NCBI GenBank assembly: GCA_030998015.1
Contig: JARWMV010000057.1
Coordinates: 34,865 to 98,864, forward strand
Reading direction: 5' to 3'
DNA from: Ceratorhiza oryzae-sativae
Taxonomy: Eukaryota > Basidiomycota > Agaricomycetes > Cantharellales > Ceratobasidiaceae
DNA: 64,000 nt
Every line of letters begins with the position of its first letter. Positions within the stretch are counted from its first letter, which is position 1. The notes beneath the pieces are model-generated. The model searched no databases. It was not told the DNA's origin and worked only from the letters and a program-made list of their open reading frames with translations. Positions 1 to 64,000 of the stretch are shown in pieces. The translations under genes were made by a program, and so were the position numbers.

Positions 1-846
1 TGAAACAATGCCAAATTCTTAAAAGGGAGGAAATAAGTAAGCCATTCACTTAGTTTGAGATGTTCCTTACTATTCTCTACATTCATTGTTGTCCAAGAGA
101 TGACTGGAAACTTGCAAAGCCAAGTACTCTTTCCTATTAAACCCAATGGAGTAGATTGAGTCAACAAAATCTCCAAAACAGACCAAGCATAAGGAACTTA
201 CATGATTTCCACCATATATGCTTTTCATACTTCCCCCATCTCTCAGTATTTCCTCATTTTTGCCAATATCCTTTGGTAGTCTTTGCTGTATTTCCCTTCA
301 CTAAATTGTACAGGCTTCTTCAACTTGGGATTGTGCATTGAAGAATTGCCAGCCTTAATTGAGTGGAGTGCATGGAGAACCAAGACGTTATCAGATGAGC
401 TTTGGTAAGGCAAGGGTCTGTACATACTAGAGTACATGCCAAGGCAATGGTTCTGATTGGAGCTTCAATTGAGTGAGGGTCTACACCTGCTGGTGAGCCT
501 CCAGGCAACTTGCAAATGAACCAGACACCCAGTGGTTTCCTGCACACACACTTTGGGAAGAGGACTAGCCTCACAACCTTGAAGAGACATGGATGACCAT
601 ACCTCCTGGTCAACTTCTTGGCCTGTATGCAGATCAGTTGGGTGTTATATATTTAATATATAAAAGCACTCACAATGGGATTGTATGATGCATGAGCAAA
701 ATTCATATTGTTGATAAGTTCTTTGATCTTGCCAGGAGAGGCTTTTGTGTTCATGTCATAGCTCTGCTTGATAACCAGCAGTGAGCCATCTAAAAACTGA
801 TTTTGGAAGTTTGAGTCCTTACAAACCTGAAGTAGTTGGTCAGATA
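1..846 (-). pseudogene. Downstream part of a decayed minus-strand gene, unrecognised
   Basis: A minus-strand frame open from 846 to about 653 continues, across the solo LTR-B insertion, the frame that is open at 8476-8640. Removing the insertion and one copy of the AGATA target duplication keeps the frame. A possible intron (GT near 660, AG near 613) leads to a further open stretch at about 613-320. The sequence is AT-rich and almost without CpG, like the neighbouring old repeats. I do not recognise the protein. It is probably a host-gene or old-element remnant and not a working gene, because the LTR and Gyp-A now separate its parts by 7.6 kb. Confidence 0.35.
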
Positions 847-874
847 TGTCGTGACCCTCTGGAGGCTCCCTTGT

Positions 875-1250
875 TGTCGACGACGACAAGTCAGGCGACA
901 AGGAAAATAGTAAGAGAATAAAAGAACTTGTATTCGACAAGAGGTCAAGTTCTTGAGGAGCCCTCTGCAAACTTGACCTGGTTTATATACATAGTACAAG
1001 CCACATCATAACAAACAAGTCCGTACAGTGAGTCACGACAGATAAGAGATAGAAGCAGTAGAAGCAACTGCGGAACTGCGGAATTTCACATCAGAGTTGA
1101 AATACATCTCGGTTACCAGTCCGGAACATTCCCTGAGTCACATGACATGGATATACCATAAAAGGCAAGTATGTTTTGAAGATGATCTCATAAAATGTAG
1201 TAAATCGAGAAAATATTGTAGAGTGGATGTATGCGTGTCAGTTTGTGACA
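875..1250 (-). repeat. Gyp-A 3' LTR (376 bp)
   Basis: It begins TGTCGACG and ends TTTGTGACA on the plus strand, and matches 7438-7813 along its whole length. A G-rich polypurine tract, read on the minus strand, abuts it at about 1251-1261. The pol stop codon lies inside this LTR. Confidence 0.93.
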
Positions 1251-4200
1251 CTTCCCCCCTTCAAGGCATGGGGGTCCTGGGGTGCCTTTGGGTGCAACTT
1301 GACATAGTCGGCGATGAGTTCTGGTGCGTTCACCAGGTCGTCATAGGTTAACCATTGTCGCTCGTCATAGCCGAGCCACTTAACATAGTATTCGAAGACG
1401 TTAGATCTTTTGTTGTATCGTGACTTTATGATCTGTTCCACCTTGAACTCTTCTTCCCCTTCAGGAGTTACCACAGGTGGTGGTGGGGGAACCTGACGGC
1501 CATAGGGGTCGTCTTTATGTTTGGTCAGGAGTGAGACATGAAACACTGGGTGTATTTTCATGGTTATTGGTAGGTCCAATTTGTAGGCATGTGTGCCATG
1601 TTGTGCTACCACCCTGAATGGTCCAACTCTTTTGTGGGCCAGTTTCCTGGAGGCCTGCTGTGTCCGTATGTTTTTGGTATCAAGCCAGACTTTGTCTCCA
1701 ACCTTAATAGCTTCAGGAGTCCGATGCTTCTGGTCGTAGTATTCCTTGATCCTCTGGTTTGCTATTTCCAGGGCTGCCTTAAGTTCGTCATGGCCTTTTT
1801 GGAGCCATTCTGCATGGTTGTCCGCTAAAGGAAGTTCTGGTTCCTCCCTGTCCCCGACTGCTAGCCTTGGGTGGAAATGGTAGTTTGCAAAGAATGGTGA
1901 TTTGCCAGTTGAGGCGTTGACACCATTATTGTAGGCAAATTCAGCTAATGGTAGGAGCGAGACCCAGTCATCTTGTCTGTCTGATACATAGTGTCTGATG
2001 TACCCTTCCACTACTTGGTTGGCTCGTTCGGACTGGCCATCTGTCTGAGGGTGGTATGCTGTGGAGTAGGAGGGTTTTATATCCAGTCGTTTGTATAAGT
2101 GCCTTAAGAATTTGGATGCGAAGTTGGGGCCACGGTCTGAGATTGTTTTCCATGGTAACCCATGGAGTTTCCATACATATGTTAGGAACAGGTTGGCACA
2201 ATCCATAGCACTGGCTTCCGATTGACATGGAATAAAGTGGACCATTTTTGTCAGACGGTCGACCACTGTAAATATGGCATCAAATCCCTCTGACAGAGGT
2301 AGCCCGGTGATCAGATCATAGGTAATTTCTTCCCAAGGTTTTTCTGGTGCAGGTATTGGGTTTAAAAGCCCTGGGGGAACTTGGTTGCTGTGCTTGTTCC
2401 TGATGCATGACTCGCAGTGTGTGACATATTCGTTGACTGATTTTTTCATTGATAACCACGTGTACTTGCGATTTAACAACTCATATGTTCTGAACTGTCC
2501 TGGGTGTCCTGCTGCTGGACTATCGTGACAGCTTTCAATGACCAGTCTGCGAAGTTCTTTGTTATTTGGGATGTAGATTCTGCCCTTGTGTCGTAAGAGT
2601 CCTTCATCCCATTCCCAATCTTTGACCTTCTCATTGTCATCTAGGGCTTTTAGCACTTTTGACAGGTGCTCATCCCCTGGGATAGTGTCCCTAATGAGTT
2701 GTTCCAGGTCATGGTCTGGTGTGATTGCTTGTAACCACAGCGATTTTAATTCCAAAAATTGGTTTTGTGCAAGCAGAGCTTGGCTCTCACCCCCCTCTTT
2801 AGGGATGTGTCTAGACAGCCTAGAGAGTATGTCTGCCCAGCCATTCTTTGCCCCTTCAATGTATAAAATCTTGAATTCGAACCTGGATAAGAACTCATGC
2901 CACCATGTGACCCGACCGTTCAGTGGCCGATTTGTCTTCCAATACTCCAAATTCTTGTGGTCACAAACAATGTTTACTGGGTGTTCGGCTCCTTCTAGCA
3001 AATGATGCCAGTGTTTAAGGGCCTTGATAATTGCCAGCATTTCTTTGTTGTAGATATCGTAGTTTCTTTCTGCTGGGACCATTGCCTTGGAGTAATAGGA
3101 GATTGGGTGGAGCATTCCGTCCCCTCTGTATTGCAATAATACAGCACCTGTGGCATAGCCTGAGGCGTCGGTTTCCAGAATGAATGGTTTGTTGGGCTCT
3201 GGCTGAATTAGGAGGGGGGCTTCTTTTAATTTTTGCTTCAGCAGATTCCATGCTTGATCCCTTTCTTCTGTCCATTCCCATTTTACATCCTTCTTGACAA
3301 GTTCATAAAGACATCTTGTGATTTTCGAAAAGTCTTTTATGAAGTGCCTCAGCCAATTTGCAAACCCCAACCCTTCCAGGACTTCAGTTGGGTTGGTAGG
3401 GGTTGGCCATTCAACAGCCTTTTCAACCTTGGCTGGGTCTACTTTAATTCCCTGGGGAGTCACTACTATTCCCAGGTAATCGACTTCAGTGACGTCAAAA
3501 ACACATTTCTCCAGGGTGCAATATAGGCCAGCTTTTTGAAGGCGACGTAAGACTTCCTTGACATGTTCATCATGTTCTTCCTGGTTTTTGGAGAATACTA
3601 ATATGTCATCCATATAGATTACGACATAAATGCCCTCGATGTCTTGGAACTCTTCCCGGATCATGGCCATGAAGGTTCCTGGTGCGTTCTTTTGACCAAA
3701 TTGCATGACTAAGGGCTCGTACAGCCCATATTTGGTCTTAAAAGCTGCTTTCCATTCATCCCCTTCCTGAATTCGTATGAGGTTGAAGCCCCACTTTAGA
3801 TCGAACTTGGTGAATATCTTTGCCCCACGCAGAGTTTCCACTATATCATTAATGCGTGGGAGTGGATACACATTAGAGATTGTCATTTCGTTTAGTCGAC
3901 GGTAGTCGATGCACATGCGCAACTTCCCATTCTTCTTTTTGACAAATATGACTGGTGATGCCATTGGTGACCTTGAGGGTCTGATATGCCCTGCTTTCAG
4001 TTGGCGATCCAAGGTTTTGCGCAATTCTGCATCTTCCTTGACACCCACGCTATATATGGGACCATGCCTTGGCTTGGCATCTGGTTTTAAATCTATTTCC
4101 ATATCCCACTTTCTATGGGGTGGTAATGGTTGGATGTCGTCTTCTTCAGCGAATATTTTCTTGAACTCCCTGTACTTGGTTGGGAGGGAGTCTAGAGAGT

Positions 4201-4762
4201 CCAACTGGAGCTCCTTGGGTTCGTTTGCTTGCACATGTAGGGGTTTCGTAATGCAGTGTTTCAAGCATATTGGTGAGTTGAACTTCATATCTTTCTCCTC
4301 CCAATCAATGTCTGGGTTATGGAATTTGAGCCACGACATGCCCAGAACTAGATCATTTCTGCCGACATTCACAACGTAGGCACTGAGGATCTCTTGGTGC
4401 TCTTGAATACACAACTCAAAGGTGCAGTAATGGGTCACAGACCCAGAGTCTATCTCCCTTCCATCGATTACCCTCAGTTTCTTGGGTGTTTTTAGGGCAA
4501 TGGTGGGAATACGGTATTGTTTAACCAAATCTTCATGTATAAATACTGACGTGGCCCCTGAGTCGATCATGGCCCATCCATTGAATTTTTTCATGTTATA
4601 TGCAGACTTTCGTTCAGGGGTTATGCGCAGAGGGAGTGCATGAAAGAAAAACTGTAGTTGTGATTGATTTCCTAACGACATACATTCCATTTCCATATTT
4701 TTATTATGCGCATTTTGTAACATAGCGCCCAAGACCGCCCCCCTGGCATGGTTTGAGCTCAT
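1238..4762 (-). CDS. Gyp-A pol polyprotein (protease, RT, RNase H, integrase, chromodomain)
   Basis: This single 1174-aa frame copies the element's RNA into DNA and inserts it. Visible parts: aspartic protease motif DSG at residues 67-69; reverse transcriptase with YMDD at 383-386; RNase H with TDAS near 531, the acidic Glu near 573 and Asp near 601; integrase zinc-binding His746/His753/Cys783/Cys786; integrase catalytic Asp816, Asp876 and Glu912; chromodomain about 1103-1156. All key residues are present and no stops interrupt the frame. Its ATG overlaps the gag stop as ATGA (4759-4762). The last residues are encoded through the polypurine tract into the 3' LTR. The domain order is that of the Tf1/sushi chromovirus group. 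Confidence 0.95.
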   Translation of the reverse strand: MSSNHARGAVLGAMLQNAHNKNMEMECMSLGNQSQLQFFFHALPLRITPERKSAYNMKKFNGWAMIDSGATSVFIHEDLVKQYRIPTIALKTPKKLRVIDGREIDSGSVTHYCTFELCIQEHQEILSAYVVNVGRNDLVLGMSWLKFHNPDIDWEEKDMKFNSPICLKHCITKPLHVQANEPKELQLDSLDSLPTKYREFKKIFAEEDDIQPLPPHRKWDMEIDLKPDAKPRHGPIYSVGVKEDAELRKTLDRQLKAGHIRPSRSPMASPVIFVKKKNGKLRMCIDYRRLNEMTISNVYPLPRINDIVETLRGAKIFTKFDLKWGFNLIRIQEGDEWKAAFKTKYGLYEPLVMQFGQKNAPGTFMAMIREEFQDIEGIYVVIYMDDILVFSKNQEEHDEHVKEVLRRLQKAGLYCTLEKCVFDVTEVDYLGIVVTPQGIKVDPAKVEKAVEWPTPTNPTEVLEGLGFANWLRHFIKDFSKITRCLYELVKKDVKWEWTEERDQAWNLLKQKLKEAPLLIQPEPNKPFILETDASGYATGAVLLQYRGDGMLHPISYYSKAMVPAERNYDIYNKEMLAIIKALKHWHHLLEGAEHPVNIVCDHKNLEYWKTNRPLNGRVTWWHEFLSRFEFKILYIEGAKNGWADILSRLSRHIPKEGGESQALLAQNQFLELKSLWLQAITPDHDLEQLIRDTIPGDEHLSKVLKALDDNEKVKDWEWDEGLLRHKGRIYIPNNKELRRLVIESCHDSPAAGHPGQFRTYELLNRKYTWLSMKKSVNEYVTHCESCIRNKHSNQVPPGLLNPIPAPEKPWEEITYDLITGLPLSEGFDAIFTVVDRLTKMVHFIPCQSEASAMDCANLFLTYVWKLHGLPWKTISDRGPNFASKFLRHLYKRLDIKPSYSTAYHPQTDGQSERANQVVEGYIRHYVSDRQDDWVSLLPLAEFAYNNGVNASTGKSPFFANYHFHPRLAVGDREEPELPLADNHAEWLQKGHDELKAALEIANQRIKEYYDQKHRTPEAIKVGDKVWLDTKNIRTQQASRKLAHKRVGPFRVVAQHGTHAYKLDLPITMKIHPVFHVSLLTKHKDDPYGRQVPPPPPVVTPEGEEEFKVEQIIKSRYNKRSNVFEYYVKWLGYDERQWLTYDDLVNAPELIADYVKLHPKAPQDPHALKGGSVTN

Positions 4763-5973
4763 TCTTTTACCAACTCATTGTCGGTTGTTTCTATATCCTC
4801 AACCACTGCCTCATATCCTGACATCTTGGCTGAGGGACATTTGGCGGCGATATGGCCCCGTCCTCCACAGTTATAGCAGGTGTTTGTTCCCTTCCCCTTT
4901 CCTGCGCTATCCAGATCCATTGCGTCTGGATCCTTTGCCTTGGGGACCGCCGGTGGGTGATTGTCCTTCTTTATGTCTTTGAAGGATTCTTGTATGTTGG
5001 CATTACTGCCATTGTAACGGATGGTTGGAACCGTGAAGCCCTTTGCATTAGGGCCAATGGCTACAATTTGACCTTTTACAGCCCTGCCATCTTTGATCTT
5101 GTATATGCGTTCCCCATTCTTGAATTTCTCCTTTTGGGGAGCGCTTTGGGGGTTATTTGTGGGCCTGCTAGTTGAGGCATTGTTGCTGCTGGACTTATTA
5201 CCCCCATGAGATGTCCTCTTGCTACCGAAGGAAATGAGGTGGCAGTCAATTTCCAGGGCCCGCTGTGTGAGCTGGGCGAATGTCTTTGTGCGGGGATCAT
5301 AGTTTTGGGCCACCATGCTATCTGTTATGTCTGACGACAGACCATCATAGAACTGATCACGCATGGCGGCATCGTTGTAGTTGAGGCCTGTGGAATATAA
5401 GTTGAATAGGGTGAGGTAGTCCTGAACTGTCTTGGATTGTTTCAACTTCCACCACTTGTCGCGGTTATTTTCGGTGCGGTTCAGATCCCCATATCGGGTA
5501 GTAAACTCTTGCCAGAATAAATTGGCATTGTGAAGCCAGGGGATCGCAGTTCCAGGGTTGAGAATTTCAAATTCTTTGTACGAGTTAACCCATTCAGCTG
5601 CTGACCCTTCGAGATAAGAGGTGATGAAGGCGACCACTTGGTCAGCCGAGTGCCCACTCATGTTTGTATTGACGTATCGGGCACATGCAATTCTGAATGA
5701 GATGGCGTCTTCCTGTTTTGTGCCATCAAATTTTTGAGGGGCGGACATCTTAACCTTTGCGGTCGATCCTCCAGAGGGAGCAGGTGCTGTTGGTTGTGAT
5801 TGGACTGTACCAGTGGGAGCTAGTACTTGAGCAGCGCCTGAGCCGCCCATGGAGGTGTTGATTTGCGCTTCAATGCGCGTGATAGTAGTTTGGAGAATGG
5901 CTAACATTCCCACTAGGTTGTTGACATTGGTGGCTAGTCCGGCCACATCCGCGTCTATTTTTGTCTGATTCAT
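4759..5973 (-). CDS. Gyp-A gag (nucleocapsid with CCHC zinc knuckle)
   Basis: This 404-aa protein should package the element RNA into virus-like particles. It has an N-terminal heptad-like stretch, a retrotransposon-gag-type middle (residues about 85-240), a basic Ser/Asn-rich linker and one CCHC knuckle CYNCGGRGHIAAKC near residue 370. A related gag occurs in Gyp-C at 13337-15358. It ends in TGA that overlaps the pol ATG. The start chosen is the first ATG of the open frame (5973). Confidence 0.9.
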   Translation of the reverse strand: MNQTKIDADVAGLATNVNNLVGMLAILQTTITRIEAQINTSMGGSGAAQVLAPTGTVQSQPTAPAPSGGSTAKVKMSAPQKFDGTKQEDAISFRIACARYVNTNMSGHSADQVVAFITSYLEGSAAEWVNSYKEFEILNPGTAIPWLHNANLFWQEFTTRYGDLNRTENNRDKWWKLKQSKTVQDYLTLFNLYSTGLNYNDAAMRDQFYDGLSSDITDSMVAQNYDPRTKTFAQLTQRALEIDCHLISFGSKRTSHGGNKSSSNNASTSRPTNNPQSAPQKEKFKNGERIYKIKDGRAVKGQIVAIGPNAKGFTVPTIRYNGSNANIQESFKDIKKDNHPPAVPKAKDPDAMDLDSAGKGKGTNTCYNCGGRGHIAAKCPSAKMSGYEAVVEDIETTDNELVKE

Positions 5974-6360
5974 GGTAAGTTTGGCCTCGAGTGAATCTGT
6001 GTAGGTTTTATTATTGTGTTCGACATCCCCAATATCATTTTGGAGATTATTGGTTTGCTCTCACAGTTCGTCCATTGATCGAAGCATATAGATGACCTTA
6101 TCTTCATCAGACATATTCGCCCAAGCCGGGGCAGGGGTTGGCGAGGCCATTTCGGAAGGGACTCGAGTAGATTTTAAAGGCGACGAAGACAGTAAGGAAG
6201 TACAGGGAATTGAGAGTTGTTTTGATAATAAAGAATTTCCGTTCCCCTCACAAGTCTATAGATTTCAAAGTTCCCGATTCCTGCGAACCTCAACCAAGTG
6301 TCGTCCAAGTCCCAGCTTTTGGTGTCCTGGCAACGATATGGACACTCCACCCTCTTTAGT

Positions 6361-6906
6361 TTAATTTGGTCCCGAAGGAGTGCTTCCTTGGGAAGGATTG
6401 ATTTGGGCTGCCGGAAGGGGTGCTTCTTCCTGAATTGGCGAGCCCGTGCCACTTAGAAAGGTGGGGTGAGGGAGGTCTGACGGTGTTGAGAAGACGGGGA
6501 AGGCGTACTCGTGGGATTCAATTGTTTCTCGGACTATTGCTTCTAGTCTGAGATGGTCTTGGAGGAGGGATAGATAGTCCTCCTGGTGTTCGCGCAAACG
6601 CTCGGTTAAGTATGCGCAACAGGCCTCGGCGTTGTGAAGTTTTTCATGGGTTTCTTCGTACTTATTCCGGTAGTAACGGTACCTGTCTTGGAAGTTTTCG
6701 ATAGTGTTTAGTAGGTGACGAAGAAGCTGTTGGCCAAGGTTCTCCAGCTTATAGCTGGTTGTGGGGGATGGTGTAGTAATAAAGGAATTTGTCCTTCTTA
6801 GGACAATAGGGGCAGCACGCTGGGAAGGTGGCTCCATTCGCCCGATGGCAGATTTTGCACTCAGGGGCGCCTGGCTCGGTGACGAAGGCTTGTTGGGCAC
6901 GTCCAA
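6361..6906 (-). CDS. Gyp-A accessory ORF 2, coiled-coil protein of unknown function
   Basis: This 181-aa frame lies between the 5' LTR and gag in the same orientation. The middle (residues about 55-130) is rich in Glu, Arg, Leu and Tyr in heptad-like spacing and probably forms a coiled coil. The ends are Pro/Ser-rich. It overlaps the preceding zinc-knuckle ORF by about 158 bases in another frame. Known Tf1-type elements do not need an ORF here. It could be a separate protein, or be joined to its neighbour by frameshifting or splicing. I do not recognise a family. Confidence 0.45.
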   Translation of the reverse strand: MDVPNKPSSPSQAPLSAKSAIGRMEPPSQRAAPIVLRRTNSFITTPSPTTSYKLENLGQQLLRHLLNTIENFQDRYRYYRNKYEETHEKLHNAEACCAYLTERLREHQEDYLSLLQDHLRLEAIVRETIESHEYAFPVFSTPSDLPHPTFLSGTGSPIQEEAPLPAAQINPSQGSTPSGPN

Positions 6907-7114
6907 CTCTCTGGGGGCGGACTTTGGTAATTACTACTCGGCTGAAATCAATGTGCCCCGCTTCTTCAAGGATACTTTTGACTGAGTTGAGGGTGAAGCA
7001 GTGGATTGATAGGTGTCCGAACCACCCACACAGATGGCAGCGCTGATCTTCTGTAAAAGGTTGTGCCACTTGAGGGCCGTGCGTTCTGTCAGAGACGTAC
7101 TCGAGCAAGAGCAA
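6749..7114 (-). CDS. Gyp-A accessory ORF 1 with CCHC-like zinc knuckle
   Basis: This 121-aa frame is the first ORF after the 5' LTR. It holds a perfect CX2CX4HX4C knuckle (CHLCGWFGHLSIHC, near residue 26) and a second Cys cluster CKICHRAN followed by CCPYC near residues 86-101. These point to nucleic-acid binding. The start is the first ATG, but the frame is open a little further upstream. It overlaps ORF 2. Function unknown. Confidence 0.45.
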   Translation of the reverse strand: MLLLEYVSDRTHGPQVAQPFTEDQRCHLCGWFGHLSIHCFTLNSVKSILEEAGHIDFSRVVITKVRPQRVGRAQQAFVTEPGAPECKICHRANGATFPACCPYCPKKDKFLYYYTIPHNQL

Positions 7115-7421
7115 GATAAAAGGAAAAATAGACCCTTTCCCAAGTCTATTGGAATAGGAAAGTGACCTCCGTTGCTCAGCTACTTAAGGGCAATGAGCGA
7201 CCCCACCTCTTGTTGACGAAAGAGATTGGAGAACTGAAGCTTGTTACGACGTGTGAGGGACCTGGCTATGCAAGGTTTCACAGAGGCGCGTATAGGGCAA
7301 CAATATCTTGTGGCTGTGGATAGGTGGAGTAGGATTTGGGGAAGGCAACGGGAAGTTATCTTGAGACGATGCCAACGGCGTTCCAGAACGTATCCCAGAC
7401 AACACTGAGACTTACAATTGT

Positions 7422-7435
7422 CAAGAACTTGACCT
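7422..7435 (-). promoter_or_regulatory. Gyp-A self-primer binding site
   Basis: These 14 bases, two bases inside the 5' LTR border, are the exact inverted copy of 7505-7518 in that LTR. On the minus strand 7505-7518 begins about 33 bases downstream of a TATATAA box (7545-7552), so it should be at or near the 5' end of the transcript. The RNA 5' end could therefore pair with the PBS and prime its own reverse transcription, as shown for Tf1. No tRNA-complementary TGG-type PBS is seen here. Confidence 0.7.
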
Positions 7436-7437
7436 GA

Positions 7438-7813
7438 TGTCAACGACGACAAGTCAGGCGACAAGGAAAATAGTAAGAGAATAAAAGAACTTGTATTCGA
7501 CGAGAGGTCAAGTTCTTGAGGAGCCCTCTGCGAACTTGACCTGGTTTATATACATAGTACAAGCCACATCATAACAAACAAGTCCGTACAGTGAGTCACG
7601 ACAGATAAGAGATAGAAGCAGTAGAAGCAACTGCGGAACTGCGGAATTTCACATCAGAGTTGAAATACATCTCGGTTACCGGTCCGGAACATTCCCTGAG
7701 TCACATGACACGGATATACCATAAAAGGCAAGTATGTTTTGAAGATGATCTCATAAAATGTAGTAAATCGAGAAAATATTGTAGAGTGGATGTATGCGTG
7801 TCAGTTTGTGACA
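7438..7813 (-). repeat. Gyp-A 5' LTR (376 bp) with TATA promoter
   Basis: It begins TGTCAACG and ends TTTGTGACA in plus-strand reading. It holds the TATA box (7545-7552, minus strand) and the predicted transcription start near 7518. CTTGT follows at 7814-7818. Confidence 0.93.
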
Positions 7814-8281
7814 CTTGTGGAGCACTTAAGTAGTGGCTGCGTTGACGGTTTGGTGCTATGCAGTATGTATTGAGCGTTCTAGTTACAGTGTTTTGCTATG
7901 GTCTATGGTGGTTGACGAGATAAAGCAAGCTGAGGTGTTCAGTCTTGCTTTACTCCCCTTATATACATGTGACTGCAGTTGCTGTGGTGGCCCCCCTTTC
8001 CTAAGTGCCGTCTACAGCAGTTATAGGTTCTATATAGTACTAGGTCTTAGGTAATCGTTTATCCTAAGTTTGTGTGGCTCCGAATCTTATAGAGCCGCGC
8101 AAGGTCTGAGGGTCATGTGACTTTTGGACTTAAGCACCCGGCGCTTAATCGCTGGATAAGCGCCAAGGTCACGTGACAACTCGCTCCTCGCTCCAAGTAA
8201 CATGGGAGAGAAACGCTGGAGCGAGTTCAGGGTAACCACCAGCGCTTAATCGTTGGGTAAGCGCCGAGGTCACGTGACAAC

Positions 8282-8640
8282 TCACTCCTCGCTCCAAGTA
8301 ACATGGGAGAGAAATGCTGGAGCGAGTTCAGGGTAACCACTGGCGCTTAATCGTTGGGTAAGCGCCGAGATCACGTGATCCTGTTTATGGTTTGTTCCGC
8401 TTTGGGAAAAATGCCATAAATCTGTACAATATTCGGTTGTTAGGTTATGTCTGCTAGGCGGGGCATAACAAGATAGGCTTGCTTGCTTGAATGCTTGACT
8501 CACAAAATCAAACATCTGGGCAAGTGGGTACTGCATGTGCAAGGATTGAAGGGTATGTTCCACATATGCAATGCAAAGCTCCCAAGCAGGATAAACATTG
8601 ATGGGAAATGGGTCTTCAGTTGCCAGGAAGAACATCTAGC
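8282..8640 (-). pseudogene. Upstream part of the decayed minus-strand gene
   Basis: From about 8640 to 8476 the minus strand is open, and it continues in frame past the LTR-B insertion into 841-653. Further upstream the frame is closed by a TAG near 8638. The same stretch also has a plus-strand frame (8483-8878, 131 aa) with a CPCC motif. I favour the minus reading because it is the one that joins across the insertion. The coordinates include LTR sequence below 8476. No family recognised. Confidence 0.3.
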
Positions 8641-9484
8641 AGTACTTCATATAATTGCTGAAGACAACCTTGTCATATTGAAATGCCCCTGTTGCAGCAG
8701 GTTTGGCTGGTATGGACCAGTGGAGGATGCAGTAGTAGGAGGACAGGGTAAGCCAGTATTGGTGAGCTATGTGTTTGAGGGGATAACCAAGGACTGTCAA
8801 GTACCCTCAGTTTTGGGTGATGGATTGAGGGCAATGGAACCAGGAGAGGAGATGGTGACTACTTGGCTATTATGTTGAACCTGGCCTCTGTGCAATGCAA
8901 TTGTGCTCATTGGATTTTGTGGGAGCTCAAGTTCACCAGTGCTAGTAAATGGATGCACCAAAGCAGAGTGTGATGACTAACTCCTTTATCCAGGCCAGAA
9001 CAACTCAAGCCTAGGAGTGAGAGTAAACAAAGGCTTACCCTAAGTGGACCCTCTTCCTCTGTATTGCATCTGTAGTAGTGCTGGGCATGTATTGCACCAT
9101 TGTAACCACCTTTATACAATGGTACCATTGTTGCTACCTTAAGATGGTGTAAGGATAGCAGTCACATGACCACTTGTAGTTCATATATGCATCACAAATT
9201 TGATGTGTGCAGCTCAGTCTTGTATTTACTACCACCTTGTTTTCACTTGAGTGAATATCATACTATGTACACATGTTCTATTGCTGCACAATGCAATTTA
9301 AGACCTTAAGTACAATTTTTTATTGAGGGCAGAGCCCTTACAGATGGCCTCATGGCAACAGATATGACTCAGCAGTTTCAACTATGACTCACCTAGGATC
9401 CTTATTGGCTGAGAAGTTATGACTCACACTGTTGCTGTATGAGCCATTATGTTGCCACAACCTACTCTTAGATATGACTCACAC
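8641..9484. other. CpG-free old repeat remnant
   Basis: This stretch of about 0.85 kb contains essentially no CpG and several copies of TATGACTCAC near 9360-9480. I see no intact gene. It is probably heavily decayed transposon DNA. Confidence 0.4.
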
Positions 9485-9842
9485 TGTCATGACCTGAGAT
9501 GCATATATTCATCACATAATATTTTCTTGATTTACTACACTTTTTAAGAACATTTTCAAAACACACTTTCCTTTTATGGGACAACTGTATCACATGACTC
9601 ACAGAATGTTCCAGACTGCTTACCAAGATGTATTTCAACTTTGATGTGAAATTCTGCAGCTCTGCAGCAGCTTCTATCAATTAGTGATGTGACTCATAGT
9701 ATAGTTGTGTTTGTTTTGATGTGGCCTGAAGAATGTATATAAACCAGGTCAAGTTCAATGAGGCCTCCTCATGAACTTGACCTCCTCATCAATACAAGTC
9801 TTGTTCTCCTTGCTCACTGCCTTGTGACATGTCACTGTTGCC
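9485..9842 (+). repeat. Decayed LTR-A copy, plus orientation
   Basis: The order of motifs (CATATATTC, GATGTATTTCAACT, GTATATAAACCAGGTCAAG, then the GAACTTGACC block) matches the reverse of the Gyp-A LTR, with most CpG positions changed. The exact right end is blurred and I could not find a target duplication. Confidence 0.65.
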
Positions 9843-9909
9843 CTTACCCTCATTGTCATTGCCAAGTCACCCTTGAGCTCTGCTCCTGTAACCAAAGGTG
9901 TCCACACCA

Positions 9910-11351
9910 TAGAGAAGCTGTGCCAGAATTTTGCAGGACTCCGGCACCTGCAGCAGGACTCCTGCGCTTTTTGGCCATTCTGGCACTGGCACTGGCACTG
10001 GCTTGCCAGTTGCCGGAGTCCGTGCCAGAATTCTGGCAGGTGCAGGAGCATGCCAGAATCCCGGGACTCCTGCAACTGGCTATGGTCAGAACTCACCACA
10101 TCAAGTTGTGTAATAGCTCATTAGATGCGCAGAAGAGAGAGCATTCCAATGATATAGAGCACGTTTCATACGAAATTCATTCTGGCAAATTTTACGCAGT
10201 TCTTTTGTTCAGGTCTTTGTGGCCAACATTTCCAGGGCCATAAACCTCACCACAATCTCTCGCAAAGTAGCTCATTAAATGCGCAAAAATCAGGAGATCA
10301 CAGATATGTCATTTGCTCCGCGCAAAAAATTCGATAACGCATAGTTGTCGCTCCAAATTGATGCTCAGGAAATATTCTGGGAAATGCGCACATGCTATTT
10401 CACCACAAAGAAAGCTGTTTGAAGCTTATCCGACCAGCTAGCCTTTCTCCTGAGCTTGAAAAACCCCTACTGACATTATATCTAGTAAATACATTGACTG
10501 GATAACTATGAACCGGGGTGTGTGCAGGCAACCTCACTGTCAACCCAGCAGAATCACTGCACATGGTCAGAAATTTATGTTATAAGCTTGTTCCAGATGT
10601 TTCAGGTACCTGAGATAGGGCAATAAGCATCCCTGAATCTGTCTGTGATACTAAGAAAGCCAGAATAGCACTGTGTGGGTGTCCATGGCGCATTTCAGGG
10701 GTTTTCAGCATCAGGGGCGCTGTTCCCCCAGTTTCACCAGCTAAAACACCTTCAATCAGGCTGGTTTTTGGTATATAGAGTCCTTATGATAATGCGCATC
10801 GACTCCGCGCAAGGGAGCGAGGTTTGCACGGCTGGTTTCACTAGCGCTTGTGGCGCTGTTCAGGGGTTTCCCCCTTTATATCGCTGATAACTTTCGATAA
10901 AAGCGTTCGTTTATTATGAAAATATGTGCATTCGATTCCTCTCAGTGAGACGAGTCGATTAGTATGTATATCGCCCCAATTAGAGCTCAGGATAGCGAGC
11001 TTGAACATCTGCACATCCCCCTGAATATTTTTCTTAGACGATTCTGTGCCGATACTGCTCATTTCTTAACCGTTTGTAATCAAGTAAAGTACAATTTGAT
11101 CCGCTAAATTTTGCGCATTTTATGAGTGCTTAATATATGCAATCCGTGGTGGTCGTGTACAGGTGACAATGTGCCAGTATTCAGGTATGCAGGTATGCAG
11201 GTATGCCAGTACTGCAGGACTCCACCTAGGACTCTGGCACCCTTGAGGCTATTCTGGCACCTGCACTGGCAACTGGCACGCTGGAATTCGCTGGAATTTT
11301 AGCCAGAATTCTGGCAAGTTCTGGCTGCAGGAGCCTGGCACAGCACCTCTA
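9910..11351. mobile_element. Non-autonomous hAT-like element, 8-bp TSD CCACACCA
   Basis: The element starts TAGAGAAGCTGTGCCAGA and ends CTGGCACAGCACCTCTA, an imperfect terminal inverted repeat that fits the hAT end consensus (YARNG). CCACACCA lies exactly on both sides (9902-9909 and 11352-11359), the 8-base duplication typical of hAT. Both subterminal zones (9920-10080 and 11165-11340) are packed with degenerate GCCAGAATT/CTGGCA units in both orientations, probably transposase binding sites. No transposase is encoded. The inside retains CpG while the flanks do not, so it inserted after they decayed. Confidence 0.85.
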
Positions 11352-11359
11352 CCACACCA

Positions 11360-11914
11360 TCACTTGACTTGTCACCACTGACACACAGAATATGACTTGC
11401 CTGGGAGGGATAGGATTGGTTCATGGTATGATGTATGTTATAAGAACAGCCTTGTATGTAGAGTATAAATATGCTCCTGCTGGAGCCCTGTAATGCATCC
11501 TCTTTCTTACATTCAATCAGATATACTTAGCCATGAGCACCTTGCCATTTGCATAACCTGAAAGTGCCATTATACACATCTTGAGACTTCATATAAGGAT
11601 CATCTGCTCACTTATTGCAGTGTCACTAGTCTGTGTAAGTCCAAATATATACCAGGTAGCACAGTGTCATAGCACCCCATAAGTGAAGGACCCTTCAAGT
11701 GAGATATACTTGAGCACTTTGTGGTACTCCTGCTACCAGCAATTAGTAAGGGACTTGGCTGGACTAAGTCTGATTGTTTGATCAGGATTGTTACTACCAT
11801 TATCTTTTGCATTAATAACAGTCTGGTGTAGCACAGAGGTCACAGGCACCAAAGGGAAGACAGGAGGAGAGTGCCATAATACTTGCAAATAGCATGTTTG
11901 CATCAGGGGGAGGC
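11360..11914. other. Unassigned repeat-like stretch upstream of LTR-D
   Basis: No gene seen. It has a TATAAATA box near 11465 and ends in a purine-rich tract, CAGGGGGAGG, directly before the LTR-D copy at 11915. That tract could be the polypurine tract of an element whose 3' LTR is 11915-12440. Confidence 0.3.
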
Positions 11915-12440
11915 TGTCATGGCCTAGACCATGCCACAAATTTATTTTGATTTTTTATAATTTTATCTTTACTTCTTTTCTCTGCTTTTTGGACAAGACC
12001 TGTTATTTCAGATATATGCATAGAATTACTGACTGAGTCATGTGACCTTGTTGTTCCTGACCATTGTTAGTGTATTCTGGAATATTCTGTTGACATGGTA
12101 CCACCTTACATATTGTACAATTTTACCTTAGCTTCTTATTTCACATGTACTGCCTCAACCTTGAATATGTAAGGGAGAGTCTGAGAGCCTTAAGCCTCAG
12201 AACTCAACCTCCTGTCAAACATCCCCTTCTACCTGAGTTGGTCACCAAGCCACTTAGTCTCTGCACAGACCTCTTCAGGTCAAGTGCACATCTGAAACCC
12301 CCCTGTGTGTCTTTGCACCACATCCCTTCACTGCACATCCCCTCTAGATGTTGCAGTCTTGATCCTTGGCATTACAGCCCTTGGATCTGCCATCACCTCA
12401 CAAGCATTTGGCATTATTGTTCAGGTCATTGGCTCTGACA
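11915..12440 (+). repeat. LTR-D copy 1, possibly a 3' LTR
   Basis: It starts TGTCATGGCCTAG and ends GGCTCTGACA, like the other LTR-D copies (12683, 13888, 16662). The flanks (GAGGC, TTAGC) do not match, so it is not a simple solo LTR. A polypurine-like tract on its left suggests a 3' LTR. The alternative is that it is the 5' LTR of Gyp-C. Confidence 0.6.
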
Positions 12441-12682
12441 TTAGCTCAAGTTCTTTGTACCCCTCAGGAGTTGAGACAAACCCCTGTACTAGCCTACTGT
12501 GAAAAGGAGAAGGGCTCAGACTGCATAATTGTCAAAAGCAGAAAGAGACTATCCAGTAACAGGTGTCTACAAGGCAGACAGTTCCTATCACCCAACACTA
12601 GGACTCCTGTCCAACACTGCATGTGTTGTAGTCAGCAAACCACCTGCTTGCAAAGAAGACACTCTATATCATGCCTGCCAAC

Positions 12683-13206
12683 TGTCATGGCCTAGGCCAT
12701 GAGCACAAATTTATCTGAATTTAATACAATTTATTCTATCACTATTTTTCTGCTTTATGGACAAGTCCTGTTTATTCAGATATATGTGTAGAATAATTAA
12801 CTGTGTCATGTGACCTTGTTGTTATTGACCCTTGTTGATGTGTTCTGGAATATTCTGTGATGTGGCACCATTTCTGCTATTGTACAATTTGCCCAGACTT
12901 CCTATTTCATATGTACTGCCTCACCTTTGAATATATAAGGGAGAGTCTGAGAGCCTTAAGCCTCAGAACTCAACCTCCTGTTGAACATCCCCTTCTACCT
13001 GTGTGGTCACCAAGCCTAACAGTTCCTGCCCAGACCTCTTTAGGTCAAGCACATCTCTCCTACCTTCCTGCATGTCATTGCACCCCATCCTCTCACTGCA
13101 TGTCCCCTTCTAGGTGTTGCAGTTATACCTTTGGCTGTCACAGCCTATAGGTCTGCCATCACCTCACAAGTGTTTGGCATTGTTGTTCAGGTTGTTGGCT
13201 CTGACA
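12683..13206 (+). repeat. Solo LTR-D copy 2, TSD CCAAC
   Basis: TGTCATGG...CTGACA, 524 bases, flanked by CCAAC at 12678-12682 and 13207-13211. It contains a TATATAAGG promoter box near 12937. Nearly free of CpG. Confidence 0.85.
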
Positions 13207-13887
13207 CCAACAGCTTGTTGATTAGCAGTAGTCATTGTCCAATGCTAGGTGGCAGAGCAACCACAGTGTTTGAGAGTGAAAATCCCAGCCTCAAGAGCAC
13301 CCCTGTTTCCATGCATCCCCTTTTTCCATTATAGCTATGTCATCCACTCCTGCTGCCCTTGCTGCCACTCCTGCCCCTACTCTTGCCCCTGCACCAATTA
13401 CATTTCAGTTGACCCCAACCAAATCACACTCCCTGCCAACCAGGCTGACCAGGCCAGGTTTTTCCAAGAAATTAAAGATGTCCTGGTTGCCATCAATCAC
13501 AACTTTACAGTATACATGGGAGTCACTGGGGCTGATTTGCAAACAGCCAACAATAATATGCAGAGTATGGAGGCCAGCATCCAAGCCCTCAAAAAAAATA
13601 TGAAGGGCAAGGCAACATCCTTCAGGGTTGCAGTCATGCATTATTTGTGTATTTCATATCCCCAGGCATCTATTGATGAGCAGATTGCTTATTTTATCTC
13701 CTGCTTAGGAGGCAAGGCCCACAAATGGCTCAAATCATATTTTGATCAAGACATTGTTCAAGGCATGCCAGTCCCCTGGTTGCATGACCTACAAAGCTTC
13801 TGGGAGCAATTCAATGCTTGTTGGAGTGTCTCCAATAAAACTGAGAATTTCTGTGCTAAATACATGGAGCTTACCCAAATGGGATTG

Positions 13888-14783
13888 TGTAAAGGCCATG
13901 CTGTCATGACTAAGGCCAAACACTGATGAGGCAATGGCAGACCTATGGGCTATAACAGCTGGAGGTCAAACTGCAATGTTTAAGGCAGAACACACAGTGA
14001 GCAAGGGGTCTGGTGTGATGAGATGCAGGGTAGAGTAAGGGAGCACTTGCTATGAAGATAGCTGGGCAAGGGACCTCTGGCTTGGTGGCCTAGAGTGTCA
14101 CAAACTGACATGCATATATCCACTCTATAATATTTTCTTGATTTATTACATTTTATGAGACCATCTTCAAAACATACCTGCCTTTTATGGTATATCTGTG
14201 TCATGTGATTCAGGGGATGTTCTGGGCCGATAACCAAGATGTATTTCAACTCTGATGTGAAATTCCGCAGTCCCACAGTCGCTTCTACTGCTTCTATCTC
14301 TTATCAGCCATGACTCACTGTATGGACTTGTTTGTTATGATGTGGCTTGTACAATGTCTATAAACCAGGTCAAGTTTGCAGAGGACTCCTCAAGAACTTG
14401 ACCTCTTGTCGAATACAAGTTCTTTCTTTTTCTTACTATTTTCCTTGTTGCCTGACTTGTTGTTGTCGACATAGAGGGTAGACAACAAAGAGGGTAGAAC
14501 AGGAGGTTGAGTTCTGAGGCTTAAGGCTCTCAGACTCTCCCTTTATATATTGATGGCCAAGGCAGTACATATCAAATACCAGGACCAATAAGAAGTAATT
14601 ATGCCACATCATCACAGAACCTTCCAGCAAAACCAAACATTGAGTCAACAATCAACAAGGTCACATGACATCAAGGTAAATATATCTGAATCAACAGGAC
14701 TTGTTCAAAATACAAAGAAATGTGTGATAAATAAAATGATTAAAATTCATAATAAAATTGTGCTCATGGTCTAGGCCATGACA
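13888..14783 (-). repeat. Solo LTR-D copy 3 (minus) with LTR-A nested inside, TSD GATTG
   Basis: The LTR is in reverse orientation, flanked by GATTG at 13883-13887 and 14784-14788. LTR-A copy 14096-14472 interrupts it, flanked by TAGAG (14091-14095 and 14473-14477). Confidence 0.85.
14096..14472 (+). repeat. Solo LTR-A, TSD TAGAG
   Basis: 377 bases, TGTCACAAACTGAC...TGTCGACA, the reverse orientation of the Gyp-A LTRs. It retains several CpGs, so it is younger than the LTR-D it sits in. Confidence 0.9.
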
Positions 14784-15480
14784 GATTGGTTCAGGAGTAC
14801 TTCAAGGACTTCCAAACATACTCTCAAGGGCTCTGGTATAATGACCAGGTACTGTGTGACCACATCTATGACAATCTCTTAGTTGAAATCAAGAAGGTCA
14901 TGGTGGCCCAAGACTTCAATTACAACCTCAGCTCAGTCACACTCCAAGTGTTGGCTGAGAAGGCTCTAAAAATCAATCAATGTCTTGAGGCTTTCAAAAG
15001 CCAAGACAGGTCATCTAAAGCAGGAACATCCAAATCAAGCAATACCTCTTCCAAGAGCATGGCCTTGCTGTTGATGGCATCTCCCACAGGCAATGCCAGG
15101 GAAAAAATGTCTGTTGGGGAAAAGGTCTATGCAATTGTGAATGGTAAAGCTCAAAAAGGAACAATCACAGCCATCAGTAAAAGCACAAAAGGCACAGTAG
15201 TCCCAACAGTCCAATGGAATGACAGAGGTTCTGAAGAATCTACTTTTGAAACCATCAAAAAGGATTTGCATCCTGTTGCCATTGTTGCTCCCTCCACTCC
15301 CAAGCTCACTCCTGCCCAGGGTCCTGGACCCATGGATCTTGATCCTGCAGGCAAATGAAAGAAACCTATCATTTGTAATACCTGTGGTGACCATGGCCAT
15401 TATGCAAGCATCTTTCCCTCAAAATCTTATTCTGGACAAGGCATGTTGCTATCTGATGGGGAGTTGGAAAATGAAGACCT

Positions 15481-16011
15481 TTGAACACCAATTCTGGAGC
15501 AAGCATTTCAGGGGAAAAAGATATGGACTTTGAGATATATGCTGTAGATAATGTTTTGCCTTTAAATATATATTTTACTGCATCTTCAGTCCTGTCCACT
15601 CCCACAAACAAAAGTGTCCACCAAATGCAGACAATGCACAGTTGGGCAATGGTTGACTCAGGTGCCTTGTCATGCTTTATTTACCCAAGACTAGTCACCC
15701 AATACCAAATACCCACTCAGAAAAAGAAAAACCCCAAAAAATTAAAAGTTATTGATGGTTGTGAAATCAGTTCTGGTCTTGTTGATATGGAATGTACATT
15801 TATTTTAAAAATAGGCAGTCACAAAGAACAATTAGTTTGTAATGTAGCAGACATAGACAGATGCATCCTTGTACTTGGAATGTCCTGGCTCAAATTACAT
15901 AACCCTAGTATAGACTGGCCTAACAAACATCTTACCTTTGATTCTTCCTACTGTATAAAAAATTGTGTCCCAGCTTCTAATGTAGTTCTTGGTAATGTCA
16001 GGGGCCATTTG
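15481..16011 (+). pseudogene. Gyp-C protease region
   Basis: This stretch carries an aspartic-protease motif MVDSGALSCF (near 15650) and a downstream GMSWLKLHNP segment that matches Gyp-A pol. It is cut at 16011 by a solo LTR-A and its coding continues at 16387. Confidence 0.75.
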
Positions 16012-16381
16012 TGTCACAAACTGACATGCATATATTCTCTTTACAATTTTTTCTTGATTTATTATATTTTAGGAGATCATTTTCAAAACATACTTGCCTT
16101 TTATGGTATATCTGTATCATGTGACCCATGGAATGTTCCAGACTGCTGACTGAGATGTATTTCAACTCTGATATGAAATCCCACAGCTCTGCAGCAGCTT
16201 CTATCCCCTATTGGATGTGACTCACTGTATGGACTTGTTTGTTATGATGTGGCTCATGAGATGTATATATACTGGGTCAAGTTCACAGAGGACTCCTCAA
16301 GAACTTGACCTCTGTTGAATACAAGTTCTTTTATTCTCTTTATTTCTGTTTTGCTCATCACCTGACTTGTTGTTCTCAACA
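16012..16381 (+). repeat. Solo LTR-A, TSD ATTTG
   Basis: 370 bases, flanked by ATTTG at 16007-16011 and 16382-16386. It contains the TATATA promoter box and the GAACTTGACC block. Confidence 0.9.
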
Positions 16382-16386
16382 ATTTG

Positions 16387-17929
16387 GACCCATTTGACTT
16401 GGACCTAGGGGGTGTCAAGGTTTTCCACTCTCTTGCAGGCATCCCTAGGGACCCTGGAGGTGTCATGGTGTCAAAACCACTTGAAGGCATCCCAGAGGAA
16501 CTCCAGGACTATACAGATGTATTTGCTGAAGACAATGTGGTGATGGAGCTTCCTCCCCATCAACCCTTTGACCTTGAGATAGTCCTCAAGGACCCTACAG
16601 CACCAGTCAAGGGACCTGTATACCTGTTAAGGCCTTCTGATGATGAAGAATTGCACCAGATTGTCATGGCCTAGACCATGACCATGATTTTATTATGAAT
16701 TTTAATCATTTTATTCATTGATGATTTCTTTGTATTTTGGACAAGTCCTGTTTATTCAGATATATGTGGTTTATTTAACTAGATGTCATGTGACCTTGTT
16801 GTTGCTGACTCACTGTTTGGTTTTTCCAGAATGTTCTGTAATGACATGGCATTTGATACTTCTTATTGGTCCTGGTATTTGATATGTACAGCCTTGGCCA
16901 TGAATATATAAGGGAGAGTCTGAGAGCCTTAAGCCTCAGAACTCAACCACCTGTTCTACCTCTCACACATCCCTTTGTGCCAGTGGTTGCCATGCCATTT
17001 GGTACTTAGCCCAGGTCTTCCAACAACCAAGTGCACTTTACTTACACTCCTCAACATGCCTTGTCACAACCCACCTTGCTGTGCGATCTACCTTAGTTGC
17101 TGTGGTTTGACCTCCAGCTGTCATAGCCTATAGGTCTGCCCTCACCTCAGACATGTTGGGTCTTATCTGTTCAGGTTGTGGCTCTGACACAGATACTCAA
17201 GGAGCAACTAGACAAGGGGCTCATTAGACCCTCCAAGTCTTGCTGTTGCTCCCCAGTCATCTTTGTTCCCAAAAAGAATGGCAAATGGAGGATGTATGTC
17301 AACCATTGTTTGCTCAATGCTAATATTGTGAAAAACATGTACCCCCTCCCAATCATATCTACACTAGTGGAGAAACTCAGGGGTGCAAAAATATTCACTA
17401 CCTTGGATCTGAAATGGGGCTACAACCTAGTCCAGATCAAGGAAGGTGACAAATGGAAGACCACATTCAAGACTAAATCCAGATTGTTTGAATACTTGGT
17501 GATGCTGTTTGGGCTGTGCAATGCTCCTGCTACTTTCCAGAACTTCATGAATGAAATCTTCAGGGATATTCTAGATATCTTTGTGATTGTCTATCTTGAT
17601 GAGATACTGATATTCTTGAACACCCCTGAGGATCACACTAGGCATGTTGCAGAAGTACTCTGCTGACTCAGGCTTCACAAATTGTACTGCAACCTGTCCA
17701 AATGCATATTTAATGCTTCAGAAGTGGAATATCTAGGTATGATCACTAATGGCAAGGGAGTATGCCCCAATCTGACAAAATCACAGAAGCAGTGAACTGG
17801 GCAACACCCAAATCCATGAAAGGTGTTCAGGAATTCCTTGGCTTTGTAAACTTCTACCACTGGTTCATTGAAGACTTTGCACAAAGAGTGTTTCTGCTTG
17901 ACCAATTATTGCAAAAAGAAAACCCATGG
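16387..17929 (+). pseudogene. Gyp-C reverse transcriptase, split by LTR-D
   Basis: RT coding at 16387-16661 resumes at 17195 after a solo LTR-D (16662-17189). The VIFVPKKNGKWRM and DLKWGYN motifs are clear. The catalytic YMDD box reads YLDE, so the second aspartate is lost. A TGA at 17663 and later frame changes follow. The enzyme cannot be functional. Confidence 0.8.
16662..17189 (+). repeat. Solo LTR-D copy 4, TSD CAGAT
   Basis: 528 bases, flanked by CAGAT at 16657-16661 and 17190-17194. It starts TGTCATGGCC and ends GCTCTGACA. Confidence 0.9.
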
Positions 17930-18170
17930 TAGAGATGTCATGCCAGAAAAATGCCAGATTCCTGCTCTGGCAGCCGGATTCCGGCCCAAAAACCCGGTTC
18001 CAGCTCTGTCTCTGGCTCTGAGTGCTGGAAGACGGATTCCACACGGAATTCCAGCTTGTGCCGGAATTCCTGCATTCCTGCATATGCCGGAATGCAGGAA
18101 GCCGGAACGCAGGATTTCCGTCCTTTGAAGGAATGCAGAAAGCTGGAATACTCCTTGTAGGAATACACAT

Positions 18171-19311
18171 AAGGACAGAAACACATGGAGCTGGAGCGAC
18201 AATACCACTGACCTGAGGGTAGACAATAGCTAGTATTACTCAAGTTGTAGACCAACTATTTGTTAAGCACACTGAATCGAAAGCAAAACATATCATATAT
18301 TGCTACTAGCAAACCGTCACTCATTCAAGGTCATATTTTGACATCGCTGTTGAACAAACTGAATATGAAAAAACAACACAAAACAGAGAAGAAACGTGAG
18401 AGCAAGGGTGTTTGCGCAAGAAAAACAACAATCAACATGTTAGAAAGAAACGTGAGAGCGAGCATGTGCGCGTATGTGAAGAAGGAACTAAAAAAATTGA
18501 AAGCAAGAAATCTGATGAAAAGCTCATCGCTGGTTTACGGTTTAAGATATCAGTAATTGGATCAACAACCAAGATCAATCGTACTTACCACGTACGACAT
18601 AATGTCAATATTGAGCACCCACAACTGAAGCATAGATCGGCGTTGGTGCAGCCATTCGTAAGCAGCCGAGACGTGGTACTTGGAAGCGAGACAAGGGGCA
18701 TGCATGTGTCCGGCAAGCTCAGCCGGGCTGGGATAAACATGCATCGAGTATCCAGGTGACCTGGGGGTGACATGGCCAGCAGGGGACTGGAGAGGATATG
18801 ACGATCGGTGAAGGGGTGTGTGATGAGGCCACTGGACATTGGCGTGTACCGTCAGCACTAGGCTGTTTCCAGGTAGGCATGTGAGTATTTGTCGAAGTTA
18901 GTTTGAACTAAAATACATACCTTGCAATGATTCACCTTAGCTGACAAGAAAACCAGTATTTTGGGGAACGCAACAAACGATTGAGGCCGTGGTGGAGGGC
19001 TAGTAGTCACACACGGCCAAGAGCAGTTGTTGCATTGGACGAGAGTGGTTCAACAAGTCCAGAACCCATCGCCAAGACGCGATCACACCAAGGGGTATAC
19101 ACGCATCCAATTAGTACCTGCATAGCGCGACACGACCATACATACCCTTGTACCCCAGCCAATGTGGCTTGCCCACAGGTGCTATTATTCTCATTGTTTG
19201 TAAAAAATGGGCGAGTTGGCTCATAACCAATCACAATAACCACATAGGATATGTACTAGGTACCGACGAAGTGAACTGCAAGGCGGGCTTTGTCAAATTT
19301 GTGCTAGGGTC
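18171..19311. other. Non-coding left interior of the hAT element
   Basis: No supported gene. AT-rich, moderate CpG, with several short frames on both strands that show no recognisable motif. Confidence 0.3.
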
Positions 19312-20167
19312 GTGAATAAACCAAGCCGTTATTCGAGTCAGTTGACACAAAAAAAAAATGGAAAAATGAAAAAGAGAGCGTACCCGTGCTCAAACCCTTT
19401 GGTACCAAACGGCGACGCGACTAGTGATATGTTGAGCAGGCCCAAAATTCTGGATGACTACGATATATGGTTAGTAAAGGCGGTGGTCAATTATCAAAAG
19501 ATGTACATGGGACTCACAAGATATACACCTGTGTCGGAAACACGACTGGAGGGATGGAGAGTCTACGTACTCGGTATCTATTCTCCGCGCGACGGTGGTT
19601 TAGGGCGTGAATATCAGTGATAACGACAACGTTTTGATGGTCGGATGGTGCTCACCTTGAACCAAATAGGTTAAGTGCAGTTGTGGGCGAATAGGCGAAC
19701 GATACGTACGTGCGGAGGCCAGGGTGGTGTGGTTGAGAACAGGAGACTACCGAGTCATGTGCCAGACTGTTTACCCGCATTGGGTGTGCCCCCGCCGCCT
19801 AGTACTTGACCAAAAATTCACTATAAAAGTGAATCATCCGACGATGCTGTTCATATCAGACTTGCGCCGTCTAGACATACAACAGTGGATTGAGCTTGTC
19901 TCAAACTCGGTTGCTGCACCACTCCCCGATCACGTGGGACTAACGATGGACTCCAACAACGAAGTAGTTGCCATAGGTATTCATTTCGATTCACTGTATT
20001 CCTTTACTAAACCTGCTAATTACGCAGAGCCCCAAACACGACTGATTGTGAAAGCCCCTCGTACTAAATGCCAGAGAGACGAGTCGAGTCCACTCGACGG
20101 CAAGTATATTCTCCCAAACGCATTTACTATATTATTTACATACCCCCAGAAGAACACCAGATCATAG
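19312..20167 (+). CDS. Hypothetical protein(s) encoded inside the hAT element
   Basis: Two plus-strand open stretches, 19312-19620 (102 aa) and 19724-20167 (147 aa), may be exons of one gene. They share orientation with the transposase and lie just upstream of it. They contain hydrophobic and aromatic-rich segments and no motif I can name. They could also be host DNA captured by the element. Splice joins were not resolved. Confidence 0.3.
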
Positions 20168-23100
20168 TTGATAGGAATACGAAGTATCGGCGTCCCACGC
20201 CTTACGAATCTAGCACACGCGCATCGACTCCAGCTGGCTCGACGCGCACGCAGTCAGAGGCTGACGCCCGATCTGAGTCTGGCCACATTTCCGAGACTAG
20301 TTCAGTTCCCATCATTGCATGTTGGACTAAAACGAAATTGAAACGTCAGGAGAATGATCCAGAATTGGAACTCGGTGAGTAACTCAGTTCATCGATCCTT
20401 CTCGAGCGATCTGTTTACTTATTCACATACAGCTCAGACAATTCGTTGAATCAGCACGTCCAAGTCCACCGCATACACAGGGTTTTCGGACCCAGTCATC
20501 GACTGGGACAGCAGGAAACCCCCTACTCGACACATATGGACATGTCTTGCGTGCGTATCTAACTACTGAAACCGGGCTTTGGACTTACAAGGTCTCTCAG
20601 GTGCAAGAAAACGGTCACACGCGAGGTTGGTGCATCAGACACTACTGCATTCCTATCGCATAAGGAACGTTACTGCCGAAAACCGACTAAACAGGATACC
20701 GAGCTTGGTGACCATGGCTTCCGCGGTTCTGGCGAAAACATGACCGAAAGGGACGTGCGCGAGTTTTGTGCACTGTGGGTCGCTCGATGCTCGCGCCCCT
20801 TAAGCATTCTCAACGATCCGCATGTGAGTGTGCCATCTATTCTATGTTCATAGACTTACTTCACTCAGTGCTAGCTTCATGATCTGCTGCATCCAACTGT
20901 GCGTCGACACAAGCCTCACCGAACCACGATCAGCGCCGACATCAAATTGATGTACAAGGCGATGCAAAACAAGATTAAGGGCGACTTGGCAGTAAGGCAC
21001 ATCATACTTAGTGCTGAAAATGCGCTTATGTCACATCAGAGCATTCAAGGTACCATGCATCTCGCGCTTGATCTCTATTCTTCAGACAACGGATATGACT
21101 ACCTGGGAATAGTCATATTCCATCAAGAGGTCGTCACTGCAACTATGAAGATCAAGCGCTTTGTTTTGGAGTGCTTAAAGTCAGGTAGCTTACATTCCTA
21201 CTGGATAAAATGTACTGACAATTGAAATAGCTTCAATGGTGATGCACACACAGGCAACAATCTGGCCAAAAAGCTGCAGAAGGTGTTGATCAAGTTTGGC
21301 ATCGAAAATTCAGTGAGTATATGCGACATGGAATCAATGGATTTTTGACTCAGCCGGCAGTTCTGGGGCATGGTTGGGGATGCCGCCTCAAATCACGACA
21401 CGATGCTTGATCGCCTGGCCAAGTACAAACTCGAGCGCCACAAGGGACGCAAGTCTCGCGTATATTGTTTGTGCCACGTGCTCAATCTTGGCGCTCAGGC
21501 AAGTACTCGGTTTGGTCCTCCCAGATGCATTCACTCAGCTATATACTAAGTACAGGAGGCGGCAAAGCCATTTCGCAAGGCAATAGTGTGTGACGACAGT
21601 GAACTTGAGGACGACAAGGATGAAATGGATGAGGATGGGGAGGAAGATGGTGACACGTTGGTGAGTGTGCCTGGGGGTTTCCATCAATCAAACCTTGCTT
21701 ACCCTGCATAACAAAACAAGGACTTGGAGGACTACGACCAAGACAGCGAATCCTTGTCGTGGGCTCTCGACGGTGATGACAAAGACAATGACCTCGCAAG
21801 CGACATTGGGCGGGAGGTCGACGATTACAACATACCACCAATTGTCCCAGGATCTGATGAGGAGCGCTTGGCCAAGCGCACTGGCCTCATTCTGAAGAAA
21901 GTACGTAGAATCTACGTGTAGTCGTGAAGCTTTATTTAACCTGGGAGTAACTCTATCAGCTTGGTTACTTTTCAAAGAAGATTCGATACTCCCCCTACGC
22001 TAAGAAAGCATTCCGTAAGGCTTGCCGCAAGCTAGGAATCAAGGGTACACACAACATTCGACGCGACATTCGAACACGCTGGAATTCAACAGGAAACATG
22101 ACCCAGGATGGTGAACACACATTCCCAGCCATGTAAGTCAACAGTTATCGCTTTTATCCTGGCGCTCATGACTAAGTGTATCTCGCTTGCAGTCTTGAAG
22201 TTCAAACCAATCCTCAAGTAAACATCCCACGTGCCTATCGCTTCGACAAAGACGATCTCGAGCACATCGAAAACTTGAACCGGCTCTTCAATGTGAGTAT
22301 CATATGTATCCTATTTGTTGCGCTTTGCTCAGAGCGTTTGTAGGCTTTCCAGGTCGTTACCAATGTCATGTCGCGCGCCGAGGTTCCCATGCTTGCTGAT
22401 GTTATCATCCATCTCGACTCCCTTGACTACATGTTCGGCCAAATGTGCGAAGATAACACACTCCCTCTCTATGCCCGGCACACTGCCAATCGCGCATGCA
22501 AGAAGCTCAATGAATATTACAGCAAGACTGATACTTCCGATGCGTACCGCTTCTCTATTCGTACGCATGAGCTACCGAGTCTTAATTGTATTGGCTAACC
22601 GTTGCCGTTCTACAGTCTGCCATCCTTCTATGCGCGCAAAATATCTGCGAATGTCCAATTGGCAGCCTGACTGGATCAAAGACGCTATTAACGCGCTCTT
22701 TAATGTGTATCGCGACTTCTACAAGCAGCGCGGGCAACCTGCGAACTCGATCGTTTCCACTCCAGCTGTGTCTCAGTTTGGATATTCGGTAAGATTTAAC
22801 CACTCTATTATATTTCATTTAGTTAACGTAAATGATAGTCGTTTGCGTTGCATCTTTTTGGCCAAGAAGGCGGTCAAACGGCTTCTTGATGCCCTGTTCG
22901 TGAGTTTGTGAATGGTAAGTGACGTTGATCTTTAGTGCTCGCGCGATCTGACTGACAATCAACAGCGCCGATTGTGGCCCCTCTGCCAGATGCGAATGGG
23001 AACCTGATTCTTTGTAACCTGCTGGCATGGTGGCATAGTCAACGCGTGGCTGGCAATGAATGGAGTGGATTTACTCAGCTCGCATTAGATGTGTTGAGCA

Positions 23101-23364
23101 TGCCGGGTGAGTGGCCTCTAGGGGTGTTCACACAATACTGATGTTTGTTCAGCTACAAGTGTCGACGTTGAGCGCCTTTTTTCGTTCGTGGGTTCGACAG
23201 TAAGCAAACGTTGCCACCGCCTCAGCTCCTACACAATCCAGGCCTCTGCTATGCTTGGTGCATATGACAAGGCTGGACTTGTACTGCCTGGTTGCCTTGT
23301 TACGCCAAAGATAATAAAGAACGGTGCTGGAAGGGCACAGGCAAAGGCAGTTCCAGCTGCTTAA
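20068..23364 (+). CDS. hAT-family transposase, multi-exon
   Basis: This transposase would cut and join the TAGAG-ended element. A Ser/Thr-rich leader (20068-20380) is a possible first exon. A probable BED-type finger starts near 20447 (HIWTCLAC near 20530, His residues after a likely intron). Conserved blocks follow: the LNDPH/LHPTVRRHKPHRTTIS region (exons ending 20823 and starting 20869), LALDLYSSDNGYDYLG, then MVGDAASNHDTMLDRL (second catalytic Asp region), an acidic insert (21557-21900), TRWNST, and the C-terminal dimerisation block SVDVERLFSFVG near 23160-23200. The stop is TAA at 23362-23364. At least eight introns are visible, one apparently GC-AG (donor near 21498). One junction near 21184 does not keep phase, so the copy may be inactive. 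Confidence 0.75.
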
Positions 23365-24559
23365 TGTTGTCTTCTACCTCCCCGAACATTTTGCTATTTT
23401 CTATACAAACCTCACGACTAGTCTGCTTGTCTACGATTTAAAATATATTGCCGTTGATCTACAATCCCACAATAAACATCCCGCTTTCCCTGAGTGGTGT
23501 GTTGTGTGTAATACGGTCATGTGATCAAGTCCGTCCTATCAGAAACCACCACGGTCGGGTGATGGCGAACTCCAATATCTACACACCATTCTTGGTTCAA
23601 ACTGGTACATATCCTACACTTGAGTGACATTACTCTGGCTCATTATTAGTGGTGGGCCTATGGCTTTTGCTTAAAAACCTGCTTGAACTCTGCCATGCAG
23701 CCTCATCCATGCCACCACAGTTCCAAGTTCATGGTGCCTGACTTGCGCAGTTCTCCCACACTTGTCACAGCAAGCCAGGATTGTGCAAAGAGATTCACTA
23801 TATGAGTAAAGCTAAGTTGTATACAGGAACAAACATGAGGAATGGAGGGTCGCAATTATTCAACATACGGAATCTTGGGAGAGAAGGGTACATTATTCGG
23901 GAACCGCTCTCAATTGCGGAACACAGCTTGCATTATGGCGGGTGCATTAGCGGATGTCGCGTCGCCAGAGTCACAAATGTCTGTTCGGTCTTGGGTAAGT
24001 CACATTTTCACAATCGTAAATTATCATCTTACTCATCTCAACTCTCTTGTCCAGCTCTGCCCCCTTGAGTCCCTCCGCACCGTCTGCACAACCCTTTTGG
24101 CCCCGGCATCCCGGAATGCTGCCAAGACACTGGTGCGCTCGCCGAGCGCTGTCAGCCGTTTGCGTTCGTTAGGCTGAGTACCTGACTCAGCTACTGTTAT
24201 TCCTGGGCGGCTTGTCAGGTGAGTACAACAAAAGTGTATGTCTCAAACTGTACCTGATACAACGCGAGGGACAGTTTTGTTATGTTACGTGGTTCTTTGT
24301 TGCCCGCGTATGTGCCATTCTCATACTACTATTTTCATTGTATCGGGTGTGTGTTTGGTATCCTTCGTGTATTGTTTATAACAGTTATACACGCTTGTTT
24401 GTTTGGTTTTTGAGTTCATGTGATACGAATCAATTTATCGTCAATTTTCTAAACGTTGTTATACTTGATTAGAGCTCAGCGTATGCATGACACTAAGGAT
24501 TTGTCATGTTGAACTGCGGGGAAGTGCAGTATCATTAGCTAGGTTTGCTGATCACAAAC
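23365..24559. other. hAT right interior
   Basis: A possible small two-exon ORF begins at 23842 (GT donor near 23995, AG near 24055), with no recognised family. Otherwise no gene is seen before the subterminal repeats. Confidence 0.25.
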
Positions 24560-24848
24560 AGGAATGACAGAACTGTCGGAACACCTTGGATGCCAGAACG
24601 CCAGAATGCCAGAATGCATGCCGGAATGTCGGAACGCCGGAATGCCGGAATGCCAGAAGCAGGAATCAGACGGTTTCAGAGACGGAGTCCAACAGGTTTT
24701 GTTGATTCCTGCTCCGTTTCTGGCTCCGGCATCACCGGAAATAGCCGGAAATGGGCTGGAATATCCGGCCAATTCTGGCAGCTGGAGTCTGGCACGACAT
24801 CTCTAGCTCCGCTCCCTTGATCTGGTCCATTTTGAAGTCCAGGTCTCC

Positions 24849-25364
24849 TCAGTGGGGTGGAAGTTCTCGGAAACCTTCTTCCCCAAACAGGTCTTCAAAA
24901 TCCCTAAATTCTTCTGGGATTTGTAGGCTTTCACTTGCTGCCCTTGCCTTGATTTTGTCTGGGTATGAGATGGTAAGGTCTTTCCAATCTATGATAGGTT
25001 CTGCTTCCTCAAGCCATTCTTTCCCTAGGACTATGTCTGTGTCACCTAGGGTCATCACATAAAGGGAGCATTTCAGTGTCTTCCCTTCCACTTCAATATT
25101 TAGTTCTGCCCTTTCTTCTATGGCATCCTTGATTTCATTTCCATCAATGGCCACAATTGATTTCTTGTGTTTGAGGGGAGTGGTCTGGATCCCTTTTTCC
25201 CTTGAATAGGCCTTATCGATGAAGTTGGTTGAAGATCCTGAGTCAATCAGTGTCTTTGCTGGTTCCATGATTCCCTCTACCATAGTGTATATTATTGATT
25301 GATTACTAGATTTCTTGAGGTAACATACATCTGTGGTAGGGGTTATATCATGGTCCTCCAACAT
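24849..25364 (-). pseudogene. Pol start (aspartic protease) of the decayed Gyp-B copy
   Basis: 171 aa, with the protease motif LIDSGSSTNFID. It corresponds to 39,8xx-40339 in Gyp-B. The rest of pol is missing. Confidence 0.8.
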
Positions 25365-25468
25365 GGAAGTGGTAGGACCAATTAGTTTTCTGACTTGGAG
25401 CTGCTTTCTTCTTCAACTTGTCTGCTGGCCTTCCCTTGTATCTTAGCTTTGTCATAGGTCCACTGGCC

Positions 25469-27181
25469 TCAGCAGTCCTTCAGGACATGCCCTGATTTAC
25501 TGCATTTGATACAGAGTCCTTCTTTCCTTTGCTTGTCTTTTTCACTGTTTGGTATTCTTACCATGTTGTTAGTTTGGGTATTCCCTGGTTTGCTGCTGGT
25601 CCCTGAAGGCTTGTTCCCCCCTTGTTTGTATTTTGCTGGTGCCCAAGTTGAATTTGATGAGTTGCTGGTCCTTGCATTCATTTTCTGGTTTGCAAACTGC
25701 ATGTCATCCATTTTGCAGGCAAAGTCAATTGGTTGATCTAGGGCAGATGATGGTCCTTTGGCCTCATTTGCCAGCACTTCAATCCTTAAGATCTCTTGTT
25801 GTACTTCAGGTTTTAACCCTTCCCTGAATTGGTCCTTGAGGGCTTCCTGGTTCCAGTCTACCTCTTGGATCAGGATCTGGAATTGGGTAGCATAATCCAA
25901 TGCACTCTTGGTTTGTGTTAATTTCCTTAGCTTCCAGATGGTCTTTTCCTTTATGACTGGGTTGTTAAAGGCATCCAGGAATCCCTTCCTGAAATCCTTC
26001 CAGGATGCAAGGATCCCTGTGCATTCACCTGCTAGTAGTTTCCAGCAGTAAGGTTGTGCCCAGTTTGCTGCTTCCCCATCCTCCATGTTCATTAACACAG
26101 TAGATATCTTTTTTCAGTCATCAAAGGCTGATTTGTCATAGTCAGCAAAGAAAAGTTCCATGCCAATTATGAAGTTCTCTGCTTCCTTCCCCTTTTTCCT
26201 GTTAAATTTGCTGGGTCTCCCTAGTTGCACCTCCTTAGGAGTGTGGTTTGCAGCAAGGGTAGGTTGGTTTGCTTGGGATGGAGGTTCTGTTCAGGGTCTC
26301 ATTGTGGACTTGGCCTGGAAGGTTCTTCCCAGAAAGGGTGTTTGTACTGGGGAGGCTGAGGGGGATTGTGAGGGGCTTCCTATGACCACCCTAGTTCTTC
26401 CCCTGTTCTCTTCTGTCCTTTCCCTCAGCCTTCCTGCTTCAGTTGTTTTCTGGAGCTCATTTCCTAGATCAGTTACCTGTTGTTCTAGTACAGTCAGGAT
26501 CTCCCCTGTGTTTTCAGTTTTCTTCTCTAAGCTTTCAAGCTTTTGCTCTTGCATTCCCAATACCTGGTTTATTTCCAAGGAGATGTCCTTTTATTCTTTT
26601 ATCAGGTTCCCCATTTCTGCTTTCAGGTTGTCCTGGTTCTTTGCCACATAGAGGACATTTCTGTTGGATGTTTCCATTGATCTTACCATCCAGTCCACGT
26701 TTCCTTCTTGTTGTGTTAGTGATATTTGACACTGGTTTATACTTGTGATTGCCTTTTCTAGTTCCCTATGGTTATTGTCTCTAAGTTCCTTGAGCCCTGC
26801 CCTGATGGCAGTGGCAATGGTGTGAATAGGGTTGGCAGTGGTTATGGCTCTGGAACCTGGCTGGGGTTGTGTCCTTGCATCTTCTGCCAAGGCTGTGCCT
26901 TGTTTGTATATGGTTCAGGTCATATCTTCTACCTCATCCCTCTCTGGATTTGAGATATCTTCTGGGTCTGGATTTATCATGAGAATTGGCAGTTGAGGGC
27001 TGCGGAGTGGTATTCCCCTTATTTGCCCTCCCAGGATGGGGGCCTGAGTGGGGTTAGGTTGAGCCACTGGTTGTGGATTTTGTGGCAACCCCCCTGGCAT
27101 TCCTTGGAGGGTTTCATCTGCATTACCTTTGGCCTCTGGGGGAGTAACAGGTTTGGGTGATTGTGGTCTACTATTTGCCAC
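25469..27181 (-). pseudogene. Gag of the decayed Gyp-B copy
   Basis: Several open stretches (25469-26098, 26291-26578, 26591-26890, 26915-27181) are parts of one gag, separated by single in-frame stops. It has an N-terminal Pro-rich region, a coiled coil (26300-26700), the retrotransposon-gag domain (25600-26150) and a CCHC knuckle CIKCSKSGHVLKDC near 25475-25520. Confidence 0.75.
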
Positions 27182-27337
27182 TCTGCTTTGAGATCAAGTT
27201 TGTGGTCTCTGTGACATAGTTTCTTTATGTTCTCTTATGTATCACAGGAGTTAGCTGGTTTCTCATGTACTCAGCCCTTAGTATCTGTGTAGTATACTTA
27301 TGTTTGCCACTAGTTAAGTTAAGAGCTTGCTTTATAA

Positions 27338-27991
27338 TGTTGTGACCCTCTGGATGCTTCCTTGTGAAGCACTTAAGTAGTGGCTGCATTGATGGTTTGA
27401 TGTTATGTGGTATGTATTGAGTGTTCTAGTTACAGTGTTTGCTATGGTCTATGGTGGTTGACAAGATAAAGCAAGCTGAGGCATCCAGTCTTGCTTTATC
27501 CTTCTTATATACATCTGTGGCTGTGGTGGCTGCAGATGTATTATTTAAGCACAATCTGCAGTAAGTACAAGTTATATACAGTACTATGGGTTAGGCAATT
27601 GTTTATCTTAAGTTTGTGCAGCTCTGAATCTTATAGAGCTGCACAAGGTCTGAGGGGTAAGTGCTGAGGTCACGTGATCCTGCCATAAGTGCCAAGATCA
27701 CATGACAACTTGCTCCTCACTCCAAGTAACAAGGGAGAGAAATGCTGGAGCAAGTTCAGGGTAACCACTGTAAGTGCTGGTTAAGCACTGAGATCACATG
27801 ACAACTCACTCCTTGCTCCAAGTAACAATGGAGAGAAATGCTGGAGCAAGTTCAGGGTAACCACTGTAAGTGCCAGTTAAGCACCTGAGGTCATGTGACC
27901 TTGTTTATGGCTTGTTCCACTTAGGAAAAAAATGCCATAAATCTGTAAAATATTTGGTTACTCTGTTATGTCCATTTGACAGGTCATAACA
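27338..27991 (-). repeat. LTR-B, 5' LTR of the truncated copy
   Basis: It starts TGTTGTGACC and ends GGTCATAACA, with two internal repeat units. Nearly every CpG present in the other LTR-B copies is TpG or CpA here. The AGCTTGCTTTAT PBS lies just left of it. Confidence 0.9.
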
Positions 27992-28370
27992 TAGGACCAA
28001 TGGAAACCTGGTAGATGCAATAATGTGTAGAGGGGTATGCATTGCTTCAGTTGAAGTACTACATGGGCACACCATGCAGACAGCAACCAGACCAGACAAG
28101 ACTTACCTCCTGTGAAGCAATATAAAATATTGCTACTACTCTGGAATATCTTGCCATTTAGGTAGCTCAGCTCAAGTTCAGTTATACACACACAAAACCA
28201 ACTGATCCACCTATGGGATATTTTATTGTTTAATCTCAGATACTGATGAATCATGAGCCCAATCAGTGCCATGTCTACATTGTGGTCCAAGAGGGTTACA
28301 CTTCCAACTGCATGCAATTCTAAGGCCAAATGAGAGGGGTGAGAGGGGGCTTAGTTAAGGCTACATTCCC

Positions 28371-28531
28371 AGCCAAAAGCAAATTTGCTAGTTAGGGCTA
28401 GTTAGAGTCCTGGTTCTACATAAGCAGAATTGACACCCAGGTAGCTTGGATTAGCATGCATTACTGGCATCTGTTCTGCTTAGGTAGAACTGGTGCTCTG
28501 ACTAGCCCTCAGTAGCAAATTGGATTTTGCC
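28371..28531. mobile_element. Small foldback element (MITE-like)
   Basis: Two arms of about 60-65 bases (28371-28435 and 28467-28531) are imperfect inverted copies. The best-matched segments are GGCTAGTTAGAG against CTCTGACTAGCC and CTACATAAGCAGAA against TTCTGCTTAGGTAG. The loop is about 30-40 bases. No coding capacity. The exact termini and target duplication were not resolved. Confidence 0.6.
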
Positions 28532-28781
28532 CAAGTTAAGATGTGGATCCCCAGCACATATGCTGGCATTCAGATAAATCAGGAAATGTTTTCAGACAAA
28601 TGAACCTGAGGGACAAGATAATTGGGCACACTAAACCACACAAACCAAAGAACAGGGTGGTATCACCTATGTATATGCTGTCCCAAAACTGGCTCTCTCA
28701 ACCCTCAAGAAGTCTTGTCTGCTTCATGCAGGTCAGATAACTTGTTGTCCTCACAGCACGGCCAGCAAGATGCAGCCATTG

Positions 28782-29074
28782 TGTTGAACTGACCCATATA
28801 TTGTTTGATGTTATATTGATGTTGTTCCTTACTCTCCGCATGTACCCCAAGTTTTGTATGTTAACTCCATTCATAGATACATTAGATAGATACACCTGTT
28901 ATTCACGCATTGTATTCTCCAATTCTTACTATATAACTGAATGTATGCGTCACCTCTCTACTCAGCAACTTTCACCTCTCACTTGTGTATTATACATTTC
29001 GTTGAGCTCTTCCACTTCGCATACACTACGCTGAGTTACTGAAGTGTACTATACATACACTAGATGTTTCAATA
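28782..29074 (+). repeat. Copia 5' LTR
   Basis: 293 bases. It differs from the right LTR at about 17 sites, almost all of them CpG in the right copy and TpG or CpA here. Confidence 0.93.
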
Positions 29075-29086
29075 GGTTATGAGCCC
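29075..29086 (+). promoter_or_regulatory. Copia primer-binding site, probably half-tRNA
   Basis: GGTTATGAGCCC directly follows the 5' LTR. It is complementary to GGGCUCAUAACC, the anticodon stem-loop including CAU of eukaryotic methionine tRNA, not to a tRNA 3' end. Drosophila copia and yeast Ty5 prime from a cleaved initiator tRNA in this way. Confidence 0.7.
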
Positions 29087-29121
29087 TGAGCTTTGTTGAG
29101 CTCACCGTTGCTGCCAAACTG

Positions 29122-32100
29122 TTGAATCCCCAGCTATCTACACCTGCACAATCGCCTTGCTCGTCTCCGCATTTGTCACCTACTTCATCTGCTTGCCACA
29201 TTGAAGACCCTCTCAATGCTACTGGCGTTACTGACAAATTTGCCAATTTTACTTTAAATCCAGCTCCTGCAGATGTATCTTTACCTCCATCACCATCAAG
29301 CACATCAACCCTTGACACTGTCAAACTTGATTTACACAACCAACTTTATACTCTTCAACTTGACTCTACCAAATATCAGTTTGCATTTAACCAACTCAAT
29401 CTCTATGAGCAACTTATCAACATGCATACACAGTCCCAACTCAGGCAATTTCCACCCAACAACCACCTATATCTTCTATCTTTCGCACAGCTAGGCCTTC
29501 TGTCACCCACCAAATCTCCTACTACTTCTGCTGCTCAATTTACTATGGCCACCTCTTTGTTGTCATTGAACCCTACCAATCTGCTGTCCTCTGTGTCCTT
29601 CCTTATCATCGTGGACAAGAATTATTCTATCACTAAACTCCAAGGCCAAGATGATTATCAAGTCTGGTGTATTCAAATGGAGGACATGTACCAAGATGTA
29701 GGCATCTGGGACATTGTCGATGGCTCTACGTCACGCCCTACAACTACTGGCTCTGATCAAAACGACTGGGACAAGAAGAACAAGGCCGCTTTGGGTGCTC
29801 TATGTCGTCGTGTTGATACCAGACCAATGATTCATGTTGCCTGAGCCACTAATGTCACTCAAGCCTGGCAACTACTCAAAAGTCAATACCAATTGCTAGC
29901 CATTGCTGCTATGACTATGCTGCAAAACAAGTTTACCTCTCTTTGTATGACTGAAGGCAACAATCTTGAGTCCCACATCAAGGACTTGCAAAAAATCTTC
30001 AACAACCTTAATATAGTGTCTCTTGCTGAATCTTCGGCTGCACTGAAGGAGATCAATTTTATTCGACAACTTTGTGTCTCTCTGCCTGAATCTTGGCAAC
30101 TCTTGATCTCTGTGATCCCTCAACGGCCCAAACCAGCTGATGCCGATGGCTCACAACTATTGCTTGACATCCAATCATGGCTACTCACTGAATATCATCG
30201 CTGCAAATCCCAGAACAGCAAAAAGTTGTTCTTCGTTCGCAACCGCCAAATTCCCGGAAATCGCTGTATCAATCAACCCCAAAATGTGTCTGCTATAATT
30301 GAAATTATTTGTCACAACTGCGGCATACCTGGTCACAAGAGTCCTGAATGCTGAAAGGCTGGTGGCAGCACATACAAGGGGGGCCGAAATAATAACAACT
30401 GCAGAGGCACAAACTGTGGACGCGAAAAAGGCTGTAGGAACACAGGAGACAGAACCAATAATTGCGAAAATAATCACAATGCGAATAATGGCCAGAATTA
30501 CAATAATCAAAACAATGGCAAACATGCGAACTTTGCCTCATCAACACATTTCACTTTCTCCCTTCAGTTTTCTTGGAATAATCCAACACAGCCATCTAGT
30601 TCCACTCGTCATACTAGCGCTTATGCTCCCTCACCGTCGTGGGAACTGATCTTGCTACCAAATCCTCCTTTGCCATCTATTGAGAAATCAGCTAAATGCG
30701 TCCAGCGCTATTTTGCCGAAAACTTTATGCATTTTTCTTTTACACTACAAACTCTCACTCAGTTTGGCATTGGTCTAGATGACACCTGGACCATCGACTC
30801 TGCCGCTTCGTGTCACATAAAAAATCGCTGTGAGCATCTAGCAAATTTTATTCCTATGTCCATGACAATCCAAGGCATTGGTGGCACTGCCACTATATCT
30901 GGTTTTGGCAAAATTGCTCTGTACACCTATGCTCAAGTCCCTCGCATCATTAACAATAAACCCGTCTATGGTCGCCCTGATGGCCATGTCTTTTTCACCA
31001 ACATTGCACTTGTCAAAGAATCTCCAGTCAACCTATTGTCTCTATCCGCTTGGACTGACAAATATCCTTGGCATACTGCTCATGTGACCAGAGACTACAT
31101 TGCTTTCTTTGATGAAGTTGACACAAATGATCAATGCATATTCGCTCAAGCCCAAAAAATAGGCAAACGATGCACTGGAAATTCGTGGTACCTTATGGCT
31201 ACTACCGATCCTGGGCAGCACACTTATCTGTTGCATACATTGCGTGACTGGCATATCATTCTTGCGCATACAGACCCCCGAAACATCCTTTGTCTCAAAA
31301 ACATGAAACTAGCATGTGGCCTTGAAATATCTACGACTAATACTGTATCTCTAAACCCCAACTTTGATTGCATCAGCTGCATACAAGGGAAGGCTCACGT
31401 TCGACCCTTCAGCAACATCTCTATCGAATCCCCTTGCAAGATTGCCAATTTATTCTACTCTGACGTCTGGGGCCCGGCTGCTGTTTCATTGCTCCAAGGG
31501 AACCTGTACTATATTGTCTTCGTCAACACTGCCACTTGTTTCACCTTTGTGCACTTCATGCGAACAAAAGGTGAAGCTGTCGATCATTACATCGCCCTAG
31601 CAAATTACATCCACACTCAAAAAGGGCAAGAAATCAAGTGCATTCACTTTGACAATGGCAAGGAGCTGATCAACAAATGCTTGCGCAAGTACTGCAACAA
31701 AACTGGCACTGAAATCACTACCACTGCGCCTTACTCATCACAACAAAACGGCACTGCTGAACATGCACATTGCACCTTAGCTGAACAATCTTGTGCAATG
31801 ATTCACAGACACTCTAACACTAGGGGGAAACTATTCTTATGGCAGGAAGCCGTCGCCTACAAAAATCTTATCGCTAATAATTTACCCCACAAAATCCGAG
31901 GCAAATGGCATGTCCCACAGATCGAAATGTTCAATAAACCTATCGATATGTTGTATTTTCAACTTTTCGGCACTACCTGCCATGTCCTCATCCAAACTAA
32001 AGGACACTCGAAAATAGAGGCCAAGACTTGGCACACTATTTTTACTGGTCTAGACCGAAACTCTGGAGGAGTCTGGCGATACCTTGCATGGCCTGATCGC

Positions 32101-32492
32101 GCTATCCATCAATCGCTCAATGTTTATTTTCCCTGCCACCTCCCCGATCCAACTTCTTTCAATACCCCAGCCCCTATATTGACGTCTGAACAATCAGAGA
32201 CCCTATCTGACGAGAAATGGGTCCAGGTCTTTGCACCGAGTGAGGGGGAGATGTGAAATGGCTCAAACGCTCAGCAACACGAGCATATATCCACTCAGCA
32301 CCAAGACCCATCCAATCTATCTCAGGGGGAGCTTCCTACACCCTCACAACCTGCTCAGACCGTCATGGACGTTTCTCCATCTAGTGTGAACAATGAACAT
32401 TCACATTGTCCTACACCAGGTCCTTCCACAATGCCTCAGCCCTCTGATCGCGCCATCCCCAGCATTACTCGACGCATTACTCGCCTACAGAC
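29122..32492 (+). pseudogene. Copia gag-pol, 5' segment (gag, protease, integrase)
   Basis: One frame runs from 29122 to the Gyp-B insertion. It is interrupted only by TGA at 29842, 30352 and 32254. The likely start is ATG 29545, although the frame is open upstream. Visible: zinc knuckle CHNCGIPGHKSPEC (30310-30351), protease TIDSAASCHI (about 30790-30820), integrase zinc region (His near 31245-31268, CISC near 31372), catalytic Asp in YSDVWGP (31459), Asp in HFDNGKEL (31650) and Glu in NGTAEH (31755). All key residues are present, so decay is limited to the TGA codons. Confidence 0.88.
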
Positions 32493-32497
32493 TTGTG

Positions 32498-33277
32498 TGT
32501 TGTGACCCTCTGGAGGCTCCCTTGTGGAGCACTTAAGTAGTGGCTGCGTTGACGGTTTGGTGCTATGCGGTATGTATTGAGTGTTCTAGTTACAGTGTTT
32601 GCTATGGTCTATGGTGGTTGACGAGATAAAGCAAGCTGAGGCATCCAGTCTTGCTTTATCCTCCTTTATATATACCTGTGGCTGCGGTGGCTGCGGATGT
32701 ATTATCTAAGCACACTCCGCAGTAGGTGTAGGTTATGTACAGTACTATGGGTTAGGTAATTGTTTGTCTTAAGTTTGTGCGGCTCCGAATCTTATAGAGC
32801 CGCGCGAGGTCCGAGGGTCATGTGACCTTTTGGACTTAAGCACCTGGCGCTTAATTGCTGAATAAGCGCCGAGGTCACGTGACAACTCGCTCCTCGCTCC
32901 AGGTAACATGGGAGAGAAACGCTGGAGCGAGTTCAGGGTAACCACCGGCGCTTAATTGCTGAATAAGCGCCGGGGTCACGTGACAACTCGCTCCTCGCTC
33001 CAGGTAACATGGGAGAGAAACGCTGGAGCGAGTTCAGGGTAACCACCGGCGCTTAATTGCTGAATAAGCGCCGGGGTCACGTGACAACTCGCTCCTCGCT
33101 CCAGGTAACATGGGAGAGAAACGCTGGAGCGAGTTCAGGGTAACCACCGGCGCTTAATCGTTGGGTAAGCGCCGAGATCACGTGACCTTGTTTATGGTTT
33201 GTTCCGCTTCGGGAAAAATGCCATAAATCTGTACAATATTCGGTTGTTAGGTTATGTCTGCTAGGCGGGTCATAACA
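32498..33277 (-). repeat. Gyp-B 3' LTR (780 bp)
   Basis: TGTTGTGACC...GGTCATAACA, with three 101-base repeat units between about 32840 and 33180. The polypurine tract AAAGGGGGGATAA (minus strand, 33278-33290) borders it. Confidence 0.93.
32840..33180. repeat. 101-bp tandem repeats in LTR-B (3 units)
   Basis: The TCACGTGAC box recurs at 32875, 32976, 33077 and (as ATCACGTGAC) 33178, a constant period of 101 bases. Each unit also holds an inverted repeat GGCGCTTA...TAAGCGCC and the CGCTCCTCGCTCC / CGCTGGAGCGAG pair. Confidence 0.9.
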
Positions 33278-33355
33278 TTATCCCCCCCTTTGGACATGTC
33301 TTGGGGGATCTCGAGGCATGTTTCTTTTTTCTGGGTTCTAAAAGTTTCTAAAAGG

Positions 33356-33479
33356 TATCTCATATATCGAGGAGGTTAAGGGCGCTGGACTCGAACCAAC
33401 GACCTTCCGTTCGATGTGTAATTGATTAGCTAGGAGATGATGAGTCAGGCTAGACCCCTTAACCTCTACGCTACATGAG
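33356..33479 (-). other. tRNA-like sequence with B-box, not a canonical tRNA
   Basis: On the minus strand GGTTCGAGTCC (B-box consensus) lies in a T-arm-like hairpin GTTGG/CCAGC, with an A-box-like TAGCGTAGAGG about 80 bases upstream and an 11-base pairing GAGGTTAAGGG/CCCTTAACCTC. The D and anticodon arms do not fold normally. It may be a tRNA relic, an intron-bearing degenerate tRNA or the head of a SINE. It lies between the rep gene and the 3' LTR. Confidence 0.35.
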
Positions 33480-33576
33480 ATTACTTTCTCTTTGCTTATT
33501 TCCTTGTTTAAGCTTACTTCTCGACACATGGTCTGTGAATAACACAGCTTATACAAAGATAAATTATTTTTATTTT

Positions 33577-34905
33577 TTAAGGAAAAATAAAAAATGGCTT
33601 CCCTCCTGAGTATACCCAGTCTACGTTTTTGGATACCCATAAGTCCCCTTCTTCCCCCTCTATGTCCGTCCAACACTTCATTATGGCCGACCGGCTATTC
33701 CCCAGGATCACTGTCGGCCGTACCTTCATTGACTTCACATGAGCATATCTGCCTGTGAAGTCTGCTTCGTACTGGCTCAGGGCTTTGAGCGAGTACTTCC
33801 CGTTTGACTGGACCATGTCATCCAGGATCCAGATGTCGGCGTCCTCCGACAGATTCCCCACGTTCCAGACGTTGCACATCCGGCTATGGGAGCCCTTGGA
33901 TCGCGCATACGCCGTCTTCCCAGTTCCTGTTTCGCCTTCGATCACCAGGATGCGATGGCGCACGCCCCTCCCTCTCTTCTCAGACTCTTCTGCAAACCAT
34001 CGGTCCGCCCTGTCGATGTGCGCCCGGTCTTCTGGGACTTCCAACTCCACCGGGATTGCAGGCATGCATCCCCGGTCCTCCTTATACGTGTACTCAGCAT
34101 ATGCTCGTACCAAGTTCCACGTCGTCACCATCTGGAGGGGGCGCAGGCGCTTGAATGCCTGGTAGTATTCCTTTTTTGTCGCTGAGGCAACAATCTCCGC
34201 CCCGTCCTCCAGGTCCGCCTCCGCCCTTGACCTTTTCCTGCCCTTTCCCTTCACCAGGATTTCCTCTAACCTCTCCAAGGTCAGGTCCCCCGCCATCAGC
34301 TCCTCTACCTCCTCGCCGTTAGCTCCGACATCCTTCCAGAGGTAGTTGAAAGCCTCCCTTGCAGGGTTGCCTCCTGGTCCGTCCTTGAGGTCCTTCGGCA
34401 GGATGTTGGGGTGTTGCCCCTCGAAGTCCCAGAACCGGGTGTTCTGGGTGTTCCAGCTGCCCTTCCACTCCTGACTGATGGAGAGGGCGTGGACATGGAG
34501 GGGCCGGGCCGGGTCGTAGTTCGGTTCCTCGGGGTTGTGGCGTTCCACCACCGCCAAAGTCGCCCAATGATTTGGCCGTTGGCGGCAGAACGCCTCGTAT
34601 CGGGCGACGAGCCCACTTGAGGGCTGATCGTGTAGCTTCGACCAGGTCAGCAGCACCGCCCTGGTCTGGACGCGGAACCGAGGGGCCGGCGCGGTTTCGG
34701 TCGGCTCTTCGGACCCTCGATCCGTCGGCGTAGGCCGCATAGAAGCGGGTGAGGGGGCTCGGCTTGATACCGAGGGCGCTGGCGATGGCGACGCCGACCT
34801 CCGCCCTTCGCTTGATCCGCTTAGCTGGGGTGTTGCCGCGTTCAATCCATTTCCGCTTAGCATGTTTACAGTTTTAGAGGTATTTGGGGACTGGGAAGAG
34901 AGCAT
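33577..34905 (-). CDS. rep: CRESS-DNA-type replication initiator (Rep): HUH endonuclease plus SF3 helicase
   Basis: This intact 442-aa frame has the full motif set of Rep proteins of small circular ssDNA viruses. An N-terminal Ser/Pro-rich tail is followed by endonuclease motif I (VLLTWSK, residues about 84-90), motif II HVHALS (137-142) and motif III YLWK (188-191, with Tyr188 as the nicking tyrosine). The helicase has Walker A GETGTGKT (324-331), Walker B IWILDDM (358-364) and motif C VILGN (399-403). In these viruses Rep nicks an origin hairpin, starts rolling-circle replication and unwinds DNA. A TATATAAG box lies about 35 bases upstream, so Met15 (34863) is an alternative start. GC-rich codons and retained CpG set it apart from the neighbouring repeats. 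It is an endogenous copy; whether it is expressed is unknown. Confidence 0.9.
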   Translation of the reverse strand: MLSSQSPNTSKTVNMLSGNGLNAATPQLSGSSEGRRSASPSPAPSVSSRAPSPASMRPTPTDRGSEEPTETAPAPRFRVQTRAVLLTWSKLHDQPSSGLVARYEAFCRQRPNHWATLAVVERHNPEEPNYDPARPLHVHALSISQEWKGSWNTQNTRFWDFEGQHPNILPKDLKDGPGGNPAREAFNYLWKDVGANGEEVEELMAGDLTLERLEEILVKGKGRKRSRAEADLEDGAEIVASATKKEYYQAFKRLRPLQMVTTWNLVRAYAEYTYKEDRGCMPAIPVELEVPEDRAHIDRADRWFAEESEKRGRGVRHRILVIEGETGTGKTAYARSKGSHSRMCNVWNVGNLSEDADIWILDDMVQSNGKYSLKALSQYEADFTGRYAHVKSMKVRPTVILGNSRSAIMKCWTDIEGEEGDLWVSKNVDWVYSGGKPFFIFP

Positions 34906-35403
34906 GAGAGTGTGGGTTATCTCGGGTCTTGTGCTTGTCTATATAAGCTGCAAGGTCCGTTTTAATTGTCACATGACTCCGTCTTGCATTTGTTGTGATC
35001 ACATGACCTTATTTTGGTGATGACGCATCTCCGAGGGGTGCCCTCCCATCCGTTCCTCCGCGTCGGCCTTGATCCTCGCTACGCTCGGGGCCTCCGCTCC
35101 CCCACTTCGGTCGGTGCCCCCTCTCCGACCCCTCCGGTAGTTAGGGGATAGCGTATATTCACGTGACTAGGCTGGGTCATGTGATTCCTGTGCTTTGTTG
35201 TTTGTTTTCTGGCAGGTGGTCACGTGACTAGGCTAGGTCATGTGATTCCCGTGCTTTGTTGTTTGTTTTCTGGCAGATGGTCACATGTCTGTTGGTGTCA
35301 CCTGACCAGACCTTGTTTTGATGTTTGTGCACGTTATTGTGTTGCACCGTGATTTTTTAATGTTTGTGGTTTTGTTGTTTTCCTTCCTCATCCCGTCTTT
35401 ACT
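34906..35403. promoter_or_regulatory. Divergent intergenic region of the Rep module
   Basis: About 500 bases separate the minus-strand rep gene and the plus-strand ORF-X. It holds the rep TATA box (about 34938-34947, minus), GC-rich hairpin-prone sequence (35040-35150), including CCCCT/AGGGG around a 9-base loop near 35130, and the 61-base repeats. I did not find a canonical TAATATTAC nonanucleotide; GCGTATATTCAC at 35151-35162 is the nearest look-alike. Confidence 0.4.
35159..35280. repeat. Two tandem 61-bp repeats
   Basis: Units 35159-35219 and 35220-35280 differ at about four positions. Each starts TCACGTGACTAGGCT and contains GGTCATGTGAT. Repeats between rep and a divergent gene recall iterons bound by Rep proteins, but this is only positional. 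Confidence 0.85.
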
Positions 35404-35972
35404 ATGCGTGTTATTTCCCTTAACTACAATCCCCTTGACTGCACCTGCTGGTCTCTCCCTGAGGGGGAGTACTGCGCCTACTGTGATGCCGTGTGCGACG
35501 CCTCCCTTGAAGACTTCTATCAAGGTGTTGGGGACTGGTTCTTCTGTGGGGTGCCCGGTATGTGTGTTCGTTCTTCGTCGTTCTCACGTAGCTAACTTGT
35601 TCTGTAGAAGAGCGCATCCTCCTTGATGGTCGGGCCCATGAGGCCACCCTTGAGCGTGTCTGGGCGCTTGTTGATCAGGACTGCCGGTTATTTGAGGAGC
35701 GGCAACACCAGGCTGCCCTTGCTGAGTTTTTTGAGGAGGGCTCGGCCCCTTTGTTCGACGAGGCCTCACCCTTTGCGGCTTCTGGTTCTGGATGTTTCCA
35801 GAACTATATGGCGATCTCCCAGGGGGGGAGGCCCCCTGGCTGTTGCCTGAGAACCAGGCTGGTGGTTCTGCGGCCCGTACTATTAGGAAGGATAAGAAGG
35901 CAAAAAAACCCTATACCCGGCCCCTCAAGGGCAAGAAAAAATAGAAGCATTTTGAAATGTATTATTATATGA
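35404..35972 (+). CDS. ORF-X of the Rep module, Cys-rich N-terminus, basic tail
   Basis: Exon 1 (35404-35557) encodes a Cys-rich start (CTCWSLPEGEYCAYCDAVC). A 50-base GT-AG intron (35558-35607) joins it in phase to exon 2, an acidic segment with many Glu and Phe. In this frame the ORF stops at 35970. After a run of seven G near 35822 the next frame gives a Lys/Arg-rich tail ending at 35943 that looks more natural, so a one-base slip is possible. It is transcribed opposite to rep. No family recognised; a metal-binding or DNA-binding role is only a guess. Confidence 0.45.
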
Positions 35973-35987
35973 TTATGAAAATTATTC

Positions 35988-36842
35988 TTAAGACATTCCA
36001 AAAAACGTGTGATAGGCCCGATAATCACAGGGGCTCCGGGGCCAGCAGGGGCACTTCCTCCAAGGCGCCGCCAGCTCATCCTCCCATTTGGCCCAATCCG
36101 TTTGGACTCCCTCTTGGGCCGGGTCCGGGGTTGGTTCCTTTATCGTTACTCTCGGCTCCTCCTCCTTCACCACCAGGGACTCCAGGCTTGCCGTGAGGCT
36201 CGACATATCTGTGTCGTAACCGTGCAGGTTTGGGCGTACCTTCACCCAGTTACGGAAGTCGGCCAAGTTTGCTTCCTTCAACCTGATGGCAGTAAACATT
36301 TCATCAGTGGTAGTGGCCTCAAGCAGTCCCACATACGGTGCCGCCGGTGCCAGCTTCCACTGCTCCAACAGTGCCTTTGCCCGGCGCTCCACCTCCCAGT
36401 CCCCTCCGTCTGCCATTTGGCCTGTGGCCCTCCTCTGTTGCCTTGCTGCCTTGGTCACCACGTCGACTGTTGGTCCCACGATATTGTCGACGACATACAT
36501 CGGTGTTCTTAACAAGGCGTTTCTCGTCGTTGGCTTCCGGCTTCCATGCCATGTCAGGACCCCTAACCTGGGATCCAGGTACTTGTCATCGTCAATCCAG
36601 TTCCTTTCATCCCTTAACTTCTTTGGGATGTACACTAGGTTAGCCCCTGGCAACAGTCGTTCGGCGTACCTCTGGGCGTCTTCCACACTGGAGCAGTACA
36701 TCCCTGGTTTAGGACGATTTTCCCTGCCAGGGTAGGGTGCTGGCCGCCTGGTGGTGGGTGGCTGCCGAAGTGGGGCCACCTGATTTTCGGCAAGTGGGGT
36801 GTAACGGTTGGGATGTGCGATTGGGTGAGTGACGAAAGGCAT
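35988..36842 (-). CDS. ORF-Y of the Rep module, unknown protein
   Basis: This 284-aa protein runs from the ATG at 36842. The frame is open to 37040, where it overlaps the end of the chromodomain frame. It has a Pro/Arg-rich N-terminus, a middle with charged helices and an acidic C-terminus ending in a Cys/Pro-rich stretch. It is not retroviral gag, pol or env as far as I can see, and no jelly-roll capsid pattern is obvious. It lies in the rep orientation. It could be the second gene of the captured replicon or unrelated host DNA. Confidence 0.5.
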   Translation of the reverse strand: MPFVTHPIAHPNRYTPLAENQVAPLRQPPTTRRPAPYPGRENRPKPGMYCSSVEDAQRYAERLLPGANLVYIPKKLRDERNWIDDDKYLDPRLGVLTWHGSRKPTTRNALLRTPMYVVDNIVGPTVDVVTKAARQQRRATGQMADGGDWEVERRAKALLEQWKLAPAAPYVGLLEATTTDEMFTAIRLKEANLADFRNWVKVRPNLHGYDTDMSSLTASLESLVVKEEEPRVTIKEPTPDPAQEGVQTDWAKWEDELAAPWRKCPCWPRSPCDYRAYHTFFGMS

Positions 36843-36927
36843 GCTTTTGGGGTTTCGCAGGTGTGTTGTGGTGCAAGTGAGGTAGTAGAGCGGGCTCTGG
36901 CCTTTCTTGGGTATCCTGGATGGCTTT

Positions 36928-37347
36928 TTAAAGCTTTCCAGATCCTCGTTTGGTTCTCTTTGGCCTGCCTTTCGAGTCACCTGAGTGCTGACTTGTCTTG
37001 ACTGGCATTGGTGCGTCTGGTAAGCGCCTTTGCAAGTCATTTAGAACCTCTTTCATGTCAGCAAACTTGCTGGCACGTTCCATTGTGTCTTCTATTGGGT
37101 CGTAGCCCTTCCATCTGATTTGGTAAAACAGCTCGCCATTCCGCCATTCATAATTTGCAATGTGGTCCACCTCGTATTCCTCCTCTCCTTTTTCCGTTAT
37201 GATTGGTGGTGGCTTGGCCTGCCTTCTTCGGAAGTCTTTATCTTCTGTGAATGGCGAGAGGAGATTTATGGAATACATTGTGTACACGTATAGTTTTAGG
37301 TAGGTCCAGGCGATATGCATGGGATGAGATCTTTTCTGTGATTTCAA
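36928..37347 (-). pseudogene. Gyp-B chromodomain segment of pol
   Basis: The frame contains a chromodomain with the aromatic cage pattern (YEVDHIANYEWRNG, FYQIRWKGYDP), preceded by the end of the integrase. It is out of frame with the integrase segment by one base near 37430, otherwise intact. It ends in a basic tail just before the Rep-module sequence. Confidence 0.8.
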
Positions 37348-37428
37348 AGGGCCCCCCTTTTCGGTTGTCCAGTTTCTTGGAGGGTCTCTTGGACGAGAGG
37401 TTTGTTAGGAGCAGCCAAACCTTGTCTC

Positions 37429-38370
37429 CTACCTTGAATTCCCTCCCTTTCTTTCCATTTGTTGGTGTAATTCCATTGAGGCTCTTGCCTCATCCCATAC
37501 CTTTTCCATTTGATTACGCATGTTGTCTGCAGCGGGTGCCTCAGATGGTTCTTCTCCCTCTCGGACAACCCATCTTGGGTTTTTTCCATATACTGTTTCA
37601 AATGGGGTTTGTCCTGTTGTAGCATTTACGTGGTTGTTATGGCAGAATTCGGCAATGGGTAACCATTTTACCCAATCATCTTGTCTATAATTGCAGAAGG
37701 TTCTTAAGAACCCTTCTACCCATTGATTTGTCCTTTCCGACAGACCATCCGTTTCTGGATGGAAGGCAGTGGAGAATCTGGGCTTTGTCCCAATTCCTTT
37801 GTATAGGGCCTTTAGGAATTGGCTGTTAAAGGTTGGCCCTCGGTCTGAGACAGTAGTTTCTGGGGTCCCGTGATGTCTCCATACTTCCCTTATGAATATT
37901 TCTGCCAGTTCTTCTGCATTGGTGCTCTCCAGACATGGTACAAAATGGGCCTGCCGGGAGAAGCGATCTACAACTGTCAAAATACTGTCGTACCCCTTTG
38001 AGACAGGTAATTTGACGATGAAATCATATGCGACATCTGCCCATGGTTTCCATGGGATTGGTAAAGACTTCAGGGAAGTGCCTTGTTTGTGTCCTTTGCT
38101 TCTTTGACACGTTTCACAAGATTCCACGTATCGGTTTACTTGGGCCTTCATTCCTGGCCAATAGTAATCCCTTGATAGTAATTCTAGTGTTCGGGCTTGT
38201 CCCTGATGACCTGCCACTGGGGCGTCATGGCACTCCTCAAGGAGACTCAACCTCAAGTCCTTGTCATCTGGGATGTAGAGCCTATCGTCATACCTTAATA
38301 GGCCCTCCTTCATTTCATACCGTCTAAATTCCTTCTGTACTGAGGGCGGTAGTTGTTCCTTATTTGCCAC
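37429..38370 (-). pseudogene. Gyp-B integrase segment of pol
   Basis: It has the zinc-binding HHCC (HDAPVAGH, CETC) and the catalytic Asp in AYDFIVKLP, Asp in VSDRGPTFNS and Glu in GLSERTNQ. It is separated from the RNase H segment by a frame change near a run of six C (about 38435). The core is complete. Confidence 0.85.
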
Positions 38371-38416
38371 ACTCAGCCTTAAGGATCTGATAGATTCGTC
38401 TTCTTCCTGAGCTTCT

Positions 38417-40339
38417 TTAAGCTCTTCCCAGAAATCCCCCCTGTACTTCTGCCATGAAACCTATGAACCTTTCTTCTGGAATCATGATCTGTGGTTCCAT
38501 AGGGGTATCCCCATGGTCGCTCCTTCTGGAAAGGGCATCTGGCTTCTGTGAGAGTTTCCCTGGCCTGTACACAATCTGAAAATTGAAGGGTGCCAGAGTG
38601 AGATACCATCTGGCATGCCTTCTATTCCACATCTGGGCATTTTGCCAGTACTGGAGGTTCCTATGGTCAGTGTATATCACAATGGGTTCCTCTGTCCCTT
38701 CTAAGTATAACCTCCAGTGCTCTAAGGACCTAACAATTGCAAGCAACTCCTTGTCGTAGGTGTCATAATTTTTCTCTGGTGGGGTGAAGCTCTTCGATAG
38801 GAAGGCAATTGGATGCAATCGGTTGTCATCACCCTTTTGGCTTAGTACCGCCCCCATGGCCACTCCTGAGGCGTCTGTTTCCAGTATGTATGGCCTGTTT
38901 GGGTTTGGGTGGATCAGGACCGGTTCTCTTGCTACTGCTTCTTTGATAGCTTCAAATGCTTCCTGTTGTTTTCTTTCCCACAGGAATTTGACATCTTTTT
39001 GGGTGAGATCTGTGAGGGGTTTGGCTAAGGTGCTAAACTTCTCTATCCACCTTCTATAGAACCCCACGAAGCCTAGGAAGGCTTGGACTTCTTTTACTGT
39101 GTTAGGTTCTGGCCATTCTAGAACTGCCTTTACCTTTTCCTTTTCCATCGATATCCCTTCTGGGGATATGACAATTCCAATGAAGCTTACCTCCTTCACG
39201 AAGAACTGACACTTGTGTGGTTTGAGGAAGAGGTGGTTTTCCCTCATTCTTCTTAACACTTCCCTGACATGTTGTACGTGTTCTTCCCTGTTTCTGGAAA
39301 ACACTAGTACATCGTCCATGTAGATTACCACATAATCGTCTATTATGTCACGGAACTTTTCCATCATGAACCTGGTAAAGGTTCTTGGTCCTTCTTTTAC
39401 TCCGAATGGCATGACCAAGCATTCAAACTGGCCTTCTCCTGTCCTGAAAGCTGTTTTCCATTCGTCTCCCTCTTTTACCCTGATGTTGTTGAACCCCCAT
39501 CGAACATCCATTTTTGAATAGATGGTTGCATCCTTCAGTCTCTCAATCAATTCTATTTGGATTGGAAGTGGAAACCTGTCTGGCTTGGTGATGTCATTCA
39601 TCTTACGGTAGTCGACTACCAACCTAAGCCCTCCATCTGCTTTGTTCACATAGAAACAGGGTGCAGCTACAACTGACTGGCTGGGCCTTATTTTCCCGTT
39701 TCTTAGTTCCTCCTCTAGGTACTCCCTGAGCGCCTTTGTTTCTGCTGGTGACATACTGTACCTCTTTGCAGGCTTTGGCAGCTCCGCTCCCTCGATCAGG
39801 TCCATTTTGAAGTCTAGGTTACCTCGGTGGGGTGGAAGTTCTCGGAAACCTTCCTCCCCAAATAGGTCTTCAAAATCCCTAAATTCTTCTGGGATTGGTA
39901 GGCTTTCACTTGCTGCCCTTGCCTTGATTTCGTCTGGGTATGAGATGGTAAGGTCTTTCCAATCTATGATAGGTTCTGCTTCTTCAAGCCATTCTTTCCC
40001 TAGGACTATGTCGGTGTCACCTAGGGTCATTACATAAAGGGAGCATTTTAGTGTCTTCCCTTCCACTTCGATGTTTAGTTCTGCCCTTTCTTCTATGGCA
40101 TCCTTGATTTCATTTCCATCAATGGCCACAATTGATTTCTTGTGTTTGAGGGGAGTGGTTGGAATCCCTTTTTCCCTTGAATAGGCCTTATCGATGAAGT
40201 TGGTTGAAGATCCTGAGTCAATCAGCGTTTTAGCTGGTTCCATGATTCCCTCTACCGTAGTGTATATTATTGATTGATTACTAGACTTCTTGAGGTAACA
40301 TACATCTGCGGTAGGGGTTATATTGGGGTCCTCCAACAT
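38417..40339 (-). CDS. Gyp-B protease-reverse transcriptase-RNase H
   Basis: 640 aa. The protease has LIDSGSSTNFID near residue 40. The RT has YMDD (VVIYMDDVLVF near residue 330). RNase H has ETDASG, DKELLAIV and YTDHRN. All catalytic residues are intact. Its ATG follows the gag zinc knuckle by a short gap. The frame is lost at the C run near 38435. Confidence 0.9.
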   Translation of the reverse strand: MLEDPNITPTADVCYLKKSSNQSIIYTTVEGIMEPAKTLIDSGSSTNFIDKAYSREKGIPTTPLKHKKSIVAIDGNEIKDAIEERAELNIEVEGKTLKCSLYVMTLGDTDIVLGKEWLEEAEPIIDWKDLTISYPDEIKARAASESLPIPEEFRDFEDLFGEEGFRELPPHRGNLDFKMDLIEGAELPKPAKRYSMSPAETKALREYLEEELRNGKIRPSQSVVAAPCFYVNKADGGLRLVVDYRKMNDITKPDRFPLPIQIELIERLKDATIYSKMDVRWGFNNIRVKEGDEWKTAFRTGEGQFECLVMPFGVKEGPRTFTRFMMEKFRDIIDDYVVIYMDDVLVFSRNREEHVQHVREVLRRMRENHLFLKPHKCQFFVKEVSFIGIVISPEGISMEKEKVKAVLEWPEPNTVKEVQAFLGFVGFYRRWIEKFSTLAKPLTDLTQKDVKFLWERKQQEAFEAIKEAVAREPVLIHPNPNRPYILETDASGVAMGAVLSQKGDDNRLHPIAFLSKSFTPPEKNYDTYDKELLAIVRSLEHWRLYLEGTEEPIVIYTDHRNLQYWQNAQMWNRRHARWYLTLAPFNFQIVYRPGKLSQKPDALSRRSDHGDTPMEPQIMIPEERFIGFMAEVQGGFLGRA

Positions 40340-40356
40340 GGAAGTGGTAGGACCAA

Positions 40357-42215
40357 TTAGTTTTCCGACTCAGAGCTGCTTTCTTCCTCAACTTGTCTGC
40401 TGGCCTTCCCTTGTATCTTAGCTTTGTCGTAGGTCCACTGGCCTCGGCACTCCTTCAGGACATGCCCTGATTTACCGCATTTGATACAGAGTCCTTCTTT
40501 CCTTCGCCTGTCCTTTTCACTGTTTGGTATCCTTACCATGTTGTTGGTTTGGGTATTCCCCTGTTTGCCGCTGGTCCCTAAAGGCTTGTTCCCCCTTGTT
40601 TGTATTTCGCTGGTGCCCAGGTTGAATTTGATGAGTTGCTGGTCCTTGTATTCATTTTCTGGTTTGCAAACTGCATGTCATCCATTTTGCAGGCAAAGTC
40701 AATTAATTGATCTAAGGTATATGATGGACCTTCAGCCTCATTTGCCAGTACTTCAATCCTTAAGATCTCTTGTCGTACTTCGGGTTTTAACCCTTCCCTG
40801 AATTGGTCCTTGAGTGCTTCCTGGTTCCAGTCTACCTCTTGGATCAGGATCCGGAATTGGGTAGCATAATCCAATGCGCTCTTGGTCTGTGTTAATTTCC
40901 TTAGTTTCCGGATGGTCTTTTCCTTTATGACTGGGTCATTAAAAGCATCCAGGAATCCCTTCCTGAAATCCTTCCAGGATGCAAGAATACCTGTGTGTTC
41001 GCCTGCTAGTAGTTTCCGGCGGTAAGGTTGTGCCCAGTTTGCTGCTTCCCCATCCTCCATGTTCATTAGCACAGCAGATATCTTTTTTCGGTCATCAAAG
41101 GCTGATTCGTCATAGTCAGCAAAGAAAAGTTCCATGCTGATTATGAAGTTCTCTGCTTCCTTCCCCTTTTTCCCATTAAATTTGCTGGGTCTCCCTAGTC
41201 TTGCCTCCTTAGGAGTGTGGTTTGCAGCAAGGGTAGGTTGGTTTGCTTGGGATGGAGGTTCTGTTCGGGGTCTTATTGTGGACTCAGCCTGGAAGGTTCT
41301 TCCCAGAAAGGTGTTCGTACTGGGGAGGCTGAGGGGGATCGTGAGGGGCTTCCTATGACCACCCTAGTTCTTCCCCTGGTTTCTTCTGTCCTTTCCCTTG
41401 GCCTTCCTGCTTCAGTTGTTTTCCGGAGCTCATTTCCTAGATCGGTTACCCGTTGTTCTAGTGCGATTAGGATCTCCCCTGTGTTTTCAGTTTTCTTCTC
41501 TAAGCTTTCGAGCTTTCGCTCTTGCATTCCCAGTACCCGGTTTATTTCCATGGAGATGTCCTTTAATTCTTTTATCAGGTTCCCCATTTCTGCTTTTAGG
41601 TCGTCCTGGTTCTTTGCCACATAGAGGACATTTTTGTTGGATGTTTCCATAGACCTTACCATCCAGTCCACGTTTCCTTCTTGTCGGGTTAGTGATATTT
41701 GACACTGATTTATACCGTGATTGCCTTTTCTAGTTCCCTATGATTATTGTCTCTAAGTTCCTTGAGCCCCGCCCTGATGGCGTGGCAATGGTGTGAATAG
41801 GGTTGGCAGTGGCTATGGTTCCGGGACCTGGCTGGGGTTGTGTCCTTGCCTCTTCCGCCAAGGCCGTGCCTTGTTCGTATATGGTTCGGGTCATATCTTC
41901 TACCTCATCCCTCTCTGGATTTGAGATATCTTCTGGGTCTGGATTTATCAGGTGAATTGGCGGTTGAGGGCTGCGGAGTGGTATTCCCCCTATTTCCCCT
42001 CCCAGGATGGGGGCCCGAGTGGGGTTGGGTTGAGCCACTGGTCGTGGGTTTTGTGGCAACCCCCCTGGCATTCCTTGGAGGGTCTCATCTGGGTTACCTT
42101 CAGCCTCTGGGGAAGCAATGGGTTTGGGTGATTGTGGCCTACTATTTGCCACCTGCTTTGAGATCGAGTTTGTGGTCTCTGTGACATAGTTTCTTTGTGT
42201 TCTCTTATGTATCAC
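40357..42215 (-). pseudogene. Gyp-B gag, frame-broken
   Basis: Gag parts lie at 41730-42215 (Pro-rich N-terminus), 41273-41671 (coiled coil), 40578-41135 (retrotransposon-gag domain) and 40357-40539 (CCHC knuckle CIKCGKSGHVLKEC). Comparison with the older copy at 25469-27181 shows the breaks are one-base deletions, several of them in short homopolymers. A young element with so many such deletions may reflect consensus error. Confidence 0.75.
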
Positions 42216-42294
42216 AGGAGTTAGCTGGTTTTCTCGTGTACTCAGCCCTTAGTATCTGTGCAGTATACTTATGTTCGCCACTAGTTAAGTTAAG

Positions 42295-42306
42295 AGCTTG
42301 CTTTAT
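42295..42306 (-). promoter_or_regulatory. Gyp-B self-primer binding site
   Basis: AGCTTGCTTTAT (plus strand), two bases from the LTR border, is the exact inverse of 42437-42448 inside the LTR. That LTR segment lies about 30 bases downstream of a TATATATA box (42477-42484) on the minus strand, where transcription should start. This is the same self-priming layout as in Gyp-A, with different sequence. Confidence 0.7.
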
Positions 42307-42308
42307 AA

Positions 42309-43180
42309 TGTCGTGACCCTCTGGAGGCTCCCTTGTGGAGCACTTAAGTAGTGGCTGCGTTGACGGTTTGGTGCTATGCAGTATGTATTGAGTGTTCTAG
42401 TTACAGTGTTTGCTATGGTCTATGGTGGTTGACGAGATAAAGCAAGCTGAGGCATCCAGTCTTGCTTTATCCTCCTTATATATACCTGTGGCTGCGGTGG
42501 CTGCGGACGTATTATCTAAGCACACTCCGCAGTAGGTGTAGGTTATGTACAGTACTATGGGTTAGGTAATTGTTTGTCTTAAGTTTGTGCGGCTCCGAAT
42601 CTTATAGAGCCGCGCGAGGTCCGAGGGTCATGTGACCTTTTGGACTTAAGCACCGGCGCTTAATCGCTGAATAAGCGCCGAGGTCACGTGACAACTCGCT
42701 CCTCGCTCCAGGTAACATGGGAGAGAAACGCTGGAGCGAGTTCAGGGTAACCACCGGCGCTTAATCTGTAAGCGCCGAGATCACGTGACAACTCGCTCCT
42801 CGCTCCAGGTAACATGGGAGAGAAACGCTGGAGCGAGTTCAGGGTAACCACCGGCGCTTAATTGTGAATAAGCGAGGGTCACGTGACAACTCGCTCCTCG
42901 CTCCAGGTAACATGGGAGAGAAACGCTGGAGCGAGTTCAGGGTAACCACCGGCGCTTAATTGCTGAATAAGCGCCGGGGTCACGTGACAACTCGCTCCTC
43001 GCTCCAGGTAACATGGGAGAGAAACGCTGGAGCGAGTTCAGGGTAACCACCGGCGCTTAATCGTTGGGTAAGCGCCGAGATCACGTGACCTTGTTTATGG
43101 TTTGTTCCGCTTCGGGAAAAATGCCATAAATCTGTACAATATTCGGTTGTTAGGTTATGTCTGCTAGGCGGGTCATAACA
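42309..43180 (-). repeat. Gyp-B 5' LTR (872 bp)
   Basis: TGTCGTGACC...GGTCATAACA with four internal repeat units (TCACGTGAC at 42684, 42781, 42879, 42980 and 43081). It contains the TATA promoter. Confidence 0.93.
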
Positions 43181-43185
43181 TTGTG

Positions 43186-43970
43186 CAAACGACAATCCTC
43201 CTGAGCATATGCACCTCAACCAGAAATCACAACCCGAATGTGTACTATGGCTTCAATCACTCAACAGTCTGCATACACAGATCAACTCTTTTATCTGCAA
43301 CCCTGACCAAGTCTTCATGATTGACACATCATCGCTTGGTCACTCTGCAAACCGCTCGCACCTTCCAGACCGCATACAAGCCTGCTTCCTCACTTTAGAT
43401 GCTACGCGCGATGATGAAACACCTTGCTACAACACCTGGGTCGCCAAACATTTTTCTTCACTTGCACAGCCTGATCTCACTGACTCCGACTCTCCTAAAT
43501 GGTCAGACGCCATTTGCTCTAACCGCCGTAACGACTGGCTTGCTGCACTCGATGCTGAATTTGAACAACTGAAGAAACAAAAAGTCTACAAAATTATCCC
43601 TCGTCGGGACGTACCTCCTGGCCAACAGATACTTACATCCGGCCCTGTTCTAAAGATCAAACAAGATGCTGATGGGAGCGAAATCCGTCTCAAAGCTAGG
43701 CTAGTCATACACGGAAACCAACAAATCGCTGGCCTTACATACAACGAAACCTTCTCAAACACACCCGATCTTGCATACATTCGTATCGTTTTCGCTCTCG
43801 TTGCTTACACTGATTTCGATTGTCACATGGTTGACGTCACCGGCGCATACACTCACGCACCAATGGATATACCACTCTATGTTGATTTCCCCGAAGGTTA
43901 TGGGAAAGGCGGCTCCCAGGTTATGCTTGTCACTAAGGCTCTCTACGGATTGCATCAAGCTGGCTATCTA
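43186..43970 (+). pseudogene. Copia pol, integrase C-terminus and reverse transcriptase start
   Basis: The frame continues directly from 32492 once Gyp-B is removed. RT blocks are visible: WSDAICSNRRNDWLAALDAE, KARLVIHGNQQ, MVDVTGAYTHAPMD and TKALYGLHQAGYL. It is cut by the solo LTR at 43971. Confidence 0.88.
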
Positions 43971-44550
43971 TGTTGTGACCCTCTGGAGGCTCCCTTGTGG
44001 AGCACTTAAGTAGTGGCTACGTTGACGGTTTGGTGCTATGCAGTATGTATTGAGCGTTCTAGTTACAGTGTTTTGCTATGGTCTATGGTGGTTGACAAGA
44101 TAAAGCAAGCTGAGGCGTTCAGTCTTGCTTTACTCCCCTTATATACACATGACTGCGGTTGCTGTGGTGGCCCCCCTTTTCCTAAGCGCCGTCTATAGCA
44201 GTTATAGGTTCTATATAGTACTAGGTCTTAGGTAATCGTTTATCCTAAGTTTGTGCGGCTCTGAATCTTATAGAGCCGTGTGAGGTCCGAGGGTCATGTG
44301 ACCTTTGGACTTAAGTACCCGGCGCTTAATCGTTGGGTAAGCGCCGAGGTCACGTGACAACTCGCTCCTCGCTCCAGGTAACATGGGAGAGAAATGCTGG
44401 AGCGAGTTCAGGGTAACCACCGGCGCTTAATCGTTGGGTAAGCGCCGAGATCACGTGATCCTGTTTATGGTTTGTTCTGCTTTGGGAAAAATGCCATAAA
44501 TCTGTACAATATTCGGTTGTTAGGTTATGTCTGCTAGGCGGGTCATAACA
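43971..44550. repeat. Solo LTR-B in the copia RT, TSD ATCTA
   Basis: 580 bases with a single 101-base unit, flanked by ATCTA at 43966-43970 and 44551-44555. Removing it plus one ATCTA restores the RT frame at GYL-WELF. Confidence 0.93.
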
Positions 44551-44555
44551 ATCTA

Positions 44556-45701
44556 TGGGAACTTTTCCGCAACAACAAATTCCTCGCCATTGGATACATC
44601 CCTTGTGCCAAAGACGTCTCAATTTTCACACGAACCAAGAATGGCATTTTCTCCATCATTATCTGCTATGTCGATGATTTCGTTATATGCTGTACAGCTG
44701 GCCACATCGAGGCTATCAAGCGCAAAATACTTAACCTATTTGACTGCAAGGATCTAGGCGAAACCCAATTATTTCTTGGTATCGCCATTACTTGTGATTG
44801 TCTGCATCGCACTCTCTCGCTCACTATGCAGTCATACATCAAATCCATTGTTAAACTTGCTGATCTTGACGACGCCGCGCCTGCTACAACTCCTATGTCG
44901 AACACTATGCCTATACTCGAACCTGCGACCGACAAAATCGATTATCCCTACATTACGCAGCTTGGTCGCTTGTTCTGGCTCTCTCGATGCATACGTCCTG
45001 ATATCGCTTTTGCAGTTGGCCTCCTAGCCCGCCATTCCCATTGCTACGGAGACCCGCACATTATGGTTATGAAGCGCATACACCGTTACCTATCTGCCAC
45101 TTTGCATATAGGGCTCACTTACGACGGCAACAAACCATTCTACAAGGTTGCTTACTCTGACTCCAATTATGCTACACAACACCAACGAAAGTCTATCACC
45201 AGCTCCGTCATTATTCTCGCTGGCGCCGCTGTCGCCTGGCTTACCAAGCGACAATCGTCCGTCGCTCTTTCCACTATGGAAGCTGAATCCGTCGCTTGTT
45301 GTCACACTGCGAAGGAAGTCAAGTCTGTCTCACAGTTCCTCGACAACATCGGGGTCAAATATTCATCACCTGTCGCTTTGCCCATCCTCTGCGATAACCA
45401 GTCCGCTATCGAAGCTGCACACAACCCGACGCACAAGACCTGCACGAAGCATATCGATGTGCCGTACAATTTCGTCCAAGACGAGATACAACAAGGAACA
45501 ATAACGGTATCGTTCATTCCATCAAAGGAAAACCTCGCCGATGCTTTCACGAAACCACTGAATTATAATCAGCATTGGTACCTTGCCAACTCTTACTTGG
45601 GCATACATGCTCAACGCCATGCAGATGCGTTTGGCCAATCTTTTCCACACGCGCTCTTAGCGCAAGACCTCGAGTCATTGGCCAAGTCTTTCGAAGACTA
45701 A
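44556..45701 (+). pseudogene. Copia reverse transcriptase end and RNase H
   Basis: It carries the YVDD catalytic box (44667-44678), the LGETQLFLGI block, and RNase H with SDSNYA, STMEAE and CDNQSA. The C-terminal LADAFTKPL signature is present. The open frame ends at TAA 45701 beside the polypurine tract TTAGGGGGAG and the 3' LTR. This part has no stops. Confidence 0.9.
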
Positions 45702-45719
45702 AGGCTCGGTTAGGGGGAG

Positions 45720-46012
45720 TGTTGAACTGACCCATATATTGTTCGATGTTATATCGACGTTGTTCCTTACTCTCCGCATGTACCCCAAGTTTCGTATGTT
45801 AACTCCATTCGTAGATACATTAGATAGATACACCTGTTATTCACGCGTTGTATTCTCCGATTCTTACTATATAACTGAATGTATGCGTCGCCTCTCTACT
45901 CAGCGACTTTCACCTCTCACCCGCGTATTATACATTTCGTTGAGCTCTTCCGCTTCGCATACACTACGCTGAGTTACCGAAGCGTACTATACATACACTA
46001 GACGTTTCAATA
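45720..46012 (+). repeat. Copia 3' LTR
   Basis: 293 bases, CpG-rich copy. CATTG follows at 46013-46017. Confidence 0.93.
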
Positions 46013-46017
46013 CATTG

Positions 46018-46381
46018 GAATATTCCAAGAAATGGGGAATTGACTGTGGGTAACTTTCTGTCTTACAGACATCAAGGCACACACTCCAGAACCAAGGTCA
46101 ACCGTCAGTTGATATGACATGAACTGATGTGTCACCATGATGTCCACCTGCCAGTTTCGCTGAGCTTATATCATGCCCATTTGTAGCATAAGTAAACTCA
46201 AAAGCCCAGCAGAAGCATCTTGGGAGTATTATGCTTAAATACCACGAATAATTGATTATAGACTAGATATATGGCACATGCATTCGGAAGGCCGATGCAT
46301 CCCGACATTAATTAATGTTCTCTTCGTCCTAGAACCGTAGCTAAGCTCTGGTTCCGAATAAACCAATAGCCGGGAACTTGT
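46018..46381. other. Intergenic, nothing seen
   Basis: The stretch lies between the copia LTR and the 3' end of the minus-strand membrane-protein gene. No repeat or ORF of note. Confidence 0.3.
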
Positions 46382-48041
46382 CTAGCTCTCTACGACGCTA
46401 GATCTACCAACACTTGACACTTGAGACATTTGAGCAGTGAAAGTGTTCGGTTCGGTGTTCAACTGGTCACCAAAGGTGACGTTGCTAGTTCGGAACGTTG
46501 TCATAGGAATACCGAGTCCAAAAGTTTTTGAAGATATCGGCATGACCTTAGTATTGGTTGTTGATCGGCCGAACGAGTATAGTGAGCAAATGAGTCGATT
46601 GCACATAACGCTCCTAAATGATGTATATATGCTACGGGATGATTAGGCCGTCAGCCCTATGGTTGATGCGTAAAAAATGGGAACGTATTCACCCAGATGC
46701 TAGAGCTGCCACCCTTATAGTCGGTATCATTGCTCCGATGCAGGTGAACAAAATGTCCAGCAAAATGGCGAAATAAAATATAGTTCCGCTAGGGTGGCAA
46801 CCTGTGAAAACCAGAAAGACAGGATGGATAGTGACACGTACTCCTTCAACAAACTGTTTCACGAATGGCATCGAACCAAATTCTCCCATCAGGTTTCTTG
46901 TCCGTTGAAACGGTCATGGCGAAAACGACGGTTTCGAACACGAAGGGGAAGATGAAAGGTAACCAGGAATTGCCGCTGGGAATTATAATGCATCCTACGA
47001 ACACGCCCGGCACTAGCACGAGTTACTCGCCGTACAAACACATGCATGACCAAACTTACAAGGGGTGCGTAAATAGGTATGGCGCTTGGCGCAAGTTAGC
47101 TGGGGCATTCTGAGGCAATATACGGCAAGGCACTTACTTCCGTTTGTACATGGATAATCACAGCCGGAATAAGGAATACGAATATGAGGCCACCCGCCAG
47201 GAGACTTAAATGTGGCCTGAACTACTAAGTCCAAAAAAGGGGCTTTGGGGCTTACATTGCGACGATAGATCTAATTCAAAGATAAGCGCTTTAATAATGC
47301 CAGAATTTTAAAAACAACTCACTGCTGATTGAATAGCGCCCAACAACGCGCGATGAGAGTGACTATATTGTTAAAGTTAGCCTAACCCGGCTTTGATGGA
47401 TATTGCCTTACTGCCGATCACGATGTCACAAAAGACACAACCATACGAATAGACATAAACCAAGGTTTTGCATCTGTCCGACAAGGTGTTAGACGTCCGC
47501 TTCAAATGCGCTAAGGTCAAACTGACTCCTATGTGGAAGGATTAGAACTAAAATCGACTGTCCAATATAATTGATGAAGTACTAACCGCCGGGTACGTGG
47601 TTGGCGCAAGAAAGACTACCGAAAACGAGTCCCATTAAGCACGAAATGATTTGGAGAATAGCTCAAGAGATGTACTTATAGCGTTGAGCCTTTCCGCCAC
47701 AAATAGGACACTGAGCACCTCGATCCGTAGAAGATAGTCCTAGGGAAGAAAACTTACGATAAAACGAGCAAGGGGGTGAAGCGGTTAAGAAAGTACAGAA
47801 CGCGAGCTAGGGTCCAACGGCTAAGCCATATGTAGTTAATTTCATCGTCAAGCCCGATAAGAATATCGAAGACGAGCAACATGAAAGATGCCACTATTTC
47901 AGTAGTGGTGAATGGGATTAATATGTTGAAGCAAAGTGGCTGAAGTATGAAGAACGCACTTGCGAGGTATTTGGCACTTTGTACTAGCGTACTGGCTTCA
48001 GCAAGTGCACGGATGAGTTCGAGATTGGGTCCCGAAGCCAT
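46382..48041 (-). CDS. DUF6533-type multi-pass membrane protein, multi-exon
   Basis: This is a basidiomycete-type integral membrane protein of unknown function. Exon 1 is 48041-47960 and exon 2 is 47893-47758, joined in phase. Together they give the family signature (LLVFDILIGLDDEINYIW, then SRWTLARVLYFLNRF). Later segments on the minus strand fit the family order: a Cys-containing helix near 47490-47396 (DRCKTLVYVYSYG), ARCWALFNQQ near 47345, a Gly/Cys loop near 47170 (YSGCDYPC), a helix near 46990-46860 (LPFIFPFVFETVVFAM) and one near 46800-46700. A hydrophilic Ser/Thr-rich tail ends at 46382. Introns are short; the later junctions were not resolved. A TATAAAG box lies near 48120 (minus strand). 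Confidence 0.6.
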
Positions 48042-50640
48042 CGCAACAACGGCAGTGAAGAAAATGAGGGCGGAGGAGCAAGGGGGTGTTAGGCATCGGC
48101 TCGGCTAACCAAGACTTTATACCGAGGGTGCTTGTTCGGGGACGTGAGCAAGCTTAGAGCTGTGTTGGACAGTTCTACATATGGTGATGTCAACATAAGT
48201 TCAGACCGTGCCATCATCATTATCGAGGCGAGAATCAAGACCCGTTTGGGCAGCTGTCTCGTTAGCTACAGCACTTTATCCACGTGCATTAGCTTGGCCT
48301 CAAGATCGCCGCCCCTCGAAACGAACTAAGAGCAAATTTTGCATTTGAATTGAATGTGGGACTATACGAATAGGTTATAGTCTTCAGTCCATACTAGGGC
48401 CAATGACGGCATCAATGCGTCCATTTATTACCTAACACATTGGGAAATGACAAGTTAGAAGCTCTGATTACGCTCGAGTTTGTTACTTAAGCTGAACGGG
48501 TGCTTCCAGTCTGCATAAGAATGTTGTGAAGACCCAAAATGGGGATAATTATTTGTATACAATATGATAAATCGGGGTGAATCGATCAACGACGCGACTC
48601 ACCACAATCCCGTGAGAAACCCTGTTCTTCTTATTTGCAATCATGTCAATCGACCTGCTCTACCGAAATACGGCTTGTTATGAGCGCTTTGCCATTCGGT
48701 AGACCGAAGATGTCTGCATTTTCAGTACCGTGATAAAATCAGCGAAAGATATCCAAGTTAAATATATGCTATTCACTTGAATGCGCGGCTATTTTTTCAC
48801 CGCTGGACATTTGCAGCGTTCGTGAGACCTCCATTTGCGAAATGTTCTTTAGTTCGCCGCCAGCGAGGAGGGCGATGTGCATGTGGTATAGGAATACATC
48901 CGATACACAAATGGAAGCGCCGCGGCGGCCGCAACTCGAGTTCAGGCACGCTATTCTGAAAACGGAGTTTCGATCCAACGGGCGCTACCCCTCTTCATTC
49001 TTTCAGGTACAAACGCGCTGACTTTAAATCGACTACTCGGTCTTTTTATGCCGGCTGAACGAGCGACATTTCCAGACGTCTAGCTAGTATTTCATCAGTT
49101 CAGAGTCAGCTACATTGCCCAAATATGGGTAAGGAACAAGGACGTCGTCAAAAATGTGCCAATCTCTGTTGTCAACGATGAAGCCGTATTCGAAACCTTA
49201 CGGGCGACCGAGTACGCGACAGAACCAATGAAGAGATGGGGCATACCTGTATCCGTAAGGACCTTACGGGACTCCTGGGAGACATGGCCTGGGCCAATTT
49301 GGTCTTGCTGAATGTCTCGAACTAAAGTTCGTTTCGCGGTGTGAAATTGCCGATTTGCGACTCGCTTTTGTCTAGAAGAGCTCTCTAGCTTCCTCTAATA
49401 TTAAACCATGTGATGTATTGGATGTACCCTAGGCTAGAGGGTTCTTTGACTTTAAGATTTGGAGCCATTCAGTTGGTAAGCGCCTGAAGTTTTAAGTCGC
49501 GCGAGAGGGGGTGGAGGATATACTCAAGCTCGTCAGCCGCTCACAATCGTATAGCTCGTCTCCCAACCCTTAAACCCGGGGACTGATCGGTCGCGTCGAG
49601 AGCGATTTTATTATCAGCTGGGGGTATTTTGGGAGCTATGAAAAATCTTGACAACGCCTTGACAACGACTTGCGAACGATATCATAATCGCCCAGACGTC
49701 CAATTTGAGCATGTGGCGCAACTTTGAATCGCCTTTGGACCTTTCGGTCACCACAGAGAAGTCTTCCGGCAGCTGAGCATATTTTCCCCATCCCTTGAAT
49801 GAACCAGAGGGGACTTGGCGTGGCGTTTTAGTTACGGTACAGGTGTCGTAGTAAGCTCGCTGTGTCTATCACGCCATCGTCATAGGACCAATCCGCAAGC
49901 GGGACAGGATCATCCCCATTTTTGTACTAAAAATGGTTGAGTAGATAGCATGATTTTCACTATCGCACGCTTCGCGGACATTCGGGTACGAGCTGGAGAC
50001 GCGAAGCGCCGACCCGATGTTTGTTCCTGAGCCGCCGGGCCAGGGCTTTTTCGATCCAAAAAGAACCCGCCGTGACTAAAAGTTGCGTAGAGTTCAAGGC
50101 ACGCTTCCTCACAATGTCGAACAGGAGTCAGGGTTTAGCGAGAAGAGTCCCCCAAGAAGTCATCAGATCAGAGCAAGAATCTGTCTTGTGAGCGGATGGA
50201 TGTTTGGAGGGCGTCTCGATACAAGCTGCGTGAGGTGGGCTGTGCGTGACTTTTTGATCGTTGGTTCGCATGCGGCAACCACCAGACAAGACATGGACAT
50301 ACGGCATTGGCGCTGGACCAATCGATTACAGGGTACTGAGGCTCGGGTGGAAATAAAGTTTCAAGATCGAAAAGAGGGGTGAAGTATGCCAGGAAGTCCT
50401 CATAGAGGCTCAATAGGAATTGAGTAGTTCACCTGTAGGTCGTGCAGTACATGCAATGGTATGCGTGGGTATATGCGCCTAGATCATGCAGTAATCACAG
50501 GACCAACACTACCCCAAACTCGCGGGTTGAGATGCGTGGGCAGCGATGCTTGGGGCATCAGATGAGGCTGAATCGAGGGTCGCATGCACGTGAAAGTGTT
50601 GTCTATTGTGCATGGTTCTGACTAGAGGCTGGGCAGGCTA
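48042..50640. other. Gene-poor stretch of about 2.6 kb
   Basis: No frame longer than 100 aa and no repeat recognised. A minus-strand stretch at about 49330-49120 stays open for about 65 codons and could be an exon, but I see no motif. CpG is normal, so this is not the decayed repeat type seen on the left. Confidence 0.35.
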
Positions 50641-51205
50641 GGGTAATGAATGCTTTAATCTCCCTCGTAATGTCGTGCATTCAGTGGTTGAAAGACTGGA
50701 ACGGTTCAAGCGCGGGTCGAAGGGCAGAATCGGGCGACCTGAACATTGCCAGGCGCCGGATGCTTGCCGCCAACTCGAATTGTCGATATGCAAGTACTCA
50801 AGAACACGGGTATTAAGGTGATGGCCTGCTTCGATGTTTTGGGCGTCGATAGCCGGGGAAGCGGAGAAGGATCGAGTGAATTGGAAGACGGGTTGGATCG
50901 AGGAGCTCGGATGAACGGCTGGAGGCGTGGCGGAGAAGAGTAGGGCGCGGATGGAAGCGGCGAGCTGGGAGCGCGTGGTATTTGGCGCGCTTTGGAGTGG
51001 CAACAGCCGACGGCCGGGGACGGAACCAAAAACAGCAGGCAAGCGCCGCCACGTGACAAGTGTTGAGGCTCGCACACCGACGCTGCTCTGCCTGCCGCTC
51101 CCCTCACCGCCCTCCGTGCTCTCCCTGCTGCAGACACCCCGCCCGCCGCTGCCAACATTGCGTTCCTGTTCGGAAAAGAAAGACTCTGGTGGTGCGAGCA
51201 GCAGG

Positions 51206-54200
51206 ATGTCCTTCTTCTCGCGCAAGCGACATACCGCTCAGCCTCCCCCCGCAGCCGCCCCGGCTCCTGCCCCGGCGCCGGTACCCGTCTCTGCGTCGGC
51301 CCCAAACCCATCGCCGCTGGCTGCCCAACCGGGCGCCAACCAAGGCTCGTACGGCCGTGCTCAACAAGGTCCGCCGCGCATGCCGCCCGGTGCGTTTCCA
51401 CAACAGCCGTCCCAGGGACCTCCCCCCCAACAACCACAGCAACAAGCGCCGCCGCCTCAACAGCACCAGTCGTCTCCTCAACAACACCAACCGTCTCCCC
51501 AGCAACAACAACAGCAGCCCCCGTCGCGACCGCGTCAAGACTATCCATGGTCCGTCCGGCGCTTGGCGCTTGACGCGCCGCAAAAACTGCCTCCAGGCGT
51601 CGCGCCGCCTGGGACCCAGAGCGTGACGAGCATGTCGGGCCCGCTACTCCCACGATATGGCCACTCTGTCCCTCTCACGGCCACTCCCACTGGCGAATTG
51701 TTCGTTTTCGGCGGCCTCGTCCAGGATGAGGTCAAGGACGATCTCTGGGTGATGAGCGGGTTTTGGAATCCCGATGCGACCGTCAACTCGGCTGGCAGAC
51801 GGTCCACCAAGGAGATGGGTGTCAAAGCTGCCTTGATGGAAACGACAGGTGATGCGCCCGGTCCTCGTGTCGGTCACAAGAGCGCACTGGTCAGCAGCGT
51901 CTTGATTGTGTGGGGTGGAGACACTCTTGCCAAAGAGGGCGATAGGAATGACGACGGGCTGTATTTGCTCAACCTTTGTGCGTTTCCCTTTTTCGGCGAG
52001 TTGGTTGGGGGCTAACTTTGCGACAATATAACAGCAACACGCGACTGGACTCGAGTATCTGTCGTCGGACCCGCACCTCTAGGCCGATATGGTCACGCAG
52101 TTGGCATGTGTGGGAACAAGTTTATTGTCTTTGGCGGGCAAGTCGATGGAGAGTTTTTGAACGACTTGTGGTGTTTTGATCTTCAGTCGCGTACGTGCAT
52201 CTCCTTATCTTACAACTCGCTCATCATTGGCTGATTTTTTTTGCTAGTTGTTCGTGGGACATCTGCATGGGAACAGCTAACGCCCGTCCCAGGCAACAAG
52301 CCTCCCCCGCGACGGACAGGTCATGTGCTTGTCACATACGAGAACAAAATCTACATGTTTGTCACGCTGTATGTTTCCGTTTGTTCTGTGCCTAACCCCT
52401 CAACGTTAGCTTTGGCGGTACAGACGGTGCATTCCATTATAATGATACCTGGGTTTTCGACCTCGCTACCCGAACATGGACCGAGCTCACCTGCATCGGA
52501 TTCATTCCTGTCCCACGCGAGGGTCACGCTGCAGCCCTGGTCGGCGATGTGATGTATGTGTTTGGTGGACGGGGTGTTGATGGAAAGGATCTAGGTGATC
52601 TAGGCAGTTTCAAGATCAGCAGTATGCGCTTTCTTTTTGTGATTGTTCAACCCGAGCGCTGACGTGTGTCAGATCAAAGGTGGTACATGTTCCAAAATAT
52701 GGGCCCTCAACCTTCTGGTCGAAGCGGACACGCCATGGCCACAGCAGACGGCCGCATGTTTGTTATCGGGGGCGAGTCGGGCGACACTAGCGGAGCCGTC
52801 GCGCCAGGGCAAAAGGATGATTCGTTGTTGGTTCATGTCTTGGATACGAGTGAGTATCAACTCATTTCCTGGGTCGTGCTTGGTCATTATTCGATTGCCA
52901 TGGATGGAAAAGCCCTGTTTGGGGGTTGAGCAAGTTGGGCAAGTGGGCGTTTTGGGTGTCTTCGTCAGCTCGTTCCCTATGATTCGGAACGTTTCCATAC
53001 CTACTCCCGCTCTGCCCTAGAGGATCGTGCGCTGACCCTGTTGTTTGTGCTCAGACCTGATCAAGTACCCGGAAAGCAAGTCCAATGCGCCTCCACCAGC
53101 CAATAAGCCCTCTCAACGTGCCCCACCAAACGGCGTGGCTGGAACTCCACCTTCGGCTTCTCCTTCAGAGGTCAGACGGCTACCGGATAGCCGAGCACAA
53201 CAGGGCACCCCCGACCGGGCACCTCCGTCCAATCAGGATGACTTGTCAAGGCGGGGTGCGCAAAGCGTCGACGAACCGCGCCGGGATCGTGAAGAGTCCC
53301 GACGGGGTGCTCAGAGCGTCGACGAACATGGATCCAGCTGGCGCCAGAACGCGAATCAGTCCGAGGACGAGGGAAGGAGCGGGGACGAATCGAGGCGGTC
53401 TGGGCGAGTTCGGAGTCCGAATGGGACTGGTCCGGTCATGCAGCCCTTGGGAGTCGCTGGTGGAGCCGGGGGACCGCCACCCCGGCCACCGAGGCGATCG
53501 GAGGACGAGGGCGTACTCGATCGAGCCAAGAGTCCACAGGAGAGGGCGATGAGTCCCCAGGACCGTGATGTGCGCTCGCCCGAAGTCCAGGTTGAGCGTA
53601 CCAGGACGCCTCAGGACCAGCTGGAAAGGACCAAAAGCCCGCAGGAGCAGCTTGAACGAACGCGGACGCCTCAAGACGTCGCTCGGGCCACTCCGGACCT
53701 CGGCCGAACCCGATCTCCATCTGCAGCGGATCAATCACCGGTGAGCATGGCCGCCATCGCCATGCGTGGTCAGATGGGTGGCGGCAGTCGCAGCAATTCG
53801 CCGGCCGATCGGGAGCCAGCCAATGGTCATGTGCGATCTGCGAGCGCGGTTTCGGCTGGGAGGTCGAGCGCGTTGGGTGTTCGGGAGGCCGGGCTTGCAC
53901 CTCGAGAGTCGAGCGGCCATGTGCCGAGGGAATCGAGTGGTCATATCTCCCGAGAGTCGAGCAGCCTGACCCCCCGAGAGTCGAATAACCTTGCCCGAGG
54001 GTCGGACAGCCTGACTCCTAGAGAGTCCCCGAGCGTTGCTTCTGGAGATGACTTGGATACACTCAAACGTCGCGAGGCCTGGATGCGAGCGGCGCTTACT
54101 CGGGCAGCTGCTGCTGGCTTTGTGTGGACCGACCCGGAGGGTGTTCAAGCAGATTGGAAGGAGGATGGGATCGCGGACGCGGTCATGAATTTGAAGCAGC

Positions 54201-56512
54201 AGCAGGCGCGGCTACAGGTAAGCTCGATCGGCGTATCCGGCATGGGTAGCGATTCTAATCACAGCCACAGTCCACGCTTGCGAACCAGATCCAAGGTGTT
54301 TCGGACCGGCTGAGCGAGGCCGAACGCGTCAAGACCGCAGCGCTCCAAGAAGCCGCGTTTTGCCGAGCCAAACTCGCCTCGTACGAATCGGGTCTTGATG
54401 CCGATCCGGCCAAACTCGAACGTGACCGAGCCATCAATCTGGAACGGCTTTTGGCGGCCGCGTCTCACGAACGAGCGACTCTCGAGCGGGTCTTGCTCGA
54501 ACGAACCGAGGCTCTTGCGCTTCAGACCCAACTGCGCGAGCAGGCCGAGGAACAGACGGCCGAGACGCTTAGGCGCGCGGAGATTGCGGAAGAGGACAAG
54601 GAGCGTGCGGTCGCTGAGCACTCCGATCTGTTGGATCGAAACGTCTTTCTCGAGTCTTCGATGCGCGATCATGCTGAAAAGATTGTCGCCATTCAGTCGG
54701 CCACGGAGCAAAACGAAGCGGAGCATGCGAGCACGCTGCGCAAGTTGGAGGAAGCCTTGGCGCTGAGGGACGAGCATCTTCGGGTGTTGCAGCAGACTCA
54801 GGAGGCGCTGGCTGCGACGAGCGCTCGGGCCGACGATCTCGAGAGGCAGTGGGAGCGTTCGCGACAGCTCATTCAGTCGCTCGAGCATGAGCAAGCCGAT
54901 ATGCGTGCCGAGCTGGAGACCCGAACTCTGGAGGCTCAGACGGCGCTTCGCCGATTGGAGGATGTCGAAAACGCGTGGGCCAAATCGCGAGAGGAGGCTG
55001 ATGCGCATCGACGCGCGACGACGTCTGGCTTGGGCACGTTGCTCGACACACATCGTGAGCTCAGGGCCGACGAAGATCGTGCGACGCGTGGGCACGTCGA
55101 AAAAGTGCACGCGATGGAGATGGAGCTTGCGGGCTTGCGCAAGATGCTCAAAGAGGCCGGAAACCGGATCGGCGAATCCCAGTCGGACCTCGTGGCTCAT
55201 CAGAAAAAGGCGAGCATCGCTCAGACCGAGGCTGCAGCGCTCCGTGCCCAGCTTGGTGGTGTGCGTGCCCAGCTTGCGACGAGTGTGGCCGAGGCAGGAC
55301 GGTTGAAGCAGGAGCTCGCGATGAAGGAGGCGGCGGTTCGTGAGCGTGCGAGCGCGGCTAGCTCTGCGGAAGTTCGGCTGGGCATGTTGCGCAAGTACCT
55401 GGTCGACAATGGCATCGTCGTCGATGAGGAAGACATCAATTCCGAGGGCGAGGGTCGGAGTGGAATTGTTCGGATCCAGCAGCTGGAAAATGAGCTCCGA
55501 GAGCGCGTGAGGTTGCATCAGGACGCGGAGCGGGAACTCCAGGATGTTCATCGTCGTCGAGAGGATGCCGAGGCGCACGTCCAACACCTAGCTCAACAGC
55601 TCGAACGTGCCAAGTCGGCTTCGAGTCCGAGTTCGCTGGACGCAGAGGGTCGAGCCGCTTCCGCCGAGCGGAAACGAGAAGAGACCGAGACGAGGCTGAA
55701 CAAGCGGATTCAGGAGCTCGACCACGACTACCAGATGGCAGTCAAATATGTCAAGTGAGTACGGCCCAAATGATTTGGGACTTTTGAGCTGATTTAGCAA
55801 TAGGGGTACGGAAAAGATGATGCGTCGTATGAAGGAGGATTATGCCAAGTCCAAGGCGCTGAACGAGAAACTGCAGTCTGAACTAGACGCTTCGCGAGGC
55901 ATTACCAGCTCCGAGGCCGGCTCTCGCACTCGTGGTGCCACCGGTCGCAATACCCCCCAGTCCGATGAGGGACATGACACGCTTCGCGGCCAACTTGTTG
56001 AATCGCAGCGCTCCCTCCAGCGAATGACGGCTGACCGAAATGAGCTCCGTCGTCAACTCGAGGCTCTTCAGCGTGACCTCGAACAGTCACGAGAGGATCT
56101 GGTTATTGCTCAAAGCGAGTCGTCGGAACGCGAGATCCAGATCGAGGAGCTCGAGGCTCGGGTTCGTGAACTCGAACAGGCGCTGAGCCTCGCTCGCAAT
56201 GGATCGGATGAGACCGTGGTCGAACGTCTTACCAACGAAAACGCGGCTCTGCGACGTGAAAAGGACCTGCTATCGCACAAGGTTCACATTTTGCTCGACG
56301 ACCAAGGCGGCTACGAACACGGTGATCGGCCGATATCTGGCATATCGCGCCGGGAGAGCCAGGCGAGCACCGAGAACGGAATGACCCAGTTTGACTCGTT
56401 TGAAGACTGGCAGCAGCGTGTAAATTCGCGGACGTCGACAAACCATCGTGAGAGTGACTACGAGCCGAGCACATCTCACGCACCACATGAGCGTACTCGA
56501 TCCAACGCATAA
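51206..56512 (+). CDS. Tea1-like Kelch-repeat/coiled-coil polarity protein (1593 aa, 8 exons)
   Basis: Exons by eye: 51206-51977, 52035-52190, 52248-52356, 52410-52621, 52673-52849, 53055-54217, 54271-55754, 55804-56512. All are GT-AG and the total is divisible by three. Residues 10-110 are Pro/Gln-rich. About 150-475 form a Kelch beta-propeller (repeated GRYGH, FGG, DLW/DTWVFD patterns). About 480-830 are disordered with repeated SPQ/TPQ and RESS motifs, likely kinase targets. About 840-1590 are long coiled coil. Tea1-type proteins travel on microtubule plus ends and mark growing cell tips. The start is the ATG giving MSFFSRKRH; the frame is open upstream but that part looks non-coding. Confidence 0.85.
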
Positions 56513-57768
56513 CCAATCCAATCATTTAGCTTCTTTTTCTCCCTCCCGATCTTCGTTTTTCTATTTGTGTCTGGTACGACTAGTTTGATTTTTTTGTCGC
56601 TATCGATTTTTGGGTCATGGCGGTCTTATGGCTTTGTTTATTCCTTTGCATTTTTGTTCGAGATTTCTTATTTTCGTCTCTGTATACCCGCCAGCTATCC
56701 TACATGCCTGCTCCAAAAAGAATTCAAGTGGTTTGTTGATCAAATATCATGCTATGGAAGATACTATTTTGCATCGTGCTGCTAAGTTCCCGTTGCTGGG
56801 GAGAGTCATATCGGGTTGTTCATTGCCACTGGCTGCATTTAGCCAAGCCCTAAAAAACGCGCCACCGTGGCCAGTGGTACGGTGTGGAAATCAATGCTAA
56901 AGATCACACAGTAAATGCGCGTAGCGCGGTATGTGTAAGACGGGTAAAAGTGCGTATATTGACTATGTGTCAGAGTAGCTACACAGCTGACATGCGCTCC
57001 TTGTATACACATATAGAGGCGTTCTAGTACATCGTAGAACATTCAGTGGTATCTGGTAAGCACTATGCAAGTCATGCGACTGCTACTTGATTCTAGTGCA
57101 TTTGATGTATTTATATTTGGATTCTACGTATGGTAGGGGTCATGGGTGCTGTGAGGACTGTAGGCCGAGCGCGTCGAATGCGAATGAGGGGCTGGAGTGT
57201 TGAGGCTGAGGGCGCAAGCGATGACTTGCCAGCTCGATTTGATTCGAGGATGAGCTATCGGGCAGGCTACATGACGAGTGGCTAAAATACACGACTAGAG
57301 ACCGTGAGGGTACGATATGAAATGAGATACTAGAAAATGACTGCAATAAGAGATAAGAGAGAGATAGAGATCGTACAAGCACGGGCTGTGCGCGTGTGCG
57401 TGGGGGGGGGGGGGCATGCACTCTTTCACAGGTGCACAACCACATGCTTGCGGCGAGGCACAAGCTGGGTAGAACAAACAAGCAGTAACAACTGACTCGA
57501 GGTGAGAGAAGAACAGGAACAAACCAAATACAAATCAATAGCCGGCCCATAAGGCTTGGCGATGGGTGAGGCCTTACGAATACCAATGGGCAGATAAACT
57601 CTGCCAACCCCCAACTCGGACATCTCAGACGATAATGGACCTGATTATTTTCAATTATTTTCGGATGAAAACACCCGAGTTTTGCCCACAGACGTAAAGG
57701 TGGCTTTGGAATCGGGTTGCATGTCATTTACACAAATTTTAAGGTGACAATAGAAAAGTGACACAAGG
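56513..57768. other. Intergenic with G13 run
   Basis: The 3' flank of the Kelch gene. A run of 13 G lies at about 57402-57414 inside a GT/GA-rich tract. A minus-strand frame (57140-57727) shows no coding character. Confidence 0.4.
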
Positions 57769-57782
57769 TTGCAAAAGGTAGA

Positions 57783-59165
57783 GAGATTTCAATTCGCCCC
57801 TCAACGAACGATGCAACCCCCTAACAGTACCTCCATGGAAACGCGCACACACCGATCCAGACCTCCGAAACAGAATCTCAATATCTCCATACGACGGCCA
57901 CGCAACAAAAGCGACTCTCAGAGATCTTCACAAACAGGTAATTGATCGCTGGGAAACCGACGCCGACCACCTAGTCTGCTACACGGACGCCTCTCATTGG
58001 TCCGACCCCGGCAAAAACCTAATGGGAGCTGGGATAGGTATAACCATATTTCACAAATCCACACGGATACACTCCATCTCGCAAAAGATAAAGAACCGAG
58101 TCGAACCGTGGGACCTCGAACTCGAAGCCATAGAAATTGCCGTCAGAACAGCCATCGAAATCACCTCCAGAATTGAACCGAACCCACCCAAAAACATACA
58201 CATATTCTCCGATAACACCTCAGCTATCGAAGTCGCTCTAGAAGGACACGCAAGAGCAGGCCAGAAAACCTGCATCTCGATCCGAAATCACATCTTCAAC
58301 TTCATAGACATACATCCCAAACACTCCGTCTCCATCCAATACTGCCCAGCGCACGAAGACATTCGAGGCCACGATCTCGCTGATAAATTGGCCAAACGGG
58401 CTTCATCTCATAGAAGAAGTATTATTGGACCTAAAACACTAACCTACATTAGACGAGAGTCGAAAGCCAAAATCACAGACGACTGGATCGAAAACTGGTC
58501 GACACATGAACCCAGAGGTTTCTTCGCACCCGCGGACCGCATCCCGCCCTCGACAAAGCCCAGCAAAATACTACTCAACACTACTCGCCCCATCTTCTCA
58601 CGCCTCACCCAAGTCCTAACGGGACACGCATTCACGGGAGAATACTATGACCGGTTCGTCCCAGATGAAATCAAGGCATGCCCCTGCGGCGAACGCCTCC
58701 AAACTCGAGAACACATACTCCTAGAGTGCCCAAACTACGCTGACTTCCACCACCTCTTTGTTACAGAACGCGGAGACGCTCTCACGCTCCCCGAGATCCT
58801 CGGTTCGACCCAAGGCATCGAGAAACTTATTGTTTTCCTCGAACATACAAATGCCTTCACCAAGCAAAACAACCCTTTCGGTTAAATACTCGCTCCAGGC
58901 GCCTACTTTCTCATCTCTCCTTCTCGTCTTGTGCCTCGGACGCCGCGCTCTCTGTGCCTTGCCATAATGTTACACCTCCCCCACGTGACTCGCCTCAGGC
59001 GTCTTGCTCGGACTTGCTTTACTCTTTGCACTACTTTCTCCTTCCCTGTACCCCCGGTGCAGGGTGTTGCCCGGTTTTTTCTTTCGTGATTCTGCCGGGA
59101 CCGCGCCTTGGCTCTTTGTGAGACTGCTAGCGGTATACAAATAATAGATTTCATCATCATCATCA
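57783..59165 (+). mobile_element. 5'-truncated LINE (non-LTR retrotransposon), TSD TTGCAAAAGGTAGA
   Basis: 1383 bases between two perfect copies of the 14-base TTGCAAAAGGTAGA (57769-57782 and 59166-59179). The 3' end is a short TCATCATCATCATCA repeat. Only the C-terminal RNase H and zinc region of ORF2 remains. The target duplication, truncation and simple-repeat tail are the marks of target-primed reverse transcription. Confidence 0.9.
57803..58885 (+). pseudogene. LINE ORF2 C-terminus: RNase H and CCHC zinc motif
   Basis: The frame opens upstream of the first ATG (58022) because the 5' end is truncated. RNase H active-site residues are visible: Asp in CYTDASH (about 57973), Glu in LELEAIEIA, Asp in FSDNTSAI, and a final Asp in HEDIRGHDLADKLA. 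A CPCGERLQTREHILLECP motif near residue 230 of the ATG frame is the zinc-binding end typical of fungal LINEs. No endonuclease or RT domain is left. Confidence 0.85.
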
Positions 59166-59332
59166 TTGCAAAAGGTAGATCCACTTTCCCTGACAAGGCT
59201 AATCCATCAAACACAACAAAGACAATCCGAAGAGATGCCGGACATCAATATTTGGGTCTTTGTCGGTCGTGCGTAGCCCTCTAACACATTTGATTTAGCA
59301 GAGAATGAATCCATCAGAGTATCCACCCGATT

Positions 59333-60441
59333 CTATGCTTCAATGCGTGCTGATTTGAGAAGCTGGTTTGCCAAAGTCGTTGATTGGTTGGCATACATAC
59401 CCTGTACACCCGCGAGGAGGTCATGAAGGGCGTGCTCGGTTTAAGTAACTTGGACATACCCCAAATAAGACGGTATGGTTTAGGTAATGGAAGAGTTGGT
59501 ATAGCTTTAGTCTGTCGTCGTAGTCTTCGACAGGTTCTGATTTGGGTCGATAGGAATGATACTCCTTGTAAAATGCAGGGGAGAATCCGCCAAACATACG
59601 ACCAATCGCCAAGCTACAAGCTACCATCGGTTATTGGAATAGCTTCATGCAATGTGATTAGACGTACTCTGACTCGTTATGACCGTAGTAGCTGGAAGGA
59701 TCGAAAATCGCTGGATTTCCACTCGGGTCAACACCAACATTTCCGCTCTGTGAGATAGCATATGAGCACCAAGTCGCTCCGAAAGGGCAATAGGCCATAC
59801 CCATAAATCTCCGTGACACAAAACTGGCTCGACCTCCTTCAACCGGTCTCCAAGGAGGTAAGGTATGACCCTGTGGTTGCATCATGACACGGCTCTGGTG
59901 AATCGTCAGATTTCACTTGCTTTTTCTGGACTTCCCTCCCTCGGGCACATAATTCTCGGTAAGACCCTTCACTCTCTAATTTATCAAGAAGACCACCAAT
60001 CATGGCGCTATATGCAGCCTCCCAAGTGTCGTACCACCCGTTGTCAACTCGTGTTGCACCACAGAACGTCGGGCACTCGAACCCGTACTTTCCGTTTTCA
60101 GACTTTGAGGCATGTGGTTCAGAGGCAAGACGGCGAGCAAGAGTCTTGGAGGCTGCTGCAGAAGAAGACAGACTCGTGAGATCAAGATAGTCACTTATCA
60201 GGAACGGTCGCCCTTCGTGAGACGCAAGTATCACGCGGGGACATAGACCAGGAGCGGCGGCTTGCATGAGTTCTAGACTTCGTGTCTCTGCACGGTATTG
60301 TTCAGACTCGCTAGACGATCCAGCTTTTGCAAAGTAGGTTGAGCCGCTGGACGACGTGATGCGCGGGCCACCAGAAGAGCTAAATGTCTCGTTTGGAAAC
60401 AGCTGCCTCAGCTTGTCGATGAGGAAATTTTTGTCCGACAT
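59333..60441 (-). CDS. Fructosamine/ketosamine-3-kinase (297 aa, 5 exons)
   Basis: This kinase phosphorylates sugar-derived adducts on proteins or free amines so that they fall off (deglycation). Exons by eye: 60441-59921, 59870-59801, 59747-59668, 59613-59460, 59401-59333, total 894 bases, in phase. The first intron is GC-AG (donor GCAAGT); the rest are GT-AG. Motifs: Gly-rich N-terminus with [27 protein letters not shown], catalytic HGDLW joined to SGNVG across intron 2, [11 protein letters not shown] metal-binding block, and the [15 protein letters not shown] end region. The length matches the family. A LINE lies just past the 3' end and a mariner lies about 105 bases upstream of the ATG. 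Confidence 0.85.
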
Positions 60442-60548
60442 GTGTGCGGATATTTCGTTTGTTGGGGATGTTCAAATGGGCAGTAGGTTGATGTGGATGC
60501 TGGCGCACGCTATGAGGTCACATCACATCAGGGTTCCCACCTGTTATA

Positions 60549-62173
60549 CACTTGCTGACAAAAGTCTTGCAGCATGTGACCTCAACTGCGATTTTCTGGA
60601 CCGTTCGTTGTACGATGGACGAACGCAGAGGTTTCAGCCCTCATTCGACTAGTATATTATGTAGACTACTATCTAAACTATATATGTACGAAAAACGGTG
60701 CGCTCTCGACGCCTGTGAGATGAGATATGGCCATCTTCGCACGGTGGGGGGCTGCAAGACTTATGTAAGTGGCAAGCGCCCCTTGGACAGATACACAATT
60801 TTTGGGCAGTAGAATCATGGAAACATGTATTAATGAAAATAGAACTTTAGTACTGAGTGTTACCACCCTTCACATCAATTACAGCCTGTAGTCTAGATGG
60901 AATAGAATCATACAACTTCTCAATAAAACTATTAGGGATGCAATGCCACTCCTCCTCCAATGCCTTCCACAAATCATCTTGGTTTCAAGGCAAAACAGTG
61001 CAAGAGTGAACCTTTCAATCCAAGAAGTCCCATACATGCTCAATAATATTAAGATCAGGGCTAGACGCAGGCCAAGGAGTGACAGGAATGTGATGAGACT
61101 GGAACCATTCCCAAGCAACGAGTGAAGTATGCTTCAGGTCATTGTCCTGCTGGAATATAATCTGGCGCAGCTTGAGCTTCTGATCCTTAAGTGTCCCTAG
61201 AAATGCATCTTGAAGGATCTTGGTGTACCTGACGCTGGTGAGTGTTCCATCGATGTGATAGAGGTGCCCCACACCTGCAGCTGTAATCACTCCCCACACC
61301 ATGACACTCCCCCCACCGTGTTTGATGTGTTTCTTGGTGTTGAGAGGGTCCAACCCTTCGCCTGGCCTTCTCCACACATACTGCTTGCCATCTGACCCAA
61401 AAATATTGAACTTGCTCTTGTCTGAAAAGGTGAACTGGCGCCACACCATCATTGACCATTTGATTCGCTCTGTGACCCAGGCAAGGTGGATACCCTTGTT
61501 TCAAGTATTAATGAAGGGAACCTTGTGCCTTATATATGCATGTAAGCCTACACCACGGAGAGCACAGCGGATTGTGGTGGGATGAAGGCTGGGAAAGAAC
61601 TCGCGCTGAAGTGCAGTGGCTGTGTAGTTGCGAGTTCGAGTGATGGAAAGTGCAGCAAAGCAAACATTGGAAGGGGTGAGTTTGTGTGGGCACCCAGCCT
61701 TGGCCTTGGTGGAGTATACACTGCGAAGTTTCTTGACCCTCTTGCATATCCTAGTGACTGTAGTGGGATGGATACAGAGCTCAGCACCAATCTTGTAAGT
61801 CGACATGCCCTGAGCGAGCATACTCATTGCAAGGGCTTGGGTTGCTGGATCAGAGTACTTGCCAGGCATAGTAGAGAGTGTTAGAAGAGACTCGGAAGCT
61901 GATACTTTACCAGTCGAAAGTTATTGGGCTTAAATGCGCTCGCTATTTGCCACTTACATAAGTCTTGCAGCCCCCCACCGTGCGAAGATGGCCATATCTC
62001 ATCTCACAGGCGTCGAGAGCGCACCGTTTTTCGTACATATATAGTTTAGATAGTAGTCTACATAATATACTAGTTGAATGAGGGCTTAAACCTCCGCGTT
62101 CGTCCATCGTATGACGAACGGTCCAGAAAATCGCAGTTGAGGTCACATGCTGCAAGACTTTTGTCAGCAAGTG
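60549..62173 (-). mobile_element. Tc1/mariner transposon, 227-bp TIRs, TA target
   Basis: 1625 bases, starting CACTTGCTGACAAAAGTC at 60549 with the inverted match ending at 62173, flanked by TA (60547-60548 and 62174-62175). The TIRs are about 60549-60775 and 61947-62173 and nearly identical, much longer than in typical mariners. It lies between the FN3K gene and the Sec8-like gene. Confidence 0.9.
60847..61869 (-). pseudogene. Tc1/mariner transposase with three in-frame TGA codons
   Basis: One frame of 341 codons from ATG 61869 to TAA 60847, the usual Tc1 length. The N-terminal half has paired helix-turn-helix character. The catalytic triad is visible: Asp in FSDKSKFN, Asp in FQQDNDLKH and Glu in SPDLNIIEHVW (DD34E spacing). 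The frame is intact except for TGA at 61501-61503, 61015-61017 and 60985-60987, all readable as CGA to TGA changes. No indels. Confidence 0.88.
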
Positions 62174-62175
62174 TA

Positions 62176-63378
62176 TCACGTGGGGTCGATGAGCTATAAA
62201 GTGTAGTAAAAGTGCATGTGTGATATAAAGGTTTTGGGGCCCAGCCGGTTACTCAGATGAGTGCGTGTGTCCGGTATATGTGGGGTGAAATCTCAGATGA
62301 CTTGCCCGCGATGGTAGGGTACAGAACAAGGATCTGTGAGTCACTTGTGCTTCACGATCTACTCTTGCTTGACGGGTAAGAGAAAGTCATATTGTCATTG
62401 AATCGTGTGTTTCCCGGGAGCAGAGCCTCGATGGGTCAAGGAGATAATCCACATGACTTGTCAGACTTTGGGGTGCTTGCAAGGAGCGGTTTCTGGCATC
62501 TCTGGGACCTCCTTGAGATTACCATGCGTCTTTTTATCTTTCAGGGTGTTCCTTTGGCTGAGGAACACACGTTTCAACGTATCTAGGCTATAGTTTATAA
62601 GCCGGTTCAGCTCTCAGCCAGGCAACTGCGTTATAATCGCTTCGGGGCACTGAACGGCCAACAGCCAGTTTTTCGTCATAAAATACAGATATCGCAGGGG
62701 GATAATTACTTCAGGCTCCGAATAGATACCGTGTGAAACAATGAACTAGCAATGAATCTATTGTCACTTGCCCACTTTGCATTCATACGAAAACTATCGC
62801 TTCTCCGAGTCATACATCGTATTCTCGTGTCCCTTTTTTCAAATACTCTAAGCTCTCGTATGAAAGCCCGACATCACTCACCACGGTCTTCAGCCACCGT
62901 TTACTGTACCCTGGACACCATGGCGCACGCCGCAGATGGTAATATCTCGGCCACGGAAGCGGAAGCTTGGTTCGTATATGCACTGCTTGACCACCGCTGG
63001 AACTCAGGGTCATCCCCCTTGGAAGAGAATAGCTGTCTTGCGCACCCGCAATGTTTTATTCAAATATCTCTCGGGATTGAAATTCTCTAGTCGATCGAGA
63101 TGTTAATGGTACCAACAGATGCGTATATCATATTTCAAATGATCGACAATTGTCACGAGTCACGTGTCGATTTCGCCACTTCCCTCGACCAGCCATTGTA
63201 TAGCTGTTATTATCTCATCGGTATTTTTGAAACTTGAACTGGACCGTTGAAGAGAAGGGCCAACCGAGATATTTGAACGCTCAATTTTGTCACTGCGGGG
63301 GATCTAGGCACGTCTGCTGCAGTAGCGAGTGTCCTGGGTTGACGTCTATCTGCAGAGGCGTATGCGACCAAGCGAATA
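62176..63378. other. Intergenic between mariner and the Sec8-like gene
   Basis: No supported gene. A 112-codon plus frame at 62752-63090 shows no motif. The last part is the presumed promoter of the Sec8-like gene. Confidence 0.35.
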
Positions 63379-64000
63379 ATGTCGCGCGCCCCACGTGCCC
63401 GCCCGTCCCGGTCGCGCGACCGCGGATCGGAAGACTTTTCGCGCGACGTGCCGCCTCCGATGCCGACGACCCGGCCGCTGCAGCCGCGACCACGTGTGCC
63501 CTCGCTGACCGGCGGATACACCAGCGACCGCGACCGATTCGGCACGTCGCCGCCCGGCAGCCAGATGTACTACAACAACCCCCGCGCATCGCCCGCCCCC
63601 AGTCGCCCCGCCCGCTCGGAACGGCGGCCCGTCAATTCCGTTGCGTCGGGCTCCGCGCGTCCCTCGTTTGACGACGATGCGGACCCCTATGGCGGCATGG
63701 ACGGCGAGCCACAGGTCCAGGAGACAAGGAGATTAAACTCGGTCGACGATGGGCCCAAGGCGCTGGGCACCGTGCTCTCTGCGTTCCAAACGGCGGCCTA
63801 CAGACGAGCGGGAGTCGATCGAGAAAAGGAGAAGCTTATCGAGCAGCGAGAACGAATACGCGAACGAGAGCCTGGGAGAGCAATCAAGGGGCGAAGGGGC
63901 ACCCTGGGGGAGATCGATGGTGGGTACCTCGTTTGACGCTTGGCGACTCTCTAATTAGAGAATATAGCCGTATTGGATCAGATGCAAGAGGAGTGGGCGT
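63379..64000 (+). CDS. Probable exocyst subunit Sec8, N-terminal part (runs off the window)
   Basis: Exon 1 (63379-63919) encodes an Arg/Pro/Ser-rich disordered N-terminus of about 180 aa. A 48-base intron (63920-63967, GT-AG) joins in phase to exon 2, which begins AVLDQMQEEWA. The LxxIxxxW-like start after a disordered leader resembles Sec8, a subunit of the exocyst that tethers secretory vesicles at the plasma membrane. Only about 11 residues of the conserved part are visible, so the name is tentative. Confidence 0.5.

Follow-up and report, generated by a model that had tools for sequence, protein, structure and literature searches.

A module containing a Rep-like gene is a fixed part of a chromovirus family in Ceratorhiza oryzae-sativae

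Rolling-circle Rep proteins and reverse transcriptases are two separate strategies of mobile DNA and are normally found apart. The 64,000-nt stretch of the Ceratorhiza oryzae-sativae genome analyzed here (the window) raises the question of how a Rep-like gene came to lie inside a chromovirus, Gyp-B, and what it may do there. A first-pass annotation had proposed either that the Rep module is carried in Gyp-B and spread by reverse transcription, or that a Rep-driven element used Gyp-B as a landing site. The Terminons of bdelloid rotifers resemble Gyp-B in that they combine a reverse transcriptase with a gene for a rolling-circle initiator, but they are Penelope-like telomeric elements and not LTR chromoviruses.

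Gyp-B is a Ty3/gypsy chromovirus occupying positions 32498-43180 on the minus strand. Like fungal Ty3/gypsy chromoviruses, it has gag, protease-reverse transcriptase-RNase H, integrase and chromodomain in that order. It is bounded by paired LTRs and has a polypurine tract, and its target duplication is 5 bp long (Table 1). The LTRs are nearly identical (765 of 780 aligned bases), and 11 of the 15 mismatches border a 94-nt gap that reflects a difference in repeat number. Unlike ordinary chromoviruses, Gyp-B has 3.6 kb of additional coding sequence, which fills positions 33278-36927, between the 3' LTR edge (33277) and the point where the chromodomain ORF ends (36928), as had been described. This module holds ORF-X, the antisense ORF-Y and Rep. 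Two ORFs had been announced besides Rep; ORF-X was one, while the other proved to be ORF-Y, a gene that is spliced, is encoded on the opposite strand and had been missed. A second chromovirus in the window, Gyp-A (reverse transcriptase at 2753-4573, integrase at 1754-2632), has a related pol with 41-49% identity, and contains nothing resembling the module at E <= 1e-5.

Table 1 Features of Gyp-B and its module (positions in the window).
Feature	Position	Strand	Remark
Target-site duplication TTGTG, left copy	32493..32497	.	flanking letters
Gyp-B 3' LTR, 780 bp	32498..33277	-	five TCACRTGA-type sites
TAATGTTAT, resembles CRESS nonanucleotide; candidate nick site	33272..33280	-	polypurine tract/3' LTR junction
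Polypurine tract AAAGGGGGGGATAA	33278..33291	-	
tRNA-like sequence, tRNA-Arg-like, 95 nt, between Rep and polypurine tract	33374..33468	-	ARAGORN, relaxed 80% threshold
Rep gene, 442-aa ORF	33577..34905	-	HUH motifs I-III, GRS-like motif, SF3 motifs A-C
Intergenic region common to Rep and ORF-Y	34906..35403	.	Rep TATA box, six TCACRTGA-type sites
61-bp unit, two head-to-tail copies, 95% identical	35159..35280	.	
ORF-Y exon 1	35404..35557	+	antisense to retrotransposon
ORF-Y intron, 50 nt	35558..35607	+	GT-AG
ORF-Y exon 2	35608..35972	+	
ORF-X, protein without known domain	35988..~36845	-	longest open frame 35988-37040
Chromodomain ORF	36928..37347	-	domain match, PF00385
Integrase ORF, zinc-binding and core domains	37429..38370	-	domain match, PF17921
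Protease, reverse transcriptase and RNase H ORF	38417..40339	-	domain match, PF00078
Gag ORF (Retrotrans_gag, Ty3_capsid)	40578..41135	-	domain match, PF03732, E 9.5e-14
Gyp-B 5' LTR, 872 bp	42309..43180	-	six TCACRTGA-type sites
Target-site duplication TTGTG, right copy	43181..43185	.	flanking letters

Genome searches located Rep at no fewer than 150 places, 95 in the first search and 55 further, all three counts being lower bounds. Among the first 95, the window's included, 88 have ORF-X or integrase upstream on the same strand, with ORF-X within 8 kb in 81 (median 1146 nt) and integrase within 12 kb in 67 (median 2577 nt). Four of the other seven (L025, L057, L058 and L059) show a Gyp-B LTR after Rep, two lie near the beginning of a contig (at 108 and 455 nt), and the last is C17. 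ORF-X also lies upstream in 41 of the 55 further places in the compared lists, and conversely Rep follows within 8 kb in 119 of 138 ORF-X matches (84 + 35). The order integrase, chromodomain, ORF-X, antisense ORF-Y, Rep is kept in L029-L031 and in the deeper loci L055 and L056, whose integrases are 67-68% identical at the amino acid level, and thus in two close subfamilies (A and B) and one deeper lineage (C). Of 131 integrase matches, 17 initially appeared to be without ORF-X or Rep; three of these were read, and L055 and L056 do carry the module while L060 has an ORF-X remnant only. The Gyp-B family carries the Rep module as a constant component, and its presence in the same order in many other copies makes mis-assembly very unlikely. 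Literature searches, covering titles and abstract openings of open-licence papers, turned up no description of an LTR retrotransposon with a Rep gene as a regular component. In three subfamily-B loci compared with the window, integrase DNA is 92-96% identical and Rep 82-84%, a gap that points to recombination between pol and module rather than strict co-descent.

The same copies bear on whether the module could be a Rep-driven transposon in its own right, landing repeatedly in Gyp-B. Some Reps are reported to reside in transposons, and the genome of the fungus Tuber melanosporum has a multi-copy mobile element of this kind: its ORFs include a geminivirus-type Rep and transposases, its terminal inverted repeats measure 37 bp, and a target duplication is not obvious (Liu et al. 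2011, PMC3198968). The element around Gyp-B Rep is instead an LTR retrotransposon, which has gag and pol, is bounded by LTRs and shows a 5-bp target duplication; neither terminal inverted repeats nor a transposase was seen in the module, and LTRs bound the copies. No inverted pair of at least 30 nt surrounds the module (28000-46500, seed 12). A looser search gave an A/T-rich 18-nt pair, 78% complementary, on either side of the Rep/ORF-Y block (33561-33578 and 35936-35953), which could be taken for transposon ends, and a 41-nt pair, whose arms form a local hairpin at the tRNA-like stretch. The module occupies an identical place in the element in all 20 loci sampled as best matches outside the window, where a Gyp-B LTR follows Rep every time, as well as in subfamily B and lineage C, and free-standing Rep was absent wherever the flanks of a Rep place were read. 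Repeated landing, which does not explain these copies, is thus largely refuted and has a very small probability; a single landing of a Rep element at the origin of the lineage is possible.

The contrast between sense and antisense introns preserves a trace of copying through RNA. In lineage C, Rep contains a 61-nt GT-AG intron in all three copies read, and the metagenome protein P0022 is longer by 24 residues at the same site. In the lineage of the window, the Rep intron is precisely absent, and none of the matches from the first Rep search is split at its site. The ORF-Y intron, which is antisense to the element, is kept as GT-AG in 23 of 24 aligned copies. Loss of the sense intron together with retention of the antisense intron is the pattern expected of spread via RNA, the direction of the Rep intron change being inferred from few sequences. 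With copy number, gene order, target duplication and subfamily divergence, this pattern bears out the proposal that a chromovirus carries and spreads the module by reverse transcription. Lineage C multiplied while its Rep intron was still in place.

The Rep ORF of the window is open throughout its 442 codons and contains LLTW (residue 85), HVH (137), YLWK (188), GETGTGKT (324), ILDDM (360) and ILGN (400), with a GRS-like motif, RFWDFEGQHPNI (D at 160), between motifs II and III. The ORF and motifs are thus as first annotated, but the conserved protein is only about 428 aa, because most close copies have a 429-codon frame with a stop just upstream and relatives from other species begin near residue 15; the conserved start is likely to be at 34863. 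All seven motifs occurred in order in 0 of 200,000 shuffles, with a GRS pattern that was picked with the Rep sequence in view; the six without GRS also gave 0 of 200,000. Motif I has the published form uuTYxQ and reads LLTW in Rep, so the shuffle pattern allowed Y, F or W there. A table in PMC8621823 gives a genomovirus GRS motif as RKFDVVGFHPNI, compared with RFWDFEGQHPNI in Gyp-B.

Profile searches with the window's Rep gave no Pfam family above noise, no PHROG match and no PDB sequence match, and a PF00910 profile search of this genome returned no match. Among 46 Rep homologs, Gemini_AL1_M matched 10 below threshold (best E 0.001, covering profile positions 11-106 of 107), and it aligned near full length in 5 of 10 homologs and in P0022; none reached the curated cut-off (best 19.5 bits, 24 needed). 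Gemini_AL1 matched one of the 46 (E 0.23). Two AlphaFold models of Rep were of low confidence (mean pLDDT 33.8 and 38.2), and Foldseek with the second gave no match at E <= 0.001. The lack of curated matches, the poor models, and weak matches to the generic P-loop families nSTAND3 (25/46) and AAA_22 (15/46), both more numerous than those to Gemini_AL1_M, would suit a fungal or transposon P-loop protein with HUH-like motifs arisen by chance. The shuffle results and the near-full-length Gemini_AL1_M alignments argue against such a non-viral origin, which we regard as improbable. The label CRESS-DNA-type, which the first-pass annotation had given to Rep, rests on the ordered motifs and the sub-threshold profile matches; a profile search, which that annotation had named as a refuting test, gave no curated match for the window's own Rep. 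Gyp-B Rep is likely a virus-type rolling-circle DNA replicase, and likely a captured initiator of geminivirus or genomovirus type. It shares with Genomoviridae and Geminiviridae Reps the motif set and order, including GRS, and weak Gemini_AL1_M similarity, and differs in being too divergent for curated profiles, retrotransposon-borne and without a recognised capsid gene beside it. A complete endogenous CRESS virus would include a capsid gene; ORF-X and ORF-Y match no Pfam family, a search that a diverged capsid could evade, and the ORF-X relative P0060 has only a weak PSCyt1 match (E 0.12).

Some copies show decay: 11 of 24 aligned Rep sequences have an in-frame stop, 10 of them inside the conserved part, and ORF-Y of the window has a frame change in exon 2 ahead of a lysine-rich tail kept by 17 of 24 copies. 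Such damage would be expected of a dead endogenous virus fragment carried as a functionless passenger. Against this, dN/dS for Rep is 0.18 over 63 pairs between subfamilies A and B, 0.21 for the window and L029 (bootstrap 0.16-0.30) and 0.22 inside subfamily A, and homologs of 427-429 aa with 69-77% identity are present in other Ceratobasidium isolates. The dead-fragment explanation is therefore highly improbable. The ratios for ORF-X (0.31) and the ORF-Y exons (0.35 and 0.20) are likewise far under 1. Fourteen of 16 Rep motif residues are identical in 24 of 24 lineage A and B copies, and the other two are conserved in all but one (23 of 24). Purifying selection acts on Rep, and the sequences indicate that decay affects individual copies, not the lineage. 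With a Rep-like enzyme selected across more than 100 copies and several subfamilies, the possibility that an LTR element uses a DNA-replication step of its own becomes testable.

We propose, with a probability of roughly 0.68, that Gyp-B is a chromovirus lineage with a conserved ORF-X/ORF-Y/Rep module, whose Rep is likely a captured initiator that would act on extrachromosomal DNA of the element. An ancestor would have acquired a CRESS-like unit in which a common intergenic region separates Rep from a divergent gene, and the module would thereafter have been copied with the element through reverse transcription. This process may have stripped the sense Rep intron in the window's lineage, the antisense ORF-Y intron not being removable in this way. 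Rep may be expressed from its own internal promoter; its annotated TATA box is present (TATATAA, 34940-34946). The protein could then bind candidate TCACRTGA-type sites clustered in the intergenic region and LTRs, nick at or near the LTR with TAATGTTAT as candidate site, unwind circular or linear DNA copies, and thereby increase the copies available for integration. If the Rep reading is true, one mobile element may combine both ways of copying DNA, and genes of small ssDNA viruses would have a route to spread through fungal genomes.

The stronger form of this proposal, a double-mode element in which reverse transcription is followed by Rep-driven rolling-circle multiplication of extrachromosomal DNA with nicking at the conserved TAATGTTAT, is tentative. 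Of 30 sources examined, 29 have TAATGTTAT at the junction, and lineage C is among them. A CRESS virus would have a nonanucleotide origin on a stem-loop; Gyp-B contains no canonical TANTRTTAC, and the window holds 6 instances of the looser TANTRTTAY where chance predicts 4.8, so that TAATGTTAT and a second instance, TATTATTAT (35960-35968), are not above chance. As polypurine tract and LTR ends should be conserved anyway for reverse transcription, TAATGTTAT may mean nothing, and its conservation could be coincidence.

Geminivirus Rep proteins influence host transcription and silencing, and Rep may have been kept as a nuclear protein for a non-copying role (anti-silencing, steering of transcription or blocking of incoming ssDNA viruses), with the module as cargo of reverse transcription. 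Purifying selection shows that Rep is used but not for what, and sites common to the LTRs and intergenic region would suit joint control of both by a single factor. Besides the sites in these regions, Gyp-B has one TCACRTGA-type site near the Rep end and none in the remaining 6.9 kb. The motif is over-represented across the whole window (59 against 5 expected), including outside Gyp-B, and these may thus be ordinary transcription-factor sites. The retention of both nuclease and ATPase residues, needless for a pure regulator, speaks against a non-copying role, which we consider unlikely, though a serious competitor to an initiator acting on the element's DNA.

Further features of the module were noted. 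The tRNA-like sequence is not called by ARAGORN at default settings; its B-box core is present in 5 of 6 lineage-A loci and in 0 of 7 others tested. The tandem repeat in the intergenic region is present as annotated. The reported retention of CpG also holds, with an observed/expected ratio of 0.85 for Rep and of 0.77 for the intergenic region, compared with 0.40 for both pol and the gag region of this element; module and pol thus differ in CpG content.

A search of the 48.8-Mb assembly (253 contigs) with the Rep of Gyp-B, the window's Ty3/gypsy chromovirus, revealed at least 95 places (96 rows), and a Rep query from lineage C, the deeper lineage of Gyp-B loci (L055, L056 and L061), revealed at least 55 further places. 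Among the first 95, ORF-X precedes Rep on the same strand by no more than 8 kb in 81 (a few distances, e.g. 7363 nt, may extend into an adjoining copy) and integrase by no more than 12 kb in 67; either or both are present in 88. Of the seven places with neither, four (L025, L057, L058 and L059) have a Gyp-B LTR after Rep, two adjoin a contig start, and the remaining one is C17. An LTR follows Rep in all 20 fetched loci, which are the best-scoring places and not a random sample. The proposal of the first-pass annotation that the module rides within a retrotransposon is borne out. Among the matches listed, ORF-X is upstream in 41 of the 55 further Rep places and absent in 14, and Rep follows within 8 kb in 119 of 138 ORF-X rows, leaving 19 without it. 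The 131 integrase rows listed have ORF-X downstream in 109 and Rep downstream in 67; 17 have neither among the matches listed, and two of three inspected carry the module. Locus L060 has a chromodomain and an ORF-X remnant followed by a different element, with no Rep seen. Mis-assembly of the module region was rejected in view of the many further copies, as was the possibility that a Rep element landed in Gyp-B repeatedly and independently, given the fixed position and LTR context across loci, including those of subfamily B (L029–L031) and lineage C.

Features of Gyp-B and its module in the window
Feature	Position	Strand	Description
Gyp-B	43180 down to 32498	-	LTRs, target duplication, Pfam domains
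ORF-X	35988 to about 36845	sense	downstream of chromodomain
ORF-Y		antisense	2 exons, 50-nt intron; between ORF-X and Rep
Rep	33577-34905	sense	last module gene
tRNA-like stretch	33374-33468	-	between Rep and polypurine tract; ARAGORN, relaxed threshold only

The Gyp-B LTRs, 872 and 780 bp in length, are identical at 765 of 780 aligned bases, and 11 of the 15 differences fall at the edges of a 94-nt repeat-number difference. TTGTG flanks the element on each side, and AAAGGGGGGGATAA sits directly before the 3' LTR. Pfam analysis revealed gag, protease, RT, RNase H, integrase and chromodomain. The B-box core of the tRNA-like stretch was present in 5 of 6 loci of lineage A, the window's subfamily, and in none of 7 others tested.

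Rep and ORF-Y are divergently oriented around a 498-bp intergenic region containing two copies of a 61-bp unit and the Rep TATA box. The two additional ORFs and tandem repeat described earlier are present, with the amendment that one ORF is an antisense two-exon gene. The observed/expected ratio of CpG reaches 0.85 for Rep and 0.77 for the intergenic region, with 0.59 for ORF-Y and 0.64 for ORF-X, compared with 0.40 in pol and likewise in the gag region; the module is therefore compositionally unlike the remainder of Gyp-B, and the TATA box and retained CpG ascribed to Rep were both confirmed. The GT-AG intron of ORF-Y is retained in 23 of 24 copies, and its spliced frame is intact to a lysine-rich tail in 17, the exceptions being the window, L009, L010, L011, L017, L021 and L025. 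Neither ORF-X nor ORF-Y matched any Pfam family or PDB sequence, and a protein search with ORF-X yielded one relative, P0060 from Ceratobasidium sp. AG-Ba (43%). The C-terminus of P0025, another protein of Ceratobasidium sp. AG-Ba, KGKKPYDRPVSRKRKRW, looks by eye like the ORF-Y tail. Pfam profile searches, including ORF-X and ORF-Y, recognised no capsid gene, leaving capture of a whole CRESS genome unsupported. As single-stranded DNA the intergenic region forms a better fold than its shuffles (z = -3.4), with 1 of 100 shuffles equally good and no conserved hairpin established, and an Rfam search gave one sub-threshold sul1 match only, regarded as chance.

Rep contains all seven motifs (HUH I–III, GRS and SF3 A–C) in order, as first claimed for HUH and SF3; none of 200,000 shuffles matched, and a chance origin was rejected on this basis. 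Published Rep motif forms include uuTYxQ, xHxHx, YxxK, GxxxxGKT, uuDDu and UxxN (PMC11052389), and a genomovirus motif table is available for comparison (PMC8621823); Rep fits these definitions and this table, motif I (LLTW) excepted. The profile search against CRESS Reps suggested by the first-pass annotation was less favourable: the window Rep has no Gemini profile match in Pfam, and Gemini_AL1_M matched 10 of 46 Rep homologs below the cut-off (best E 0.001). In a set of ten homologs, five gave this match (P0011, P0020, P0023, P0031 and P0008), as did P0022 in a separate search; the six alignments run from profile positions 10–12 to 106 of 107. The P-loop of the homologs gave weak matches to nSTAND3 (25/46) and AAA_22 (15/46), i.e. 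in more members than Gemini_AL1_M. AlphaFold with 16 and with 46 sequences gave no usable structure, and in a Foldseek search with the 46-sequence model Rep entries ranked no higher than 26 and 49 (E 0.42 and 0.79). Nothing useful for Rep was obtained from PDB, profile and single-sequence searches, from tblastn of the homologs against phages and plasmids, or from IMG/VR searched with the Rep alignment; PHROGs gave nothing for Rep, and the PF00910 profile nothing in this genome. A GRS-encoding DNA pattern found 23 stretches in IMG/VR, every one from a contig of at least 8 kb. All named relatives of Rep are Ceratobasidium isolate proteins, which makes a Ceratobasidium/Rhizoctonia fungus the likely host. 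Because the motifs are ordered and homologs match below the cut-off, yet the window Rep gave no Gemini match and no usable structure, we consider Rep likely to be of the geminivirus/genomovirus type.

Mean dN/dS for Rep was 0.18 in A–B comparisons (63 pairs), 0.22 among A copies (210 pairs) and 0.34 among B copies (3 pairs). Means that include poorly aligned or decayed rows, e.g. L011, were 0.44 (A–B) and 0.72 (within A) for integrase and 0.53 and 0.82 for the chromodomain. The Rep frame is stop-free in 13 of 24 rows, and 12 stops are spread over the other 11; in one row the sole stop precedes the conserved start. Eleven of the 12 stops are TGA (copies L009–L031), as expected if CpG deamination drives Rep decay. 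The 16 motif residues are present in 24 of 24 rows, except two Walker B aspartates (23/24 each). Rep DNA of subfamily B is 82–84% identical to the window and integrase DNA of its three loci 92–96%; because these loci are closer to the window in integrase than in Rep, the pol and module halves have likely recombined. Lineage C (L055, L056) has the window's gene order, and in L056 Rep is followed by an LTR-like match. Amino acid identities in this lineage are 67–68% for integrase, 40–48% for ORF-X and 70% for Rep (longest match).

Rep of L055, L056 and L061 contains a 61-nt GT-AG intron at GLVAW^YKAF, a region with stops if unspliced. The metagenome protein P0022 has 24 additional residues at this site, and P0024 starts within a stretch similar to that insertion; P0020, P0023 and P0011 are uninterrupted across it. 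In the Rep tree, P0023 neighbours P0024 (support 84/76) and P0020 neighbours P0026 (95/86), and intron presence and absence therefore seem to alternate. In the window's lineage, Rep is split at this site in none of the 96 listed rows. We infer loss, not gain, of the Rep intron; its clean loss beside a retained antisense ORF-Y intron is the pattern that copying of spliced genomic RNA would leave.

Counting both strands, the intergenic region has 6 TCACRTGA sites, the two LTRs have 5 and 6, and one site lies near the Rep end, with none in the remaining 6.9 kb of Gyp-B. The three subfamily-B loci have 2–4 per intergenic region and 4–6 per LTR; in lineage C, intergenic regions have 1–2 and the LTR region of L056 has 4. 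A plain alternative is that these sites serve a host transcription factor rather than Rep, since their excess extends across the window (59 matches versus 5 in shuffles), in part far from Gyp-B. Clusters also occur at 8113-8378, 27670-27898 and 44294-44458; the first and last, which are likely remnants of LTRs, share their 101-bp spacing with the Gyp-B LTR. TANTRTTAC is absent from Gyp-B. The looser TANTRTTAY occurs as TAATGTTAT at 33272-33280, across the polypurine tract end and first 3' LTR bases; published genomovirus nonanucleotides include TAATATTAT and TAATATTAC (PMC8621823). Of 30 sources spanning A, B and C, all but L055, which lacks the junction, have TAATGTTAT there (29 in total: the window plus 28 loci), and this sequence is a candidate nick site. 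Against this, TANTRTTAY occurs 6 times in the window with 4.8 expected, and the junction would be expected to be conserved for reverse transcription anyway.

Because the catalytic motifs are kept, Rep has a putative promoter of its own, and sites are shared, we prefer a role in which Rep would act upon extrachromosomal DNA of Gyp-B, before integration. Rotifer Terminons, which are RT elements, also carry a gene for a rolling-circle initiator. Rep genes are present in fungal genomes, and Tuber has a Rep-bearing inverted-repeat transposon (PMC3198968). Among the titles and abstracts of the open-licence papers searched, none describes an LTR retrotransposon in which Rep is a fixed gene.

Several further arrangements were observed. 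At L013 and L019 the end of a Gyp-B LTR runs straight into the middle of a second Gyp-B copy, the nested arrangement expected when members of the family insert into one another. L011 has the LTR, ORF-X, ORF-Y and Rep, with most of RT and integrase gone. In the window, 24804-25364 and 26915-27181 make up a further Gyp-B fragment, with a protease/RT ORF start (94% identity to Gyp-B) and, close by, an ORF resembling by eye the one at 41730-42215. A 294-bp direct repeat (28781-29074 and 45719-46012, 95% identity) surrounds an integrase-like ORF of, by eye, a different type (30652-32256); these repeats are likely the LTRs of a copia-type element into which Gyp-B inserted.
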